64,000 nucleotides of DNA from Neotamlana sedimentorum. GTDB taxonomy: Bacteria > Bacteroidota > Bacteroidia > Flavobacteriales > Flavobacteriaceae. Positions 1 to 64,000 of the stretch are shown piece after piece. The notes under the pieces are model-generated. The model worked only from the letters and a program-made list of their open reading frames with translations, was not told where the DNA came from and did no database searches. Numbering within the stretch: position 1 is the stretch's first letter; every line of letters begins with the position of its first letter. Made by a program: the position numbers and the translations under genes. The stretch lies in assembly GCF_000943565.1 (NCBI RefSeq), contig NZ_JTDW01000002.1, positions 1 to 64,000 on the forward strand. Reading direction: 5' to 3'.

Positions 1-45
1 AACCTGTAGCCATATTTCAGGACTAGACATCTGAAAAAAATAATT

Positions 46-74
46 TGTAACATTTTGACATTCCTTGTATCTAA
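46..74 (+). promoter_or_regulatory. Candidate ECF-sigma promoter
   Basis: TGTAAC at 46-51 and GTATCTAA at 67-74 are separated by 15 bp, about 23 bp before the hydrolase start. The pair resembles ECF-type -35/-10 elements rather than the housekeeping TAnnTTTG type. Because the operon contains an ECF sigma factor, autoregulation is a reasonable inference. It is not demonstrated. Confidence 0.4.
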
Positions 75-96
75 ATGAAAACTAAAAGGAAACAAA

Positions 97-1026
97 ATGA
101 AAAAAATACTAGCAATATTCGTATTTGTATTATCTACAATCATAGTTAACGCTCAAACAGTTTATTCAAAAGCATTTGGTAATCCCAATAATAAACCGAT
201 TATCTTCCTTCACGGTGGACCAGGATATAATTCTATGGGTTTTGAAGCAACAACAGCTCAAAAACTTTCGGAAAATGGTTTTTATGTCATTTCTTACGAT
301 AGACGTGGAGAAGGAAGGTCACCAGATAAAGATGCAAAATTCACATTTAATGAAACCTTTGATGATTTAAATTTAATTTTCGAAAAATTTAATTTAACAT
401 CAGCAACATTAATAGGACACAGCTTCGGTGGTATAGTTGCCAGCTTATTTGCAGAAAAATATCCAAATAAAACTAAATCTATAATTCTCGTTTCTGCACC
501 GCTTTCAATGCAAGAAACCCTTTCAACCATATTAAAGACATCAAAATCAATTTACACAAGTAAAAAAGATTCTGTTAATCTTAACTATATAAATATGTTA
601 GAGAAAATGGATAAAAGCTCATTAGAGTACAGTTCATACTGTTTTAGTCACGCCATGCAAAACGGGTTTTATTATACAAAAGAACCAACAATTGAAGCTT
701 TAAATATCTATAAAAGATTTAAAACAGACTCTTTACTTATAAAATACAGTTCAAAAATGACTTATGAAGCACCAAGAGGATTTTGGCAAAACGAAAATTA
801 TACAACGATAGATTTAAAGGACAATCTAAAACAAATATTAAAGAATCGCACCCCTGTTTTCGGGTTATATGGTAAAGATGACGGGCTGTTTTCAGCAACT
901 CAAATAGAAAATATTGAAAAAATACTTGGAGACGTTAACTTTATATATATGAATAACTGCTCGCATAACCTCTTTATAGACCAACAAACCAAATTTATTA
1001 ACGCATTAAAAAAATGGACTGAATAA
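97..1026 (+). CDS. Exported alpha/beta hydrolase
   Basis: A 309-residue serine hydrolase of the alpha/beta fold. Residues 1-19 form a signal peptide ending NAQ, so the enzyme is likely periplasmic or secreted. HGGPG at 39-43 is the oxyanion-hole motif typical of prolyl iminopeptidase-like hydrolases, and GHSFGG at 107-112 carries nucleophile Ser109. An Asp in GKDDGLF and a His in CSHN near the C terminus can complete the triad. Substrate is unknown. Its stop codon overlaps the ATG of the downstream ECF sigma gene by one base, so the two are translationally coupled. The link to a sigma factor suggests a role in envelope stress or in handling a small extracellular ester or peptide; that part is inference. 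Confidence 0.85.
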   Translation: MKKILAIFVFVLSTIIVNAQTVYSKAFGNPNNKPIIFLHGGPGYNSMGFEATTAQKLSENGFYVISYDRRGEGRSPDKDAKFTFNETFDDLNLIFEKFNLTSATLIGHSFGGIVASLFAEKYPNKTKSIILVSAPLSMQETLSTILKTSKSIYTSKKDSVNLNYINMLEKMDKSSLEYSSYCFSHAMQNGFYYTKEPTIEALNIYKRFKTDSLLIKYSSKMTYEAPRGFWQNENYTTIDLKDNLKQILKNRTPVFGLYGKDDGLFSATQIENIEKILGDVNFIYMNNCSHNLFIDQQTKFINALKKWTE

Positions 1027-1499
1027 TGAATTTTGAAACTATATATAAAACACACTGGCAAAAAGTTTTTAGGCTTTGTATGGGTTACGTAAATGATACT
1101 GATAGAGCAAAAGATTTAGCTCAAGAAACATTTATTAAAGTTTGGCAACAATTACCCAAATTTAGAAACGAATCTTCTATTGGAACTTGGATATTTAGAA
1201 TTGCATCTAATACCTGCTTACGGCAGATTCAAAAAGATAACAAAATGCCTAAGTCCGAATTGCCAATAGATATTAAAGATGAAATTTTGAACACAAACAT
1301 AGAGAAGGATATTCAGTTTTTATATCAGTGTATTTCTGAACTACAAGAAGTAGAACGAATCATAATATCATTAGAATTAGAAGATATGAATCAAAAGGAA
1401 ATAGCTCAAATTGTTGGTCTGTCTGAAGGCAACGTTAGAGTTAAGATTCACAGAATAAAAGAAAAATTAACACAAAAATTTAAAAAAAATGGAAACTAA
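1026..1499 (+). CDS. RNA polymerase ECF sigma factor
   Basis: A 157-residue sigma-70 family protein with only regions 2 and 4. Region 2 (about 5-75) shows the expected pattern DRAKDLAQETFIKVWQ followed by an aromatic and basic stretch including GTWIFRIA. Region 4 (about 98-150) has a helix-turn-helix with KEIAQIVGLSEGNVRVKIHR. It directs core polymerase to a limited set of promoters. The gene starts inside the upstream hydrolase stop and ends 11 bases inside the downstream membrane-protein gene, so the three form one tightly packed operon. The downstream product is a plausible anti-sigma partner. The ECF subgroup cannot be assigned by eye. Confidence 0.93.
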   Translation: MNFETIYKTHWQKVFRLCMGYVNDTDRAKDLAQETFIKVWQQLPKFRNESSIGTWIFRIASNTCLRQIQKDNKMPKSELPIDIKDEILNTNIEKDIQFLYQCISELQEVERIIISLELEDMNQKEIAQIVGLSEGNVRVKIHRIKEKLTQKFKKNGN

Positions 1500-2079
1500 T
1501 ATAGATTTTAGAAAAATATGGAATAAACAAAAGACAGAAACCCCAAATGTGGAAATTCTTTATTCTAAAGTAAATAAATTAAAAAAAAGAAGCTTTTTAA
1601 CACTAATAATAGTAAACATTACACTTTTATTAACCATATCTTTTATTGGTTTTATTTGGTATTATTATCAGCCTGAATTAATAACTACTAAGATTGGTAT
1701 TGTATTGATTATTTTAGCTACAATTATGTATTTATTACCTTTTAATAAACAATTTTCTTTACTTACCAAAAATAAGACAGAGCCAAATAGCAAGGAATAC
1801 CTTCAACAACTTATAAAGTTAAAAAAAGCACAAGTATTCCAACAAACTAAAATGTTAAGTATGTTTTTTATAATGCTATCTTTAGGAATTGGATTATATC
1901 TTTTTGAGTATGTTTCTAGAATGACACTCACTTGGGGAATAATTACTTATGGAATAACCCTAATTTGGTTTGCAATAAATTGGTTTTATTTAAGACCTAA
2001 AGTAATTACAAAACAGAACACAAAACTAAATAGGCTGTTAGTTGAATTTGAGAAATTGAATAATCAAATGAATGACTAA
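1489..2079 (+). CDS. Membrane protein, putative anti-sigma partner
   Basis: 196 residues with no recognised family. A charged cytoplasmic N-terminal segment (about 1-35, with FRKIWNKQ) is followed by hydrophobic segments near 36-58, 66-84, 120-140 and 147-168. The C-terminal tail is polar. The gene overlaps the ECF sigma gene by 11 bases, which is how anti-sigma genes are usually placed. A soluble N terminus of about 35-40 residues before a membrane region also matches simple anti-sigma factors. No zinc-binding HxxxCxxC motif is present. The anti-sigma role is inferred from position and topology only. Confidence 0.6.
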   Translation: METNIDFRKIWNKQKTETPNVEILYSKVNKLKKRSFLTLIIVNITLLLTISFIGFIWYYYQPELITTKIGIVLIILATIMYLLPFNKQFSLLTKNKTEPNSKEYLQQLIKLKKAQVFQQTKMLSMFFIMLSLGIGLYLFEYVSRMTLTWGIITYGITLIWFAINWFYLRPKVITKQNTKLNRLLVEFEKLNNQMND

Positions 2080-2088
2080 AAGGTAGCA

Positions 2089-2146
2089 TATAACACCGTT
2101 TAACCGAAAATAATCGCTAATTTAACCCGTAACTAACGGTGTTATA
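2089..2146. repeat. 12-bp perfect inverted repeat, attC-like
   Basis: TATAACACCGTT at 2089-2100 and its exact reverse complement AACGGTGTTATA at 2135-2146 flank a 34-bp spacer. There is no T-tract after the second arm, and the spacer is too long for a terminator. The arms end in GTTATAC (2141-2147), one base from the integron attC core GTTRRRY. The following bases (ATACAAGACCGTT, 2144-2156) are nearly repeated at 5783-5797. It sits between the sigma operon and a Crp/Fnr gene, as a cassette boundary would. Confidence 0.5.
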
Positions 2147-2177
2147 CAAGACCGTTCTATACCATTACAACTTAACA

Positions 2178-2747
2178 ATGGAAAATTTAATTAATTACAT
2201 ACAATCAAGAATTACTTTAACTCAAAACGAGATTGATTTAATCAAAAAATATTTGGTTTTTGAAGAAATACCAGCTCAAACTAATCTTTTAAAAGCTGGA
2301 AAAGTTGAGCGATATATTTATTTCTTAGATAATGGAATTGTAAAAGGATATCAAAATATTGATGGGAAAATTGTGGTCCAACACCTTGTGGCAGAACACG
2401 ATTTTTTCACATCTTTAGACAGTTTTATGACTGAAACACCATCATTAGATTATTATGAGACTATCACAGATTGTAGAATTGTAAAAATTTCAAAACCAGA
2501 TTTTGATATTTTACAAAAAGAAACAAAATTCTGGTCAATACTTGTCAAAGAGGTAACCAATGCGCATTTAAATTGCAAATTAGAACGTGTAAAAGATTTT
2601 CAAACTTTAACAGCAAAACAACGTTATCTAAAATTTGTAAATCAGCACCCAACATTAGCTTTAAATGTGTCTATTGATAATATTGCTTCTTTTTTAGGAA
2701 TGGAGCCTCAATCTTTGAGTCGTATTCGAAAACAAATCGCTTTCTAA
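2178..2747 (+). CDS. Crp/Fnr family transcriptional regulator
   Basis: A 189-residue regulator with an N-terminal cyclic-nucleotide-binding-like beta barrel (about 15-120) and a C-terminal winged helix ending DNIASFLGMEPQSLSRIRKQ, a DNA-recognition helix typical of this group in Bacteroidota. I start it at the ATG at 2178. An upstream in-frame GTG at 2139 lies inside the inverted repeat and would add unrelated residues. There is no cysteine cluster for an Fe-S centre, and the ligand is unknown. It precedes an extended SDR gene by 60 bp and may control it. It is similar in size and layout to the regulator at 10272. Confidence 0.88.
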   Translation: MENLINYIQSRITLTQNEIDLIKKYLVFEEIPAQTNLLKAGKVERYIYFLDNGIVKGYQNIDGKIVVQHLVAEHDFFTSLDSFMTETPSLDYYETITDCRIVKISKPDFDILQKETKFWSILVKEVTNAHLNCKLERVKDFQTLTAKQRYLKFVNQHPTLALNVSIDNIASFLGMEPQSLSRIRKQIAF

Positions 2748-2807
2748 CAAATGTTATTTCTAATTCTTTAAAAGGTCTCGAAATTTGCTCAAACAAAATT
2801 TAAATTT

Positions 2808-3821
2808 ATGAGCAACGAAATTTCATTAGTAACAGGAGGAAATGGTCATTTAGGTAACAATTTAGTTAGACTATTACTTTCCAAAAATAAAAAAGTAAGA
2901 ACAACTATTAGAAATATCAATAAAACTGAACCTTTTAAAGGCTTAGACTGTGAAATTGTGCAAGCTGATATTACTGACAGAGAATCTCTAAAAAAAGCAT
3001 TTCAAGGAGTCACCAACCTATATGCAGTAGCAGCAAATTTTAGTATGTGGGCTAAAAATCCAAAAACTGAAATTTATGATAATAACATGCAAGGAACTCA
3101 AAATGTATTTGATATTGCAAAAGAATGTGGTATCAAGAATATCATATATGTAAGTTCGGTAGCCAGTTTAGATTTTACAAAATTACCCGGCAATGTGGAC
3201 AATGGTTATAACAAAGACCGAAGAAATTGGTATTACAATTCTAAAAATGATTCGGACAAACTTGCTTTAGAATTAGGGGAAAAATATGGGATTAGGACCG
3301 TCCTCGTTTTACCTTCTGCAATGATTGGCAATGAGGCTTATAAATTAAGTTATTCTAACAATTTAATTTATCAAATAATTAATGGAGAAGTTCCGGTTGA
3401 TACTAACATTACGCTTAACTGGATTGATGTAAAAGATGTTGCTTTGGGTTCATATAACGCAATGCAAAAAGGAAGAAACGGAGAACGCTATATTTTGGCA
3501 AATAAACAACATACTTCTATGCAAGAAAGTGTAAAAATAGCAGCAAAACAATTTCCAGAACTTAAATTAAAAACACCTAAAAAAGTACCAAAATGTCTAC
3601 TGTATTCTGTGGCAGGATTAATGGAATTTGGAAGTAAATTAACGGGAAAAGAACCCCAATTGCAAAAACATTATTTAGATATGTTTTATGGGTTAAAACA
3701 AGATTATGATATTACTAAATCAAAAAATGAACTTGGTTTTAATCCTAAATCATCAAAAGAAGCCTTGATTGAAGCTATGGGATATTTAAAAAACGAATGG
3801 AAACAAAAAAACATAAAATAA
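2808..3821 (+). CDS. NAD(P)-dependent epimerase/reductase (extended SDR)
   Basis: 337 residues, extended short-chain dehydrogenase family, close in style to dihydroflavonol-4-reductase-like enzymes. The Rossmann motif TGGNGHLG is at 8-15, a conserved YVSSVASL stretch is in the middle, and the catalytic tyrosine/lysine pair lies in WYYNSKNDSDK. A PSAMIG motif shapes the substrate pocket. Length is normal. The substrate is not predictable; this subfamily often reduces hydroxy-ketone or steroid-like compounds. The downstream DUF2147 gene starts on the last base of its stop codon, so the two are probably co-transcribed. Confidence 0.85.
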   Translation: MSNEISLVTGGNGHLGNNLVRLLLSKNKKVRTTIRNINKTEPFKGLDCEIVQADITDRESLKKAFQGVTNLYAVAANFSMWAKNPKTEIYDNNMQGTQNVFDIAKECGIKNIIYVSSVASLDFTKLPGNVDNGYNKDRRNWYYNSKNDSDKLALELGEKYGIRTVLVLPSAMIGNEAYKLSYSNNLIYQIINGEVPVDTNITLNWIDVKDVALGSYNAMQKGRNGERYILANKQHTSMQESVKIAAKQFPELKLKTPKKVPKCLLYSVAGLMEFGSKLTGKEPQLQKHYLDMFYGLKQDYDITKSKNELGFNPKSSKEALIEAMGYLKNEWKQKNIK

Positions 3822-4240
3822 TGAAATACATATATTTACTATTAATAATAGCATTAAGCATTTCTGCAAATGGACAAACAATACTCGGAAGTTGGGAAAC
3901 CTATGATGATGACACTAACGAAAAAAAAGCTGTTATTGAAATCTATGAAATGAACAATCTCTATTTTGCGAAAATCATTAAAAATATTATTGGCGATAAA
4001 GATGCTGTTTGTGATAAATGTAAAGAAGATAAAAAAGGCAAACCCATTGTTGGATTAATAATTATTGAAAACCTTAAAAAAAACGGTAATAAATTTGATG
4101 ACGGAACCATTTTAGACCCTGAGTCTGGAGAAATTTATAGTTGCCATTTAGAACCCATTAACAAAGATAAACTTAAAGTAAGGGGTTTTCTTGGATTTTC
4201 GGTTTTTGGAAGAACTCAATATTGGATTAGAAAAGAATAA
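3821..4240 (+). CDS. DUF2147 family secreted protein
   Basis: About 139 residues from the ATG at 3821, which overlaps the preceding stop codon (TAATG). An in-frame ATG at 3797 would place eight charged residues before the signal peptide and is less likely. The signal peptide ends near SANGQ. The mature part begins with ILGSWETYDD and contains a Cys pair in CDKCKED, followed by a DPESGEIYSC segment, which matches the DUF2147 family of small periplasmic beta proteins. Function of the family is unknown; several members neighbour lipid or envelope genes. Confidence 0.8.
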   Translation: MKYIYLLLIIALSISANGQTILGSWETYDDDTNEKKAVIEIYEMNNLYFAKIIKNIIGDKDAVCDKCKEDKKGKPIVGLIIIENLKKNGNKFDDGTILDPESGEIYSCHLEPINKDKLKVRGFLGFSVFGRTQYWIRKE

Positions 4241-4595
4241 AAAATGGTATAGAACAACCTGTATAAGTAATGGCTACAAAAGAGCAAACTATAACACAAA
4301 GAATATTTCTGAATTAGTAATAAAAGAAATAAAAAATAACTAATACCGTATATTAGCTGTAATGTAGAGCGACGTTTCTGCATGTAAGCTACATAACTCT
4401 AAACAACCCTATTTCGGTATAGCAGAGAAATTAGAGGCTAAAATAATCCTTTGAAATAAAAATATTCGCTGAACTTAACTTTAGCAGAGGCACTAATAGT
4501 TAAGTATTTAACATAAGTTACTGACTTTAAGATAGTATTGGCAATGTTTAAGTATTAAAGCTGTATACTATAAATGAACAATTAAAATAAAAAAC
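4241..4595. other. Intergenic region, no gene seen
   Basis: 355 bp, AT-rich, with stops in all frames. No terminator hairpin or dispersed repeat was found. The sequence ATACCGTATATTAGCTG near 4344 resembles boundary sequences in neighbouring gaps but has no clear partner. The promoter of the small operon that follows must lie here; no convincing TAnnTTTG was identified. Confidence 0.5.
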
Positions 4596-4739
4596 ATGGG
4601 AAGGATTAAAGATAGAAAGAAATTTAAAAGAACAAAAGAACAGACTCATCCAACAAATCCAACTGGTAATATCAACCAACAAACTAGCCATTTTAATATT
4701 GATGATACCACTATAAAAAAACAACAAAATAAAAAATAA
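4596..4739 (+). CDS. Small basic protein, 47 aa
   Basis: An open frame of 48 codons from ATG 4596 to TAA 4739, ending two bases before the BON-domain gene. The product starts MGRIKDRKKFKRTKEQ and ends IKKQQNKK. It is strongly basic at both ends with a polar middle, has no membrane segment and no cysteines. The tight spacing to the next gene supports expression as the first gene of a four-gene operon. Composition suggests nucleic-acid or polyanion binding, but nothing in it is diagnostic. I do not recognise the family. Confidence 0.5.
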   Translation: MGRIKDRKKFKRTKEQTHPTNPTGNINQQTSHFNIDDTTIKKQQNKK

Positions 4740-4741
4740 TA

Positions 4742-4984
4742 ATGATGAAAAACAATGTAGAATTAAAGTCTGATGTAATAGATGCTATTAAACAAAAAGA
4801 GGTTAAAAATGCCCTTGAACGAAGTTCTATTAATCATAATGATATAAATATAAAAGTGTCAGGCACCGCAGTAACACTTTCTGGAAAAATAATTTCTTTA
4901 TATCAAAAAGAGAGGGCAGAACACATTGTTGGAAAAACACCTGGAATCTGGCATGTAAATAATGACCTAGAACTTGATTTTTAA
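4742..4984 (+). CDS. BON domain protein
   Basis: 80 residues forming essentially one BON domain: an N-terminal helix (DVIDAIKQKEVKNAL), then NHNDINIKVSGTAVTLSGKI and the closing GIWHVNNDLEL. BON domains bind phospholipid or sit on periplasmic osmotic-stress proteins such as OsmY. There is no signal peptide here, so this one is probably cytoplasmic unless it associates with membranes. A second ATG at codon 2 is an equally possible start. It sits in a run of small genes whose layout recalls general stress operons. Confidence 0.8.
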   Translation: MMKNNVELKSDVIDAIKQKEVKNALERSSINHNDINIKVSGTAVTLSGKIISLYQKERAEHIVGKTPGIWHVNNDLELDF

Positions 4985-4993
4985 AGTGTTAAA

Positions 4994-5221
4994 ATGAAAT
5001 CTCAAAATAATCTTAATGATAAAATCCGCTTGACAACTATAAAAATTCAAGAGGAACATCCTGAACTGCTTGAATACATAAATGAAATTCCCAGTACCTT
5101 TCTTTGTACAACTCAAAAAAAAGTAAGCAACAAAGCACTAAAAAGATATTTAGATTCCCTCGATCAAATATTAAAAAAATATTCAAAAAACACAAAAATT
5201 CAACATTATGAAAACGAATAA
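4994..5221 (+). CDS. Hypothetical protein, 75 aa
   Basis: A small soluble protein with mixed charge. It has a conspicuous HPELLEYINEIPST segment and a C-terminal helix SNKALKRYLDSLDQILKKY. It starts 9 bp after the BON gene and its last 14 bases overlap the next gene, so it is part of the same operon. The family is not recognised by me. One cysteine (in FLCTTQ) is present. It may partner the 126-residue protein encoded next. Confidence 0.65.
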   Translation: MKSQNNLNDKIRLTTIKIQEEHPELLEYINEIPSTFLCTTQKKVSNKALKRYLDSLDQILKKYSKNTKIQHYENE

Positions 5222-5588
5222 TAATTTAGGTATCTGGATGGATCATTCAGTTGCGAACTTGATTGATTTAAAATCAAAAAAAAAATGCCGTTCTATTGAA
5301 TCAAAATTCACTTCAGAAATCAAGGAAGAAGCCTTGATTCGAAGCGAAAGTCTTATGCATAACAAAAGACAGCAAATGAATGAAAAATTTTATGACAAAA
5401 TTGGAGCTCAAATTTTAAAATATAAAAATGTACTACTATTTGGACCAACAAACGCAAAAGTAGAACTTCATAATTACTTGAATAAAGATTTGCATTTTCA
5501 GAATATAAAAATTGATATAGAATCGTCAGATAATATTACGGATAATGAACAAATAGCTTTTGTGAAAAATCATTTTGCAAAAACATAA
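5208..5588 (+). CDS. Hypothetical protein, possible translation-associated fold
   Basis: 126 residues beginning NNLGIWMDHSVANLIDL and containing KNVLLFGPTNAKVEL and a final IAFVKNHF. The order GIWMDH..., then VLLFGPT...AK.EL, recalls a small Bacteroidota family I have seen next to BON or stress genes, and loosely recalls the eRF1-like or host-attachment proteins. I cannot confirm that relationship. It has no membrane segment. It overlaps the preceding gene by 14 bases and is the last gene of the operon. Confidence 0.65.
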   Translation: MKTNNNLGIWMDHSVANLIDLKSKKKCRSIESKFTSEIKEEALIRSESLMHNKRQQMNEKFYDKIGAQILKYKNVLLFGPTNAKVELHNYLNKDLHFQNIKIDIESSDNITDNEQIAFVKNHFAKT

Positions 5589-5680
5589 AATTCTAATGGT
5601 AATAAACACTACAGCTAACAACGTATATAACTCATAGCTAATTAGATATAATTCCAAGATTAAGGCTTAATTACGAAATC

Positions 5681-5706
5681 GCCAAATTTTTAAATTTGGC
5701 TTTTTT
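5681..5706 (+). terminator. Hairpin plus T-tract
   Basis: GCCAAATTT (5681-5689) pairs with AAATTTGGC (5692-5700), followed by six T residues (5701-5706). This is a good rho-independent terminator shape. It lies about 93 bp after the end of the BON operon. Confidence 0.65.
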
Positions 5707-5846
5707 GCGTTTATAAGTAAAAATTTAAAAATTTGTCTTGTGCTTAACTGAAAAGATATTACCTTCTTACACGCTACGAGCCATACACAAGACCATTATT
5801 AATTGCTGGTGGTGCAAGTTTGATTAAGAAAATATTTGTGGATTTT

Positions 5847-5893
5847 CTATTCGATTTTTATTTACTAAATTAGGTGCTTAAACGCGCCAATAA
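5847..5893 (+). repeat. Dispersed repeat with hairpin, copy 1
   Basis: The core shared with 6755-6804 reads CTATTCGATTTTTATTT, then ACTAAATTA, then a hairpin: GGTGC (5873-5877), loop TTAAAC, GCGCC (5884-5888). It lies in a 421-bp gene-free stretch (5589-6009). The stretch is bounded by AACAACGT near 5615 and its inverse ACGTTGT near 5906, which suggests a larger element of about 300 bp. No coding frame is visible in it. Confidence 0.7.
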
Positions 5894-6009
5894 TTATACA
5901 CAAACACGTTGTAAGTAATAGGAACCCTGAACTTTCTCGAAATAGGTTGACTAAAAATTAACAAAATTTCATCGAATAAAACCCGTTGATAAACATTAAG
6001 TAGGATCTC

Positions 6010-6417
6010 ATGAAAAAAAGAAAGACAATTGCATTATCATTATTGATTATTGGACTAGCTCTGAGTGTAGCCTTTATAACGAAGATTGATTTTCCACAAG
6101 GTTTCGAGGTATATTTTAAAAGAGAATACTACAAACAATATGGTCCTTTAGCAATAAGTGTTGAATTGTTAATTGCAAGCTATCATCTATTTATTGGACA
6201 TAAAAAATCAAATTTCACTTTGGCTATCTTTGGTTTTACTGCTTTGTTAGATCCCCTTTTTAATCAAATAGGGCTTTTCAATAGCATTGTGCCTTTATAT
6301 GGAACCATAATTTTAGCGATTTGTGCTTTGCTGTGCCTATGGTTGGCATTTTCAAACACATTTAAATTAAAACGTTTATCTAGTTTAGGAGCCTTATCAG
6401 TGTTGTCCTTGGTGTGA
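6010..6417 (+). CDS. Small integral membrane protein
   Basis: 135 residues with four predicted membrane helices (about 8-24, 46-62, 70-90 and 95-115) and a basic N terminus. There are no cofactor or catalytic motifs, and I do not recognise the family. It stands alone between two gene-free stretches carrying copies 1 and 2 of the dispersed repeat. This placement, one orphan gene between repeats, is what makes the region look like a cassette array. Confidence 0.7.
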   Translation: MKKRKTIALSLLIIGLALSVAFITKIDFPQGFEVYFKREYYKQYGPLAISVELLIASYHLFIGHKKSNFTLAIFGFTALLDPLFNQIGLFNSIVPLYGTIILAICALLCLWLAFSNTFKLKRLSSLGALSVLSLV

Positions 6418-6464
6418 TTGTAGAATTATTCTTCAATTACCTATTATAAATATTAGCCAACACC

Positions 6465-6596
6465 ATGACAGGTACACGATTAAAATGCGCAGAATTCGTA
6501 CTCAAACGGAATTTATTAACGTTGCGTAAAACGGAACTGAACACGAAATTAACTCTTGCGGAATTGAGCAAGTTGCAGAATTACTCACCTGAATAA
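6465..6596 (+). CDS. Possible 43-aa small protein or gene remnant
   Basis: Open from ATG 6465 to TAA 6596. The product contains KRNLLTLRKTELNTKLTLAE, a helical, charged pattern that looks coding, and the local GC is higher than in surrounding intergenic DNA. The rest of the gap around it (6418-6845) shows no longer frame. It could be a genuine small gene or the degraded end of a larger one. I know of no family match. Confidence 0.3.
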   Translation: MTGTRLKCAEFVLKRNLLTLRKTELNTKLTLAELSKLQNYSPE

Positions 6597-6754
6597 GAAA
6601 ATAAAAACTGCACGGAAAAACATAACGAATTTTAAACAATTAACACTTCATTCAATTATGTTCTTTAAGCTCTAATATAAGTAGCTGCAACTTACAACAC
6701 CGTACAAAATCAATTGCCAGTTCTAGCCTACTTATAAATAGTCCCGCAGAACAT

Positions 6755-6804
6755 TCTATTCGGTTTTTATTTGCTAAATTAGTTGCTTAAACACGCAACT
6801 AATA
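6755..6804 (+). repeat. Dispersed repeat with perfect hairpin, copy 2
   Basis: TCTATTCGGTTTTTATTT, GCTAAA, then the perfect stem TTAGTTGC (6779-6786), loop TTAAACAC, GCAACTAA (6795-6802). Against copy 1 the stem has changed on both sides (GGTGC/GCGCC versus GTTGC/GCAAC), so pairing is preserved. Flanking bases include ACAACACCGT near 6694 and ACGGTTAACACC near 6815, similar to the 2089 site. The element is about 40 bp upstream of the next gene. Confidence 0.75.
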
Positions 6805-6845
6805 ACAAATCAAACGGTTAACACCACAAAACCAATTAAGAGTAC

Positions 6846-7955
6846 ATGAAAATATTAAAGAAAATAGGAAAGTGCCTTTTGGTTTTACTAGGAGCAATTG
6901 TTGTATTTATTTTAGTTGTATTGCTAATAATACGAATTAATAGTTCTGGAAACGAAGAACCGTTTTTAGACGAAAAGGGTAATGTGCTTCCAAATAGTAT
7001 CGCTATGCACGAGGATATGACCATAAATGGAGTGCCACAACGAATTACTATTCGAGGGAAAGACAAAAATAATCCCGTGCTACTAATAGTTCACGGAGGA
7101 CCAGGCGCACCCATTTTACCCATAATTTACAAGCTTACAGGTATTGATTTAGAAGATATATTTACAGTTTGTTATTGGGAACAAAGAGGTTCTGGACTAG
7201 CTTATAATGACAGTATTCCCGACTCGTCCATTACCCTAAACCATATTGTAGATGATGGTTTAGAACTATCAAATCACTTAAAAAAGACTTTTAAAAAAGA
7301 TAAAATTTACATTGAAGGTTTATCATGGGGAACGGCGGTAGCAGCTTATATGGTTCAAAAACAGCCTGAATTATATCACGCCTATATTGGTAGCGGTTTA
7401 ATGGCGAATCTTTCGCTTTCAGAAAAGTTATCTTATGAATTTGCAATGTCTGAATCGCAAAAACACAACGACACCGTTTCAATTAATCTATTAAAACAAA
7501 TTGGAAAACCTCCTTATGTTCAAAATGCAAAAAATACAGTAGCTGAAGCTTTTGAAATAGAACGACAAATTGTTATGAAGTATGCTCCAATAAAATTAGA
7601 AACCGATTTTAGTTTTATTAAAAGTATGTTTTTAGATAATGGATTAACGTTTAAGGAAAAATTTACCGATATGATAAATAGTCCTGAATCCTACTATCCA
7701 GCCGCTACGATTTTACAACCAACTGCTATCGACATGAATTTAATGCGCGATGTTCCAGAATTAAAAGTGCCCGTTTATATTTTGCACGGCGACAACGACC
7801 ATTTTACCGAAACCGCTGTAGCAAAAATGTACTTCGATTCAATTATTGCGCCATCTAAAAAATGGTTTTTATTTGAAAATGGAACACACGGCGTTCAAGT
7901 GGAATATCCAGAAAAATATCGTTCAATATATATTAATGACATACTAGGGAAATAA
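6846..7955 (+). CDS. Membrane-anchored alpha/beta hydrolase (prolyl aminopeptidase-like)
   Basis: 369 residues. An uncleaved hydrophobic anchor spans about 8-30. HGGPG at 83-87 and WEQRGSGLAY give the oxyanion and dimer-arm signatures of the proline iminopeptidase group. The nucleophile elbow is GLSWGT, the acid is likely in LHGDNDHF, and the catalytic His is in NGTHGVQVEYPEKY. The length and helical cap fit the family. The substrate is unknown; membrane-tethered relatives are often annotated as general alpha/beta hydrolases. It stands alone with repeat copy 2 directly upstream. Confidence 0.85.
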   Translation: MKILKKIGKCLLVLLGAIVVFILVVLLIIRINSSGNEEPFLDEKGNVLPNSIAMHEDMTINGVPQRITIRGKDKNNPVLLIVHGGPGAPILPIIYKLTGIDLEDIFTVCYWEQRGSGLAYNDSIPDSSITLNHIVDDGLELSNHLKKTFKKDKIYIEGLSWGTAVAAYMVQKQPELYHAYIGSGLMANLSLSEKLSYEFAMSESQKHNDTVSINLLKQIGKPPYVQNAKNTVAEAFEIERQIVMKYAPIKLETDFSFIKSMFLDNGLTFKEKFTDMINSPESYYPAATILQPTAIDMNLMRDVPELKVPVYILHGDNDHFTETAVAKMYFDSIIAPSKKWFLFENGTHGVQVEYPEKYRSIYINDILGK

Positions 7956-8118
7956 TTACTGTCAATGCAATTTATATAATCCATTAAAAGCTAAAACAGA
8001 ACTTAATTCTGAAATTGAAAGTAAAAATTCTGAACTTTCGACCAAAATTACACAATCCACCAATAACCTTAAATTATTGATTATCAATTACAAAATAAAG
8101 TACTAAAAAAAGAATAAC

Positions 8119-8421
8119 TTGATAATAACTGCTGTAATATATATTGTACTTGGAATTTTAATAAAATACAAAAAAATGTATTGGTTAATTGCCGGTTATA
8201 ACACAATGCCAAAAAAAGAAAAACAAAAATATAATATTGAAGGCATCGCAAATGTTTTTGGAAATGTAATGTTTGGAATGGCTTTAATTTTAATTTTGGG
8301 CTACTTAGTAGCTAAATGGACCAGAAATCCCGAAATTGAAAATTATACATTTTGGGTTTCAATTATTATAGGTGTACCTTACTTATTAATTACATCGAAC
8401 TCGAAAAAATATAAAATTTAA
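8119..8421 (+). CDS. DUF3784 family membrane protein
   Basis: 100 residues with three hydrophobic segments (about 2-15, 47-63 and 78-92). The hallmark of DUF3784, YWLIAGYNTMPKKEKQKY, is present. The first usable start is TTG at 8119; the ATG in KKMYWLIAGYN would remove the first helix, so TTG is preferred with moderate confidence. It ends two bases before the SdpI gene, so the two are a pair. Members of both families are small membrane proteins common in Firmicutes and Bacteroidota. The biochemical role is unknown. Confidence 0.75.
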   Translation: MIITAVIYIVLGILIKYKKMYWLIAGYNTMPKKEKQKYNIEGIANVFGNVMFGMALILILGYLVAKWTRNPEIENYTFWVSIIIGVPYLLITSNSKKYKI

Positions 8422-8423
8422 TA

Positions 8424-8783
8424 ATGAATTTATCCTTTCACAATCCCTTGTTTTTTATTCCGTTAGTGTCTGGACTAATTTTTATAAGCACAGGATTTGT
8501 AATGCTAAAATTTCCACCCAAAAAAATTAACGGGCTTTATGGTTACAGAACGTCAAGCTCAATGAAAAACCAAGAAAGATGGGACTTTTCGCAAAAACTC
8601 GCTTCTATTGAAATGATTAAACTTGGAGCTGTTTTAACTTTAACTTCGGTTATCGGGTTAATTTTTAAGACTGATGATAAAATCGGCATGCTTTTAGGGC
8701 TTGCTTTAATGATGCTTATAGTTGTATTTTTAATAATACGCGTTGAAAACGCTATAAAGAAAAAATTCACAAAGCATAAATAA
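8424..8783 (+). CDS. SdpI family membrane protein
   Basis: 119 residues with hydrophobic segments near 8-28, 66-84 and 92-108. The cytoplasmic motif KINGLYGYRTSSSMKNQERW is diagnostic for the SdpI/YhfL group. In Bacillus SdpI confers immunity to the SdpC toxin and signals to a repressor. This is a short single-domain version, so an immunity role is only a possibility. No toxin gene is adjacent. It follows DUF3784 by two bases. Confidence 0.82.
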   Translation: MNLSFHNPLFFIPLVSGLIFISTGFVMLKFPPKKINGLYGYRTSSSMKNQERWDFSQKLASIEMIKLGAVLTLTSVIGLIFKTDDKIGMLLGLALMMLIVVFLIIRVENAIKKKFTKHK

Positions 8784-9045
8784 CAAAAGAGAAACTTTTA
8801 ATGCTATTTCAGATTATTCGTTTGGTGGTATGTACTTTGAAATAAATATGTGTTGGAGCTACGATCATTAAAATCAATGACATCAACTTTTTACAACTAA
8901 TTCTTCAATATTTTTTCTCCAGTCTATCAGCAATTTACTTACACTCTTCAAAAAATTTATGTTTCGTTAGGTCAATAAACTTTTCTTACGGCTAAAAATA
9001 ACGTGTTTGTCCAATTATTTTTTTCAGTTTTACTTATGATTTTTA

Positions 9046-9072
9046 ATTCGGTTTTTATTTGCTAAATTAGGT
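9046..9072 (+). repeat. Dispersed repeat, partial copy 3
   Basis: ATTCGGTTTTTATTTGCTAA followed by ATTAGGT repeats the 5' half of copies 1 and 2. The sequence then diverges and no hairpin forms. It is 75 bp upstream of the MepB gene, in a gap (8784-9146) with no other feature apart from a short antisense coding-like fragment described among the rejected items. Confidence 0.6.
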
Positions 9073-9146
9073 ACCGAAACTACTTGCAAAAGCGACTAAA
9101 ATACGACAATATTCTACCCATTAAAAAAGCCATATTTAAACGTAAA

Positions 9147-9641
9147 ATGGACAAAAACCTGAAACAAATTAAAACCGAAATTTACGATGCATGTGCACTA
9201 AACATTTCGAACTTTAAAACAGAAACAGAAGGTAAAGCTTATCACGCATGTCGGTTTGAACTTAACGGACTTCAAATTTTAAGTAGAACTGCTAAAATAA
9301 CACCTAATAAAGTCGGGCAATTTGTAACCTTCTGGAAAAGAAACAAAAACGGCATTATTGAGCCTTTTCATGCTAACGATAATATTGACTTTTACATTGT
9401 AAATGTAAGCGCTAACAGTAGTTTTGGGCAGTTTGTTTTTCCTAAGTCTGTGCTCATTAATAAAGGTATTATCTCAACCCAAAACAAAGAAGGTAAACGA
9501 GGATTTCGCGTTTATCCAACTTGGGATGTCCCAAAAAGCAAACAAGCCGAACGCACACAAAAATGGCAATCGAACTATTTTTTCGAAATAAATAACACAA
9601 CCAATCTTAAACAGGTGGTTGAGTTATACCGACATAAATAA
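9147..9641 (+). CDS. MepB family protein
   Basis: About 164 residues from the ATG at 9147. An upstream in-frame TTG at 9084 would begin within the tail of repeat copy 3 and add a basic stretch with no counterpart in the family. The body matches MepB: GKAYHACRFELNG, VGQFVTFWKRNKNG, FVFPKSVLINKGI and GKRGFRVYPTWD. MepB lies with the MATE efflux pump MepA in Staphylococcus but its function is not established. The protein is soluble, with no signal peptide. It is followed 50 bp later by an HD-domain gene. Confidence 0.85.
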   Translation: MDKNLKQIKTEIYDACALNISNFKTETEGKAYHACRFELNGLQILSRTAKITPNKVGQFVTFWKRNKNGIIEPFHANDNIDFYIVNVSANSSFGQFVFPKSVLINKGIISTQNKEGKRGFRVYPTWDVPKSKQAERTQKWQSNYFFEINNTTNLKQVVELYRHK

Positions 9642-9691
9642 AAACAAACATTTATCTGCAATTATAATTAACCACAAATAAGTCTAAAAAC

Positions 9692-10204
9692 ATGGTGAGC
9701 ATTTTAGATAAAACCAAAGACTACGCGATTAAAAAACATAAGAGTGTAAACCAAAAATATGACAATCATGATTATGATTACCACTTGAATATGGTGTTCG
9801 AAACAGCTCAAAAATTTATCGAGTCTGTTGAAACAAACGAGCGCGAAAACGTGTTGGCAGCGTGTTGGGTGCATGATATAATTGAAGACACAAGAGAAAC
9901 ATACAACGGTGTAAAAAAGGTAACAAACCAAACAATTTCGGATCTTGCTTATGCCTTAACAAACGAAAAAGGCCGTACCAGAGCAGAAAGAGCAAACGAC
10001 AAATATTATAAAGGCATTAGAGAAACTAAAAATGCTTCGTTTATAAAGTTTTGCGACAGAATTGCGAATGTAACTTATTCTAAAAACTATGGCTCTAGTA
10101 TGTTCGAACAATATAAAAAAGAACATGAAACTTTTGTGTCTAAAATATTTGTTTCAGGCTGCGAAGAAGTTTCAGAACACCTCAACACCATATTGAAAAA
10201 TTAG
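9692..10204 (+). CDS. HD-domain phosphohydrolase
   Basis: 170 residues with the metal-binding HD signature WVHDIIEDT, a preceding His in the Y.YHLNMV segment, and a downstream KFCDRIANV that supplies the last acidic ligand. The arrangement matches the small HD proteins related to the hydrolase half of RelA/SpoT, but no synthetase or regulatory domain is present, so this could be a small alarmone hydrolase or another nucleotidase. It is soluble. Its stop is 67 bp before a Crp/Fnr gene. Confidence 0.82.
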   Translation: MVSILDKTKDYAIKKHKSVNQKYDNHDYDYHLNMVFETAQKFIESVETNERENVLAACWVHDIIEDTRETYNGVKKVTNQTISDLAYALTNEKGRTRAERANDKYYKGIRETKNASFIKFCDRIANVTYSKNYGSSMFEQYKKEHETFVSKIFVSGCEEVSEHLNTILKN

Positions 10205-10271
10205 ATACAGCCCAAAACTCTTAAAACAAAACCAAAATCACTTATTTTGATCGCTTAAAACTCAAGCAAAA

Positions 10272-10838
10272 ATGGAGGAACTTAAAAAATTCATTTTTAA
10301 AATTTACCCAATGAATAATTCAGATTGGGATTTCTTTTCTTCAAAATTGCAGCAAGTAACCTTAAAAAAGCACACTAATCTTATAAAAATAGGAGAAACA
10401 GAAAACTATTTATCTTTTATTTCTGAAGGCATCATCCGGTTTTATATTCCATTTGAAGAACACGATTTAACATTTGGCTTTCTGTTTAAAAACGAATTTG
10501 TTACCGCTTACGATTCGTTTATTTCCCAAAACCCATCGCAATATCAAATTGAAACATTAACCACTACAACATTGTGGCGCATATCGTTTACAGACCTACA
10601 AGAAGTTTACAATAAAACCGAAAGCGGCAATTATATTGGGAGAATAATGGCCGAAAATATGTTTTTAATAAAATCTAAAAGAGAGATTTCTTTATTAAAC
10701 CAATCGGCCGAAGAACGCTACTTAAACTTGTTTGAAGAACGACCAAAATTATTAAAACAAATTCCTTTAAAATATATAGCCTCCTACATTGGTGTTACGC
10801 CTCAAGCCTTGAGCAGAATTCGAAAGCGAATTACTTAA
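10272..10838 (+). CDS. Crp/Fnr family transcriptional regulator
   Basis: 188 residues: cyclic-nucleotide-binding-like barrel (about 10-115, with NYLSFISEGIIRFYIP), dimer helix, and a C-terminal winged helix ending KYIASYIGVTPQALSRIRKR. The recognition helix is nearly the same as in the regulator at 2178, so the two are paralogues. No Fe-S cysteines and no clear cAMP pocket. The DoxX-like gene begins 64 bp downstream and is a likely target or operon partner. Confidence 0.88.
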   Translation: MEELKKFIFKIYPMNNSDWDFFSSKLQQVTLKKHTNLIKIGETENYLSFISEGIIRFYIPFEEHDLTFGFLFKNEFVTAYDSFISQNPSQYQIETLTTTTLWRISFTDLQEVYNKTESGNYIGRIMAENMFLIKSKREISLLNQSAEERYLNLFEERPKLLKQIPLKYIASYIGVTPQALSRIRKRIT

Positions 10839-10902
10839 CCCAGGTTCATTGTTTTCTCTAAACGCATTTTTAACCTTTGCAAACAAATTAAAAGAAGACC
10901 AC

Positions 10903-11358
10903 ATGAAACCGTTAATTATACTTTTAACAAGCTTTGTAATTGCAATTTTCGCAATAAAAATAATTAATAAAGCATATCATTTTGCCTTGGCGGCAAGAAT
11001 AGCTATGTCTGTAATGTTATGCTTTACAGCTATTGGGCATTTCGTGTTTACCAAAGGCATGTCGATGATGATTCCACCATTTATACCTTTCAAAACAAAC
11101 TTGGTTTATCTCACAGGAATTTTCGAAATTTTATTAGCCATTGGTTTATTGATACCAAAATTAAAAGTGGTTAGCGCATGGGCATTAATTATTTTCCTGG
11201 TATTAATGTTACCAGCAAATATTTATGCTTGTTTGCATAACATCGATTTTCAAAAAGGCACTTTTAACGGCAAAGGGCTTTCTTATTTATGGTTTAGAAT
11301 TCCGTTACAATTTCTGTTTATTGCTTGGACATATTTAAGTTCAATCAGAATTATTTAA
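10903..11358 (+). CDS. DoxX-like membrane protein
   Basis: About 151 residues from the ATG at 10903. An earlier in-frame ATG at 10849 would put a polar segment before the first helix. Four hydrophobic helices and the stretch FTAIGHFVFTKGM, followed by YLTGIFEILLAIGLLIPK, match the DoxX/DUF4260-like membrane family. Members occur near thiosulfate or quinone oxidation genes, but many are of unknown role. A terminator hairpin follows at 11385. Confidence 0.78.
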   Translation: MKPLIILLTSFVIAIFAIKIINKAYHFALAARIAMSVMLCFTAIGHFVFTKGMSMMIPPFIPFKTNLVYLTGIFEILLAIGLLIPKLKVVSAWALIIFLVLMLPANIYACLHNIDFQKGTFNGKGLSYLWFRIPLQFLFIAWTYLSSIRII

Positions 11359-11384
11359 TAAAAACCCCCACTCAAAAATCGTTT

Positions 11385-11422
11385 AATCCATAGTTGAAGT
11401 ATCGGTTCATCTATGGATTTTT
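11385..11422 (+). terminator. Hairpin terminator after DoxX-like gene
   Basis: AATCCATAG (11385-11393) pairs with CTATGGATT (11411-11419), with a short T-run following. It lies 27 bp after the DoxX-like stop codon. The loop is 17 nt. Confidence 0.55.
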
Positions 11423-11556
11423 AGTATATTTAAAAAACAAAGGAAGGTAAAGTCAATACCATTTCTAAACGAAACCAACTCAGGCTATAATCGGGCTCTT
11501 TTTCGAAATCATTTTTTCGCTAATCCTTTAAAACCTAAAGACAAAAAATCTATAAA

Positions 11557-12741
11557 ATGAAAAACATCATAATTGCAACAATAAGCTTGGTAATATTGAT
11601 TTCTTGTAAATCAAATCAAGAAAAAAATAAGCCACAAGAACCCAATGGACCTAAACCATCTTCGTCGCAATTAATATTAGAAATGGATAGTAATAACGAC
11701 GGAAAAATATCTAAAACTGAAGCCAAAGGTCCTCTCTCAAACGACTTTAAAAATATAGATAGTAACAACGACGGTGTTTTAACTTTAGAAGAACTTAACC
11801 ATGCCGAAAAAAATCACAATCATAAACCACCACAACAAGAAAACACCTCTAAAAATTTATCGAACGACATTGATCGTTCTGTAAAAGTACTTCCTGTAAA
11901 TAAAGATTACTTTATAGCTGAAAACATTATTGATGGTATTCAAACTAAAATGATAGAATTAAACGGAGTAGAAACACTTTGCTATGTTATAAAAACCCAT
12001 TCGCAAGCCACAGAACACCCTATGGGACCTTGGTGCCCGCAACATATAGATGATGGTATAGAAAAAGCAGGAATTTGGTTTAAAGATGATAAAGTTTATG
12101 ATGTTTCGGGACATTTTATTGCAAACCTAGACGAATTTTATAGTGACAACCAATGGAAATTATATCGTGAAGATGGAACCATAAACGTTACCAATACCGA
12201 AGAAGGTTGTTTAGCAGCAGCAAAACCCGATGTAGAAGAAAAGTATAATAATTATTGCGTGGAATGCTTACCCGAATATTTTAAAGATCAAGTAACCACT
12301 TTTGTAATTCCGGCGACTCCAAAATACTTAAAAACCACTCAAAGTTTTGGAAGAGGCGGTATAGGCATTGCTTTTAACGGTGTAAATTACGACCCGCCGG
12401 CACCAACTCACGCCATATTAGCAGCTCACACCATCGCTCCTCTAGATGATCATGGCGGGCACGTAAATCCGCATGGAGGTTATCACTATCACGCCGCTAC
12501 TGGATCGACTAAAGAAATTGCTCAAAACGATACGCACGCGCCACTTATTGGTTATGCCATCGATGGCTTTGGTATATTCGGGCTTTTGGATAAAAATGGA
12601 AACAAACCTACCGATTTAGATGAATGTGGTGGGCATTTCGACAATATACTAGGCTATCATTATCACGCGGGAGAACCTGGTGAAAACCAAGTTTTAAAAT
12701 GTTTACATGGTTTACCGGGTTACACCGAAGTAAAAGAGTAA
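11557..12741 (+). CDS. YHYH-domain lipoprotein with EF-hand pair
   Basis: 394 residues. The signal peptide ends in a lipobox (LISC), so it is a lipoprotein. Residues about 42-80 hold two calcium-binding EF-hand loops (DSNNDGKIS and DSNNDGVLT). The C-terminal two-thirds is a YHYH domain, named for the repeated motif seen here as GGYHYHAATG and GYHYHAGEPG, with additional HxxxH residues likely to bind metal. Cysteines in WCPQH, EGCLAA and YCVECLPEY may form disulfides. The domain is found in exported proteins of marine bacteria and eukaryotes, and its activity is unknown. A membrane-protein gene starts nine bases later. Confidence 0.85.
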   Translation: MKNIIIATISLVILISCKSNQEKNKPQEPNGPKPSSSQLILEMDSNNDGKISKTEAKGPLSNDFKNIDSNNDGVLTLEELNHAEKNHNHKPPQQENTSKNLSNDIDRSVKVLPVNKDYFIAENIIDGIQTKMIELNGVETLCYVIKTHSQATEHPMGPWCPQHIDDGIEKAGIWFKDDKVYDVSGHFIANLDEFYSDNQWKLYREDGTINVTNTEEGCLAAAKPDVEEKYNNYCVECLPEYFKDQVTTFVIPATPKYLKTTQSFGRGGIGIAFNGVNYDPPAPTHAILAAHTIAPLDDHGGHVNPHGGYHYHAATGSTKEIAQNDTHAPLIGYAIDGFGIFGLLDKNGNKPTDLDECGGHFDNILGYHYHAGEPGENQVLKCLHGLPGYTEVKE

Positions 12742-12750
12742 AAAAATATT

Positions 12751-13176
12751 TTGAACAGACTAATTGAAAAACCACATCTGGCTTTCTTATATGCTATTCC
12801 AGTAATTATGCTTATTGGCATTTTAAGTAATGGCTCTGCTGATTTTAATATTCACGCCACATATTTCATAATAGATCATTTGTATTTAGCTATCGCAATT
12901 TCAATGGTTTTTGTAATTATAGGAGCAGGTTATTGGCTTATGCAAAAATTTAAATTATCGAAATGGTTAAACAGAATTCACATGATACTAACTTTTGGCG
13001 GCATTTGCACAGCGTGGATTTTAACGAAACTACATAATGTCATAAATACCGAACATAGCTTTAACGACAACACAACCACAATTGTGCTGCTTGTTGTTTT
13101 ACTAACCCTCGCCGGACAATTAATTTTCCCGATTAATATTATTTACGGATTTATAAATAAGAAAAAGAAAGGTTAA
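12751..13176 (+). CDS. Four-helix membrane protein resembling part of heme-copper oxidase subunit I
   Basis: 141 residues, start TTG at 12751 (no ATG near the N terminus). Hydrophobic helices near 10-26, 42-62, 75-93 and 105-130. The segment FNIHATYFIIDHLYLAIA resembles the DTYYVVAHFHY stretch of cytochrome oxidase subunit I, which carries heme and copper ligands, but here the ligands are largely replaced and the protein is far too short for an oxidase. It follows the YHYH gene directly. The role is unknown; a degenerate or repurposed oxidase fragment is one possibility. Confidence 0.6.
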   Translation: MNRLIEKPHLAFLYAIPVIMLIGILSNGSADFNIHATYFIIDHLYLAIAISMVFVIIGAGYWLMQKFKLSKWLNRIHMILTFGGICTAWILTKLHNVINTEHSFNDNTTTIVLLVVLLTLAGQLIFPINIIYGFINKKKKG

Positions 13177-13341
13177 TACAGTTTATAAAACAATTCAGAT
13201 TTACCATTTAGTTACGACTTGATACTACACGCTTAAAACACAGTTATTTCGTACTTTTTATTATATTTACTAGAGTATAATATTCTATTTTCACTCATAA
13301 CCATAAGCTTGAATACGTTTTAATTACAGAACTTAAAACAA

Positions 13342-13695
13342 ATGAAATATATAATTTTACTAATACTTTCGTTTACGTTTTTAAATTTAACGGCTCAAAA
13401 TTTTGATGTTCCACCAAACTTTACACCCGGAAAATGCTACGCAAAATGCTTTCATTATGAAAAGAAATTGGAATGGAAAGAAGTAAACTGTGAAGATTTT
13501 GAAAATAAAATACTAACCAAAAAAGATCTTTTAGCCCAGGAACAACAAAAGCTAAAAATGGAAAAATATCAAGAAAAATTAATTACACTTCGTTACAATG
13601 TCGACATTACAGGAATTCCAGACAATAAAACAATAATTGCACACCATAAATATTTAAAAGTAAAAGAGAAGAAAACTAAACGGAAAAACAGCTAA
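13342..13695 (+). CDS. Secreted protein with GKCYAKC motif
   Basis: 117 residues. A cleaved signal peptide ends at TAQN. The mature N terminus carries PGKCYAKC, a motif I associate with envelope proteins of Bacteroidota that also bear OmpA or peptidoglycan-binding domains. No such domain is present here; the C-terminal half is charged and helical and ends in a Lys-rich tail. A further cysteine pair may form a disulfide. Function unknown. Confidence 0.65.
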   Translation: MKYIILLILSFTFLNLTAQNFDVPPNFTPGKCYAKCFHYEKKLEWKEVNCEDFENKILTKKDLLAQEQQKLKMEKYQEKLITLRYNVDITGIPDNKTIIAHHKYLKVKEKKTKRKNS

Positions 13696-13799
13696 AAATG
13701 ACACAGTATAATTTTTTAAATAATTATGCCAACCAAGATCTTAATCCTTCATAAATAAATTTAAACTACCAAACTAGACCTAAGTAAAACTTAACCTAT

Positions 13800-14147
13800 A
13801 TGCAAAAAACCTGTTTAGAATGCAACGAAAAGCTCATTGGTCGAAGCGATAAAAAATTTTGTAGTGACTACTGTCGTAACGCATACAATAACAATATAAA
13901 TAAAGACAGTAAAAATTTAATTAGAAACATTAACAACCGCTTACGCAAAAATTGGCGCATTTTAGAAACAGCAAACACCTCCGGAAAAACCAAAACTACA
14001 AGAAAAAAACTTACCCAAGAAGGTTTCGATTTTAACTATTTTACCAGTATTTACACCACTAAAGAAGGTAGCATTTATTATTTTGTTTACGACCAAGGTT
14101 ATTTAGAACTAGAAAATGAGTACTTTTTGCTAGTTAAACGCGAATAA
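13800..14147 (+). CDS. Small zinc-ribbon protein
   Basis: 115 residues. The N-terminal zinc ribbon is CLEC (4-7) and CSDYC, in the order C-x2-C ... C-x3-C, within KLIGRSDKKFCSDYCRNAYN. This resembles zinc ribbons of recombinase-like and DUF2116-type proteins. The remaining residues form a basic helix (RNINNRLRKNWRIL) and a compact region ending YDQGYLELENEYFLLV. The Zn ribbon and basic helix suggest nucleic-acid binding. It stands 27 bp before the GIDE-like membrane protein. Confidence 0.7.
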   Translation: MQKTCLECNEKLIGRSDKKFCSDYCRNAYNNNINKDSKNLIRNINNRLRKNWRILETANTSGKTKTTRKKLTQEGFDFNYFTSIYTTKEGSIYYFVYDQGYLELENEYFLLVKRE

Positions 14148-14173
14148 GTAAACGTGACATATAAACCTAAAAC

Positions 14174-14842
14174 ATGGCTCAAATTACAATCATTATCATT
14201 TTTTTTATTATCACCGCTGCAATAATAATAGCAACTACTTATTTTAATTCAAAAAACACGGTATTACGACAATTAAAAACATATACGCCAAAATCGTCAA
14301 CACAATTTAAAACTAACCAACCAACAAAAATATCGGGAACTGTTTTAGAAGTTAGCGAACCTTTTATAGCACCATATACAAAACGACCTTGTATTGCTTA
14401 CATTTTTGAAGTTAAAGAACGTGTTAGTAATGGCAAACACACTCGATGGAAAACCCTAATAAAAAAAGAAGATATTCAAGATTTTTTTATAGAAACTAAA
14501 GGCGATCAAGTTATGATAAAGCCTACAAAGAACAATTACTTGCTGTATATGGAGCAAGACCATAAATTACAATCGGGCTTTTTTAATAAACCTAACGAAA
14601 ATTTTGCTGCAGTTTTAAAAACATTAGGTGTAGAAAACAAAAATTGGTTTGGCATTAACAAGAGTTTAAAATATACAGAACGTATCATTGAAATAGGAGA
14701 AACCATAACTGTTGGTGGCATCTCGAAATTAAAATCGTTAAGCGAACCTATTGAAGGTTACAATTATTCGAAAATTGCAACATTAGAAAGTAGCGAAACA
14801 CACAAACTAATTATTACAGACTCTCCAAAAGCAAAAGCATAA
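14174..14842 (+). CDS. Membrane-anchored GIDE-domain-like protein
   Basis: 222 residues. An N-terminal membrane anchor at about 4-22 is followed by SGTVLEVSEPFIAPYTKRPC, then a region of beta strands (YIFEVKERV..., DFFIETKGDQVMI). This order matches the BAM/GIDE domain of mitochondrial E3 ligase MUL1 and its bacterial relatives. No RING domain is present, so it is not itself an E3. Bacterial GIDE proteins are of unknown function and probably face the periplasm or cytosol at the membrane. It is the last + strand gene of the accessory region, with a bidirectional terminator directly after it. Confidence 0.6.
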   Translation: MAQITIIIIFFIITAAIIIATTYFNSKNTVLRQLKTYTPKSSTQFKTNQPTKISGTVLEVSEPFIAPYTKRPCIAYIFEVKERVSNGKHTRWKTLIKKEDIQDFFIETKGDQVMIKPTKNNYLLYMEQDHKLQSGFFNKPNENFAAVLKTLGVENKNWFGINKSLKYTERIIEIGETITVGGISKLKSLSEPIEGYNYSKIATLESSETHKLIITDSPKAKA

Positions 14843-14887
14843 AAAAAGTTGAATTAAAAGTTTATAAGGCTTTCAATTCAACTTTTT
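14843..14887. terminator. Bidirectional terminator between convergent genes
   Basis: AAAAAGTTGAATT (14843-14855) and AATTCAACTTTTT (14875-14887) form a perfect 13-bp stem with A-tract and T-tract at the ends. It serves the GIDE-like gene on + and the CBS gene on -. Confidence 0.88.
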
Positions 14888-14906
14888 ACAATGTTTTAAA
14901 ACTAGT

Positions 14907-15374
14907 TTACTTCCAGTTTTGTCCTTTTAATTGCATAGCGGCTTTTAACACATCTTTTTGGCTTATTTGCCCAACAAGCTTACCGTTTTCAACAATTGGA
15001 AAACGACGTCTTTTAGCATCTAAAAAACGTTTAGCCGCATCAAAAATATTCATATTACCATCAATAGTTTCAACATTTTTAGTGATGTGCTTTTCAATAG
15101 TACTATCGTGCATAGGCATATTGTAGTATCGGCTTTCACTAATTTGTTTTATACAATCACCTTCAGAAATGACACCAATCAATTCATTTTTTTCATTTAC
15201 AACAGGACCACCCGAAATTCGGTTTTTTATTAAGGCCTGCATTACACTTTCAATCGTTTGGTTAGGCGAAAAGGTAATTAAATTAGTAGTCATATAATCA
15301 CTCACTTTTAGTGGAGAATCGTCAACAGTTGTTGTTTGCATTCGCCTTGCCCCTTGAAAACTTTTAATTCCCAT
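14907..15374 (-). CDS. CBS-domain protein
   Basis: 155 residues made almost entirely of a CBS pair. The first repeat (about 25-80) has SDYMTTNLITFSPNQTI and GVISEGD; the second (about 95-150) has NVETIDGNMNIFDAAKRF and VGQISQKDVL. Such Bateman modules bind adenosine nucleotides and usually regulate a partner protein, but this one stands alone. It is cytosolic. It is transcribed divergently from the TPR gene. Confidence 0.9.
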   Translation of the reverse strand: MGIKSFQGARRMQTTTVDDSPLKVSDYMTTNLITFSPNQTIESVMQALIKNRISGGPVVNEKNELIGVISEGDCIKQISESRYYNMPMHDSTIEKHITKNVETIDGNMNIFDAAKRFLDAKRRRFPIVENGKLVGQISQKDVLKAAMQLKGQNWK

Positions 15375-15593
15375 AATTTAGTCTTATTTAAATAGTTAGT
15401 AAACTTAAATATATGTATATTTTTTCAAACTTCCTAAATTACAACATTGTAACTCATTAAAAACATGGTATTTATAACTACAAAACATTAATTTCTATAA
15501 AAATATGATAAAGTTAAATACATAATTGTTTTGGTTATTAACCTAAAAAAGAAATAATTACATATCTTTTACTAAAAAAAGCATATATTTTTA

Positions 15594-15601
15594 TAGATTT
15601 G
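15594..15601 (+). promoter_or_regulatory. Bacteroidota -7 element TAGATTTG
   Basis: TAGATTTG matches TAnnTTTG, 26 bp upstream of the TPR gene start. The region between the divergent genes (15375-15627) holds no other gene. Confidence 0.55.
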
Positions 15602-15627
15602 GCGCACAAAAAAATTAAATAAGAACA

Positions 15628-16341
15628 ATGAAAAAATTATTGACCACAGCTTTAGTTGTATTTGCTATTAGTTTACATTCGCAAACTAATACCGATTTAT
15701 TAAAGCACTACGAGGCCTATTACAACCAAATGAAATTACAAGGGGATGTACAAGGTATTATTAATGCCATGACACATTTAAATGTATTACAACCTTCGCA
15801 AGCCAGAAAAGATACTCTTGCTTATATTTATATGAGCGAAAACCAATATAGACAAGCGATTAACACTATAGGTTTTGAAAAAAAATCGTCCGATTCCGAC
15901 ATTGCTTTAGAGGTTAAAGCAGTTTCTCTTAAAGCTTTAAAGCGACCAGAATTGGCAATTGGACATTTTCAAGAAATGTTTAATCGTAAACCAAATCCTT
16001 ATATCGCGTATGATTTAGCCGAGCTTAATATGACTACCCAAAATAATTCTGAAGTTGAAAAACACATAAACTATGGGTTAGCAAATGCAAAAGACGATAT
16101 GAAAAAAGCATATTTTGAAACCCAACAACCTTACGAAGTACCTTTAAAATCGGCTTTTATGTATTTAAACGCTCTAAATACTTTTAATAAAGATCGAAAA
16201 AACAATATTGATGCGGCTGTCGATATTCTGGATGCAGCTTTAAAATCGGCACCAAACTTCAACTTAATTCAGTTAACTAAAACTGAATTATTACGCCAAA
16301 AACAAGCCTTACAAGCTCAAGAAGAACAAACTAAAAATTAA
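15628..16341 (+). CDS. Periplasmic TPR-like protein
   Basis: 237 residues. A signal peptide ends near SLHSQ. The rest is helical with tetratricopeptide spacing, for example RKDTLAYIYMSENQYRQAI and VSLKALKRPELAIGHFQEMF, suggesting four to five repeats for protein binding. No enzymatic domain. It likely acts as a scaffold in the periplasm. A strong terminator follows. Confidence 0.8.
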   Translation: MKKLLTTALVVFAISLHSQTNTDLLKHYEAYYNQMKLQGDVQGIINAMTHLNVLQPSQARKDTLAYIYMSENQYRQAINTIGFEKKSSDSDIALEVKAVSLKALKRPELAIGHFQEMFNRKPNPYIAYDLAELNMTTQNNSEVEKHINYGLANAKDDMKKAYFETQQPYEVPLKSAFMYLNALNTFNKDRKNNIDAAVDILDAALKSAPNFNLIQLTKTELLRQKQALQAQEEQTKN

Positions 16342-16360
16342 TTATAGTGGTAATAAAATA

Positions 16361-16392
16361 AAAAAAGCTCTATTTTAAAATAGAGCTTTTTT
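16361..16392. terminator. Bidirectional terminator
   Basis: AAAAAAGCTCTATTTT (16361-16376) is followed immediately by its reverse complement AAAATAGAGCTTTTTT (16377-16392). It lies between convergent genes and can work on both strands. Confidence 0.9.
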
Positions 16393-16410
16393 TATTTTAT
16401 ATTTTTAAAA

Positions 16411-16938
16411 TTACGGTCGTTCAATTTCGCGAACATCGAATTCAATCTTTTTATTCATTTGAAAATTAACATTACTAAAGGCCGTTAAATATTCTTTTAT
16501 GGCTAATAAAAGTTCGTCTCTATTTGTATTATCAAGATTAGCTAAACTTTTAAGTTTTAGCATCGTTGTTTTTAATACTAAAATTCGAGCCGTTATTGAT
16601 GGGCTATTTACAGCATCGGGAATGCTTTTATCTAAATTTTTCAACAATAAGTCAACTTCATTTTCTTCAGCAATAAAAAAACCTAAATCTCCAAGTTTTA
16701 CTTCACTAATAACATTAAGTAACTCAAAATAAGGCTTCCAATCTTTTATCGCATTTTCGGTTTTGGAATCTAATACAAAATCTACATACTTTAACTTCGC
16801 AACTTCTTGCTCGGTTACTAAATGCACGTGTTTTTCTTTTTCTTCCTGTGTAACTTCCGTTGTTTCTGACTCCTTTTTGCAGGACAGAAAAACAAGTAGC
16901 ACAGTTAAAATTATGAAACCTTTAAAATTTATTTTCAT
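16411..16938 (-). CDS. Hypothetical lipoprotein
   Basis: 175 residues. The signal sequence ends VFLSCKKES, a lipobox with Cys at 20, followed by a charged linker. The mature part is mostly helical with a central hydrophobic heptad (VLKTTMLKLKSLANL). No domain is recognised. It is convergent with the TPR gene and its start is 152 bp from the divergent threonine dehydrogenase gene. Confidence 0.75.
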   Translation of the reverse strand: MKINFKGFIILTVLLVFLSCKKESETTEVTQEEKEKHVHLVTEQEVAKLKYVDFVLDSKTENAIKDWKPYFELLNVISEVKLGDLGFFIAEENEVDLLLKNLDKSIPDAVNSPSITARILVLKTTMLKLKSLANLDNTNRDELLLAIKEYLTAFSNVNFQMNKKIEFDVREIERP

Positions 16939-17090
16939 TTAATATTATTTACAATGCAAATATAACGCAATAGCCGTTTTTATCGTATTATTTTATGGCC
17001 TTATGATAAATAAAAAATAATGAAATTAAAATATAATATTTTCAATAAAATCTTATTATTTTTGAAAAGTTTTCATAAATCACATTTAAA

Positions 17091-18044
17091 ATGAGCTCTA
17101 AAATATTAATTATTGGTGCTGGTGGACAAATAGGTTCAGAATTAACATTTAAACTTCGAACTATTTATGGTGAAGAAAATGTAATTGCCAGCGACATAAG
17201 TTACAATAACGAATCCATTGTCAATTCCGGCCTTTTTGAAATTGTTGACGCTCAAGATTATGCCAGTATTAAAATTTGTGTTGAAAAATATAACATTGAT
17301 ACTATTTATTTAATGGCTGCTATGTTAAGTGCCACTGGCGAAAAATATCCTATGAAAGCTTGGGATTTAAATATGAGCTCCCTATTTAATGTGTTAAACT
17401 TAGCACGGGCAAAATTTATAAAAAAAGTATTTTGGCCATCAAGCATTGCTGTTTTTGGACCTACAACGCCTGTTAATTATACACCGCAATATACGGTTAT
17501 GGAACCATCGACTGTTTATGGCATTACCAAACAAGTTGGCGAGCGTTGGTGCGAATATTACTTTAATAAATATAATGTCGATGTAAGAAGCCTTCGTTAT
17601 CCAGGTATAATTAGTTGGAAAACCTTACCAGGTGGCGGCACTACAGACTATGCTGTTGAAATTTACCATGAAGCTATTAAAAACAATCAATACGAATGCT
17701 TTTTAAAAGCCGATACCGAGTTGCCAATGATGTTTATGGATGATGCTATTAAAGCCACCATAAATATTATGCAAGCTCCAGACGATACTATTAAAATTAG
17801 GTCCTCTTACAATTTGGCAGCTATAAGTTTTACTCCCGAATCTATTGCTAATAGTATAAAACAACGTTTACCAGACTTTAAAATAACGTATAATCCCGAT
17901 TACCGACAAGAAATTGCGAACAGCTGGCCAAAAAACATTAACGACTCGTATGCAAGACAAGACTGGAAATGGAAACATGATTTTAATTTAGATGAAATTA
18001 CCGAAGAAATGCTAACACAGTTAAGTAAAAATTATAACCAATAA
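17091..18044 (+). CDS. L-threonine 3-dehydrogenase, SDR type
   Basis: 317 residues. This NAD-dependent epimerase-like enzyme oxidises L-threonine to 2-amino-3-ketobutyrate, first step of threonine catabolism. Rossmann motif GAGGQIGSEL near 8-17. Family-specific stretches are AAMLSATGEKYPMKAWDLN, FWPSSIAVFGP, and the catalytic Tyr/Lys in STVYGITKQVGERW. The substrate-side segment PGGGTTDYAVEI is also typical of the SDR-type enzyme rather than the zinc-dependent one. Full length, and no partner ligase gene (kbl) is adjacent. Confidence 0.88.
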   Translation: MSSKILIIGAGGQIGSELTFKLRTIYGEENVIASDISYNNESIVNSGLFEIVDAQDYASIKICVEKYNIDTIYLMAAMLSATGEKYPMKAWDLNMSSLFNVLNLARAKFIKKVFWPSSIAVFGPTTPVNYTPQYTVMEPSTVYGITKQVGERWCEYYFNKYNVDVRSLRYPGIISWKTLPGGGTTDYAVEIYHEAIKNNQYECFLKADTELPMMFMDDAIKATINIMQAPDDTIKIRSSYNLAAISFTPESIANSIKQRLPDFKITYNPDYRQEIANSWPKNINDSYARQDWKWKHDFNLDEITEEMLTQLSKNYNQ

Positions 18045-18075
18045 ATTTTTAACAATAAAGAGATACTTTAAATTG

Positions 18076-18083
18076 TATATTTG
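18076..18083 (+). promoter_or_regulatory. Bacteroidota -7 element TATATTTG
   Basis: TATATTTG lies 22 bp upstream of the HupE/UreJ-like gene start. Confidence 0.55.
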
Positions 18084-18105
18084 AGCAACCTAAAGAAAAA
18101 ATAAT

Positions 18106-18696
18106 ATGCTTCAAGATTTTTGGTTTAATGTGGAGTATGGTGTTAACCATGTGCTCGATATAAATGCTTACGACCATGTATTATTTCTTATTGCTTTAAC
18201 AGTACCATACCTTTTTAAAGACTGGAAACGTGTTTTACTTTTAGTCTCTATGTTTACTCTTGGTCATACCTTATCCCTAGTTTTAGCTGCTTACAATATA
18301 GTAAGTGTAAATGCAACCATAGTTGAGTTTTTAATTCCCGTTTCTATTTTTATAGTAGCACTTTACAACGTTTTTACTGCTGGAAAAGGAGCTCAAAAAG
18401 AAAAAGTTGGTGTATTATTTTTATCGACTTTATTTTTTGGTTTAATTCATGGGTTAGGATTTGCCCGAGAGTTTAAAATGTTTCTAGGCAAATCAGATAA
18501 CAAACTTATTTTACTTCTAGAGTTTGCATTGGGTATAGAACTTGCTCAAATTATTATTGTTTTTATTGTACTGTTCTTAGGATATTTAGTACAAACATTA
18601 TTTCGGTTTTCTAAACGCGATTGGGTTATGGTTTTATCGGCCATTGTAATTGGCTTGGTAATACCAATGATATTAAACAGCGATTATTTAGCTTAA
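18106..18696 (+). CDS. HupE/UreJ family membrane protein
   Basis: 196 residues with six to seven membrane helices. The N-terminal EYGVNHVLDINAYDHVLFLI and the HTLSLVLA and LIHGLGFARE motifs, rich in histidine, are typical of the HupE/UreJ_2 family. Some HupE and UreJ proteins transport nickel, and others have unknown roles. There are no urease or hydrogenase genes nearby, so the substrate is uncertain. It is likely transcribed alone from the -7 element just upstream. Confidence 0.82.
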   Translation: MLQDFWFNVEYGVNHVLDINAYDHVLFLIALTVPYLFKDWKRVLLLVSMFTLGHTLSLVLAAYNIVSVNATIVEFLIPVSIFIVALYNVFTAGKGAQKEKVGVLFLSTLFFGLIHGLGFAREFKMFLGKSDNKLILLLEFALGIELAQIIIVFIVLFLGYLVQTLFRFSKRDWVMVLSAIVIGLVIPMILNSDYLA

Positions 18697-18768
18697 TCGT
18701 TATAAAAAGTTTAACTAACTTACGTTGCTTTTAAAATACTTACAACGTATATTCGTTATAGTGTTTTT

Positions 18769-18884
18769 GCGTTAAGGATTGCAGCGGCATCCTTTTTATG
18801 CTAAACTTATGCTTAATTGTAAGTTTAAAACTTTATTGCATAAAAAGATATAGCGAAAAGCCTGACCCCTTGCGGGTAACGCCC
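18769..18884 (+). ncRNA. Structured RNA element, copy A
   Basis: The 116-bp element is bracketed by GCGTT (18769-18773) pairing with AACGC (18878-18882). Conserved blocks shared with the copy at 44413-44528 are GGATTG...CGGCATCC with T-tract, AAAAAGATATAGC and GCC.GACC...GGG. A variable middle hairpin pairs AAACTTA with TAAGTTT. The distal end is about 15 nt before the dCMP deaminase start. I recall similar elements as abundant in Flavobacteriia, possibly the Flavo-1 RNA family; this is unverified. Whether it is a 5'-leader or an independent transcript cannot be told. Confidence 0.65.
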
Positions 18885-18897
18885 AAATTGAATTTTA

Positions 18898-19329
18898 ATG
18901 CCAAAAAACAAACAACTTAAATACGATAAAGCCTACTTAAGAATTGCCAAAGAATGGGGTAAATTGTCATATTGTAAACGCAAACAAGTTGGTGCTATTA
19001 TTGTTAAAGACAGAATGATAATTTCTGATGGCTATAACGGCACGCCAACGGGTTTCGAGAATTTTTGTGAAGACGACGAAGGTTACACCAAATGGTATGT
19101 TTTACACGCCGAGGCCAATGCCATATTAAAAGTGGCGGCATCTACGCAATCGGCCAAAGGTGCTACGCTTTACATTACGCTTTCGCCTTGTAAGGAATGT
19201 AGTAAATTAATTCACCAAGCAGGTATTATAAAAGTAGTTTATCATAAGGCTTATAAAGACGATTCAGGCTTAAAATTTTTAGAGCGTGCTGGTGTTATAA
19301 TAGAACAAATTGAAGATATAATAGTTTAA
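18898..19329 (+). CDS. dCMP deaminase family protein
   Basis: 143 residues of the cytidine/deoxycytidylate deaminase superfamily, converting dCMP to dUMP for thymidylate synthesis. Zinc ligands and catalytic Glu are in LHAEANAI and in SPCKECSKLI, and GAIIVKDRMIISDGYNGTP forms the substrate loop. The length fits. The last base of its TAA is the first base of the next gene's ATG overlap, so it is coupled to the S41 protease gene. The structured RNA element lies immediately upstream. Confidence 0.92.
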   Translation: MPKNKQLKYDKAYLRIAKEWGKLSYCKRKQVGAIIVKDRMIISDGYNGTPTGFENFCEDDEGYTKWYVLHAEANAILKVAASTQSAKGATLYITLSPCKECSKLIHQAGIIKVVYHKAYKDDSGLKFLERAGVIIEQIEDIIV

Positions 19330-20924
19330 TGAGTTACCAAAAAAAATACTTACCCTTAATTTTAGGCGCTGCAATTGCCGCCGGTATTTTTATTGGTGGA
19401 AAACTAAATTTCACAGATTCTCCCGATAGATTATTTACCAAAAACAGCAAAAAGGATAAACTAAACCGGCTTATTGATTATATTGAATACGATTATGTTG
19501 ATGACATTAATACCGATAGTATTGTTGATGTTACAGTTAATGGCATATTAAACAATCTGGATCCGCACTCGGTTTACATCCCAAAAGAAGATATGGAACG
19601 CGTTGCCGAAGAAATGAAAGGTGATTTTGTTGGTATTGGTATTAGTTTTTATACTTACCGTGATACTATTGCCGTAATTCGTGCATTGGAAAATGGCCCA
19701 AGCGCCAAAGCAGGAATAAAAGGTGGTGACCGTATTATTATGGCCAATGGAGACACCTTAATTGGCGATAAACTTAAAGATGTTGAAATTGTAAAAAAAC
19801 TTAAGGGCGAAAAAAACTCTAAAGTTAATTTAAAGGTTTATCGTCGTGGTGAACCAGAACTTCTAGATTTTACTGTTAAGCGAAGTACCATACCAATTAC
19901 TAGTGTTGATGCCGCTTACATGCTTACCGATGATTTAGGTTACATAAAAATAAACAGATTTGCCGAATCAACATATAAAGAATTTAAAGCAGGCTTGAAA
20001 AAACTTGAAGCTTTAGGAGCGACACAAATCGCTTTAGATTTGCGCGATAACCCAGGTGGATTTTTAGGAATAGCCGAACAAATTGTAGATGAGTTTTTAG
20101 AAGATGATAAACTTATTTTGTTCACTAAAAACAAACGCGGTGATATTGAAAAAAGCTTTGCAACCGATAAAGGTGATTTTGAAGATGGTAAGGTTTATGT
20201 ATTAATCGATGAAAATAGTGCTTCCGCAAGTGAAATTGTTGCGGGTGCATTACAAGATAACGATAAAGGCACCATTGTTGGTCGACGATCTTATGGTAAA
20301 GGATTAGTACAACGCGAAATGGATTTAGGTGATGGCAGCGCAGTAAGACTAACCGTATCAAGATATTACACACCTACAGGTCGCTCTATCCAGCGTCCCT
20401 ACGATCATGGAAACAAAGATTATTACGATGAATACTTAGATCGCTTAAATAGCGGTGAATTATTAGATTCTGATAAAATTCACGTAGATGACTCATTAAA
20501 ATTTGTAACACCTGGTGGTAAAGTGGTTTATGGCGGTGGCGGCATAATACCCGATGTTTTTGTTCCGCTTGATACGAGCATGCAAAATGAAACATTGTCT
20601 TTTTTAAAGCGTCGTGGTTTTTTTGGCAATTTTGTTTTTGAGGAATTAGAACTAGATCGTCATGCATTTGATAATATGTCGAGAGAAGATTTTATAAAAA
20701 ACTATCAAGTAAACGACGATTTGGTTTTTGCTTTTCAAGATTATTTAAATCTACGAGCCCAAGCCCAAATTACTTTTGTTGCCTATCACGACGAAGTAAA
20801 ACAATACATAAAGGCTACCTTTGCCGACCAACTTTTTGGTAGTGGTGCTTTTAATGAAGTTTATAACCAAAATGATATTATGATAGACGAGGTTATAAAA
20901 ATGAGTAAAGAAGAAACTAACTAA
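19329..20924 (+). CDS. C-terminal processing peptidase (S41 family)
   Basis: 531 residues. A signal anchor near the N terminus is followed by a linker, a PDZ domain (about 85-170, GIGISFYTYRDT, AGIKGGDRI) and the S41 catalytic core. The serine lies in ENSASASEIVAGALQD and the lysine 25 residues on in YGKGLVQ. Family members trim C termini of periplasmic or outer-membrane proteins. The length agrees with bacteroidete CTPs. It is coupled to dCMP deaminase but with no evident functional tie. A strong terminator follows at 20928. Confidence 0.93.
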   Translation: MSYQKKYLPLILGAAIAAGIFIGGKLNFTDSPDRLFTKNSKKDKLNRLIDYIEYDYVDDINTDSIVDVTVNGILNNLDPHSVYIPKEDMERVAEEMKGDFVGIGISFYTYRDTIAVIRALENGPSAKAGIKGGDRIIMANGDTLIGDKLKDVEIVKKLKGEKNSKVNLKVYRRGEPELLDFTVKRSTIPITSVDAAYMLTDDLGYIKINRFAESTYKEFKAGLKKLEALGATQIALDLRDNPGGFLGIAEQIVDEFLEDDKLILFTKNKRGDIEKSFATDKGDFEDGKVYVLIDENSASASEIVAGALQDNDKGTIVGRRSYGKGLVQREMDLGDGSAVRLTVSRYYTPTGRSIQRPYDHGNKDYYDEYLDRLNSGELLDSDKIHVDDSLKFVTPGGKVVYGGGGIIPDVFVPLDTSMQNETLSFLKRRGFFGNFVFEELELDRHAFDNMSREDFIKNYQVNDDLVFAFQDYLNLRAQAQITFVAYHDEVKQYIKATFADQLFGSGAFNEVYNQNDIMIDEVIKMSKEETN

Positions 20925-20927
20925 TAT

Positions 20928-20958
20928 AAAGAAGCTCGATAAAAAATCGAGCTTCTTT
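20928..20958. terminator. Bidirectional terminator
   Basis: AAAGAAGCTCGAT (20928-20940) and ATCGAGCTTCTTT (20946-20958) form a perfect 13-bp stem with a 5-nt loop, between the convergent S41 protease gene and hemD. Confidence 0.9.
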
Positions 20959-20981
20959 GCATATATTTTATTAAATACTAT

Positions 20982-21731
20982 TTACTTCGCCTTATTAGCT
21001 TGTTCAATATACTTTTCTAAAGCCATAGTCATTGACGGTGTTTCAGGTGTTGGTGCAGCAATATCTACACGTAAACCTTTTTCCTCAACAGCTTTAATAG
21101 TTGTATTTCCAAAAACAGCAATTCTGGTTTCGTTTTGCTTAAAATCTGGAAAGTTTTTAAACAACGACTCAATTCCAGATGGACTAAAAAACACCAAAAC
21201 ATCATAAGTAACATTTTCTAAATCAGATAAATCACTTACAACTGTTTTATAAAAAGTAGCTTGTTTCCAATCTACTCCTAAAGCATCTAACGTTTGTGGC
21301 ACTTCTGGTTTTACCTTATCGGTGTTTGGTAATAAGAATTTTTCATCCTTATATTTTTTTATAAGCGGTGTAAGCTCAGCGAATGTACGTTTACCAACAT
21401 AAATTTTACGCTTTCTATAAACCACATATTTTTGAAGATAATACGCCACAGCTTCACTTTGGCAAAAATATTTTAAAGTATCGGGAACTTTAAAACGCAT
21501 TTCTTCAGCAACCCTAAAAAAGTGATCTACGGCATTTCTACTTGTTAAAATAATAGCCGTATAATTACTTAAATCGATTTTTTGATGTCTAATTTCTTTA
21601 GCAGAAACACCTTCTACATGTATAAAAGGTCTAAAATCAATTTTTACACGCTGTTTTTCCTGTAAATCAAAGTAAGGCGAGTTCTCTATTTTAGGTTCTG
21701 GTTGAGATACTAAAATGGTTTTTACTTTCAT
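20982..21731 (-). CDS. hemD: Uroporphyrinogen-III synthase
   Basis: 249 residues. It closes hydroxymethylbilane to uroporphyrinogen III in tetrapyrrole synthesis. The sequence is as divergent as usual for HemD, but the pattern TAIILTSRNAVDHFF, the second-domain YDVLVFFSPSGIESLF and the ending IAVFGNTTIKAVEEKGL...AAPTPETPSM are characteristic. The adjacent DUF4271 gene lies 21 bp upstream in the same direction, a pairing common in Flavobacteriia. Heme is needed by the cytochromes and globin coded further along. Confidence 0.9.
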   Translation of the reverse strand: MKVKTILVSQPEPKIENSPYFDLQEKQRVKIDFRPFIHVEGVSAKEIRHQKIDLSNYTAIILTSRNAVDHFFRVAEEMRFKVPDTLKYFCQSEAVAYYLQKYVVYRKRKIYVGKRTFAELTPLIKKYKDEKFLLPNTDKVKPEVPQTLDALGVDWKQATFYKTVVSDLSDLENVTYDVLVFFSPSGIESLFKNFPDFKQNETRIAVFGNTTIKAVEEKGLRVDIAAPTPETPSMTMALEKYIEQANKAK

Positions 21732-21752
21732 ATTAAGCGCAATTAAATTGTG

Positions 21753-22400
21753 TTATTTACTAATAAACACCTTATATAAAATTACATAGGGTGCAATTTC
21801 AAGAGCGCAAAGATACAAAATAAAATAGAATATATTATCTTTTATTACACTTTGATACGTTTTAAATGAAGCAATTAGCCCAATAAAATTTACAGTTAAT
21901 AACAATATAATAACAACATAAAAATGCATCAATGTTGGTTTTAAACTATAAAGTAACAAAGCGTTAACCGGTAATAAAATTAAACCGAAAAAATTTTTAA
22001 TAGTTATTTTTTGAAAAAGATAGTAATCTATTAATTTATCAATTTGAAAAACACTAGCAATTAATCGTTCTAATAGTACTTTTATTAATATAAAAGCCGT
22101 AACACCTACTGCTAGTTTAAATATTTCGTTAAAAGAAACCTCGTTACTTTCTATTGTTAATTGATAAAATAAATAAAAAAATACCGACAACGATAATATT
22201 AGGTTTCCAAAAAGGAGTCCATCAAACTTATCTAAAAACTTCTGATCGCGTGAATATATTTTTAAATATTTATTATTAATTAAAACAATAACAAAATCTT
22301 CAAATCGTTTTGGCGATACCATTCTAGCTACAGCAATTACCATTAAACCTAAGGTTAATAGTATGGTAAATAATTCGTTTGAAACAATGGTTCTAATCAT
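21753..22400 (-). CDS. DUF4271 integral membrane protein
   Basis: 215 residues with about six membrane helices, starting MIRTIVSNELFTILLTLGL. The pattern SRDQKFLDKFDGLLFGNLIL and final FYFILYLCALEIAPYVILYK match DUF4271. The function is unknown. It is always close to hemD in this group of bacteria as I recall, which suggests a link to heme or envelope metabolism. Transcription diverges from the glycosyltransferase gene. Confidence 0.85.
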   Translation of the reverse strand: MIRTIVSNELFTILLTLGLMVIAVARMVSPKRFEDFVIVLINNKYLKIYSRDQKFLDKFDGLLFGNLILSLSVFFYLFYQLTIESNEVSFNEIFKLAVGVTAFILIKVLLERLIASVFQIDKLIDYYLFQKITIKNFFGLILLPVNALLLYSLKPTLMHFYVVIILLLTVNFIGLIASFKTYQSVIKDNIFYFILYLCALEIAPYVILYKVFISK

Positions 22401-22517
22401 GCTATAAAATTATCACATTTTTTTTTAGATTGATTTTTATTAAGGAATATTTAAAAAAAATAAAATTTGAATAGCTTACATTTGCTAAAATTTGTTTGAA
22501 AAGTTAAGTATGATAAT

Positions 22518-23240
22518 ATGATTGGGGCTGTAGTAATTATTCCTACATATAATGAAATTGAAAATATTGAAGCTGTTATAAGAGCCGTTTTTAGTCAATC
22601 GAACTATATTCATGTGCTTGTGGTCGACGATAATTCTCCCGATTTAACTGGGAAAAAGGTTAAAGCTTTACAACGCGACTACACGAATAGGCTTTTTTTA
22701 GAAACAAGAACAAAAAAATCGGGATTAGGCACCGCGTATATTCACGGATTTAGATGGTGTATCGAGAAAAAATACGACTATATTTTTGAAATGGATGCCG
22801 ATTTTTCGCATAACCCTAACGATTTACCAAAACTTTATCAAGCCTGCCATAACGATGGTGCAGACATGTCTATTGGGTCGCGTTATGTAACAGGGGTAAA
22901 TGTAGTGAATTGGCCTATGGGTCGTGTTTTACTATCGTATGTCGCATCAAAATACGTTCGTTTAATTACCGGGATGAAAATTCATGATACAACAGCTGGC
23001 TTTGTATGTTATAAACGCATTGTACTGGAAACAATAAATCTAGATAAAATTAAGTTTATTGGCTACGCTTTTCAAATAGAAATGAAATTTAAAACCTACT
23101 TAAAAAAGTTTAAAATTAAGGAAGTTCCAGTTATATTTACTGACAGAACTAAAGGCGAAAGCAAATTAAGCGGAGGTATTATTTCCGAAGCCATTTTTGG
23201 AGTTATTTCCATGAAAGTAAAAAGCCTGTTCACAAAATAA
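22518..23240 (+). CDS. Polyprenol monophosphomannose synthase (GT2)
   Basis: 240 residues. A family 2 glycosyltransferase that moves mannose from GDP-mannose to a polyprenyl phosphate at the inner membrane face. IPTYNEIENIEAVI, VVDDNSPD and MDADFSHNP (DxD-type metal site) are present, and QIEMKFK / EVPVIFTDRTKGESKL match the Dpm1 group. No C-terminal membrane segments, as in the bacterial single-domain form. The start is ATG 22518 rather than the nearby 22510. The gene is followed after six bases by pyrC. TACATTTG at 22477-22484 may be its -7 element. Confidence 0.88.
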   Translation: MIGAVVIIPTYNEIENIEAVIRAVFSQSNYIHVLVVDDNSPDLTGKKVKALQRDYTNRLFLETRTKKSGLGTAYIHGFRWCIEKKYDYIFEMDADFSHNPNDLPKLYQACHNDGADMSIGSRYVTGVNVVNWPMGRVLLSYVASKYVRLITGMKIHDTTAGFVCYKRIVLETINLDKIKFIGYAFQIEMKFKTYLKKFKIKEVPVIFTDRTKGESKLSGGIISEAIFGVISMKVKSLFTK

Positions 23241-23246
23241 AACAAC

Positions 23247-24596
23247 ATGACAACTGCACAAACCACTCTTATAAAAAATGCCAAAATAGTTAACGAAGGC
23301 ACTATTTTTAATGGCGATGTTTTAATTGAAGGAGCTATTATTACAAAAATAGATAGCTCGATAAGTGCAAAATCGGCCGATGTAAAAATTATCGATGCCG
23401 AAGGCAAATATTTACTTCCTGGAGCAATCGACGATCAGGTGCATTTTAGAGAGCCTGGTTTAACGCAAAAAGCAAATATAGAAACCGAAAGTAAAGCAGC
23501 TATTGCTGGTGGTATTACTTCTTTTATTGAAATGCCCAACACAAAGCCGCAAACTACTACCATTGAAAAGCTTGAAGAAAAGTTTGCTATAGCTGCAAAA
23601 TCATCGTACGCTAATTATTCATTTATGTTTGGTGGAACCAACGATAATTTAGATGAAATTTTAAAGTTAGATGAAAAAGCCGTTGCTGGTTTAAAGCTAT
23701 TTTTAGGTTCATCAACAGGAAATATGCTTGTTGACGACCCAGAGGTTTTAGAAAAAATATTTAAAAGCACCAATTTAGTAATTTCGGTACATTGCGAGGA
23801 CGAAGGCACTATAAAACGAAATCTTGAAGCTCACATCGAAAAATTTGGCGACGATATTCCTATTAAATATCATCCAATTATTCGTAGCGAAGAAGCATGC
23901 TACTTATCATCTTCAAAAGCAATTGAATTAGCTAAAAAAACGGGAGCACGTTTACATGTTTTTCATTTATCAACAGGAAAAGAAACCGAATTATTTTCGA
24001 ACAAAATTCCATTAAAAGATAAAAAAATTACAGCCGAAGTTTGTATTCATCACCTATGGTTTACAGATGAAGATTACGATAAAAAAGGCACTTTTATTAA
24101 ATGGAATCCAGCAGTAAAAACCGCCAAAGACCGCGATAAACTTTGGAAAGCGTTACTCGACGATCGTATAGATGTTATTGCAACCGACCATGCTCCACAT
24201 ACTTTAACCGAGAAACAAAACGTTTATACTAAAGCACCGTCGGGCGGCCCGTTAGTACAACACGCCTTACCTGCCCTTTTAGAAATGCACCATCGCGGTA
24301 AAATTTCTATCGAAAAAATTGTAGAAAAAATGTGTCATAACCCTGCTATTTTGTTTCAAGTTGAAAAACGTGGTTACATTAAAGAAGGCTTTTATGCCGA
24401 TTTAGTTTTGGTAGATTTAAACAACCCATGGACAGTAAATAAAAACAACGTATTATACAAATGTGGTTGGTCGCCTTTCGAGGGTTCAACCTTTAAATCT
24501 AGAATAACACATACCATTTTAAATGGTAACTTAGTTTATCACAACGCCAAGTTTAGCGAAACAAAACACGCCAAACGATTAACTTTTAACCGATGA
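23247..24596 (+). CDS. pyrC: Dihydroorotase
   Basis: 449 residues. An amidohydrolase that reversibly cyclises carbamoyl aspartate to dihydroorotate in pyrimidine synthesis. The metal-site segment reads IDDQVHFREPG, so the first His of the usual HxH is Gln64 with His66 kept. Other ligands are present in VHCEDEG, FHLSTGKE and TDHAPH. Length and fold fit dihydroorotases. The next gene starts inside its stop codon (overlap of four bases). Loss of the first metal ligand is common among related bacteria as I recall, but it makes activity worth confirming. Confidence 0.85.
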   Translation: MTTAQTTLIKNAKIVNEGTIFNGDVLIEGAIITKIDSSISAKSADVKIIDAEGKYLLPGAIDDQVHFREPGLTQKANIETESKAAIAGGITSFIEMPNTKPQTTTIEKLEEKFAIAAKSSYANYSFMFGGTNDNLDEILKLDEKAVAGLKLFLGSSTGNMLVDDPEVLEKIFKSTNLVISVHCEDEGTIKRNLEAHIEKFGDDIPIKYHPIIRSEEACYLSSSKAIELAKKTGARLHVFHLSTGKETELFSNKIPLKDKKITAEVCIHHLWFTDEDYDKKGTFIKWNPAVKTAKDRDKLWKALLDDRIDVIATDHAPHTLTEKQNVYTKAPSGGPLVQHALPALLEMHHRGKISIEKIVEKMCHNPAILFQVEKRGYIKEGFYADLVLVDLNNPWTVNKNNVLYKCGWSPFEGSTFKSRITHTILNGNLVYHNAKFSETKHAKRLTFNR

Positions 24597-25144
24597 AATT
24601 AAAAACTTTCATAGCACTTTTTAGTATTTTAGGTTTTATGGCTTGCTATAGTAAGCAGGAACCTAAAAAACCTGAGAACCTAATTTCTAAGGAAAAAATG
24701 GTCGATATTTTAATCGACTCTAAACTTATAGGAGCATCGAGTTCGGTTGAAAAAAGAATAATGAAAGAACATGGTATAGATATTACAACCTTTGTTTATA
24801 AAAAGCACAATATTGACAGCACACAATTTGCATTAAGCAATAATTATTACGCATTTCATGTAGAAGAATACAAGGCTATTTACGAAAAAGTAAAAGATAG
24901 TCTTGAAGCGTTAAAAGAAGCCTTTAAAAAACAAGAAGCTGCAGAATGGAAGAATGCCACTAAAAAAGAGGAAGATTCTATAATTGCTATTCAAGCAACT
25001 AAAGATTCTATTGCATTTTCAGAAAAAGTAGACAAATCGAAAACTACACTAAATAAAGATTCCATTTTAAGCGCTAAACTTAAGAAAGATTTAAGACCAA
25101 ATCCCGACAAGGTTAAATTAATTACGCCTGCTTCAAGTAAATAG
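24593..25144 (+). CDS. DUF4296 lipoprotein
   Basis: 183 residues. A lipobox (GFMACYSK, Cys at 18) is followed by the DUF4296 domain: KMVDILIDSKLIGASSSVEKR and QFALSNNYYAFHVEEYKAIYEKV. The C-terminal third is highly charged with a coiled-coil pattern. Function unknown. It overlaps dihydroorotase at the start, and its end overlaps by 23 bases the end of the convergent epimerase gene. Confidence 0.85.
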   Translation: MKLKTFIALFSILGFMACYSKQEPKKPENLISKEKMVDILIDSKLIGASSSVEKRIMKEHGIDITTFVYKKHNIDSTQFALSNNYYAFHVEEYKAIYEKVKDSLEALKEAFKKQEAAEWKNATKKEEDSIIAIQATKDSIAFSEKVDKSKTTLNKDSILSAKLKKDLRPNPDKVKLITPASSK

Positions 25145-26129
25145 CTCCAATTTTGCTAATGGTTTCGCTAACCGAAGTAAACTCGTAATTAATAGCTTCC
25201 TTTATTTTATCGCTGCTATAATACGTTTCTGTTGTTAACGATTCTACTAAATGTTTTGTTAAGTGCCTACGTTTACCAGTAATTTTACTAAAAACCCAAT
25301 CGAAACGCCAAGCTAAATTTAAAAGCCATGGTTTCGCCATAGTTTTTGGAACTTTCCCATTAACCGATTTGGCCAAAGTTTGTAACAGCTTTTTATAAGT
25401 CCAATTTTCGGCAACTAAAATAAAACGTTCATCCGTAATATTACGTTCCATTAACTGTATCATTACAGCAACTACATCGTTAACCGAAACAATTCCAACG
25501 GTTCCAGAAGTAATATGCGAAATTCCTTTTTGGGCACGTTTAAAAAAATTACCTGTGCCGTAACGCCAAATTCCAGGACCTAAAATTAAACCGGGGTTTA
25601 CAATTACCGCATTTAAACCTTCTTGGGTTGCACGCCAAACTTCCATTTCGCCACCATATTTGGTAATAGCATAAACGCTGTTATCGCTTTCAGGATTGTA
25701 AATTGTAGCTTCGGTAATTGGTTTATTATTTAGTTCGTCGCCCAAAGTAGCAATAGAACTAACATAGCACAGTTTTTTAATATTGTACTGTAAAGCTAAA
25801 TTTACAACGTTAGCGGTACCTTCAATATTCGTTTTCTTTAAAACATCGTATTTATTAGGCTCAAAACTTACAAACGCAGCACAATGGTAAACATAAGTTA
25901 CATTTATAAAAGCTTCAGATAAGGTTGGAATATCTAAAATATTAGCTTCAACCCATTCAATTTTATTAAATAACGCATCTACATCATTTGTATAACAAGA
26001 AAACACGCTTTTTACATTACTAAACTTACGTTCGTTTCTGTAAATAGCACGCACTTTTTGGTTATTATTTACCAAGGTAAAAAGTAAATGCGCACCTACT
26101 AAACCGGTTCCTCCTGTTACTAAAATCAT
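25122..26129 (-). CDS. NAD-dependent epimerase/dehydratase (extended SDR)
   Basis: 335 residues. The Rossmann motif is TGGTGLVGAHL near the N terminus. YVSSIATL supports the Ser site, and the catalytic Tyr and Lys are in YAITKYGGEMEVW. VNPGLILGPGIW is a dihydroflavonol-reductase-like feature. The substrate is unknown. It resembles the SDR at 2808 in family but not in close sequence. It is convergent with DUF4296 and diverges from tyrS. Confidence 0.85.
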   Translation of the reverse strand: MILVTGGTGLVGAHLLFTLVNNNQKVRAIYRNERKFSNVKSVFSCYTNDVDALFNKIEWVEANILDIPTLSEAFINVTYVYHCAAFVSFEPNKYDVLKKTNIEGTANVVNLALQYNIKKLCYVSSIATLGDELNNKPITEATIYNPESDNSVYAITKYGGEMEVWRATQEGLNAVIVNPGLILGPGIWRYGTGNFFKRAQKGISHITSGTVGIVSVNDVVAVMIQLMERNITDERFILVAENWTYKKLLQTLAKSVNGKVPKTMAKPWLLNLAWRFDWVFSKITGKRRHLTKHLVESLTTETYYSSDKIKEAINYEFTSVSETISKIGAIYLKQA

Positions 26130-26182
26130 ATAACGAATGTAAAGAATTATTAAGAATTGAAGTGTAATTATAAGCGTATTTT

Positions 26183-26190
26183 TATATTTG
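26183..26190 (+). promoter_or_regulatory. Bacteroidota -7 element TATATTTG
   Basis: TATATTTG is 25 bp before the ATG of tyrS; TTG at 26157-26159 is a possible -33 element, though the 23-bp spacing is on the long side. Confidence 0.55.
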
Positions 26191-26215
26191 CGGTAGTTTT
26201 AAAAAATTGGAGAAC

Positions 26216-27511
26216 ATGATAAAGAATTTTGTTGAGGAATTAACTTGGAGAGGCATGATACAAGACATTATGCCAAACACCGAAGAACATTTAATGGAAG
26301 CTATGCGAATGGCGTATGTTGGCATAGATCCTACTGCAGATTCTTTACACATTGGCCATTTGGTTGGTGTTATGGGCTTAAAACATTTTCAATTAGCTGG
26401 ACACAAACCTGTTGCGCTTGTTGGCGGTGCCACTGGCATGATTGGCGATCCTTCGGGAAAATCGGCCGAACGTAATTTATTAGACGAAGCGACTTTAAGA
26501 CATAACCAAGATGCTATTAAAGAACAATTATCTCGTTTTTTAGATTTTGATAGCGATGCTGAAAACGCTGCTTTAATTGTGAATAATTACGATTGGATGA
26601 AAAACTTTTCGTTTTTAGAATTTATTCGCGATGTTGGTAAACATATTACTGTAAACTATATGATGGCTAAAGATTCGGTAAAAAAACGATTATCGTCTGA
26701 AGCTTCTGTTGGTATGAGTTTTACCGAGTTTACGTACCAACTAGTTCAAGGTTTCGATTTTTTACAACTTTACCGCGAAAAACAGTGTACTTTACAAATG
26801 GGTGGTAGCGACCAATGGGGAAATATCACGACCGGAACAGAATTAATAAGACGTATTGATAGTGGTAAAGGTTACGCCTTAACTTGGCCACTTATTACAA
26901 AAGCAGATGGTACTAAATTTGGAAAAACCGAAGGCGGCAACATTTGGTTAGATGCTAACCGCACTTCGCCTTACAAATTTTACCAATATTGGCTTAATAC
27001 AAGCGATATTGATGCCGAGAAATACATCAAAATATTTACCTTTTTAAGTAAAGACGACATTACTGCTTTAATTGAAGAGCACCAACAAGCACCGCATTTA
27101 CGTGTTTTGCAAAAACGTTTAGCCGAAGAAATTACCACAATGGTGCACTCTAAAGAAGATTTAGACAATGCCGTAAAAGCCAGTAATATTTTATTTGGTA
27201 AATCGACTTCTGAAGACTTAAAAGCCCTAAACGAACAAACCTTTTTAGATGTTTTTGATGGCGTACCACTTACACAAATTAACAAGGAAGATATTGAAAA
27301 CGGTTTAGACATGATTGCCGCTTTAGCCGAAAAAGGTAACTTCTTAAAATCTAATAGCGAGGCGCGTCGTGCTTTAAAAGAAAATTCAATTTCTGTTAAT
27401 AAAGAAAAAGTAAAAGACGACTATACACTTACAAATGCAGACTTAATAAACAAGAAATTTATACTGCTTCAACGTGGTAAAAAGAACTACTTTGTGCTTC
27501 AAATTATTTAA
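26216..27511 (+). CDS. tyrS: Tyrosyl-tRNA synthetase
   Basis: About 431 residues from ATG 26216; an in-frame TTG at 26207 adds three residues only and is less likely. The class I signature appears as LHIGHLVG, the KMSKS-like loop as KFGKTEGG, and tyrosine-binding residues lie around [11 protein letters not shown]. The C-terminal S4-like RNA-binding domain ([17 protein letters not shown]) is complete. It charges tRNA-Tyr. There is no T-box leader. The gene stands alone. Confidence 0.96.
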
Positions 27512-27943
27512 TAAGATCAAAACTACTTAATTTTATTATTATAAAACAAACTCTTTTTTTACTAGTTTAAACAAAAAAAATAAAAACTAATATTTAGTTT
27601 AAATTTGCGGTTGTTAATGCAAAAATATTTACTATTAATTTATTTTATCACGAAGTTTGTTTTCTCGAAAACTAGCAATCGCCATTTAAAAAACCATATC
27701 TAAAAACGCTAAAATTCCCAACGGCCAACGTGCAAAAGACAACACAAAACTAAAAATCATTTAATCCTAATACAGAACAAAATCAGGCCTGTTTCAACTT
27801 CTAATAAATAAAATCGCTATTTATTTAACAAAATAAAATTAAGCGTTAATTAATTAAAAATATCAATAAAACTTAAGATTTCGTTCGTAGTTTAATTTTT
27901 GGTTTAGTATTTTTATGTTTCATTCTCAATAGAAAAAGAACAT
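27512..27943. other. Intergenic region before ppc
   Basis: 432 bp without a convincing gene. TAAATTTG at 27600-27607 matches the -7 consensus but is 336 bp from ppc, so it implies a long leader or an unseen small transcript. No terminator hairpin was seen after tyrS. Confidence 0.45.
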
Positions 27944-30532
27944 ATGTCTGTAGAGCCAAAATTAATCCGATTTAAACAAAGTGTTTTATCAAAATACCAA
28001 ATATACAATAGTATATTTATGACATTACCATTCGATGCTGTTACAAAAACCGGCGTCCTTTTACCTTTATTTCACGAAACTTGTGAAAAAGGGTTTAAAC
28101 AAGGTGATGACCCAACAACTATTGTAGAAACTTTTTTTAAAAAATACCAAGCACGTCGAAGTGAAGAAAGTCAAATAAATTTACTGTTTCGTTTTATACA
28201 ATATATAGAACGCCAAGTTGTACTTTTCGATGCGATTGAAGATGCCGCTTTCCCAACGGTAAACAATATGGAAGGTATTGGGACATTACGAAATTTAAAA
28301 GAAGCTGCAGCTTCCGAAAATAAACTAGAAGAACTCAAAGATTATCTTGAAGAGTTTAAAGTGCGTATTGTTTTAACAGCACACCCTACCCAATTCTATC
28401 CAGGGTCAGTCTTAGGAATTATTACAGATTTAACCGAAGCCATAAAAGATAACGATTTAAATAAAATTAACAACCTTTTTGGACAATTAGGAAAAACCCC
28501 GTTTTTTAAACGAGAAAAACCTTCGCCATATCAAGAAGCGAAAAGCTTAATTTGGTATTTAGAAAATGTCTTTTATAAATCGTTTGGAGACATTTACAAC
28601 TATATACAACAAAATATTTACGACGATAGCAAAAGACATAACGAAATTATAAACATTGGTTTTTGGCCAGGTGGCGACCGTGATGGCAACCCTTTTGTTA
28701 AACCAGATACCACGCTTAAAGTAGCAGCTAAACTTAAGCAAGCTATTTTAAAGAAATATTACAGTGATTTAAAAGATTTAAGACGAAAATTAACTTTTAG
28801 AGGTGTTGAAGAACGTGTTATTAAACTTGAAACTATAATGTATAATTATAGTATAAACCAAATAACAAGTGAAACCCTAACAGCAAAAGAGTTTATCCGC
28901 GAGTTACTAAGTATTAGAGATATTGTGGTAAGCGAGCATCAATCGTTATACGTTAATGAAATAAACGATTTAATTAATCGAGTACATTTATTTGGATACC
29001 ATTTTGCAACCTTAGATATTCGTCAAGATAGTCGCATTCACCATTCGGTATTTACAACTGTAATCGATCATTTAATTGAAAAAGGAAACTCATCCTTCCC
29101 AAATAATTATCACGATTTATCTGAAGCTGAACAAATTGAAATTCTGTCAAAAGCCAACGATCATGTTCACGATTTAGATACTTTTGAAGACGAAATGGTA
29201 AGAAATACTCTAAAAACTATTTCAATAATAAAAAACATACAACAAACCAATGGTGAACGTGGTGCAAACCGTTATATAATTAGTAATAACCAAACCGCAC
29301 TAAACGTAATGCAATTATTTGCTATGCTAAAAATGGTTGGTTTTAAAGAAGAATTAACCGTAGATGTTGCACCACTTTTCGAGACGATTCCAGATCTTGA
29401 AAATGCACCAAAAGTAATGGAACAATTGTACACCAACGAAGCCTACATGGCACATTTACGAGCAAGAGGAAGCAAACAAACTATAATGCTAGGGTTCTCC
29501 GATGGAACAAAAGACGGTGGTTATTTAATGGCAAACTGGGGAATCTATAAAGCCAAAGAACTGCTAACAGAAATGTCTAGAAAATACGATATTACGGCTA
29601 TATTTTTTGATGGCCGTGGCGGACCACCAGCACGTGGTGGCGGTAAGACACATAATTTTTACTCATCTTTAGGCCCTACAATTGAAGACAAAGAAGTACA
29701 AATTACCATACAAGGGCAAACTATTAGCTCTAATTTTGGTACTTTAGATTCTTCGCGCTACAACCTAGAACAGCTAATAACTTCTGGAATTAAAAATAGA
29801 ATTGGTGGAGACAACAGCTTATCAAAAGAAGATACCGTAGTTATGGATGATTTAGCTGAAACTAGCTACCAAACCTATAAAAATTTTAAAAGCCATCCAA
29901 TGTTTATTCCATATTTAGAACGTATGAGTACTTTAAAGTATTACGCCAAAACTAATATTGGAAGCAGACCATCAAAACGTGGAAAATCAGATAAATTAGT
30001 TTTCTCAGATTTAAGAGCCATCCCTTTTGTTGGATCTTGGAGTCAATTAAAACAAAATGTCCCTGGTTTTTACGGTGTTGGTACAGCCTTAAAAAAATAT
30101 GAAGATAGCGGAGAATTTTATAAAGTAGAACAGCTTTATAAAAATTCTAAATTCTTTAAAACATTACTAGAAAACAGTATGATGTCTTTAACCAAATCGT
30201 TCTTCGATTTAACTAAATACATGTCTAAAGACGAAGAATTTGGTGCCTTTTGGAATATTATACATGAAGAATATTTAACAACAAAACGTTTACTATTAAA
30301 ACTAACAGGATACACTGAACTAATGGAAAATGAGCCCGCTGGGAAAGCTTCTATTCAAGTTAGAGAATCTATTGTATTGCCGTTATTAACAATACAGCAA
30401 TATGCTTTAAAAAAGATTCAAAATTTCGATAGAGAAGGTGTTCCTGCCGACAATGAAGAACGTAAGGTATTTGAGAAAATAGTAACACGCTCCTTATTTG
30501 GAAATATTAACGCGAGTAGAAATTCAGCATAA
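27944..30532 (+). CDS. ppc: Phosphoenolpyruvate carboxylase
   Basis: 862 residues. It carboxylates PEP to oxaloacetate to refill the TCA cycle, which supplies 2-oxoglutarate to the GltBD and P-II systems downstream. The catalytic His is in TAHPTQF, the metal/PEP segment in GFWPGGDRDGNPFV, and the glycine-rich loop in FDGRGGPPARGGGKT. The central MLGFSDGTKDGG is also typical. The protein ends SRNSA rather than the usual (Q/R)NTG, so the last residue is Ala instead of Gly. This may be normal for bacteroidete enzymes. A strong terminator follows. Confidence 0.94.
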   Translation: MSVEPKLIRFKQSVLSKYQIYNSIFMTLPFDAVTKTGVLLPLFHETCEKGFKQGDDPTTIVETFFKKYQARRSEESQINLLFRFIQYIERQVVLFDAIEDAAFPTVNNMEGIGTLRNLKEAAASENKLEELKDYLEEFKVRIVLTAHPTQFYPGSVLGIITDLTEAIKDNDLNKINNLFGQLGKTPFFKREKPSPYQEAKSLIWYLENVFYKSFGDIYNYIQQNIYDDSKRHNEIINIGFWPGGDRDGNPFVKPDTTLKVAAKLKQAILKKYYSDLKDLRRKLTFRGVEERVIKLETIMYNYSINQITSETLTAKEFIRELLSIRDIVVSEHQSLYVNEINDLINRVHLFGYHFATLDIRQDSRIHHSVFTTVIDHLIEKGNSSFPNNYHDLSEAEQIEILSKANDHVHDLDTFEDEMVRNTLKTISIIKNIQQTNGERGANRYIISNNQTALNVMQLFAMLKMVGFKEELTVDVAPLFETIPDLENAPKVMEQLYTNEAYMAHLRARGSKQTIMLGFSDGTKDGGYLMANWGIYKAKELLTEMSRKYDITAIFFDGRGGPPARGGGKTHNFYSSLGPTIEDKEVQITIQGQTISSNFGTLDSSRYNLEQLITSGIKNRIGGDNSLSKEDTVVMDDLAETSYQTYKNFKSHPMFIPYLERMSTLKYYAKTNIGSRPSKRGKSDKLVFSDLRAIPFVGSWSQLKQNVPGFYGVGTALKKYEDSGEFYKVEQLYKNSKFFKTLLENSMMSLTKSFFDLTKYMSKDEEFGAFWNIIHEEYLTTKRLLLKLTGYTELMENEPAGKASIQVRESIVLPLLTIQQYALKKIQNFDREGVPADNEERKVFEKIVTRSLFGNINASRNSA

Positions 30533-30550
30533 ATATTATCTTTTAATAAA

Positions 30551-30592
30551 CTAAAAAAGGATGTAAATTAAAAAATTTACATCCTTTTTTAG
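30551..30592. terminator. Strong bidirectional terminator
   Basis: CTAAAAAAGGATGTAAATT (30551-30569) and its exact complement (30574-30592) form a 19-bp stem with an AAAA loop, between ppc and the convergent amt. Confidence 0.93.
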
Positions 30593-30632
30593 TTTAATTA
30601 TTCCTATTATTTTATTAAAATGTACATTTTTA

Positions 30633-31880
30633 TTAATGCTCATTCAATCTAAAATCTGGATAGGCATCCATACCATGTTCATGCGCGTCTAAACCTTCAA
30701 GTTCTTCCTTTTCGGAAACTCTAATTCCAACGGTTTTCTTTAAAGTGAAAATAATTATAAAAGCACTTACAACACAAAATACAGCATACGAACCTACGCC
30801 TATTAATTGAATTAAAAACTGATCGACCCCTGCTTTAGCTCCAAAAATACCAACTGCTACTGTTCCCCATATACCACAGGCTAAATGTACTGCAATAGCA
30901 CCAACAGGATCATCTAATTTCAATTTATCTATTAAACTTACAGCAAATACAATTAAGGCCCCAGCAATACCACCAATTAAAATAGCATCTATTGGGCTCA
31001 TTTGGTCTGCACCCGCAGTAATTCCAACTAAACCACCCAAAATTCCATTTAAGAACATCGTCAAATCTAAATTTTTATACATAATTGTTGATATTAACAT
31101 AGAAACTATACCTCCTGCTGCTGCTGCCAAACATGTTGTTACAAGTACTAAAGATGTTAATTCTGGATCTGCAGAAAGTACCGAACCTCCGTTAAACCCA
31201 AACCATCCTAACCATAAAATTAAGACACCACCAGTGGCTAAAGGGATATTGTGACCTGGTATAGCCTCTGGCTTGCCAAATTTATTAAACTTGCCTATTC
31301 TTGAACCTAATAACCAAACTGCAATTACTGCAGCCCAACCACCAACAGAATGCACCAACGTAGAACCTGCAAAATCGTAAAAACCTTCGGTTTCTCCAAT
31401 TGTAAATGTAGATAAAAACCCACCACCCCATTGCCAAGATCCTACAATTGGGTATACTAAACCTACATAAACGAGCGTAAAAATCATAAATGGACCAATT
31501 TTCATACGCTCTGCAACCGCTCCAGAAACTATGGTTGCCGCAGTAGCCGCGAACATGCCTTGAAATAAGAAGTCTGTCCAATAAGTGTAACCTTCATTAT
31601 AACTTAAATCGAGTGATCCTTGATCTGTTAACGGCGCGTCTAGACCAAAACCAGCAAAACCAATAAAACCATTAAATTCTCCAGGATACATTAAATTAAA
31701 ACCTACCAAACAATACAGAAGCAAGCCTACAGTAATTATAAATATATTTTTAAACAGTATGTTTATCGTATTTTTTTGCCTAGTTAAACCTATTTCAAGC
31801 AAGGCAAACCCCATATGCATGAAAAACACTAGTGCTGTACAGATCATCATCCATACATTATTTGTTGTAAATATTTCCAT
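30633..31880 (-). CDS. amt: Ammonium transporter Amt (first copy)
   Basis: 415 residues with eleven membrane helices. The twin-histidine pore residues are in STLVHSVGGW and AIAVHLACGIWG, and GGVLILWLGWFGFNGGS is the family signature. The protein has no N-terminal signal peptide. It conducts NH4+/NH3 across the inner membrane. It follows the P-II gene by 24 bp in the same direction, the typical glnK-amtB arrangement, so P-II probably gates it. Confidence 0.95.
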   Translation of the reverse strand: MEIFTTNNVWMMICTALVFFMHMGFALLEIGLTRQKNTINILFKNIFIITVGLLLYCLVGFNLMYPGEFNGFIGFAGFGLDAPLTDQGSLDLSYNEGYTYWTDFLFQGMFAATAATIVSGAVAERMKIGPFMIFTLVYVGLVYPIVGSWQWGGGFLSTFTIGETEGFYDFAGSTLVHSVGGWAAVIAVWLLGSRIGKFNKFGKPEAIPGHNIPLATGGVLILWLGWFGFNGGSVLSADPELTSLVLVTTCLAAAAGGIVSMLISTIMYKNLDLTMFLNGILGGLVGITAGADQMSPIDAILIGGIAGALIVFAVSLIDKLKLDDPVGAIAVHLACGIWGTVAVGIFGAKAGVDQFLIQLIGVGSYAVFCVVSAFIIIFTLKKTVGIRVSEKEELEGLDAHEHGMDAYPDFRLNEH

Positions 31881-31904
31881 TTTAGTTAATTAATTTTTGT
31901 TGAA

Positions 31905-32243
31905 TTATTTTATAGTATCTCCTCCTTTTTCACCCGTTCGAATTCGGTAACATTCTTCTATTTGCGATACAAAAATTTTACCGTCTCCAACTTCTCCGGT
32001 TGCACCAGAATTTAAGATTGCTTGGACCGTTGCCTCAGCAAAATCATCATTAACTACAATGGACAAATATCTTCGTTGAATATCGCTTGTACTATATGTC
32101 ACTCCACGATAAACATGCCCTTCTTTTTCATTTCCCAACCCAGTAACATCCCAATAGGAAAAGAAATTTACACCAACTTCGTGCAAGGCTTCTTTTACCG
32201 CGCGATATTTGGATTTGCGAATAATTGCTTCAATTTTTTTCAT
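31905..32243 (-). CDS. P-II nitrogen regulatory protein
   Basis: 112 residues. P-II trimers sense ATP/ADP and 2-oxoglutarate and block ammonium transporters. The T-loop has YRGVTYST with Tyr50, which aligns with the uridylylated Tyr51 of GlnB. The B- and C-loops are TGEVGDGKIFV and YRIRTGEKG. Gln39 and Lys58 of E. coli GlnB align by eye with Glu39 and Arg57, so the 2-oxoglutarate site is altered. The gene lies between two amt genes, oriented like both. Confidence 0.92.
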   Translation of the reverse strand: MKKIEAIIRKSKYRAVKEALHEVGVNFFSYWDVTGLGNEKEGHVYRGVTYSTSDIQRRYLSIVVNDDFAEATVQAILNSGATGEVGDGKIFVSQIEECYRIRTGEKGGDTIK

Positions 32244-32353
32244 AATTAGTTCTTAAAAATTTTTATTTAGTCTATCAATTTATATAATTAATATGAAATT
32301 TTAAAAAAGATCACACTCAAGATATGAAATATTTAAACAATTATATAAATAAC

Positions 32354-32383
32354 AAAAGATGCCTTAAAATAAGGCATCTTTTT
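32354..32383. terminator. Terminator between amt 2 and P-II
   Basis: AAAAGATGCCTTA (32354-32366) and TAAGGCATCTTTT (32370-32382) form a perfect 13-bp stem with a 3-nt loop, downstream of the second amt gene. Confidence 0.85.
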
Positions 32384-32411
32384 ATGTAAATTATTTAAAG
32401 GGATTATTCTA

Positions 32412-33677
32412 CTATTCTTCGTATTCTCTAACTCTTTTTCCTGGGTAAGCGATAGAACCGTGCTCAGAAATATCAAGACCTTTAATTTCTTCTTCTTCAG
32501 TAACACGTAATCCTAAAGTAGCTTTTAAAATACCTAGTACTATTGCAGATAAAACAATTGCCCATACTGCATAAGCTAGAACACCTATAGCTTGAGAACC
32601 AAGTTGTGCAGCTCCACCACCATTGAATAAACCAATACCAGTATCACCATCTACACCCCAAAGACCAATTACTAAAGTACCCCAAGCACCGCACACACCA
32701 TGTACAGAAACCGCTCCAATAGCATCGTCAATTTTAAGTTTTTTCTCTATAAATTCTATTGAGAATACTACAATTACACCACCTATTAAACCAGCAAGTA
32801 AAGCGCCAACAGCAGTCATATTACCACAACCAGCAGTGATACTAACTAAACCAGCTAAAGCACCATTTAAAGATTGTGCTAAGTTTGGCTTACCATACCA
32901 AATCCAAGTAGTAATCAAAGCACCTAAACCACCTGCAGCAGCAGCTAAGTTTGTAATTAAAACAACAGTTGAAGCTCCAGTAGCATCATCGCCACCCCAA
33001 GCTAATTGAGAACCACCATTAAAACCAAACCATCCTAACCAAAGGATAAATACACCTAAAGTAGCTAATATTTGATTGTGTCCTGGAATAGGCATTACTT
33101 TACCATCTACGTATTTTCCAATTCGTGGTCCTACCATAAATGCAGCTACTAATGCAGCCCATCCACCAACAGAGTGTACAATTGAAGAACCAGCAAAATC
33201 GATAAAACCTAAATTAGTTAACCAACCATCTCCTTGCCATTGCCATCCTCCAGAAATTGGATAAATAACAGCAGTCATTAATACTGAAAAAATGATATAA
33301 GTTGTATATTTTGTTCTACCTGCAATAGCTCCCGATACAATTGTTGCTGCAGTTGCTGCAAACATAGTTTGAAAGAACAAATCGGCACCTTCACCTTGCA
33401 TAAATCCGCCCCAGAAGAACCATCCGTTTGAGGTATCACCATACATTAGAGAGTAACCAATAAGCCAGAAGGTAATTGAACCTACACAAATATCTAAAAA
33501 GTTTTTCATAGCGATATTTACCGCATTTTTAGAACGAGTCATACCAGATTCAACTAATGTAAAGCCAGCTTGCATAAAGAAAACAAGAATACCGGATAGT
33601 AACATCCAAAGCATACCCATATCGCCTTCTACAGCAGCGGTATCTTGAAAAAATAAAGGAATGTTTAACATTGACAT
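32412..33677 (-). CDS. amt: Ammonium transporter Amt (second copy)
   Basis: 421 residues, eleven membrane helices. The pore histidines are in SSIVHSVGGW and AVSVHGVCGAWG, with the signature GVFILWLGWFGFNGGS. It is a paralogue of the gene at 30633, with a shared C-terminal tail motif (EHG..AYP). The N terminus, rich in glutamate and aspartate, is longer. Its own terminator separates it from P-II, so it may be a differently regulated transporter or sensor. The porin-like gene lies upstream. Confidence 0.95.
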   Translation of the reverse strand: MSMLNIPLFFQDTAAVEGDMGMLWMLLSGILVFFMQAGFTLVESGMTRSKNAVNIAMKNFLDICVGSITFWLIGYSLMYGDTSNGWFFWGGFMQGEGADLFFQTMFAATAATIVSGAIAGRTKYTTYIIFSVLMTAVIYPISGGWQWQGDGWLTNLGFIDFAGSSIVHSVGGWAALVAAFMVGPRIGKYVDGKVMPIPGHNQILATLGVFILWLGWFGFNGGSQLAWGGDDATGASTVVLITNLAAAAGGLGALITTWIWYGKPNLAQSLNGALAGLVSITAGCGNMTAVGALLAGLIGGVIVVFSIEFIEKKLKIDDAIGAVSVHGVCGAWGTLVIGLWGVDGDTGIGLFNGGGAAQLGSQAIGVLAYAVWAIVLSAIVLGILKATLGLRVTEEEEIKGLDISEHGSIAYPGKRVREYEE

Positions 33678-33724
33678 AATTTATTTATTTAATGGTTAGT
33701 AAAATTTAATTCTTAAACGCCATA

Positions 33725-33745
33725 ACCCGTTTATAAAAAACGGGT
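33725..33745 (-). terminator. Terminator after porin-like gene
   Basis: ACCCGTTT (33725-33732) pairs with AAACGGGT (33738-33745); read on the - strand the stem is followed by further bases with few T residues. It lies between the porin-like gene and the second amt gene. Confidence 0.55.
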
Positions 33746-33765
33746 ATGGGTTTAATATGTTTGAG

Positions 33766-34788
33766 TTAGAAAGAATAAATTGCAGCTAAAGTAAATGCAG
33801 CTAAGCTCTCGCTAGGCATACCATCGTTATCTAAGAATTTTCCATAAAATTCTCCGCTATCAACATTAGTTAATGCATCAAGTCTAACTTCTGGCTTAAT
33901 AATTAAGTTATCAACAGTATAACTTCCTGTTAAAGTAGTTGCGAAAACGCTTGGTAAATCGTCACCATCACCATGGATTGCGAAATATTCACCTCTTAAA
34001 CCAATAGAAAAACTATCAGAAGTTGCTAACTGAGGATATAGAGCAGCTCCATAAAACCCTCCACCTATTTCACTGTTATCATTATAAGCAGCATTGATTC
34101 CTAAGAAGAAAGAATCGGATACATCGAAACCACCAGTATAATCGATTTCGAAACCTAAACCGTCGTTTTTACCACTATCGTAGTATAAGTTTAAGTATTG
34201 ACCATAAAATCCTAACTGAGCACCTAAAGCATACTCACCAGTCATAGAAACATCATTAGTATCCCATGGATTAGTTACAGCTAACATTAAGCTAACATCA
34301 TCAGATAAAGCAAAATCAGCTTTTAAACCCATATGTGAGAATGGTCCACTAGAGAATAAATAAGAACAGCTATAGTTGAAGTTTGCAGCTGGAGCAATTA
34401 CCTCGTATCCTAAAAAGGTATTCCATCTACCAAAAGTTAAAGTGGTACCTTCTGAGACATTCCAGTAAACATAAGCTTGATTAACGATTCCGTCAACGAT
34501 ATCTGAATTAAAAGTAGCACCTGCACCTCTTGGACCAGTAACTAGGTCTAACACAGCACCTGCTTTTTCACCTTCATAGCTCACAATTAAGTTAGCCATA
34601 CCTAGAGCAAAACCAGATTTACCAGCAAAAGCAGTTCCAAAACTTACACCTTCATTATCTGGTGCCGTTAAATAGGTTTGGTAATATGCATCTACACTAC
34701 CGCTGATACTAAGTTTACTAGTTTCCTCTTCCTGTGCAAAACCTAGAGCCGCTACAAAAAGCAATGAAAGTGTTAAAATTTTTTTCAT
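33766..34788 (-). CDS. Outer-membrane beta-barrel (porin-like) protein
   Basis: About 340 residues from the ATG at 34788; another in-frame ATG at 34800 adds four residues ahead of the signal peptide. The signal peptide MKKILTLSLLFVAALGFAQ is cleaved, and the mature protein shows alternating hydrophobic strands with aromatic girdles and ends in AIYSF, a typical C-terminal aromatic for BAM recognition. No TonB box is present. It belongs to the bacteroidete porins annotated only as outer-membrane beta-barrels. Its place directly upstream of amt suggests ammonium or small solute entry. Confidence 0.75.
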   Translation of the reverse strand: MKKILTLSLLFVAALGFAQEEETSKLSISGSVDAYYQTYLTAPDNEGVSFGTAFAGKSGFALGMANLIVSYEGEKAGAVLDLVTGPRGAGATFNSDIVDGIVNQAYVYWNVSEGTTLTFGRWNTFLGYEVIAPAANFNYSCSYLFSSGPFSHMGLKADFALSDDVSLMLAVTNPWDTNDVSMTGEYALGAQLGFYGQYLNLYYDSGKNDGLGFEIDYTGGFDVSDSFFLGINAAYNDNSEIGGGFYGAALYPQLATSDSFSIGLRGEYFAIHGDGDDLPSVFATTLTGSYTVDNLIIKPEVRLDALTNVDSGEFYGKFLDNDGMPSESLAAFTLAAIYSF

Positions 34789-34800
34789 AATTGTTTTCAT

Positions 34801-35253
34801 TTTTAGTTTTAATTATTAGTTAATTTTTTCTTAAGAGTGAGGTAAATCTATGCTAAAAAGTTATAACCCCCATAAAAAATAGGGGTATTTCCGATACTTT
34901 TATCAATATTCTAATTTTAACCCTATTTTTTTAGAGGTATTTTGGATTTTTTTTGATTTTTTGATTTTTTAACAAACCTTAAAATTGAGTTTTTGCTAAT
35001 TTTTCGCAAAAAATACTATCATAATAGCTATTTAATTATTGCTTTTTTATCATAATAACACTTATCCCTATTTATTATTAACAAAACCATGATTGCATAT
35101 TTAATAAAAAACACCTTATATATTAGCAGATAATTATTTTTAACTTCACTTCGCCTTAAAAATCGAAATAATGAAACACCCATTATTGCCATTTAATATC
35201 TTGTAACTATCTTAGCTATTCAACTCTATTTTTTAATCCAAAATTTGCTGACT
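34801..35253. promoter_or_regulatory. Divergent intergenic region with inverted repeat
   Basis: 453 bp between the porin-like gene and gltB with no gene. ACCCC (34866-34870) and GGGGT (34882-34886) form an inverted repeat around an AT-rich centre, about 70 bp upstream of the porin start. It could be an operator. No TAnnTTTG with good spacing to gltB was found. Confidence 0.4.
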
Positions 35254-38200
35254 ATGCTGGAGAAACAAGGACTATATTCGCCCGAATTTGAACACGAAAA
35301 TTGTGGCGCAGGTTTTATTTGTAATTTAAAGGGAGAAAAGACCAACCAAATTATTCATGATGCCTTAGAAATCCTAGTAAAATTACAACACAGAGGAGGC
35401 GTGAGCTCCGATGGAAAAACTGGTGATGGCGCCGGACTTTTAATTGACATTCCTCACGAATATTTTACTCGTGTTTGCGATTTTAGTTTACCCGCTTTTA
35501 GAGAGTACGCTGTTGGTATGATTTTTTTACCACAAAACGACAATCAACATATTTTCTGCAAGAACATTTTAGAACAAGAAATTGCCGAACAAGGACTTTC
35601 TATTTTAGGATGGCGTAAAGTTCCTGTTGACTCTTCTCAATTAGGTGAAATTGCTCGCGCTTCAGAACCTATTATAGAACAACTTTTTATTGGTAAAAAT
35701 GAAGCTATAGACGAAGCTACATTTAAAGCTAAATTATACGCGGCTAGAAAGATAGCTGAACATACTATAAGAAAATCAAAAATTTCGGAAAGTGCTTACT
35801 TTCACATTCCAAGTTTATCCACTACCACACTAATTTACAAAGGTATAATTATGCCAAAAGACATTGGCCCATACTATACCGATTTACAGCAAATAGACTT
35901 AGTTACCAGACTTGCTTTAGTACACCAACGTTTTTCTACCAACACTATGCCTACCTGGGAATTGGCTCAACCATTCCGTTTTATGTGTCAAAACGGTGAA
36001 ATTAATACCCTTAGAGGAAACGTAAGTAGAATGCGTGTTCGTGAAGAAATTATGAAAAGTGATGTTTTTGGACCACAAATACACAAACTTTTCCCTATAA
36101 TTTTACCAGGAAAGTCCGATTCGGCATCTATGGATATGGTAGTTGAATTATTAACGCATACCGGTCGTTCTCTACCAGAAATTATGATGATGATGATTCC
36201 TGAAGCATGGGAAAAACACAAAACCATGTCTGAAGATCGCAAAGCATTTTACGAATATAACGGCTGTATTATGGAACCTTGGGACGGTCCAGCTTCAGTA
36301 CCATTTACAGATGGCGATTATATTGGTGCTCTATTAGACAGAAACGGTTTAAGACCTTCGAGGTATACCGTTACCAAAAGTGGAAAACTAATCATGTCTT
36401 CGGAAGTTGGAGTTGTAGACGTTGAAGCATCCGATATTAAAGAACACGGAAGATTAGAACCGGGAAAAATGTTCTTGGTTGATATGAATGAAGGCCGTAT
36501 AATTAGTGATGAAGAAATTAAAAGTAAAATAGTTTCAGAACGCCCTTACAAAGAATGGCTAGACAAAACACGCCTGCATTTGCGAGATGTACCTTACACC
36601 AACGAAACTTGCCCAATTGAAACTATTGACATAAAAACAAGACAACGTTTATTTAATTACACCTTCGAAGATATTCAAGAAGTAATTACCCCAATGGCTA
36701 TTGTTGGCAAAGAAGCTCTTGGTTCAATGGGAATTGATACACCTTTAGCAGTACTTTCTGATAGACCTCAACTTATATCAAACTATTTTAAACAATTATT
36801 CGCACAGGTAACCAACCCACCATTAGATGGTATTCGCGAAGAGATTGTAACCGATATTAGTTTAAATCTCGGTAAAGACCGCAATATTTTTAGCATTACA
36901 GAACGTCAATGTAGAAAACTACGCATACAAAACCCAGTAATTTCTAATGCCGATTTAGAAAAAATCAGAACCATTGACATTGAAAGCTTTAAAGCCGAAA
37001 CTATACATATGCTTTATCCTAAAGCACAAGGTTTAAACGGGCTTGAAGACGCTCTTGATTACATTATTGTACAAGTTGAAAAAGCTCTAGATAGAGGGAC
37101 AAATATCATTATCCTTTCCGATAGAGGTGTAAATCAAGAATTCGCGCCTATTCCTGCACTTTTAGCTTGTAGTTATGTAAACCATCAAATGAACCGTTTA
37201 CGTAAGCGTTCTTATTTCGATATTATTATTGAATCTGCAGAACCTCGTGAGCCACATCATTTCGCAACATTATTTGGATATGGAGCTAGCGCCATTAACC
37301 CTTATATGGTAAACGAAATTATTCGAATGCAAGTTAAAGAAGGCTTCATTAAAAATATAGACGAAGATAAAGCGGTTGAAAACTTTAATAAAGCCATAGG
37401 AAAAGGAATCTTAAAAATCATGAATAAAATAGGAATCTCGACCCTACACTCTTATCGTGGTTCTCAAATATTCGAAATTGTTGGCTTCAATTCTGCTTTC
37501 GTTGAAAAATATTTCCCATATACAGCCTCAAGAATTGAAGGTATAGGGCTTTACGAAATTGAAAAAGAAATTAACGAACGGTATAAATTAGCATATCCAG
37601 ATAACAAAATTGATAAACGATTAAGTTTAAATATTGGCGGCGATTACCGTTGGAGAAGAAATGGCGAACGGCACTTATTTAACCCAACAACCGTGGCAAA
37701 ATTACAACAAGCCGTTAGGTTAAGCGACCAAGCTAGTTACGATATTTACTCTAAAGCTATAAACGAACAAGCCGAAAACTTAATGACTATTCGAGGGTTG
37801 TTTGAATTTGATAATTTAGATCCAATTCCTATTGAAGAAGTAGAACCTTGGACCGATATTGTTAAACGTTTTAAAACTGGTGCCATGTCGTATGGTTCTA
37901 TTTCTCGTGAAGCTCATGAGAATTTAGCTATTGCCATGAACCGTATTGGTGGAAAATCAAATTCTGGTGAAGGCGGAGAAGACAGAAAACGATTTCACCC
38001 AGATATGAATGGAGACAGCCGTAACTCTGCGATTAAGCAAGTGGCTTCTGGTCGTTTTGGTGTAACATCACACTACTTAACAAACGCCAAAGAAATTCAA
38101 ATTAAAATGGCACAAGGTGCTAAACCAGGTGAAGGTGGTCAACTTCCAGGAGAAAAAGTACTACCATGGATTGCCTCCGCACGTAACTCTACACCATTTG

Positions 38201-39771
38201 TTGGTTTAATTTCACCGCCGCCACATCATGATATTTATTCTATTGAAGATTTAGCGCAATTAATATACGACCTTAAAAACGCAAACCGCGAAGCTAGAAT
38301 TAATGTAAAACTAGTTTCTGAAGTTGGTGTTGGCACTATTGCCGCTGGGGTTTCAAAAGCAAAAGCCGATGTTGTATTAATTTCTGGATACGACGGAGGT
38401 ACAGGTGCTTCGCCTTTAACATCATTAAAACATGCTGGTTTACCTTGGGAACTTGGCTTATCCGAAGCACAACAAACTTTAGTGCTTAACGATTTACGTA
38501 GTAGAATTGTTGTTGAATGTGATGGCCAATTAAAAACAGGGCGCGATGTAGCTATAGCTGCACTTTTAGGTGCTGAAGAGTTTGGTTTTGCAACCGCACC
38601 ACTTGTAGCCTCAGGTTGTATTATGATGCGTAAATGCCATCTAAATACTTGCCCTGTAGGCGTTGCAACTCAAGATAAAGAGTTACGTAAAAACTTTAAA
38701 GGCACACCAGAACACGTTATTAACTTCTTCTATTATATTGCTGAAGAATTACGTGGTATTATGGCTCAATTAGGATTTAGAACTGTTGAAGAAATGGTTG
38801 GTCAAACCCATAAAATTAATGCTAACAGAGCTATTAAACACTATAAAGCTAAAGGGTTAGATTTATCAAGCATTTTGTATCGCCCAGCGGCTTACAAGCA
38901 CATGACAGTTAAAAATACCGAAAAACAAGACCACGAGTTAGAAAATGTTTTAGATTTCACCATCTTGAAAGATTCTCACCGTGCACTTTATAGAAAAGAA
39001 AAAATGACACTTCAATATCCAATTAGAAACACAAACCGTACGGTTGGAGCTATTGTAAGTAACGAAATATCGAAAATTTACGGTCATTTAGGCTTACCTG
39101 AAGACACCTTGAATATTAACTTTAAAGGTTCTGCAGGACAAAGTTTTGGCGCCTTTGGTGCTCATGGTTTAACCTTTACATTAGAAGGAAACACCAACGA
39201 TTACCTTGGAAAAGGTTTATCGGGAGGAAAACTAATTGTTAAAAAACCAGCTAGTGCCGATTTTGTTGCCGCAGATAACATTATTATTGGTAACGTTTGT
39301 TTATTTGGTGCAGTACATGGGCAAGCTTTTATAAACGGTATTGCTGGTGAGCGTTTCGCCGTTCGTAACTCTGGAGCTACCGCTGTTGTTGAAGGTGTTG
39401 GTGACCACTGTTGTGAATACATGACAGGCGGAAAGGTAGTCGTTCTAGGCAAAACAGGAAGAAACTTTGCAGCTGGCATGAGTGGTGGTATTGCTTATGT
39501 TTACGATCCAGACAACAAATTTGTAAACGGTTTATGTAACACCGAAACTATTGAATTCGAGGAAGTGTTATCCCAAGATGCCGAAGAATTAAAAACATTA
39601 ATCGAAAAACATGTGCTTTATACCAACAGTAACCTAGGTAAAGAATTACTTGAAAATTGGGATATGACACAATCGAAATTTGTGAAAGTAATGCCAACCG
39701 AATACAAAAAAGCATTGAAGCGCTTAGAAACCGAAGAAGAAATGTTTGAAGAATTAGAAATAGCTGAATAA
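35254..39771 (+). CDS. gltB: Glutamate synthase, large subunit
   Basis: About 1505 residues from ATG 35254; an in-frame TTG at 35245 adds three residues. The N terminus [20 protein letters not shown] shows a short propeptide, with Cys17 the glutaminase nucleophile after processing. The central domain and FMN/synthase domain ([21 protein letters not shown]) follow, and [12 protein letters not shown] (C-x5-C-x4-C) holds the [3Fe-4S] cluster. The C-terminal glycine-rich beta-helix domain is complete. It uses glutamine amide for 2-oxoglutarate, producing two glutamates, with the GltD partner encoded after one base. Confidence 0.97.
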
Positions 39772-39772
39772 G

Positions 39773-41239
39773 ATGGGAAAAGTAACAGGATTTAAAGAAT
39801 TTGAAAGACAAGACGAAACTTATAAACCCGTTAACGAACGCGTTAAACACTATAAAGAATTTACAGTCCCTTTAAGTGAAGAAGAAATAACGAAACAAGG
39901 ATCGCGTTGCATGGATTGTGGTATTCCGTTTTGCCACAGCGGTTGTCCGTTAGGTAATTTAATACCAGACTTTAACCATATGGTTCACCAAGGTGAATGG
40001 CAAAAAGCCTCTTGGATACTACATTCAACCAATAATTTCCCAGAATTTACAGGTCGTTTATGTCCTGCACCATGCGAAAAAGCATGTGTTTTAGGCATTA
40101 TAGAAGACCCTATTTCTATTGAAAATATTGAAAAAAATATTGTTGAACGCGCCTTTAAAGAAGGATGGATTAAACCTCAACCTCCAAAAACTAGAACAGG
40201 CAAAACTATTGCCGTTGTAGGTTCTGGACCTGCAGGTTTAGCTACCGCACAACAATTAAACCGTGCTGGACATACCGTAACTGTTTTTGAACGTGATGAT
40301 GAAATAGGTGGATTATTACGCTACGGCATTCCTAACTTTAAAATGGAAAAAGAAATTATAGATAGACGTTTAGCCATTTTAAAAGCCGAAGGAATTACGT
40401 TTAAAACAAATGTTCATGTTGGTGTTAATTACGACACCGAAGAACTTAAAACCTTTGATGCTGTTGTTTTATGTGGTGGCGCTACCCAACGTCGTAGCTT
40501 ACCAACCCCAGGTATCGATGCTGATGGTGTTGTACAAGCTATGGACTTTTTAACCCAACAAACTAAAGTTGTTTTTGGTAAAAAAGTAGAAAACCAAGTA
40601 CTAGCAACAGGTAAAGATGTTATTGTTATTGGTGGTGGTGATACCGGCTCGGATTGTATTGGCACCTCTAACCGTCAAGGTGCAAATTCGGTTACCAATT
40701 TCGAAATTATGCCTAAACCACCGGGACACCGTTCGCCAACTACGCCTTGGCCATTTTGGCCATTACAGCTTAAAACATCATCTTCTCACCAAGAAGGTGT
40801 TGAGCGTAACTGGCTAATTAACACTAAGGAATTTGTTAAAGACGAAAATGGTAAACTTACAGCTCTTAAAACTGTAAATGTAGAATGGAAAATGGTTCCA
40901 GGACAACGCCCACAGTTAATTGAAATAGAAGGTACCGAAAAAACTTGGCCGTGCGATTTAGCATTATTAGCTTTAGGTTTTACAGGACCAGAAAGTACAT
41001 TAGCCGAAAAATTAGGAATTAAAACCGATGCTCGTTCTAATTACAAAGCAGATTACGGCAAGTATCAAACAAATGTTCCAAATATTTTTACTGCTGGCGA
41101 TATGCGTCGCGGGCAATCGTTGATTGTTTGGGCAATTTCTGAAGGTAGAGAAGCTGCAAGACAGGTTGATATTTACCTTATGGGTAAATCAGATTTACCT
41201 ACAAAAGATGCTAGTGGTGATCTAGTAGCGCTGCATTAA
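39773..41239 (+). CDS. gltD: Glutamate synthase, small subunit
   Basis: 488 residues. N-terminal cysteines in CMDCGIPFCHSGCPLG and LCPAPCEKACVLG bind two [4Fe-4S] clusters. The FAD Rossmann site is VVGSGPAGLATAQQL and the NAD(P)H site is VIGGGDTGSDCIGT. It passes electrons from NADPH to GltB. Spacing of one base to gltB makes a strict operon. Two terminators follow. Confidence 0.97.
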   Translation: MGKVTGFKEFERQDETYKPVNERVKHYKEFTVPLSEEEITKQGSRCMDCGIPFCHSGCPLGNLIPDFNHMVHQGEWQKASWILHSTNNFPEFTGRLCPAPCEKACVLGIIEDPISIENIEKNIVERAFKEGWIKPQPPKTRTGKTIAVVGSGPAGLATAQQLNRAGHTVTVFERDDEIGGLLRYGIPNFKMEKEIIDRRLAILKAEGITFKTNVHVGVNYDTEELKTFDAVVLCGGATQRRSLPTPGIDADGVVQAMDFLTQQTKVVFGKKVENQVLATGKDVIVIGGGDTGSDCIGTSNRQGANSVTNFEIMPKPPGHRSPTTPWPFWPLQLKTSSSHQEGVERNWLINTKEFVKDENGKLTALKTVNVEWKMVPGQRPQLIEIEGTEKTWPCDLALLALGFTGPESTLAEKLGIKTDARSNYKADYGKYQTNVPNIFTAGDMRRGQSLIVWAISEGREAARQVDIYLMGKSDLPTKDASGDLVALH

Positions 41240-41263
41240 AAATATTAAAGTAATAAAATAACA

Positions 41264-41344
41264 GGGTTCTCTTCATTTTGATTTGAACCCTTTTTTAAAA
41301 CAATTTCAAACCAAAAAAGGACCTCAAGTTGAGATCCTTTTTTT
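41264..41344. terminator. Tandem terminators after gltBD
   Basis: GGGTTC (41264-41269) pairs with GAACCC (41285-41290), followed by T6. A second hairpin, AAAAAAGGA (41313-41321) with TCCTTTTTT (41335-41343), is bidirectional and also serves the convergent porin gene at 41397. Confidence 0.85.
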
Positions 41345-41396
41345 CACCAATAAAATTAACTTTAATAAAAAAGTTAACCACCAAAAATTTTATCGC

Positions 41397-42671
41397 TTAG
41401 TTTAAAAACTTAGGTTTTATAACTAGCATAGCCCAAGCCCAGTTTTGTCCACCTGCAGCAGCATCTTCTGTAATACCTTTTAAATCGTACATACCATCGG
41501 CAGCAAACATTTGTGAATATCCTGCTACTAAAGCATAACCTTTAAACGCCTTTTTAAAAACAATATCTAACTCTGTACCTAAAGCTTTTTCACCTTCTGT
41601 AATTTCTTGCTCACCGCTAAAGTTTAAAACTTTTACTAATAAGCTAGATCCTTTTCCTAAATTAAAGTTTGCACTAGCATGGATATCTACTAAACCAATT
41701 GAGTTAGCATGATTACCTACATAAAAATAATCCATAAACCCATTAAACTTGTGGTTTGTACCATATAATGGGAAAAATGCACCAGTTTCTCCAGCATCTG
41801 CATCATTACCACTAATAATTTCTACACCAGCACCTAAAGTTACTTTATCTGAAGCTTTAAAAGTTGCATCTAAACTTACATCGTATGCGCCTTTTACAGC
41901 AACTTCATTTTGTCTGTCACCTGTTTGAATATAAGCGTTTGCAGCTAAACCAAGTTTACCAGCTTTATATTTTAAGTGCGTACCAAGTGTTAATAAACTA
42001 CTTGTACCATCTCCTGTTACACCATCATCTTCATATTCTTGAAACCCATTATTCATAAGCAATAAGCTACCTGAAAATTTATCCCAAGCTTTGCTTAAGT
42101 GTAACATTTGCATGGTTTTATAAGAGAAAAAACCTGTTGTGTTATATTCTGTACCAGAAGACACAAACCCTGTTGGATTGCTATAATCTTGATTAAATGC
42201 TAAAGCAAGATCAAGCTTAAAACTATCTTTTGCATACTTAATTAAAGCAGCATCGTGGTTACGCCCTTGTTGCGCCCAATCTAAACCACCAAGTATACGT
42301 TGGTCGTCGTACGATAAAACTTGGCGACCTAATTTAGTAGACCATCCGCCTCCTAATTGCAATTCACCCCAAGCTTGAAAAACACCAAATGAATTATTTT
42401 GGTCGTAAGGTAAAATTTGGCGATTTTCTCCCCAAACCATTACATCTTGTAAACTAATAAATACCTTATATTTTTCAGTTTTAAAACCAGAATTTAATCT
42501 AATTCTTGTTGAAATCCCGTAACCAGGTTCTGCTTCATCTGCAATTAAGCTTCCAAAACCATGACGGTATTCGGTACGTGGTCTAAATTCACCATCTAAG
42601 GTAAATTGTGCATTAGCTACTTGCAAGCAACCTAAAAATAATAGTCCTAGAGTAATTATTTGTTTTTTCAT
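41397..42671 (-). CDS. Outer-membrane channel of the alginate-export-like family
   Basis: 424 residues. The signal peptide ends VANAQ. The mature protein has the pattern FRPRTEYRHGFG, TRIRLNSGFKTEKYKVFISLQDVMVWG, and LGRQVLSYDDQRILGG typical of the alginate_exp-like 16- to 18-strand barrels. It ends VIKPKFLN. In this place, directly downstream of the nitrate ABC transporter in the same direction, it is a likely outer-membrane pore for nitrate or nitrite rather than alginate. The assignment of substrate is inference. Confidence 0.72.
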   Translation of the reverse strand: MKKQIITLGLLFLGCLQVANAQFTLDGEFRPRTEYRHGFGSLIADEAEPGYGISTRIRLNSGFKTEKYKVFISLQDVMVWGENRQILPYDQNNSFGVFQAWGELQLGGGWSTKLGRQVLSYDDQRILGGLDWAQQGRNHDAALIKYAKDSFKLDLALAFNQDYSNPTGFVSSGTEYNTTGFFSYKTMQMLHLSKAWDKFSGSLLLMNNGFQEYEDDGVTGDGTSSLLTLGTHLKYKAGKLGLAANAYIQTGDRQNEVAVKGAYDVSLDATFKASDKVTLGAGVEIISGNDADAGETGAFFPLYGTNHKFNGFMDYFYVGNHANSIGLVDIHASANFNLGKGSSLLVKVLNFSGEQEITEGEKALGTELDIVFKKAFKGYALVAGYSQMFAADGMYDLKGITEDAAAGGQNWAWAMLVIKPKFLN

Positions 42672-42721
42672 TTTTTGATTATTTTACGTTTTGTGTTAGT
42701 TTATATTTTTTTGTTAGTTTT

Positions 42722-43540
42722 TTAATGCTCTAAAAAGTCAATTAAATGTTTGCGGTATTTGTAATAATCGTCGTGTTCTAAAACTGCTTTACGTGTTCTT
42801 GGGCGTTCAAAATCAATACTTAAAACATCTCCAATTTTTGCACGAGGACCGCTAGTCATCATTACCACTCTATCGGCAAGGAAAATAGCTTCATCTACAT
42901 CGTGCGTAATCATTACGGCAGTAATTTTTTCTTTATTCCAGATTTCAATTAAAATATCTTGTAATTCGCCACGAGTTAAAGAATCTAGCATTCCAAAAGG
43001 CTCATCTAAAAGCAATACTTTTGGCTTTATAGCAAATGCTCTGGCAATACCAACACGCTGCTGCATACCTTGAGAAAGTTCGCTGGCACGCTTATTAAAA
43101 GCATCTTCTAAACCTACTTTTTGTAAATAATATTTAGCTATATCGTTTCGTTGTGATTTGGTAGCATGAGGAAACACTTGGTTTACACCTAAAAGCACGT
43201 TTTGTAAGGCCGTCATCCAAGGCATTAAACTTGGCGCTTGGAAAATAACACCACGATCTGGACCTGGACCTTTAATATGGTTTCCTAAAACCGAAATATT
43301 ACCACCAGAAATTTCGTTTAAACCTGCTATCATGGAAAGCATAGTTGTTTTACCACATCCTGAATGCCCAATTATAGTAACAAACTCTTCCTTTTTAATT
43401 TGTAGATTTAAGTTTTCTAGCACCACATAATCACCTTTTGGCGTTGGGTAAACTTTCTTTAAATCTTTTAAATCTAGCATCACATCTTCCGAAGGAAAAA
43501 TAATGCCATTTTCTGTTATATTTTGTGTTTGAGTTATCAT
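42722..43540 (-). CDS. Nitrate ABC transporter, ATP-binding protein (1)
   Basis: 272 residues. Walker A is GHSGCGKTTM, the signature LSQGMQQRVG, and Walker B VLLLDEPFGMLD. The family is the nitrate/sulfonate/taurine class (NrtD/SsuB-like); the C-terminal segment matches the nitrate group. It starts 12 bp after the stop of the second ATPase gene (43553), so transcription passes through. It probably dimerises with that partner to power NrtB. Confidence 0.9.
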   Translation of the reverse strand: MITQTQNITENGIIFPSEDVMLDLKDLKKVYPTPKGDYVVLENLNLQIKKEEFVTIIGHSGCGKTTMLSMIAGLNEISGGNISVLGNHIKGPGPDRGVIFQAPSLMPWMTALQNVLLGVNQVFPHATKSQRNDIAKYYLQKVGLEDAFNKRASELSQGMQQRVGIARAFAIKPKVLLLDEPFGMLDSLTRGELQDILIEIWNKEKITAVMITHDVDEAIFLADRVVMMTSGPRAKIGDVLSIDFERPRTRKAVLEHDDYYKYRKHLIDFLEH

Positions 43541-43552
43541 AATTTCAAGGTT

Positions 43553-44398
43553 TTAAAAACGTCCTACAAAGCTTTTTGGTTGTAAATCTGGCAATTCAAT
43601 AGGTGCATTCGCTTCCGCTTTGCGAGAATCTCCTATATCCATTAAATATTCAATAATGGCGTTTCTGGTTTCTTTAAAATTAGCATTATCGTTAAGCTCG
43701 GTTTTGTCGCGAGGTCTTTCAATATCAATTTTAAATTCTGGTCCCAAAGTTGCTTTTGGCCCTGGACGTAACGGAATAATGCGATCTGCCATATAAATAC
43801 CTTCATCTACATCATTTGTAATAAGTAAGGCAGTACGCTTGTTACGGCTCCAAATATTTAAAATTTCGTCTTGTAAATTTCCACGAGTTAAGGCATCAAG
43901 CGCACCTAGCGGTTCATCCATAATAATCATTTCCGGATCCATAGCTAAAGCTCTTGCAACCGATACACGCTGGCGCATACCACCCGACAATTCTTTTGGA
44001 CGTTTATTAATTGCTGGTGTTAAACTTACCATTTCAATATATTCGGCCACCAACTCTTGTAACTCCTTTTTGCTCTTTTTAGGAAAAGCCTCTTTAACCG
44101 CCACATATACATTTTGCCCCACAGTTAACCATGGTAATAAGGAGTAATTCTGAAAAATAACACCACGCTCATGGCTAGTACCTTCAACCTTTTGTCCTTT
44201 AAAAAGCACCTCGCCCGATGTAGGCGTAATAAGTCCGTTAATTAAGTTTACCAAAGTTGTTTTACCACTTCCAGTAAACCCAACAATCGCCACAAACTCA
44301 CCTTCTTCTATGGTTAGGTTTATATTCGATAATACCTCTGAAGCATTATCTCCAGTACCATATGTTTTATTTATATTATTTAATTCTAAATATGCCAT
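43553..44398 (-). CDS. Nitrate ABC transporter, ATP-binding protein (2)
   Basis: 281 residues. Walker A GFTGSGKTTL, signature LSGGMRQRVS, Walker B MIIMDEPLGALD. In cyanobacteria NrtC carries an extra C-terminal binding domain; this protein lacks it and is a simple ATPase. The structured RNA copy B (44413-44528) lies directly upstream of its start, between it and the permease gene. That spacing of 190 bp is unusual inside a transporter operon. Confidence 0.9.
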   Translation of the reverse strand: MAYLELNNINKTYGTGDNASEVLSNINLTIEEGEFVAIVGFTGSGKTTLVNLINGLITPTSGEVLFKGQKVEGTSHERGVIFQNYSLLPWLTVGQNVYVAVKEAFPKKSKKELQELVAEYIEMVSLTPAINKRPKELSGGMRQRVSVARALAMDPEMIIMDEPLGALDALTRGNLQDEILNIWSRNKRTALLITNDVDEGIYMADRIIPLRPGPKATLGPEFKIDIERPRDKTELNDNANFKETRNAIIEYLMDIGDSRKAEANAPIELPDLQPKSFVGRF

Positions 44399-44412
44399 TT
44401 TATTTAAGTTTT

Positions 44413-44528
44413 GGGTGTTCCCTTCCAGGTCGGGCTTTCGGCTATATCTTTTTTATTGGTTCTGGCGTTTCGCTATCGCTGCACACTAGAACTGACATAA
44501 AAAAGGATGCCGCCTCAATCCCTAACAC
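44413..44528 (-). ncRNA. Structured RNA element, copy B
   Basis: Read on the - strand, GTGTT and AACAC close the element (44528-44524 and 44419-44415). Conserved blocks (GGATTGA.GCGGCATCC, AAAAAGATATAGCCGAAAGCC) match copy A at 18769. The closing stem is GTGTT/AACAC here versus GCGTT/AACGC in copy A, a compensatory change. The variable middle hairpin pairs GTTCT with AGAAC. It ends 16 nt before the start of the ATPase gene, almost the same spacing as copy A to its gene. Confidence 0.65.
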
Positions 44529-44588
44529 GAGATTTCTACAAAATTTTAAACTATATTACTAACTATCGGTTTGCAATAAAACCAACAA

Positions 44589-45695
44589 TTAAATTGCGTC
44601 TGTTTTATCGAAGGACACCGTGTTTTGTATAAACAACATCAATCGATCTAACAAGAAACCTATAATACCAATAACAAACATGGCAACTATAATTTTGGCG
44701 TTAGAATCGTTAGCTCCATTTTGAAACTCTTCCCAAACAAATAAACCTAAACCAGGACTTTGTGCTAATAACTCAATAGCAATTAAAACCATCCACGCTA
44801 CAGATAATGTAATTTTTAAACCTGTAAAAATTAATGGTAACGACGATGGTAAAACCACTTTAAATACTTTTTGAAAAGGTCCTAATTTTAAAACCTTTGC
44901 AACATTTATATAATCTTTATCTACCGTAGATACTCCCATTGCTGTATTTACTAAAGTGGCCCACATAGAACACAACCCAACACTAATAAACGAAATGGTA
45001 AACGAGCTATCTTCGCTAGAATCTATAAGTAAAGTTTTAACAATCATGAACACTAATAAATACCAAACTACTGGAGATACAGGCTTAAATATTTGAATAA
45101 ACCAGTTAAAAGCACTTTTTAACGTTGGGCTTAAACCTATAAATATTCCTAAAGGCACTGCAATTAATAAGGCTAAAAAGAAACCGGCAAATACCGTTTT
45201 TAAACTTCTAAAAATTTGATCTACAAACGATGGCCTTCCTGTATAAACTATAGGATCTTTACCTTCTGCAACACGTTTTTCATTTAATGCTGCTGTTTTT
45301 TCCTTAAATGCTAATTTATCTGCTCTAATTAAAAAGTGATCATCTAAAAGCGATTTGTAAGATGCCCAAACCTGTGAAGGTGATGGTAAAGTATTTGGCT
45401 GGCAACTAATATCTCCAGAAGCTATACATGCTTTTAAAGCATCTGCTGCTGCCTGACCTTGTTCGGTTAAAGCTTTTTCAATTTTAAACTCGGCTTCCTT
45501 ATTGTATAACGCTTTTGCTCCTAAATGCCATATTCCTATAAATAAAAATATAGATAAAATTGGAACAATAAATTTCCTTAAAATCTTTAAATAGTCTTGT
45601 TTTCCTAAATTTCCGGAAAATAAATCTTTAAGGGTAGATATAAAACCTAATCCCATAAACTTAGATATTTTATTTAATGTTAAACTTTGACTCAT
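44589..45695 (-). CDS. Nitrate ABC transporter permease (NrtB-like)
   Basis: 368 residues, six predicted membrane helices. Between the first helix (about 42-60) and the rest lies a polar insert of about 100 residues with a cysteine pair in KACIASGDISCQPN. The EAA loop region, LKLGPFQKVFKVVLPSSLPLIFTGLKI, is conserved in the NrtB/SsuC group. It is the inner-membrane pore for nitrate. The insert is larger than in cyanobacterial NrtB and may contact the binding protein. Confidence 0.88.
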   Translation of the reverse strand: MSQSLTLNKISKFMGLGFISTLKDLFSGNLGKQDYLKILRKFIVPILSIFLFIGIWHLGAKALYNKEAEFKIEKALTEQGQAAADALKACIASGDISCQPNTLPSPSQVWASYKSLLDDHFLIRADKLAFKEKTAALNEKRVAEGKDPIVYTGRPSFVDQIFRSLKTVFAGFFLALLIAVPLGIFIGLSPTLKSAFNWFIQIFKPVSPVVWYLLVFMIVKTLLIDSSEDSSFTISFISVGLCSMWATLVNTAMGVSTVDKDYINVAKVLKLGPFQKVFKVVLPSSLPLIFTGLKITLSVAWMVLIAIELLAQSPGLGLFVWEEFQNGANDSNAKIIVAMFVIGIIGFLLDRLMLFIQNTVSFDKTDAI

Positions 45696-45834
45696 GATTA
45701 CTAATTTTATTGGTTTGTGTTTAAGTATAAATATTAAAGATTAAGTGACTATTATAGTTTGTAATTCCTGAAATATTGGAGATAATCCTCATCAGGAATA
45801 ACAAACCAATAAAACCACTTTACTTTTTTACAGC

Positions 45835-47232
45835 TTATTGCACTGCTTTATCTTTATTTCCTATTGAGAAACTGTTTATGTATGCTATTGGATCTTTAGC
45901 ATCATATGTTTTACCATCTATAAAATCTGTTGTTGCTGGCTTATAACCATCTGTTGTTGGCACATCGCTAGCAGGAATATGTCCTTCTTCAACTAAAAGA
46001 TCTGCTGCTTTTTTCCAGATATCTGGTCTGTAAATATCTTTAATAGTTTCTGCATACCATTCTGCTGGTTTTGCTTCTGGAATTTGTCCCCAACGTCTCA
46101 TTTGAGTTAAGAACCAAATACCATCCGAATAGAATGGATATGTTGCATTGTATTTGTAGAATACATTAAAGTCTGGCATTTCGCGCTTATCACCTTTTTC
46201 AAACTCGAAAGTACCTGTCATAGAGTTTGCTAATACCGCTTCGTCTGCACCTACGTATTGAGACATTGATAATATTTTTACGGCTTCAGCTCTGTTTCCT
46301 GGCTCGTCTAACCACTTTCCAGCACGAATTAATGCTTTAGTTACCGCAATTGCAGTGTTAGGATTTTCTTCAACAAACTTTTTTGTCATTACAAACACCT
46401 TTTCTGGGTTGTTTTTCCAGATATCGTAGTTTGTTGTTACCGGCACACCAATACCTTTAAATACAGCTTGTTGGTTCCATGGCTCTCCTACACAATACCC
46501 GTAAATTGTTCCCGCCTCTAAAGTTGCTGGCATTTGTGGTGGTGGTGTTACAGAAAGTAAAACTTCGGCATCAATTTGCCCTTGTACATTTTCAGCAGTA
46601 TACATTCCTGGGTGAATTCCAGCAGCAGCTAACCAATAACGAATTTCGTAGTTGTGTGTGGAAACTGGGAATACCATACCCATTTTAAATGCTTTACCTG
46701 AATTTTTATAATCAGCAATTACTGGCTTTAAAGCTTCGGCTTTTATTGGGTGCACTGGTTTTCCATCTTCTCCTGTTGGTACATTTGGCTTCATTTTGCT
46801 CCAAACATCGTTAGATACTGTAATACCATTACCATTTAAATCCATAGAGAATGGTGTAACTAAATCTGCTTGACGACCAAAACCTGCACCAGCAGCAATT
46901 GGCTGACCTGCTAACATATGCGAACCATCTAATTGTCCATCAATTACACGGTCTAATACGTTTTTCCAGTTCGATTGCGCTTCAACAGAAACAAATAAAC
47001 CTTCATCTTCAAAAAATCCTTTTTCTTTAGCAATGGCTAAAGGCGCCATATCTGTTAATTTAATAAAACCGAATGTTAATTGTGGTTTTTCAATTTCTAA
47101 TGTTTTAGTTTTAGAAGTTTCAGCTACAGCCGCCACTGCTTTTGCCTCTTTTTTAGAATCTTTACCTCCACAGGCAAACATAACTAACGATAGTGCAGCA
47201 AGACTTGTTAATTTAATTAATTGTGATTTCAT
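45835..47232 (-). CDS. Nitrate-binding lipoprotein (NrtA/CmpA-like)
   Basis: 465 residues. The lipobox (LVMFACGG, Cys at 21) anchors it to the membrane. The CmpA/NrtA solute-binding fold is shown by the [20 protein letters not shown] start, [13 protein letters not shown], and GYCVGEPWN, residues known in the family to bind nitrate or bicarbonate. It is the first gene of the transporter operon. A promoter TATATTTG (47281-47288) and a palindromic box (47258-47273) precede it. Specificity for nitrate is inferred from context with nitrate reductase and molybdenum genes. Confidence 0.9.
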
Positions 47233-47257
47233 TATTATTCTAGTTTTTATAGTTATC

Positions 47258-47273
47258 TAAGTATGAATACTTA
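47258..47273. promoter_or_regulatory. Palindromic operator TAAGTA-TGAA-TACTTA
   Basis: Sixteen bases with perfect 6-bp half sites and a 4-bp spacer, 26 bp before the start of the nitrate-binding protein gene. On the - strand a -7 element TATATTTG (47288-47281) lies 7 bp upstream of it, so the box overlaps the expected transcription start. The rest of the 374-bp gap (47233-47606) shows no gene. Confidence 0.72.
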
Positions 47274-47606
47274 TTTTCAACAAATATATACTTAGAACTA
47301 GAAACTACGTATGCAATTGACCATGTAATAACCGCTTTTTATACAGCTAATAACCTGCTAAAAAACATGTTTTTATCACAAACCCTTATTTAACAAGAAG
47401 ATAAACGCATCGCTATGCAGAAAGAGTTTTAAAAAATTACTTATAAAAACACTTAAAACTTACTTAATTTTTTAAAAAATACGTAGAAAACAAACACTTA
47501 AGATTACAGAAAACGACTCAAACCCATTAACAATGACCTATAAATAAACCAATAACTAATAATTGTTTAAGCTCGCTGAAGGGAATAAGGAAAGTTTAAA
47601 AAATGA

Positions 47607-48305
47607 TTATTTTTTCAACCATTCTTCTTGAGAAAGTGCGCTATATTTTTTATCGGTTCCATACGGATCGACTCCACCTTTTAAATAAGAACTTATAGCT
47701 TTTAATGCTATTGTGTCTTTCATTTTAGAAGCCACTTCGTAACGATGATTTCCATGAAAATCATGACATTGAATACACGTTGTCCATTGCTTTTTAGCGA
47801 TTAAATCTTTATGAGACACATCTAAAGGATCATTTTCTACTGCTAAATCTTGATGACAATTCATACAATAGTTTATTTTATCGAGTGTAATGCGCTCTCC
47901 ATGATGTTCTGAGTGACAGGTTACACAAGTAGTTGCATCTATATTTTGAATTGCATCGCTAAAGCGCGGTTCTGAAAAACGATAAATTGGATGCCTATCG
48001 TTTGGCCTATCATGACACTCTAAACAGTTATTAGCCGTTACGTCCTGTGTTCCAAAATCAACGCCTTTTTCACGAAATCCTAAGGCATGAGATGTGTTAG
48101 ACTGCACTTGTTGCAACAAACTACCCTTTGCATCGGCATGACAAGCATAACAAGATAATGTTTCATGTCCAGTATTCATTGGCCCAATAGAAACATAAGA
48201 CTCGTTAGATTCTAAGGTTAACAAAAAGAAGGCTGCAACACCTACAACCAAACCTATTAAACCCCCTATAACTTGTCTTTTTCTTAACGGACTTACATTA
48301 AACAT
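47607..48305 (-). CDS. Pentaheme c-type cytochrome
   Basis: 232 residues. An N-terminal membrane anchor (about 12-30) is followed by five CxxCH heme sites at 52-56, 94-98, 127-131, 147-151 and 177-181, spaced like the NapC/NirT and multiheme electron-carrier proteins. The rest is His-rich (HHGERIT, HDFHGNHRYE). It faces the periplasm. It ends the four-gene redox set, 13 bp after the FAD reductase gene, and could accept electrons from the diheme cytochrome b. Confidence 0.87.
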   Translation of the reverse strand: MFNVSPLRKRQVIGGLIGLVVGVAAFFLLTLESNESYVSIGPMNTGHETLSCYACHADAKGSLLQQVQSNTSHALGFREKGVDFGTQDVTANNCLECHDRPNDRHPIYRFSEPRFSDAIQNIDATTCVTCHSEHHGERITLDKINYCMNCHQDLAVENDPLDVSHKDLIAKKQWTTCIQCHDFHGNHRYEVASKMKDTIALKAISSYLKGGVDPYGTDKKYSALSQEEWLKK

Positions 48306-48318
48306 GCACTATAATTTT

Positions 48319-49347
48319 TTAAAATTCAATAACCACTTTTTCACTTAATGGATACGATACACAGGTTAAAATATTTCCAGCCGAAACTTCATCCTGTGGC
48401 ATTATATGACCATCTATCATTTTAACTTCACCCTCTACACATTTAGCTTTGCACGTAGAACACATACCCGACCTGCAAGAATATGGCAAAACAACATTAT
48501 CAGACAAGGCTTGCTGAAGTATAGATTTATTCCCTTTAACTTTTAAATCATATTCTTCGCCGTTTAATTTCAAAACCACATCGCTTAGCAAATCCTTTCC
48601 CGTTAATTTTACAGTTGGCGCTTTAAACACCTCGAGTTTAATTTGCTCTCTGGTAATGCCATTTAATTTTAAAATCTCTTTTACTTTTTCCATATAACCA
48701 TTTGGACCACAAATCATGTATTCATAATTACCAAAATCCAAATTATACTTAGTAAAAATTTCATTTACGAGCCCATTAGTAATTTGCCCTTTGTGATACC
48801 CTTCACCACAGGAATCGCAACTAGAAATTATATGCTCTGCATTAAATCTACCTTTATAATTAGCTTTTACTTGTTTAATTTCTTCATGAAAAATAATAGA
48901 GTTTAAATTTCGATTTGCATAAATTAAAAGCACACTAGAATCGTTTTCCTCGGTTAAAACAGATTTAATTATTGAAAACATTGGTGTTACACCACTACCT
49001 CCAGCAAATAACACATACTGTTTTTTATTACTTTTTTCTGGCGATACACAAAAACTTCCTGCAGGATTATCTACATTTAATTTATCGCCAACCTTTAAAT
49101 TATCGTGAACATAATTTGAAACTAAGCCACCCTCAACACGTTTTATAGTAATTTTTAAATCCTTATCGGTATAAGGGTTACTACAAAACGAGTAAGCACG
49201 TTTATGCACTTGCCCGCTTATTGGCACATGTATGGTTAAAAATTGCCCAGGTTTATAACTTAATTTTTTAAAAAAATTTCCGTTTTTAAAAACCACTGTT
49301 AAAGCATCAGGCGTTTCTTTTATAAGTTCTTTTACTACTAATTTCAT
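48319..49347 (-). CDS. FAD/[2Fe-2S] oxidoreductase
   Basis: 342 residues. FAD domain: RAYSFCSNP (50-58). NAD(P) domain: GGSGVTPM (117-124) and CGPNGYM. C-terminal plant-type [2Fe-2S] ferredoxin: Cys291, Cys296, Cys299 and Cys329 in PYSCRSGMCSTCK and ILTC. This is the layout of the flavodoxin/phenol-hydroxylase reductase family. An extra CDSC (177-180) is present. It takes NAD(P)H electrons; the neighbouring diheme membrane cytochrome is the likely acceptor. It starts nine bases after that gene. Confidence 0.9.
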   Translation of the reverse strand: MKLVVKELIKETPDALTVVFKNGNFFKKLSYKPGQFLTIHVPISGQVHKRAYSFCSNPYTDKDLKITIKRVEGGLVSNYVHDNLKVGDKLNVDNPAGSFCVSPEKSNKKQYVLFAGGSGVTPMFSIIKSVLTEENDSSVLLIYANRNLNSIIFHEEIKQVKANYKGRFNAEHIISSCDSCGEGYHKGQITNGLVNEIFTKYNLDFGNYEYMICGPNGYMEKVKEILKLNGITREQIKLEVFKAPTVKLTGKDLLSDVVLKLNGEEYDLKVKGNKSILQQALSDNVVLPYSCRSGMCSTCKAKCVEGEVKMIDGHIMPQDEVSAGNILTCVSYPLSEKVVIEF

Positions 49348-49355
49348 TTAAAATC

Positions 49356-49832
49356 TTATTTATAATAAAACACCATTGTAATATGAAACACCATGAGTAT
49401 GGTTATTATTAAAGAAAGTGCAACATGAGCAATCATCCAACCTTTAAAATAAATTTCTCCGCTTTTCTTAATTACATCTAAATTAAAATACCCCAGTACG
49501 GTATTAGCAAGAAACATATACGACAACAAAAGCAAATACCCGTAGCCTAATCCTATACTGTGCATATAAAACAACAACGGACTAATTGCACCAAGCCACT
49601 TATGAATTTCTTGCATATTAACTGCAAACTTCTTTAATGTTTTAACGGTTCTAACCAACGACAACAACCATTGAAACAACACAAAAACAGCAAGAAGTAA
49701 ACCCGTCCACCTTTTATACATTTCTTGTTGTTGCAACTGAAACAACCACTCCCAATTGAGTTTAAAAAGAAACTGAATAACAAAAGCTAGGAAAAAAATA
49801 ATGCCTAAAATGCTAGTTTTACTTAATGCCAT
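49356..49832 (-). CDS. Diheme membrane cytochrome b, ferric-reductase-like
   Basis: 158 residues with four to five hydrophobic helices. Four histidines, His77, His91, His136 and His150, are arranged as two H-x13-H pairs in two helices (EIHKWLGA...FYMHSIG and IAHVALS...VFHITM). This is the spacing that binds two stacked b hemes in ferric reductases and NADPH oxidases. No flavin domain is present, but the FAD/[2Fe-2S] reductase is coded right after it, so the two could form one split enzyme. The family has no name known to me. Confidence 0.68.
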   Translation of the reverse strand: MALSKTSILGIIFFLAFVIQFLFKLNWEWLFQLQQQEMYKRWTGLLLAVFVLFQWLLSLVRTVKTLKKFAVNMQEIHKWLGAISPLLFYMHSIGLGYGYLLLLSYMFLANTVLGYFNLDVIKKSGEIYFKGWMIAHVALSLIITILMVFHITMVFYYK

Positions 49833-49888
49833 AAAAACGGATTGTAAAAAATGAAATATTACCGAAGTGAATCGAATACTTAATTAAA

Positions 49889-50713
49889 TTATTTTTTATT
49901 TAATGAAACTAAGTGCTTCATCGTTTCGTAAGACGATAATTTTTTCACACTATCTAAAAACACCTCTGCAGTTGGCAAATATTTTCCATCTTGGGGCCAC
50001 TTATCACCAATTTCTGGCTTCTCACTTTCTTTAAAATGCTCAATTTCATCTAAGTATTCCATATAAATATCAACCGTACCTTTTGCGTAAGAATTTAAAA
50101 CCGCAACAGTTTCTTTATAGGTAAGCGAATCTTTAGGGTATTGCCAAGTGGTTGCTCCCATAACATCTCCTAGTTTCCAATCAGATTTTGTTGTTTGCGG
50201 ATGATCGTTATGACAGGTTACACAAGCCCCAGCACTAGCTAAATCGGCAAACATGGCTGTATGCAATTTTTGAGAATCATCATAAAAAAATTGAGGTTCT
50301 TGATCTTTTTTTATCTGTTCGAACAACTCAGCTTGCTTACCTTCAAACTTATTTGCCGCATTTACGGGGTGGTCAGACCCCAAGTACAAGCCTAAAGGCA
50401 CAGGGCCGCGTTTAATACTTGTAGCAACACCACGTAAAAACAAAGCTGGCAATGGCCCCGCTTCAACTTTGTCTTTTCGCCAATCTTCGTCAAATTTCAT
50501 GCCTTGCAATTTCCCTTTACCAACAATAGCTTTAGTATAAAGTGTACGTGTTACGTCGTTTTCTTTAGACACCATTTCTAACACTTCTTCAACCGAAAAA
50601 ACATTTTCTTCTCCTTGTAATTCAGCTTTTTCCTCAGGAACACCACCACATGCCACAACTATTAATGAAGCTAATAATGGATATGTAAATTTTAGTTTAT
50701 AAAAAGTTTTCAT
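49889..50713 (-). CDS. DUF3365 lipoprotein with one heme c site
   Basis: 274 residues. Lipobox with Cys22 (VVACGG). A single heme site, CVTCH at 164-168, is followed by NDHP. The surrounding sequence, LYTKAIVGKGKLQG and LYLGSDHPVNAANKF, matches DUF3365 (Tll0287-like) heme sensors. These bind gases or redox-sense in the periplasm. It lies between the globin gene (33 bp) and the diheme cytochrome gene (57 bp), all in the same direction. Confidence 0.82.
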   Translation of the reverse strand: MKTFYKLKFTYPLLASLIVVACGGVPEEKAELQGEENVFSVEEVLEMVSKENDVTRTLYTKAIVGKGKLQGMKFDEDWRKDKVEAGPLPALFLRGVATSIKRGPVPLGLYLGSDHPVNAANKFEGKQAELFEQIKKDQEPQFFYDDSQKLHTAMFADLASAGACVTCHNDHPQTTKSDWKLGDVMGATTWQYPKDSLTYKETVAVLNSYAKGTVDIYMEYLDEIEHFKESEKPEIGDKWPQDGKYLPTAEVFLDSVKKLSSYETMKHLVSLNKK

Positions 50714-50745
50714 TGTATTAATTTTTAGTTTATCGAATGTTTTTT

Positions 50746-51159
50746 TTAGTAAGATGCTTTAATCATAACATCTGCCATTGTACCGTAAACAGCTGCCCAA
50801 GCATCTTTTACCTCTGGTGTAAAATCGTCTCCAAGACCAGCTTCTAGAGTACCAAGCAATGCCGCTCCAACGGTATTATAGTGGCTAGCTTCAACCTTAT
50901 ACCCAACATGACGTTTACCTAAATCTTGTAATACAGGGATTAGCGCATCCAGATTACTCAACCCAGCAACCGCAGCACCCAACATAGTCATTAACTTATT
51001 ACCTTGCTCTTTCATAACACCCTCGTCGTTAGGGAATAATGATTTTAAACCAGGATCTAATTCAAAAAGTTTAGTATAAAAAATGTCGGCTGCGGTAGAT
51101 GCAATGGGTTTTACTTTTTCGAATGACGTTTGTACAAGTGTTACTGTTTTTTGTTCCAT
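50746..51159 (-). CDS. Single-domain globin
   Basis: 137 residues, all globin, with no reductase domain. Proximal His84 is in LGKRHVGYKV; Tyr28 (B10) is in ADIFYTKLF and Gln52 (E7) in EQGNKL. The Tyr/Gln pair is that of NO-dioxygenating flavohemoglobins and the Campylobacter Cgb type. It probably turns NO into nitrate in the cytoplasm, protecting against NO from nitrite reduction. The palindromic box at 51192 lies upstream of it. The next gene in the direction of transcription is the DUF3365 lipoprotein. Confidence 0.92.
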   Translation of the reverse strand: MEQKTVTLVQTSFEKVKPIASTAADIFYTKLFELDPGLKSLFPNDEGVMKEQGNKLMTMLGAAVAGLSNLDALIPVLQDLGKRHVGYKVEASHYNTVGAALLGTLEAGLGDDFTPEVKDAWAAVYGTMADVMIKASY

Positions 51160-51191
51160 AATATTATCAAGTTAGTTTTATAATTTTCACT

Positions 51192-51207
51192 TAAGTATTA
51201 ATACTTA
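51192..51207. promoter_or_regulatory. Palindromic operator TAAGTA-TTAA-TACTTA
   Basis: Perfect palindrome; it extends by one base on each side (51191-51208). It is 33 bp before the globin start, and a -7 element TAAATTTG lies 10 bp upstream on the - strand (51225-51218). The half sites equal those at 47258 and 52193. Confidence 0.75.
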
Positions 51208-51347
51208 AATAATGAAACAAATTTAATATGACTAGATAAAACTAAGTATGGAAACAAACATGTAAATAACTTTTTTTAAACACCTAATAACCTGATAAAT
51301 AATAGGAAAATATATGTAATTAGCAGCATTTCATATTTAACAAACAC

Positions 51348-51379
51348 AAAAAAGCCATACATAACAGTATGGCTTTTTT
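51348..51379. terminator. Terminator after FNR-like gene
   Basis: AAAAAAGCCATAC (51348-51360) pairs with GTATGGCTTTTTT (51367-51379), loop ATAACA. It lies downstream of the regulator at 51404 on the - strand. Confidence 0.88.
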
Positions 51380-51403
51380 TAATATAAGTTGTTGGTAAAA
51401 GTA

Positions 51404-52165
51404 TTAACTATCTAAGTAGAAATTATGTTCGCTAATTTCATTTTTTAAACCTTGAATATCGTTTATAGCAATTTTTTTTCCGCTAGTAGAAATTAATTTT
51501 TCACTTTTTAATGCCGAAAAAACTCTAATAACTTGCTCTTCGGTAGTTCCAGCATGATCGGCATATTCTTTTCGATTTAGTATAACGTCTAAATACCCTT
51601 TATTCACACCAAATTTTCTGTAAATATATAACAAAGTATCTATAACCCTTTCTCTTACCGTCATTTGTGAAATAGATTTAACTTTAGATTCACTTCTATT
51701 GAGCTCATCGGCATAAAACATCATAAAATCGTAGGCAAATTTTGCATCAGATAATAATGCCTCTTGCAAAAGCGATTTTGAAAAATAACACAGCATCGTA
51801 GTTTCTATTGCAATGGCACCTATAGAATAAAACTCTTCTGTACCAAACCCACGATGACCAATTATCTCTCCTTCGGTAGCAAACCTAACAATTTGCTCCT
51901 TACCATTTATTCCCGTTCTAAACACCTTTACTTTACCATCTAAAACAAAAAACAGGCCATTAACCGAAGCGCCTTCAATAACAAATTGCTGTCCTTTTTT
52001 GCATCGTAAAGTATTCTTACTACTTAAAAAAGCTTCGTTTATAGAACTTAAATTCTTCTTTATTAAGCAATTATAATTTTCACATGAAACACAACCTACA
52101 TTCAAAGATGCTTTTTTTCTATTTAAAGATGAATAGTTCGGCATTATGGAGGTTACTTCATTCAA
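51404..52165 (-). CDS. FNR-like transcriptional regulator
   Basis: 253 residues. N-terminal cysteines Cys25, Cys28, Cys33 (VGCVSCENYNCLI) plus Cys55 resemble an Fe-S-binding cluster of FNR-type sensors. The cNMP-like barrel (about 56-165) includes FVLDGKVKVFRTGINGKEQ; the winged helix includes NRKEYADHAGTTEEQVIRVFSALKSE. A second ATG at codon 8 is possible. It lies within the nitrate island, divergent to moeA, with a palindromic box 28 bp before its start. It is the best candidate to bind the TAAGTA-N4-TACTTA boxes and to respond to NO or oxygen. Confidence 0.85.
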   Translation of the reverse strand: MNEVTSIMPNYSSLNRKKASLNVGCVSCENYNCLIKKNLSSINEAFLSSKNTLRCKKGQQFVIEGASVNGLFFVLDGKVKVFRTGINGKEQIVRFATEGEIIGHRGFGTEEFYSIGAIAIETTMLCYFSKSLLQEALLSDAKFAYDFMMFYADELNRSESKVKSISQMTVRERVIDTLLYIYRKFGVNKGYLDVILNRKEYADHAGTTEEQVIRVFSALKSEKLISTSGKKIAINDIQGLKNEISEHNFYLDS

Positions 52166-52192
52166 ATTAATATCACATTACTTATTCAAAAG

Positions 52193-52208
52193 TAAGTAAA
52201 AATACTTA
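52193..52208. promoter_or_regulatory. Palindromic operator TAAGTA-AAAA-TACTTA
   Basis: Third copy with perfect 6-bp half sites, 28 bp upstream of the FNR-like gene and 170 bp from moeA. On the - strand the -7 element TACTTTTG overlaps its end by two bases. The position fits autoregulation. Confidence 0.72.
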
Positions 52209-52341
52209 GTTTTTAATGTTTTTACGTATTTTTACATATTAAGTAATTATAAATCCTAATTTTTAATAAAACTATAATAAAATGATTCATTATACTTAAT
52301 TTTTACAAAAATAAGCACAGTATAAATATACTAAAGACGCA

Positions 52342-52369
52342 ATCGTTATATTTACAAAAACATAACGAT
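52342..52369. promoter_or_regulatory. ModE-type operator upstream of moeA
   Basis: CGTTATAT (52344-52351), eight bases, ACATAACG (52360-52367): as I recall the E. coli modA operator, its half sites and spacing are the same. Outer bases extend the symmetry (ATCGTTAT 52342-52349 and ATAACGAT 52362-52369). It is 8 bp from the moeA ATG and overlaps a TATATTTA sequence that could be the -7 element. The operon encodes a ModE-like protein as its second gene. Confidence 0.8.
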
Positions 52370-52377
52370 ACATTTAA

Positions 52378-53556
52378 ATGATCTCGATTACCGAAGCCAT
52401 TTCTTCAATAAAAATTAATCATAAACCTAGTTTTGCAACAACAACAAGACGTATTGAAAAAGCTAATGGCTATATTTTAGCAAAAAACATACGCTCTCCA
52501 ATTAACATGCCTCCTTTTAAACAATCAGCAATGGATGGTTATGCATTAAACTTACACGATAATTTAACTTACAAAGTCGTTGACGAAGTTAAAGCCGGAG
52601 ACCAACACCAACCTATTTTAAATCAAGGTGAAGCTGTTAGAATTTTTACAGGTGCAGCCGTTCCAGATTCGGCAAATGCTGTAATCATGCAAGAAAAAGT
52701 TATAGCAACAGGCAAACAAATTAAAATTGAACATCAAATTAGCGAACAACTCAATATTCGCCCAATAGGTGAACAAGTAAAACAAAGTGCTACAGCCTTA
52801 AAAAAAAGCACTAAACTTACACCAGCTGCCATTGGGTATTTAACCTCATTAGGAATAACCGAGGTTTTGGTTTTTAAAAAACCATCGATAGCCATTATTA
52901 CAACCGGGAATGAACTTGCAGAACCTGGACACAAATTAAATCATGGCCAGATATATGAAAGCAATTCTAAAATGCTCCAAAGCGCTCTTTATAGTCTAAA
53001 ATTTTACGACGTAACGCTACACAAAGTAGAAGACGATTACACCAAAACAGTAACACTTCTTAACACCGCTATAAACACCAACGACTTAGTAATAATTACA
53101 GGAGGTATTTCGGTAGGCGACTACGATTTTGTTGGAAAAGCTTTAAAAGAATTACATGTTAAAGAGCATTTTTATAAGGTAAAACAAAAACCAGGAAAGC
53201 CATTATTCTTCGGAAAAAAGAACAACACATCGGTTTTTGCATTACCAGGAAATCCGGCCGCAGCCTTAACTTGTTTTTACATTTATGTGTACATCGCTTT
53301 GCAAAAAATGATGAATAGAACCGAAATAGAATTACCAAAAACACGAGCCAAATCACTTTCTAACTTTATAAAACGAGGGGATCGTCCGCAATTTTTAAAA
53401 GGAATTTATTCTGAAGGCAAAGTAGAAATATTAGACGGTCAAAACTCTTCAATGCTACAAACTTTTGCTCTAGCAAATGCTTTAGTTTTTTTACCTGAAC
53501 ACACTCAAGAGGTAAAAATAAACGACAGTGTTGAAACTATTTTACTCCCTGTTTAA
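52378..53556 (+). CDS. moeA: Molybdopterin molybdenumtransferase
   Basis: 392 residues. MoeA inserts molybdenum into adenylylated molybdopterin. The motifs PFKQSAMDGYAL, TGAAVPDSANAVIMQE, TGGISVGDYDF and LPGNPAAALTCF are complete, and domain IV at the C terminus is present. It is the first gene of a ten-gene molybdenum-cofactor operon. A ModE-type operator is just upstream. The product serves the nitrate reductase coded further along. Confidence 0.95.
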   Translation: MISITEAISSIKINHKPSFATTTRRIEKANGYILAKNIRSPINMPPFKQSAMDGYALNLHDNLTYKVVDEVKAGDQHQPILNQGEAVRIFTGAAVPDSANAVIMQEKVIATGKQIKIEHQISEQLNIRPIGEQVKQSATALKKSTKLTPAAIGYLTSLGITEVLVFKKPSIAIITTGNELAEPGHKLNHGQIYESNSKMLQSALYSLKFYDVTLHKVEDDYTKTVTLLNTAINTNDLVIITGGISVGDYDFVGKALKELHVKEHFYKVKQKPGKPLFFGKKNNTSVFALPGNPAAALTCFYIYVYIALQKMMNRTEIELPKTRAKSLSNFIKRGDRPQFLKGIYSEGKVEILDGQNSSMLQTFALANALVFLPEHTQEVKINDSVETILLPV

Positions 53557-53567
53557 ACCAACAAACT

Positions 53568-53906
53568 ATGAGCTATAAAATTAAAAGCAGAATTTGGATT
53601 GAGGCTAACAACAATGTATTGCTCGGACAAGGCCGCGTACAATTATTAAAAGCCATTGCCGAAACCGGATCACTATCAAAAGCAGCCAAGTCGCTAAACA
53701 TTTCATATAAAAAAGCATGGACGCTTTTAGACTCTGTAAACAAGTCTGCTAAAAAACCGGTTACCATAAATAGTATTGGTGGTAAAGGTGGTGGTGGTGC
53801 CGAATTAACAGATTACGGAAAATCATTAATTCATGTTTTTGACGAGATAAACCAGAATTGCTGGGAGTTTTTAGATAAACAACTTAAGAAAATAGACAAT
53901 TTATAA
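53568..53906 (+). CDS. ModE-like winged-helix regulator without molybdate domain
   Basis: 112 residues: only the N-terminal DNA-binding domain of ModE. Family signs are KSRIWIEANNNVLLGQGRV, LLKAIAETGSLSKAAKSLN, ISYKKAWTLLD and GGKGGGGAELT. The TOBE (MopI) domains that bind molybdate in E. coli ModE are absent. It lies 11 bp after moeA. The ModE operator upstream of moeA is its likely target. How it senses molybdate is open. Confidence 0.85.
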   Translation: MSYKIKSRIWIEANNNVLLGQGRVQLLKAIAETGSLSKAAKSLNISYKKAWTLLDSVNKSAKKPVTINSIGGKGGGGAELTDYGKSLIHVFDEINQNCWEFLDKQLKKIDNL

Positions 53907-53908
53907 AC

Positions 53909-54649
53909 ATGTTACAAACAGAAAATATATATATTTTTCTAGCCATACTTCCTATAATTTCATTTTTATATGCAAGTGTTGGTCATGGCGGCGCTAGTGG
54001 CTATTTAGCTCTAATGGCCTTATTTTCCTTTGCTCCAGAAACCATGAAACCTACAGCCTTACTACTTAATTTATTTGTAGCTGGCATATCTTTTTTCTAT
54101 TATTTTAAAGCAGGACATTTTAACAAAAAGCTATTTTCCGCGTTCGCAATCACTTCAATTCCTTGTGCATTTTTAGGCGGCACCATTGAAATTGACGCCT
54201 CTATATACAAGAAAATATTAGCTGTACTACTCATATTTGCTATATTAAAAATGCTTAATGTTTTTGGCAAAGAAAAGAACCAAATTAAACCTGTAAAAAT
54301 TTGGCAAGGTCTTGTTGTTGGTGCCTTAATTGGTTTCTTTTCAGGATTAATAGGCATTGGTGGCGGCATTATACTTACTCCCATAATTTTACTATTGCAT
54401 TGGGGCAAAATGAAAGAAGCCGCAGCCGTATCGGCTTTATTTATTTGGGTAAACTCTGCATCTGGTTTAATCGGGCAATTAGTAAGCGGAATTACTCTAG
54501 AAAAAGGCTCATTCGTGCTTGTTACCATTGCATTAATTGGTGGTGTTTTAGGCGGATTTTTAGGAAGTAAAAAGCTAAACAACCAGAAATTACGATACAT
54601 TTTAACCTTTGTTCTTGTTATAGCTTGTTTTAAATTAATACTAACCTAG
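53909..54649 (+). CDS. TSUP family anion transporter (TauE/SafE)
   Basis: 246 residues with eight membrane helices in two similar halves. The first half has SVGHGGASGYLALMAL and the second LIGIGGGIILTPIILL, the two repeats of the TSUP fold. Members export or import sulfite, sulfoacetate or sulfate-like anions. It starts two bases after the ModE-like gene and ends one base before mobA, so it belongs to the cofactor operon. Since no modABC genes are seen, it may carry molybdate or sulfur anions. That is inference. Confidence 0.82.
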   Translation: MLQTENIYIFLAILPIISFLYASVGHGGASGYLALMALFSFAPETMKPTALLLNLFVAGISFFYYFKAGHFNKKLFSAFAITSIPCAFLGGTIEIDASIYKKILAVLLIFAILKMLNVFGKEKNQIKPVKIWQGLVVGALIGFFSGLIGIGGGIILTPIILLLHWGKMKEAAAVSALFIWVNSASGLIGQLVSGITLEKGSFVLVTIALIGGVLGGFLGSKKLNNQKLRYILTFVLVIACFKLILT

Positions 54650-55234
54650 ATGATTAATAAAAACAACATAACAGGCATTGTTTTAGCTGGCGGAAAAAGC
54701 TCCAGAATGGGCACCGATAAAGGCTTTTTAAAACTCAATAACAAATATTTTGTTTCCTACAGTATCGACGCCTTAAAACCATTAGTTTCTGAAACTCTTA
54801 TTGTTTCAGATAACAAAGACTACGATGTTTTTAAATGCCAAAGAGTTGAAGATACCATTAAAAACACAGGACCTGTAGCTGGTATTTATTCAGGATTAGC
54901 CACATCAAAAACCGAATTTAATTTAGTTTTAAGTTGCGATATTCCCTTTATAAAAACCGAAATATTACAACGACTAATTACTGCCATAGACGATGTTCAC
55001 GATGTTTTTCAAATTAAAAGTAACAATAAAAATATGCCCCTAATTGCATTGTACAAAACCACTGCTTTAAACGCATTTAATAAAGCATTAAATGAAGATG
55101 AACGCCGATTGCAAACCGTATTAAAATCGCTAAAAACAAAATCGGTGGTTTTAAATAAAGAAGAAGACAACACAACACTAAACGTAAATACACCTAACCA
55201 ATTTAAAGCCATTATAAATGGAAATAACTATTAA
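54650..55234 (+). CDS. mobA: Molybdenum cofactor guanylyltransferase
   Basis: 194 residues. MobA attaches GMP to molybdopterin to make the bis-MGD cofactor used by NasA-type nitrate reductase. The N-terminal nucleotide-binding motif is LAGGKSSRMGTDKGFL; SCDIPF binds the metal. It ends overlapping moaD by 17 bases. Bis-MGD need fits the nitrate reductase at the right edge. Confidence 0.9.
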   Translation: MINKNNITGIVLAGGKSSRMGTDKGFLKLNNKYFVSYSIDALKPLVSETLIVSDNKDYDVFKCQRVEDTIKNTGPVAGIYSGLATSKTEFNLVLSCDIPFIKTEILQRLITAIDDVHDVFQIKSNNKNMPLIALYKTTALNAFNKALNEDERRLQTVLKSLKTKSVVLNKEEDNTTLNVNTPNQFKAIINGNNY

Positions 55235-55451
55235 ATATTTTGGGCAAATTGCTGAAGAAACAAACACAACCGAAGAAACTATTCGTATAGAAAACGGTAA
55301 TATTTCTAACATTTTAACTCTTTTGCTTAAAAAATACGACGGATTAAAATATAAAGATTTTCAAGTGGCGCAAAACCAAGAAATTGTTTCGCCAGAAACC
55401 GAAATAACTGGTGCAGAAATAGCATTATTACCACCATTTTCTGGCGGATAA
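55218..55451 (+). CDS. moaD: Molybdopterin synthase, small subunit
   Basis: 77 residues of ubiquitin-like fold ending in PPFSGG. The Gly-Gly tail is thiocarboxylated and donates sulfur to MPT. It overlaps mobA and is the partner of MoaE coded two genes on. Confidence 0.9.
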   Translation: MEITIKYFGQIAEETNTTEETIRIENGNISNILTLLLKKYDGLKYKDFQVAQNQEIVSPETEITGAEIALLPPFSGG

Positions 55452-55507
55452 AAAACACAAATTTTTCATCTTTTTTAAATAGTTAGAAAGCCTAAAAAAA
55501 GTAACAT

Positions 55508-56596
55508 ATGACAAACAGATACAATAAACATATTATTTTACCAGAAATTGGACAAGAAGGCCAAAACAAGCTTTCTAATGCGAAAGTTTTGGTAGTTGGT
55601 GCGGGTGGGTTAGGTTGTCCCATTTTACAGTATTTAGCTGCGGCAGGTGTTGGCACCTTGGGAATTATTGATTTTGATGTTGTCGAAATATCAAATTTAC
55701 AGCGTCAAGTTTTGTTCGGTCAAACAACTTTAGGAGAAAACAAAGCCTTGGCTGCTAAAAAACGCTTACAAGATTTAAACAGTGAACTAAAAATAAACGC
55801 ATACCCAGAAGCACTAACCCACCAAAACGCCTTGAATTTATTCATGCAATACGACATTATTGTTGATGGATCGGATAATTTTAAAACCCGCTATTTAGTA
55901 AACGATGCCTGCATTATTACCAATAAACCTCTTGTTTTTGGTGCTATTTATAAATTTGAAGGTCAGGTTTCGGTATTTAATTACCAAAACGGACCAACGT
56001 ATCGCTGCTTATTTCCAAATCCGCCACAAAAAAATGCCATTCCAAATTGTGCAGAAATTGGTGTTTTAGGAGTTTTACCAGGCATTATTGGTAGTATGCA
56101 AGCCAATGAGGTTATCAAAATAATTACAGGAATTGGCGCTGTGTTATCTGGAAAATTATTGTGTTTTAATTCGCTAACAAATCAAACATCCATTTTAAAA
56201 ATTAAAAAAAACGAAGCTATTATAAACGCTGTTAAAACAAAGGCTTCAAAGTTTCAGTTTAATAAATCGATGCAACATAATTGTGAGGTCGTTAAAACGG
56301 CTTCATTCAAACATATTATCGGTAAAAAAAACATTCAAATTATCGATGTTCGCGAAATTCACGAGCAACCAAAAATAGATGGTTTCAATGTAATTTCTAT
56401 TCCGCTTAGCGCAATTCAAAATCACTTAAATCTATTTAAAAATAATTTAGAAAACTACTTGTTTTGTCAATCGGGAATACGAAGCAAAAAAGCAGTTAAA
56501 ATATTAAACGATGCAGGCATCACCAACTGTTTTAGTATAGAAGAAAGCGCTCAAGAGATAAAGAATTCCACCATCATGGAATTAAAAAAAACATAA
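55508..56596 (+). CDS. moeB: Adenylyltransferase/sulfurtransferase MoeB (MoeZ-like)
   Basis: 362 residues. The ThiF/MoeB fold with GAGGLGCPILQYLAAAGVG (ATP site) and the catalytic Cys in PNCAEIGVLG adenylates the MoaD tail. Residues from about 270 are a rhodanese domain with active Cys in FCQSGIRSKKA. The fusion can both activate and sulfurate MoaD, as in MoeZR. The start is the ATG at 55508. A 56-bp gap separates it from moaD. Confidence 0.92.
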   Translation: MTNRYNKHIILPEIGQEGQNKLSNAKVLVVGAGGLGCPILQYLAAAGVGTLGIIDFDVVEISNLQRQVLFGQTTLGENKALAAKKRLQDLNSELKINAYPEALTHQNALNLFMQYDIIVDGSDNFKTRYLVNDACIITNKPLVFGAIYKFEGQVSVFNYQNGPTYRCLFPNPPQKNAIPNCAEIGVLGVLPGIIGSMQANEVIKIITGIGAVLSGKLLCFNSLTNQTSILKIKKNEAIINAVKTKASKFQFNKSMQHNCEVVKTASFKHIIGKKNIQIIDVREIHEQPKIDGFNVISIPLSAIQNHLNLFKNNLENYLFCQSGIRSKKAVKILNDAGITNCFSIEESAQEIKNSTIMELKKT

Positions 56597-56599
56597 AAA

Positions 56600-57043
56600 A
56601 TGAAAGACAAAAAACCAAAAAACGTATTTATAAAAGGCGCCATTACCCACGAATTTATTGGGAACAGCATTTATAAACATCAAAGCAAAACTAGCATTGG
56701 AGCACACAATATTTTCTTAGGTCAAGTGCGTGCCGATAAAGTTGACGACAAAACAGTTTCGGCTATAGAATACACAGCTTACGAAGACATGGCCAACCAA
56801 AAATTTCACGATATTCGAGAAGCCACCTTTAATAAATTCAACCTTACTTGCATGCATATTTACCATAGTTTAGGCACAGTTAAAGCTGGCGAAATTTGCC
56901 TATTTGTTTTCGTTTCTGCACCACACCGAAAAGTTGTTTTTGACGCTTTAGAATACGTAGTAGAAGAAATTAAAGCACATGTTCCCGTTTTTGGCAAAGA
57001 GATTTTCGAAGACCAATCGCATCAATGGAAAAAAAACACTTAG
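56600..57043 (+). CDS. moaE: Molybdopterin synthase, large subunit
   Basis: 147 residues. HNIFLGQVRADKV, EYTAYEDMANQKFHDI, and HSLGTVKAGEICLFVFVSAPHR are diagnostic. Catalytic lysines are present in this region and in KEIFEDQSHQWKKN. It converts cPMP to MPT with MoaD. It starts three bases after the moeB stop. The four-helix-bundle gene follows by 37 bp. Confidence 0.93.
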   Translation: MKDKKPKNVFIKGAITHEFIGNSIYKHQSKTSIGAHNIFLGQVRADKVDDKTVSAIEYTAYEDMANQKFHDIREATFNKFNLTCMHIYHSLGTVKAGEICLFVFVSAPHRKVVFDALEYVVEEIKAHVPVFGKEIFEDQSHQWKKNT

Positions 57044-57080
57044 GTGTTTTTGTGAATCGTTAATTTGTTAAAACGTAGTA

Positions 57081-57446
57081 ATGGTATACCAATTTTTATT
57101 TGAAAAATTAAATGTTTGGATAGATCCCAAAGAGCTAGTTAAACTAACATATTTAGTTACAAAAGAATTTCCTATTGAAGAAAAATACGGACTAACTAAC
57201 CAGCTACGAAGAGCATCCATTTCAGTAGCTTCAAACTTAGCTGAAGGCACTTCAAGAAACACTAATAAAGATAAAGCTCATTTTACAACATTATCGTTTA
57301 GCTCATTAATGGAGGTATTAAACCAAATCATAATAGCAAAGGAACTAGGCTTTTTAAATGAAAATAATTATCAAAAAACAAGAACACAAATTGAAAATAT
57401 TTCAAATAAATTAAATGCATTACGCAAAGTACAGTTAAACAAATAA
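57081..57446 (+). CDS. Four-helix-bundle protein (S23 family)
   Basis: 121 residues with the family pattern WIDPKELVKLTYLVTKEFP, YGLTNQLRRASISVASNLAE and TSRNTNKD. These small bundles occur in rRNA intervening sequences and scattered in Bacteroidota genomes; their function is unknown. Here it is inserted within the cofactor operon, between moaE and moaCB, with ordinary spacing and codon use. There is no 23S rRNA near. It may be a guest gene or a late addition. Confidence 0.88.
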   Translation: MVYQFLFEKLNVWIDPKELVKLTYLVTKEFPIEEKYGLTNQLRRASISVASNLAEGTSRNTNKDKAHFTTLSFSSLMEVLNQIIIAKELGFLNENNYQKTRTQIENISNKLNALRKVQLNK

Positions 57447-57471
57447 ACCACTCAACACATTAACAAACAAC

Positions 57472-58383
57472 ATGGTAGACATCACTCATAAAAACACAAC
57501 ACTTAGAACAGCCATAGCCCAAGCAAGCGTAAAAGTAAGTAAACCCGAAACTATAGAGGCAATAAAAAACGACACCGTGCCAAAAGGCCATGTATTTGCC
57601 ATGAGTAAAGCCGCTGGACTTTTAGGCGTTAAACGCACACCAGATATTTTACCAGATTGTCACCCATTACCCATTGAGTTTACAGGTGTTGAATATGAAA
57701 TTGACGGATTAGATATTCACGTTATTTTCACTGTAAAAACCATATACAAAACAGGTGTAGAAGTTGAAGCCATGCACGGCGCAAGTGTAGTTGCTTTAAA
57801 CATGTACGACATGTTAAAACCTATTGATAAAGGTATTGAAATTCACGCCATAAAACTTTTAAATAAAAAGGGTGGAAAATCTGATTACAAAAACAAATTT
57901 AAAACAGATTTAACTGCAGCAGTTGTAGTTTGTAGCGATACCATTTCGGCAGGACATAAAGAAGATAAAGCAGGAAAAGCCATTATTGAAAAGCTTAAAT
58001 CCTGTGAAATAAGCATTTCGGAATATGTTGTTATTCCAGACGAACTAGACGCCATTCAAAACAAAGCAAAAGGCTACGAAACTATGGGTGTTGATATGGT
58101 AATTTTTACTGGCGGAACTGGGCTCTCAAAACGCGACGTAACTCCAGAAGCTTTATTACCCATTTTAAACCGAAGGATTCCTGGTATTGAAGAAGCCATT
58201 AGAAATTACGGACAACAACGCATGCCATATTCTATGCTATCACGAAGCATTGCCGGAACTATTGGCAACACTTTAATTTTGGCACTTCCGGGATCTACAA
58301 ACGGTGCTAAAGAATCTATGGATGCCATTTTTCCATCGGTTCAGCATGTGTTTGGGGTTTTAAGAGGCGCAAGGCATGATTAA
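57472..58383 (+). CDS. moaCB: Bifunctional MoaC/MoaB fusion
   Basis: 303 residues. N-terminal MoaC (about 1-150): DCHPLPIEFTGVEY and EVEAMHGASVVALNMYDMLK, forming cPMP with MoaA. C-terminal MogA/MoaB-like domain (about 155-303): VVCSDTISAG, FTGGTGLSKRDVTPEAL and LILALPGS, adenylating MPT. The fusion is frequent in Bacteroidota. It follows the four-helix-bundle gene by 25 bp. Confidence 0.93.
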   Translation: MVDITHKNTTLRTAIAQASVKVSKPETIEAIKNDTVPKGHVFAMSKAAGLLGVKRTPDILPDCHPLPIEFTGVEYEIDGLDIHVIFTVKTIYKTGVEVEAMHGASVVALNMYDMLKPIDKGIEIHAIKLLNKKGGKSDYKNKFKTDLTAAVVVCSDTISAGHKEDKAGKAIIEKLKSCEISISEYVVIPDELDAIQNKAKGYETMGVDMVIFTGGTGLSKRDVTPEALLPILNRRIPGIEEAIRNYGQQRMPYSMLSRSIAGTIGNTLILALPGSTNGAKESMDAIFPSVQHVFGVLRGARHD

Positions 58384-58423
58384 AACCAATAAAGTGAAGC
58401 ATCTTAATTTTATATAAAAAACG

Positions 58424-59422
58424 ATGACAAATATATTAACAGACCATTTTAACAGACAACACAGCTATTTACGCATTTCGCTAACCGAACGCTGTAATTT
58501 ACGTTGCACATATTGCATGCCAGAAGCCGGCGTTCCGTTGTCGCCTAAAAGTCATTTAATGAGCTACGAAGAAATTTATGCCATAGCAAAAACCTTTGTA
58601 GAAAACGGTGTTACCAAAATAAGATTAACTGGTGGCGAACCCCTTGTTCGAAAAGATTTTAGTACCATTTTAAAAAAATTAGCATCGTTACCGGTAGAAC
58701 TAGCAATAACATCGAATGCAGTAATAATTGATCGCTTTATCGACGATTTAAAAACCTATGGTGTTAAAAATATTAATGTTAGCCTTGATTCGCTTAATAA
58801 AGACAAATTTACACATATTACCAGACGCAATAATTTCGATAAAGTTTACAACAATATTTTTAAATTAATAGACGAAGGTTTTAATGTTAAATTAAACGCT
58901 GTTTTAATGAAACATTTTAATGAAGATGAAATTGTAGATTTTATTAATTTCACTAAAAACCTACCTATTTCGGTTCGATTTATTGAGTTTATGCCTTTTG
59001 ATGGTAATAAATGGGATAAAAGTAAAATGATATCTTATGCTGAAGTTATGCAATATGCCGAAGCAGAATTTACACAAAATGATATTTTAAGATTACAAGA
59101 TGCACCAAACGACACCTCTAAAAACTATAAAATTAAAGGTTACAAAGGAAGTTTTGCAATTATAAGCTCTGTAACCAACCCGTTTTGCGATTCTTGTAAC
59201 CGACTTAGATTAACTGCAAATGGCCAATTAAAAAATTGTTTGTTTTCTGCAGAAGAATCCGATTTACTAACCACACTTCGCCAAGGAAAATCTATAGAAC
59301 CTGTTATTAAAAAAGCCATAGAAGTCAAGTTTAAAATACGTGGCGGTATGGATACATTAAAAAAACTAGAAAAACCTCAGCTTCATACCAAAAACAGAAG
59401 TATGATAACTATTGGTGGATAG
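58424..59422 (+). CDS. moaA: GTP 3',8-cyclase
   Basis: 332 residues. A radical SAM enzyme that, with MoaC, turns GTP into cPMP. The N-terminal cluster is CNLRCTYCMPEAG, and the C-terminal second [4Fe-4S] site is FCDSCNRLRL with LKNCLF. It ends in the conserved GG (ITIGG) needed for activity. The gene closes the operon; no clear terminator hairpin was found before the convergent gene. Confidence 0.96.
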   Translation: MTNILTDHFNRQHSYLRISLTERCNLRCTYCMPEAGVPLSPKSHLMSYEEIYAIAKTFVENGVTKIRLTGGEPLVRKDFSTILKKLASLPVELAITSNAVIIDRFIDDLKTYGVKNINVSLDSLNKDKFTHITRRNNFDKVYNNIFKLIDEGFNVKLNAVLMKHFNEDEIVDFINFTKNLPISVRFIEFMPFDGNKWDKSKMISYAEVMQYAEAEFTQNDILRLQDAPNDTSKNYKIKGYKGSFAIISSVTNPFCDSCNRLRLTANGQLKNCLFSAEESDLLTTLRQGKSIEPVIKKAIEVKFKIRGGMDTLKKLEKPQLHTKNRSMITIGG

Positions 59423-59543
59423 CAAATGCCAGTTTAAGAATTTTTTAAAAAATCAAACAAGAGAATGCCTCTCACTACTTCTTAAGTTTTAACTAACTAA
59501 AAACCTCAAACCGACAAATTGCAATCCTTTCTTCAACCAAAAA

Positions 59544-60977
59544 TTAAACTTTATTTATTAACACTTTTTTCTCGAAACTAGATTTTGACGCCTCGCATAA
59601 CGAACAATGATAAGTTTCTGGCAAGACCTCGAAACTAGTATTTGGTGCAATATTTTGTGTAATATCGCCATATACTTTATTGTAAACTGTTAAACATTCG
59701 GTACATTGATAAACTTCTTCCTCTAAAGTTTCAGAAACTACTAATTTGGTTTTCGTATCGGTGCTTTCATTTCCTAAATTTTCAAAATACAGCTTACTTA
59801 ATTCCATTAATAACCCAGGAAGCTCAACCATATCTACATCTTGAACATGTACTATATATTCTCTTGTATTAGGGTCGAAATTTTTAGCGTAAAGCAAATT
59901 ATAAGTATCTCGAATTATAAAATCCTCAACTGTTTCTGGCGCTTTATTTTTTTCTATAACTATAGACGTGAAATTATAGGTTGTACTATCAAAATTGGTT
60001 ATACCAAAAGTTAAACCATAAGTACTAATATCATTTTGATCGAAATTAGTTACTAAGTATTTTTTTAAGTTTAAAGCATCTTTATCGTTTACCGGAATAT
60101 GCCAATTCATTTCTAACATAGAGTGGCGTACATTTATACCAAACTTCCCTAAAAACTTTTCCCATTGTAATTTAGATTCTGCAGGAATACCCTTTACAAT
60201 AAAACTTTTCCATGGGGTAATAGATATTTTTCCAATTTTATTTTCTGCACAAATTTCACAAAGTGACTTTAAAAATTTAATATCGTAGCGGTTGTTACGC
60301 CAATACAAACCCAACCAATATTTATCACCAATTCGGTTCATGCCTTCATAATAAGGAAAAGGGTAAAATGGCACTTCAAGTGGCTTATCAACAGTTCTAT
60401 TATTTGTATCAACAGCATCACTAACGAGCTGAAAAATGGTTTCCACATTTTCCGGTTCCTCTTGCAGTACTTGCTCAATAGCCAATTCTATTTTATCCAT
60501 ATCCCAACTATATATTAAGGCAGGGTACATTTGTGTTTTTTTCCAACCAGGTAAGCGCACATATAAATACCAATAATCTTGATGATGTGATGCTACAAAA
60601 TTTATATTACCTGTAAACAACGGCACCAAACGCTGTTTAGGGTCAGCAACATTTACGCGTAATTTTAAATTGTGTTTAAACTGCTCTATGATGTACAAAT
60701 ACCTATCACTTGTAAGCCATGAAGTACTTGGCAAAATATCAGCAGAAACATAAGACGACGATAAATTTTCTACACTATCTCGCTTTGGTTTAACAAAGGT
60801 AATTTTATCAAATTTATTAAATTTACTTTCATCTATTTCTTCTGGGAAAATAATATCTTGTCTCGAGCCAAACGAAATAGCATCCAACCCAAGATACTCT
60901 GCAGCTTCACAAATATATTTTAATTCTCCTGGTGACAATACACCACCGTTAATTCGTAATCTGTATGGCTCTATCAT
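59544..60977 (-). CDS. Nitrite/sulfite-reductase-like protein with rubredoxin tail
   Basis: 477 residues. The body has nitrite/sulfite reductase ferredoxin-like half domains: LRINGGVLSPGELKYICEAA at the N terminus and a second half near KDALNLKKYLVTNF. The four-cysteine siroheme-[4Fe-4S] site is absent. From about 425 on is a rubredoxin domain with YQCTECLTVYNKVYGD and YHCSLCEASKSSF. The stop codon of the nitrate reductase overlaps its ATG by one base. It may pass electrons to nitrate reductase. No enzymatic activity can be predicted. Confidence 0.75.
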   Translation of the reverse strand: MIEPYRLRINGGVLSPGELKYICEAAEYLGLDAISFGSRQDIIFPEEIDESKFNKFDKITFVKPKRDSVENLSSSYVSADILPSTSWLTSDRYLYIIEQFKHNLKLRVNVADPKQRLVPLFTGNINFVASHHQDYWYLYVRLPGWKKTQMYPALIYSWDMDKIELAIEQVLQEEPENVETIFQLVSDAVDTNNRTVDKPLEVPFYPFPYYEGMNRIGDKYWLGLYWRNNRYDIKFLKSLCEICAENKIGKISITPWKSFIVKGIPAESKLQWEKFLGKFGINVRHSMLEMNWHIPVNDKDALNLKKYLVTNFDQNDISTYGLTFGITNFDSTTYNFTSIVIEKNKAPETVEDFIIRDTYNLLYAKNFDPNTREYIVHVQDVDMVELPGLLMELSKLYFENLGNESTDTKTKLVVSETLEEEVYQCTECLTVYNKVYGDITQNIAPNTSFEVLPETYHCSLCEASKSSFEKKVLINKV

Positions 60978-63900
60978 TATGCTAATACTTTAGAATTATT
61001 AAGAATTTCTCTTACTTCGGTTTTGCAACTACCACAACCTAAGCCAGCTCCTGTAGAATTGCATAGTGCGGTAAAATCGGCACACCCACCACGAATAGCT
61101 TCTTGAATGTTACCCACACCTACTTGACTACAAGAACACACCAATTCACCTTTAACAGGCTCTGTATTAGATGCGCCACGAAGCAAAGTGTCTCGTTTTT
61201 CGGCCATTTCAATCTTACTTTCAATCATCGATTTAAATTCGGCAAACTCATTTTTATCTCCCATTAAAACTGCTCCAATTAATAAATCGTTTTTAACTAT
61301 ACATTTTTTATAGTAACGCTTTTTTATATCGGTAAAAATTATTTCCTCATAGCTTTCATCATTTTCTGGCACTTTAATTTCTCCTATACTACAAAGATTT
61401 AAATCGTTAAATTTTAAAATATTCATAAGTACCGATCCATTGTAAGACGACCCTAAATCTCCTGCAATAAAATTGGCTAAAATATTAGCTTGCTCTTCTG
61501 CAGCCGAAGTTATCCCGAAAAGCTGATTGTTATATTCTGCAATTTCACCAATTGCAAAAATATCTGGATTAGACGATTGTAAATGCTGATTTACTTTAAC
61601 ACCTCTTCCGCATAAAATACCATTTTCTCTAGCAATTTCAACATTTGGAATGGTACCAATAGCATAAACAATAGCATTTGCTGTTAAAAATTTACCACTT
61701 TTTAAGGTAATATTTAATTCACCCGTATCCTCATCATCAAAAACCGTACTTACCTCATTATCAAAATAAACCTGTATGCCACGTTCCTGCACATCTAATG
61801 ACAATAATTTGCTTGAAATACTATCTAACTGGCGCTCCATTAATCTTGAGGCGCGTTGAATAATAGTGATTTTAGCGTTTTTATGTTTCATTGCTGCTGC
61901 AAGCTCTAAACCAAGTAAACCTCCGCCAACAATTACCACATGTTGCTCTTCTGGCGGTAAGCCTGTAGCCTCTAAATAAGCTTTAAAATCATCTGCATCT
62001 TTTTTATTACGCATAGTAAATCGCCCTGGCAAATCTATTTGAACATCGCGAGGCACAAAGGCACGACTACCTGTTGCTAAAATAAGTTTATCAAAATTAT
62101 GCTTCTCTTTATTACTATCTATTACGTATTTTTCTTTCTGGTTTATTTCGATTATAAACGTTTCAGGATGCACGTTAATATCTAATTTAGAAAGTTCTAA
62201 TTTCTTGATTTTAAGCAATTGTTCCCAACTTAATTCATCGGTTACATATTCTGGAAGCAACACACGATTGTAAAATAAATTAGGCTCTTTTGAAAACACA
62301 TGAATATCGTCTACTTCATTTAATTCACGATAATTTTGCACAAACCTAAATGCAGCAGCTCCAGCTCCAACAATTATAATTTTATCTTTTGGCTTTTTAT
62401 ATTTTACAACTTTAACACGAGTGTACTTAAAATCAGGTTCTTTTGAAACTGGATCTATAACCGTATGCGTTAAATTATTAGCTCGATTTAAAGTGTTTTG
62501 CAATTGTTTACCCCAATGCATAGGCAGAAAAACCACACCTTTTGCTATATTTTTAGTAACCTTTGCTCTTACACGAACCTCTCCATTTTCGCTGGTTATT
62601 TGAGTAATATCACCGTCTTTTATATTATTTAAATATGCATCGACAGGGTTAATTTCCAAAACTGGTTTTGGGTAATGTGTTTTTAATCGTGCTACCTTAC
62701 CGGTTTTAGTCATGGTATGCCATTGGTCGCGCACACGACCAGTAGTAAGTACTAAAGGAAAATTATCGTTTGGCTTTACTGCCGTATTTTCTATTGATGA
62801 AGGCACATTAAAAATTGCCTTTTTTGATGGTGTATAAAACACCTTATCTTCAAACAAACGTGGTGTTCCTGGATGTCTATATTCTGGAACTGGCCATTGA
62901 AAAGTACCTTCAGTTTTTAAACGATCGTAATTAAGAAAAGACACATCTATATTTGTGCCTTTTGTCATACTACAATACTCATCGTAAATTTCTTCCGTAC
63001 TGTTATAATTAAAACCTCTGAACCCCATACGTTGTGCAAAATCGCAGAAAATTTCAACATCTGGTCTGGCCTCACCGGGTGCTTGAATTTCTTTTGGTAA
63101 GTATGAAATTCGGCGTTCGGAATTCGTCATTGTCCCTTCTTTTTCCAACCAACCAGCAGCTGGAAGAAGTAAATCGGCATATTCTGTAGTATCTGATTTA
63201 TGAGATATATCTTGTACCACAACAAACTTAGCGCTTGCCATAGCTTTTTCTATTTTATGCGAATTAGGTAAACTAACCGAAGGGTTTGTACATGCAATCC
63301 AGATGGCTTTTAATTTACCAGACTCTAAAGCATCAAACATTTGGGTTGCCGTTAATCCGGGGTTAGGTGAAATTTCTTCTACACCCCAAAACTGAGCGAC
63401 TTCTCGACGATGTTCTGCATTAGCCAAGTCTTTATGAACAGCTAACAAATTTGCCATTCCACCAACTTCTCGCCCGCCCATGGCGTTAGGCTGACCCGTT
63501 AATGAAAATGGACCTGCTCCTGGCTTACCAACATTTCCTGTAATTAACGAAAGATTTAAGAGTGATACATTTTTATCGGTTCCTACAACGCTTTGGTTAA
63601 GCCCCATTGCCCACATGCTAATAAAACCTTTCGAAAGCCCTATTACATCGGCAACCTTACGAATGCTTTTTTCGGGAACACCACAAAGTTTAGAAGCTTG
63701 TTTAACCGAAGTTTTAAAAATGAGTTCTTTATAAGCTGTAAAACCATCGGTGTAATTGTTTATAAAATTCTCATCTATTAAACCGCGTTCGTATATACAA
63801 CGTGCAATAGCATTGTAAAGAATAATATCGGTTCCTGGAATGAGTTGTAAATGAATATCTGCAAAATTTGCCGAATCGGTTTTTCGCGGATCGACAACAA

Positions 63901-64000
63901 TAATTTTAACGTTCGGGTTTTCTTCTTTACGTTTTTCTATTCTTCTAAATAAAATAGGATGACACCAAGCTGGGTTTGCACCAGTAATTAAAAAACAATC
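60977..64000 (-). CDS. Assimilatory nitrate reductase fused to NirB-type FAD module (partial)
   Basis: Partial: the frame stays open to the window edge, 1007 residues visible, 5' end missing. The N-terminal part is NasA-like bis-MGD reductase: GANPAWCHP, VVDPRKTDSANFADIHL, PGTDIILYN, FISMWAMGLNQS, GPFSLTGQPNAMGGREVGG. A NirB-like FAD/NAD domain follows (IIIVGAGAAAFRF, HVVIVGGGLLGLELAAA, IFAIGEIAEY). The C terminus is a BFD-type [2Fe-2S] domain with CSC and CGSC. A Met at 63616 is internal, not the start. It reduces nitrate to nitrite in the cytosol. Confidence 0.9.
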   Translation of the reverse strand, partial: DCFLITGANPAWCHPILFRRIEKRKEENPNVKIIVVDPRKTDSANFADIHLQLIPGTDIILYNAIARCIYERGLIDENFINNYTDGFTAYKELIFKTSVKQASKLCGVPEKSIRKVADVIGLSKGFISMWAMGLNQSVVGTDKNVSLLNLSLITGNVGKPGAGPFSLTGQPNAMGGREVGGMANLLAVHKDLANAEHRREVAQFWGVEEISPNPGLTATQMFDALESGKLKAIWIACTNPSVSLPNSHKIEKAMASAKFVVVQDISHKSDTTEYADLLLPAAGWLEKEGTMTNSERRISYLPKEIQAPGEARPDVEIFCDFAQRMGFRGFNYNSTEEIYDEYCSMTKGTNIDVSFLNYDRLKTEGTFQWPVPEYRHPGTPRLFEDKVFYTPSKKAIFNVPSSIENTAVKPNDNFPLVLTTGRVRDQWHTMTKTGKVARLKTHYPKPVLEINPVDAYLNNIKDGDITQITSENGEVRVRAKVTKNIAKGVVFLPMHWGKQLQNTLNRANNLTHTVIDPVSKEPDFKYTRVKVVKYKKPKDKIIIVGAGAAAFRFVQNYRELNEVDDIHVFSKEPNLFYNRVLLPEYVTDELSWEQLLKIKKLELSKLDINVHPETFIIEINQKEKYVIDSNKEKHNFDKLILATGSRAFVPRDVQIDLPGRFTMRNKKDADDFKAYLEATGLPPEEQHVVIVGGGLLGLELAAAMKHKNAKITIIQRASRLMERQLDSISSKLLSLDVQERGIQVYFDNEVSTVFDDEDTGELNITLKSGKFLTANAIVYAIGTIPNVEIARENGILCGRGVKVNQHLQSSNPDIFAIGEIAEYNNQLFGITSAAEEQANILANFIAGDLGSSYNGSVLMNILKFNDLNLCSIGEIKVPENDESYEEIIFTDIKKRYYKKCIVKNDLLIGAVLMGDKNEFAEFKSMIESKIEMAEKRDTLLRGASNTEPVKGELVCSCSQVGVGNIQEAIRGGCADFTALCNSTGAGLGCGSCKTEVREILNNSKVLA

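Follow-up and report, generated by a model that had tools for sequence, protein, structure and literature searches.

Split NOX arrangements have a precedent in MsrQ (YedZ)-Fre, in which a cytosolic flavin reductase and a separate membrane b-heme protein feed a periplasmic protein (MsrP), and the bacterial NOX SpNOX, which combines two His-x12/14-His heme pairs with an FAD/NAD(P)H dehydrogenase, reduces cytochrome c (PMC5676040). An FAD-NAD-[2Fe-2S] layout characterizes the PaaE/Hcr reductases, a Tyr B10 and Gln E7 pair is common to the globins Hmp, VHb, Cgb and HGbI, and in the Cgb/NssR system a globin is accompanied by a CRP/FNR-family regulator (PMC1274295). Tll0287/DUF3365 Cache proteins carry a CxxCH motif; a DUF3365 domain without an axial Cys binds NO with slow, sensor-like release (off-rate 6e-4 per second), this precedent being fused to signalling parts, and stand-alone DUF3365 proteins have been assigned redox roles (PMC12889525). 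Here we analyze a 64,000-nucleotide stretch of Neotamlana sedimentorum DNA (the window) in which relatives of these proteins are encoded side by side. Each part resembles known proteins, and the combination appears to be undescribed, as no published description of the five genes together was found in the literature searched.

The block occupies positions 47607-51159 of the minus strand in the order globin, Tll0287/DUF3365, a 158-aa membrane protein (termed FR158), reductase and pentaheme (Table 1). The original prediction had proposed five same-direction genes acting as one redox set, and indeed all five ORFs lie on the minus strand with their domains confirmed by Pfam; of its spacings (33, 57, 9 and 13 bp) only the last stood, the measured gaps being 32, 56, 8 and 13 bp. 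We give an about even chance to the reading, built from sequence comparison, that the block is a split-NOX/MsrQ-like exporter of electrons from NAD(P)H to cytochrome c with a co-transcribed globin, which would dispose of NO and N-oxides arising from nitrate assimilation. If true, aerobic marine Bacteroidota would possess a dedicated NAD(P)H electron route over the inner membrane to c-type cytochromes, and DUF3365, a large family of heme-c proteins with a physiological role that has only recently begun to emerge, would gain a defined electron donor.

Table 1 Features of the five-gene block and its surroundings in the window
Feature	Position	Strand	Basis or remark
NrtB-type permease and two NrtC/D-type ATPases (nitrate ABC transporter)	42722..45695	-	TIGR01183, TIGR01184
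NrtA-type nitrate-binding protein	45835..47232	-	PF13379; next operon, same box
Palindromic box TAAGTANNNNTACTTA, nrtA upstream region	47258..47273		Exact copy
Pentaheme c cytochrome, membrane-anchored, 232 aa	47607..48305	-	Pfam cytochrome c3/c7-type matches, N-terminal hydrophobic anchor
FAD/NAD(P)H/[2Fe-2S] reductase, cytosolic, PaaE/Hcr-like, 342 aa	48319..49347	-	PF00970, PF00175, PF00111
FR158, 158-aa membrane protein, ~5 transmembrane helices, candidate di-heme b	49356..49832	-	Four His in 81/81
Tll0287/DUF3365-type heme-c (Cache-fold) lipoprotein, 274 aa	49889..50713	-	PF11845 above cut-off
Single-domain globin, 137 aa, first gene of operon	50746..51159	-	PF00042, 8e-20
Palindromic box TAAGTATTAATACTTA	51192..51207		32 bp upstream of globin; exact copy of TAAGTANNNNTACTTA
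FNR/CRP-family regulator, C-x2-C-x4-C and two more Cys (Fe-S sensor type)	51404..52165	-	PF00027 and PF13545
Palindromic box TAAGTANNNNTACTTA, upstream of FNR-type regulator gene	52193..52208		Exact copy

Conservation of gene order supports the five genes as a unit. The block occurs in the same order in ~100 marine bacteria; of the 80 named Flavobacteriaceae loci, 78 keep this order exactly, and its persistence across ~20 genera means that chance does not explain the gene set. The order recurs in Flammeovirga, a member of a different Bacteroidota order, with proteins 39-60% identical and hemA as neighbor in place of the nitrate context (this copy comes from the plasmid collection only), and no additional convincing copies were returned by an FR158 profile in 345 genomes of the phylum or by a DUF3365 profile in 395 genomes of the class. 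Named isolates with the operon belong to Tamlana, Zobellia, Maribacter, Aquimarina and Flammeovirga; this, together with the compactness of the operon, makes it directly testable.

The membrane step of the proposed route would fall to FR158. Both predicted H-x13-H pairs were found (H77-x13-H91 and H136-x13-H150); they fall in predicted helices 64-91 and 126-156 and are kept in 81/81 sequences, an apparent loss of H77/H91 in five of them having been rejected as an artefact of start trimming. Both sequence-based checks that could have refuted the original prediction, on gene order and on the histidine pairs, were run and left it standing. FR158 shares with the NOX/FRD superfamily a His-x12/14-His pair in each of two transmembrane helices. 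Its match to PF01794 (Ferric_reduct) stays under the cut-off (15.3 versus 28 bits), the family being weakly matched by 25/29 orthologues (best E 4e-5), and its profile found no sequence match in the PDB. A fold search with the FR158 model (mean pLDDT 87), a weak test given the shallow alignment behind the model, gave no match at E <= 0.001, and the matches listed include no NOX. The system differs from MsrQ-Fre in several respects: neither the profile cut-off nor the fold search identifies the membrane protein as a ferric-reductase domain, MsrP is absent and the acceptor side consists of the pentaheme cytochrome and the DUF3365 lipoprotein, and the reductase has a C-terminal [2Fe-2S] domain. 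Unlike SpNOX, the block is split over separate genes and has a dedicated multiheme acceptor, and its reductase has the NAD(P)H motif GGSGVTP but differs from NOX in an FAD motif RAYS instead of the H-P-F-T type.

The reductase gene lies 8 bp downstream of that for FR158 and is adjacent to it in all loci. Its product comprises FAD_binding_6, NAD_binding_1 and Fer2 domains in a layout identical to that of PaaE/Hcr, yet it falls below both equivalog cut-offs (264 bits against 421 for PaaE, TIGR02160), and no paa or hcp genes were seen nearby. In the pentaheme protein all five CxxCH motifs, as well as six candidate distal His, are kept in 81/81 sequences; in a comparison with the NrfH/NapC quinol dehydrogenases, the NrfH score stays far under the cut-off (TIGR03153, 16 versus 134 bits). 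In one divergent relative (locus L062) reductase and pentaheme are fused into one protein of 571 aa, with a predicted membrane helix between them, and the fusion gene is followed by the Tll0287 and FR158 genes. This fusion, known from a single genome, is the strongest support for a single complex that moves electrons from NAD(P)H to the periplasm (reductase ORFs of 501, 617 and 779 aa in other genomes proved to be unrelated fusions without heme c). The split NAD(P)H-to-heme-b path of the original prediction is strengthened by it, with physical coupling of the reductase to FR158 remaining the inferred part.

The same fusion bears on a different view of the reductase, namely that it serves the globin as a split flavohemoglobin acting as NO dioxygenase, the membrane and cytochrome genes having a separate function and only the promoter in common. 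Its FAD/NAD part is Hmp-like (NF009805, 139 bits), the globin is similar to the globin domain of Hmp, and in Legionella one operon encodes both a globin and a ferredoxin reductase (PMC3820574). We nevertheless find this view doubtful: the L062 reductase is fused to the pentaheme, a complete locus (L143) keeps Tll0287, FR158, reductase and pentaheme with the globin absent, and the reductase gene lies between those of FR158 and the pentaheme throughout. In the genome with the fused reductase (G521) the VHb-like globin is likewise absent, and the nrt cluster includes a truncated globin that has a box with one mismatch. Because the reductase accompanies the cytochromes even in the absence of the globin, it is not simply the globin's partner, and the globin is a separable partner of the electron-transfer complex.

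The globin itself is probably an NO destroyer (NO dioxygenase), judging from its heme pocket: the predicted Tyr/Gln pair is present as Tyr28 (B10) and Gln52 (E7), invariant together with His84 (F8) in 79/79 sequences, and among solved structures it comes closest to Hell's Gate globin I (3s1i/3ubc) and Vitreoscilla Hb. It shares the pair with Hmp, VHb, Cgb and HGbI and differs from these in standing apart from its reductase while tied to a membrane cytochrome complex; against the Hmp profile, globin and reductase are separate polypeptides that reach 83 and 139 bits, far below the cut-off of 432. A true Hmp was found in only 2/38 nitrate-assimilating genomes. In these bacteria, which mostly lack flavohemoglobin, the block suggests that coping with NO is a regular price of assimilating nitrate.

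The lipoprotein is assigned to PF11845 (Tll0287-like, the new name of DUF3365) with E 9e-8 and 33.1 bits against a cut-off of 24.1, and its AlphaFold model matches Tll0287 (5b82) best (probability 0.99, E 0.0099). Its CxxCH is kept in 81/81 sequences and, besides this motif, only the lipobox Cys22 is conserved, such that the axial Cys, a trait of the Tll0287 and P. putida type that is absent from some family members, is missing. It differs from Tll0287/DUF3365 Cache proteins in lacking the axial Cys, in being a lipoprotein and in its place inside an electron-transfer operon.

Taken together, electrons appear, on sequence evidence that supports this path well, to pass from NAD(P)H across the inner membrane and onto external heme proteins. 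NAD(P)H would reduce FAD and then [2Fe-2S] in the cytosol, and electrons would move through the inner (H77/H136) and outer (H91/H150) b hemes of FR158 to a bis-His pentaheme relay and on to the Tll0287-type heme, which without an axial Cys could bind NO. We infer a final acceptor among NO, nitrite, Fe(III) and O2, with NO or nitrite the presumed substrate. In air, cytosolic NO would be converted to nitrate by the globin and the nitrate re-assimilated by the same regulon, and at low O2 the periplasmic branch might either reduce NO or act as an NO sensor that slows the electron flow. A bolder version, in our view unlikely, makes the DUF3365 heme c the catalytic center of a new NAD(P)H-driven periplasmic NO/nitrite reductase, fed by the b-heme wire and pentaheme relay and paired with the cytosolic NO dioxygenase; one operon would then clear NO from periplasm and cytosol alike. 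That the block is instead a redox/NO sensor, in which NO bound to the Tll0287 heme modulates the flow of electrons and signals to the FNR-type regulator or a NarX-like kinase, strikes us as highly improbable. A PilJ-type kinase and a NarL-like regulator do lie within the same cluster, and the signalling DUF3365 domain without axial Cys shows NO-sensor kinetics (PMC12889525), but none of the five proteins has a signalling domain, and a reductase with ~8 hemes seems excessive for sensing alone.

The predicted link to nitrate genes proved real; it is a link to assimilatory nitrate use (NrtABCD, NasC, NirBD) and not to a respiratory pathway, and the block also occurs outside nitrate loci. NrtA was present in 31/31 module-bearing genomes tested versus 3/49 controls (Fisher p 4e-19) and NirB in 31/31 versus 7/49 (Fisher p 9e-16). 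Nitrate genes are not nearby in Flammeovirga and two Flavobacterium loci, and three genomes with NrtABCD lack FR158; the block is therefore not essential for nitrate use. By gene content, it is an accessory of assimilatory rather than dissimilatory nitrate use. A role as electron donor for NapAB or NrfA, that is, for periplasmic reduction of nitrate or nitrite with quinol bypassed, would suit the many relatives whose blocks adjoin nap (L038 type) or nrfHA-ccsBA (L055 type) genes, yet such clusters have their own NapG/NrfD or NrfH donors; moreover, NrfA is absent from the window genome and found in only 18/31 module genomes, so that Nap/Nrf was rejected as a general partner and we regard this role as very unlikely. 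Strict mutual exclusion of block and NarK permease, suggested by three module-less genomes, was also discarded, because the two coexist in loci of Maribacter, Zobellia, Polaribacter and Aquimarina.

Regulation points the same way, as the operon seems, from shared upstream motifs, to be co-induced with the genes for nitrate uptake. The box proposed as common to the set and nitrate genes was recovered: of four exact TAAGTANNNNTACTTA copies in the 3.96-Mb genome, three stand at the globin operon, nrtA and the regulator and the fourth within a coding ORF, and nasC and nirB are preceded by a box with one mismatch. Allowing at most one mismatch, 66/77 orthologous regions upstream of the globin operon contain the box versus 0/77 control stretches, as do 56/59 nrtA orthologues, and narK is preceded by it in relatives. 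The adjoining regulator has FNR-type traits, namely an N-terminal Cys cluster with an internal Cys and a 5-4-5 palindrome (AAGTA-N4-TACTT), and its five Cys are kept in 29/29 orthologues; on account of these cysteines and of the adjacency, it would carry an O2-labile Fe-S cluster and bind the box. TAAGTA-N4-TACTTA is its probable box, and the FNR-type protein probably regulates the five-gene operon.

The distribution of the box also weighs on the idea that the block is a periplasmic ferric reductase, whose Fe(III) reduction feeds iron-rich nitrate enzymes (NasC, NirB, GOGAT) with the globin incidental. Multiheme c proteins are ready iron reducers, nitrate assimilation has a high iron demand, and FR158 weakly resembles ferric reductase domains; the box, however, is concentrated at nitrate genes with no iron-uptake gene under it at the sites inspected, and the Tll0287 subunit and globin are left unexplained, making this idea quite unlikely. 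Outside the nitrate cluster, exact boxes in the relatives inspected are mostly intragenic or ahead of unrelated genes, and one precedes a gene for a PilJ-like protein.

The five ORFs of the module lie in the transcriptional order globin, Tll0287/DUF3365 lipoprotein, FR158 (a 158-aa four-histidine membrane protein and candidate di-heme b), FAD/NAD/[2Fe-2S] reductase and pentaheme c cytochrome, with gaps of 32, 56, 8 and 13 bp, and a single operon is strongly supported. The globin is single-domain, the reductase has a PaaE/Hcr layout and the pentaheme cytochrome is anchored in the membrane. The organism, a flavobacterium, is very closely related to Tamlana (Flavobacteriaceae), and its FR158 shares 96% identity with the Tamlana laminarinivorans counterpart. 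Past the regulator come molybdenum-cofactor genes, then a nitrate reductase/NirB-like FAD module fusion, a PilJ-type histidine kinase with a NarL-like regulator, NirD and NirB.

Coordinates of the module and of features discussed with it (in the window unless a locus is named)
Feature	Coordinates	Remark
Five-gene module	47607-51159	minus strand
FNR/CRP-family regulator	51404-52165	upstream of module; minus strand
NrtABCD-type nitrate ABC transporter	42722-47232	downstream of module
Alginate_exp-like outer-membrane protein	41397-42671	last gene of nrt operon
PII gene flanked by two ammonium transporter genes	30633-33677	neighbours: beta-barrel porin (BBP2), glutamate synthase
TIGR02436 four-helix-bundle protein	57081-57446	molybdenum-cofactor operon, between moaE and moaCB
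477-aa protein, NIR_SIR_ferr half domains	59544-60977	C-terminal rubredoxin domain
NasC (assimilatory nitrate reductase) fused to NirB-like NAD(P)H/FAD module and C-terminal Cys-rich region	60977-64000, on to G000:C12:64498	1173 aa
PilJ-domain histidine kinase and NarL-like regulator	G000:C12; L159:5234-7780	between nasC and nirD, inside nitrate cluster
Flammeovirga kamogawensis p1 module	L204:8702-13868	behind hemA

The original prediction, that this gene order is kept beyond the strain, was borne out. When 84,980 species genomes were scanned with FR158, 88 loci were returned and 80 of them retained; 78 of the 80 show the exact order, the exceptions being one short contig and a locus (L143) with the last four genes and no globin. 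Flanking genes vary by genus (molybdenum-cofactor genes, nap cluster, nrfHA-ccsBA, narK, sirohaem synthesis), and the internal order is constant; in Aquimarina (L139-L158), CcsBA-type cytochrome c maturation genes lie directly 3′ of the pentaheme gene. FR158 is present in 31 of 399 sampled Flavobacteriaceae genomes; a 32nd match (G628), riddled with stops, was rejected as a chance match. Genomes sampled from the phylum and class outside this family yielded no other credible copy, and a search of plasmid records recovered all five genes, identically ordered, on Flammeovirga kamogawensis p1 (Cytophagales; 60, 53, 47, 39 and 49% identity). The ~50 kb of this replicon inspected around the copy contain no annotated nitrate gene; the module is therefore old or mobile and able to stand alone. 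There, hemA (glutamyl-tRNA reductase) immediately precedes the five genes, which suggests that heme supply is tied to the module, and transposase genes lie just downstream.

The predicted conservation of the FR158 histidine pairs likewise held, with all four residues of H77-x13-H91 and H136-x13-H150 kept in 81/81 sequences. In the FR158 model (mean pLDDT 87) the pairs fall within helices 64-91 and 126-156, each preceded by a Lys/Arg-rich loop. Such loops face the cytosol under the positive-inside rule, which would place H77 and H136 near the cytosol and H91 and H150 near the periplasm. FR158 probably works like a ferric reductase, though it is not filed as a member of that family because it falls below the Pfam cut-off and had no match with E <= 0.001 in the fold test. 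The pentaheme has five CxxCH motifs and six further invariant His, a set that would suffice for all-bis-His coordination and points to electron relay, not catalysis. For the DUF3365 protein, the first match of the model was Tll0287 (5b82, probability 0.99); its conserved Cys are limited to the lipobox and CxxCH, so the Tll0287 axial Cys is absent.

Strong sequence evidence that reductase and pentaheme are partners comes from the most divergent relative (G521, locus L062), where one 571-aa ORF joins the reductase (1-340), a hydrophobic segment (~350-372) and a pentaheme domain, followed by the DUF3365 and FR158 genes, overlapping or almost touching. Its N-terminal part matches FAD_binding_6, NAD_binding_1 and Fer2 in Pfam, and its C-terminal part gives weaker cytochrome c3 and paired-CXXCH matches. 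The fusion suggests a topology with the dehydrogenase end cytosolic and the pentaheme end periplasmic; the obvious link between the two, through membrane hemes, is FR158. Electrons would pass from NAD(P)H to the FAD/[2Fe-2S] of the reductase, through the inner and then the outer heme of FR158, and on via the pentaheme and the DUF3365 heme to an acceptor. We consider it very probable that the module is a membrane electron exporter. The nearest working analogue of this path is MsrQ fed by Fre, and bacterial SpNOX reduces cytochrome c (PMC5676040). Every component is, or resembles, a member of a known family, and together they form a variant of the split NOX/MsrQ electron exporter. The combination appears to be new, the open-access literature searched on DUF3365, Tll0287, pentahemes in nitrate assimilation, nitrate assimilation in flavobacteria, MsrQ-like systems and globins in nitrate assimilation giving no account of the operon.

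The module shares a promoter box with nitrate genes. Exact TAAGTA-N4-TACTTA occurs four times in the window genome, preceding the globin, nrtA and regulator genes and once within an ORF; one-mismatch copies lie upstream of the nasC fusion and nirB. Among relatives, a box with at most one mismatch lies upstream of globin at 66/77 loci, nrtA at 56/59 and the regulator at 34/61; control stretches taken from within the globin gene gave 0/77. Ten relatives carry 3–7 exact boxes per genome (reversed control, 0–4), mainly in the nitrate cluster, narK included. The adjacent FNR-type regulator is the candidate binder, given its adjacency and the 5-4-5 palindrome. Because its five Cys, invariant in 29/29 sequences (C-x2-C-x4-C plus two more), follow the FNR pattern, this regulator probably carries Fe-S and responds to O2/NO.

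Co-occurrence was compared between family genomes that carry the module (31) and those that lack it (49), 80 in all. NrtA was found in 31/31 versus 3/49 (Fisher p 4e-19) and NirB in 31/31 versus 7/49 (p 9e-16), p-values that ignore shared ancestry and so make the genomes look more independent than they are. On these counts, the module follows assimilatory nitrate use with the ABC transporter. NrfA, absent from the window genome, occurs in 18/31 versus 8/49. FR158 is missing from three genomes that possess both NrtABCD and this regulator, which marks the module as an accessory of nitrate use. Of 38 nitrate-assimilating genomes, only 2 have a true flavohemoglobin (Hmp) that scores above the cut-off. 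G521 lacks the VHb-like globin, but a truncated globin gene, itself with a one-mismatch box, lies between its sirohaem gene and nrtA; thus the regulon seems to want a globin, whatever its type.

NO is suggested as an acceptor or ligand of the module on three grounds: the sensor-like kinetics of NO binding by a DUF3365 domain that lacks the axial Cys (PMC12889525), the NO-dioxygenase residues of the module globin, and the production of nitrite by the regulon. This role is weakened because the tested NO binder was a fused sensor and stand-alone DUF3365 domains are attributed redox roles (PMC12889525), and because the Flammeovirga copy adjoins hemA, not nitrate genes. Handling of NO or N-oxides as the purpose of the module is, in our judgement, evenly balanced, and the DUF3365 protein is unlikely to be a catalytic NO reductase.

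Within the nitrate cluster, module-bearing genomes have a long ORF similar to the NasC fusion. The NIR_SIR_ferr/rubredoxin protein adjoins the NasC fusion at most of the loci that showed both. The PilJ-domain kinase and NarL-like regulator are likely a nitrate/nitrite two-component system. The Alginate_exp-like protein, again beside nrtD in relatives, is a possible outer-membrane nitrate porin.
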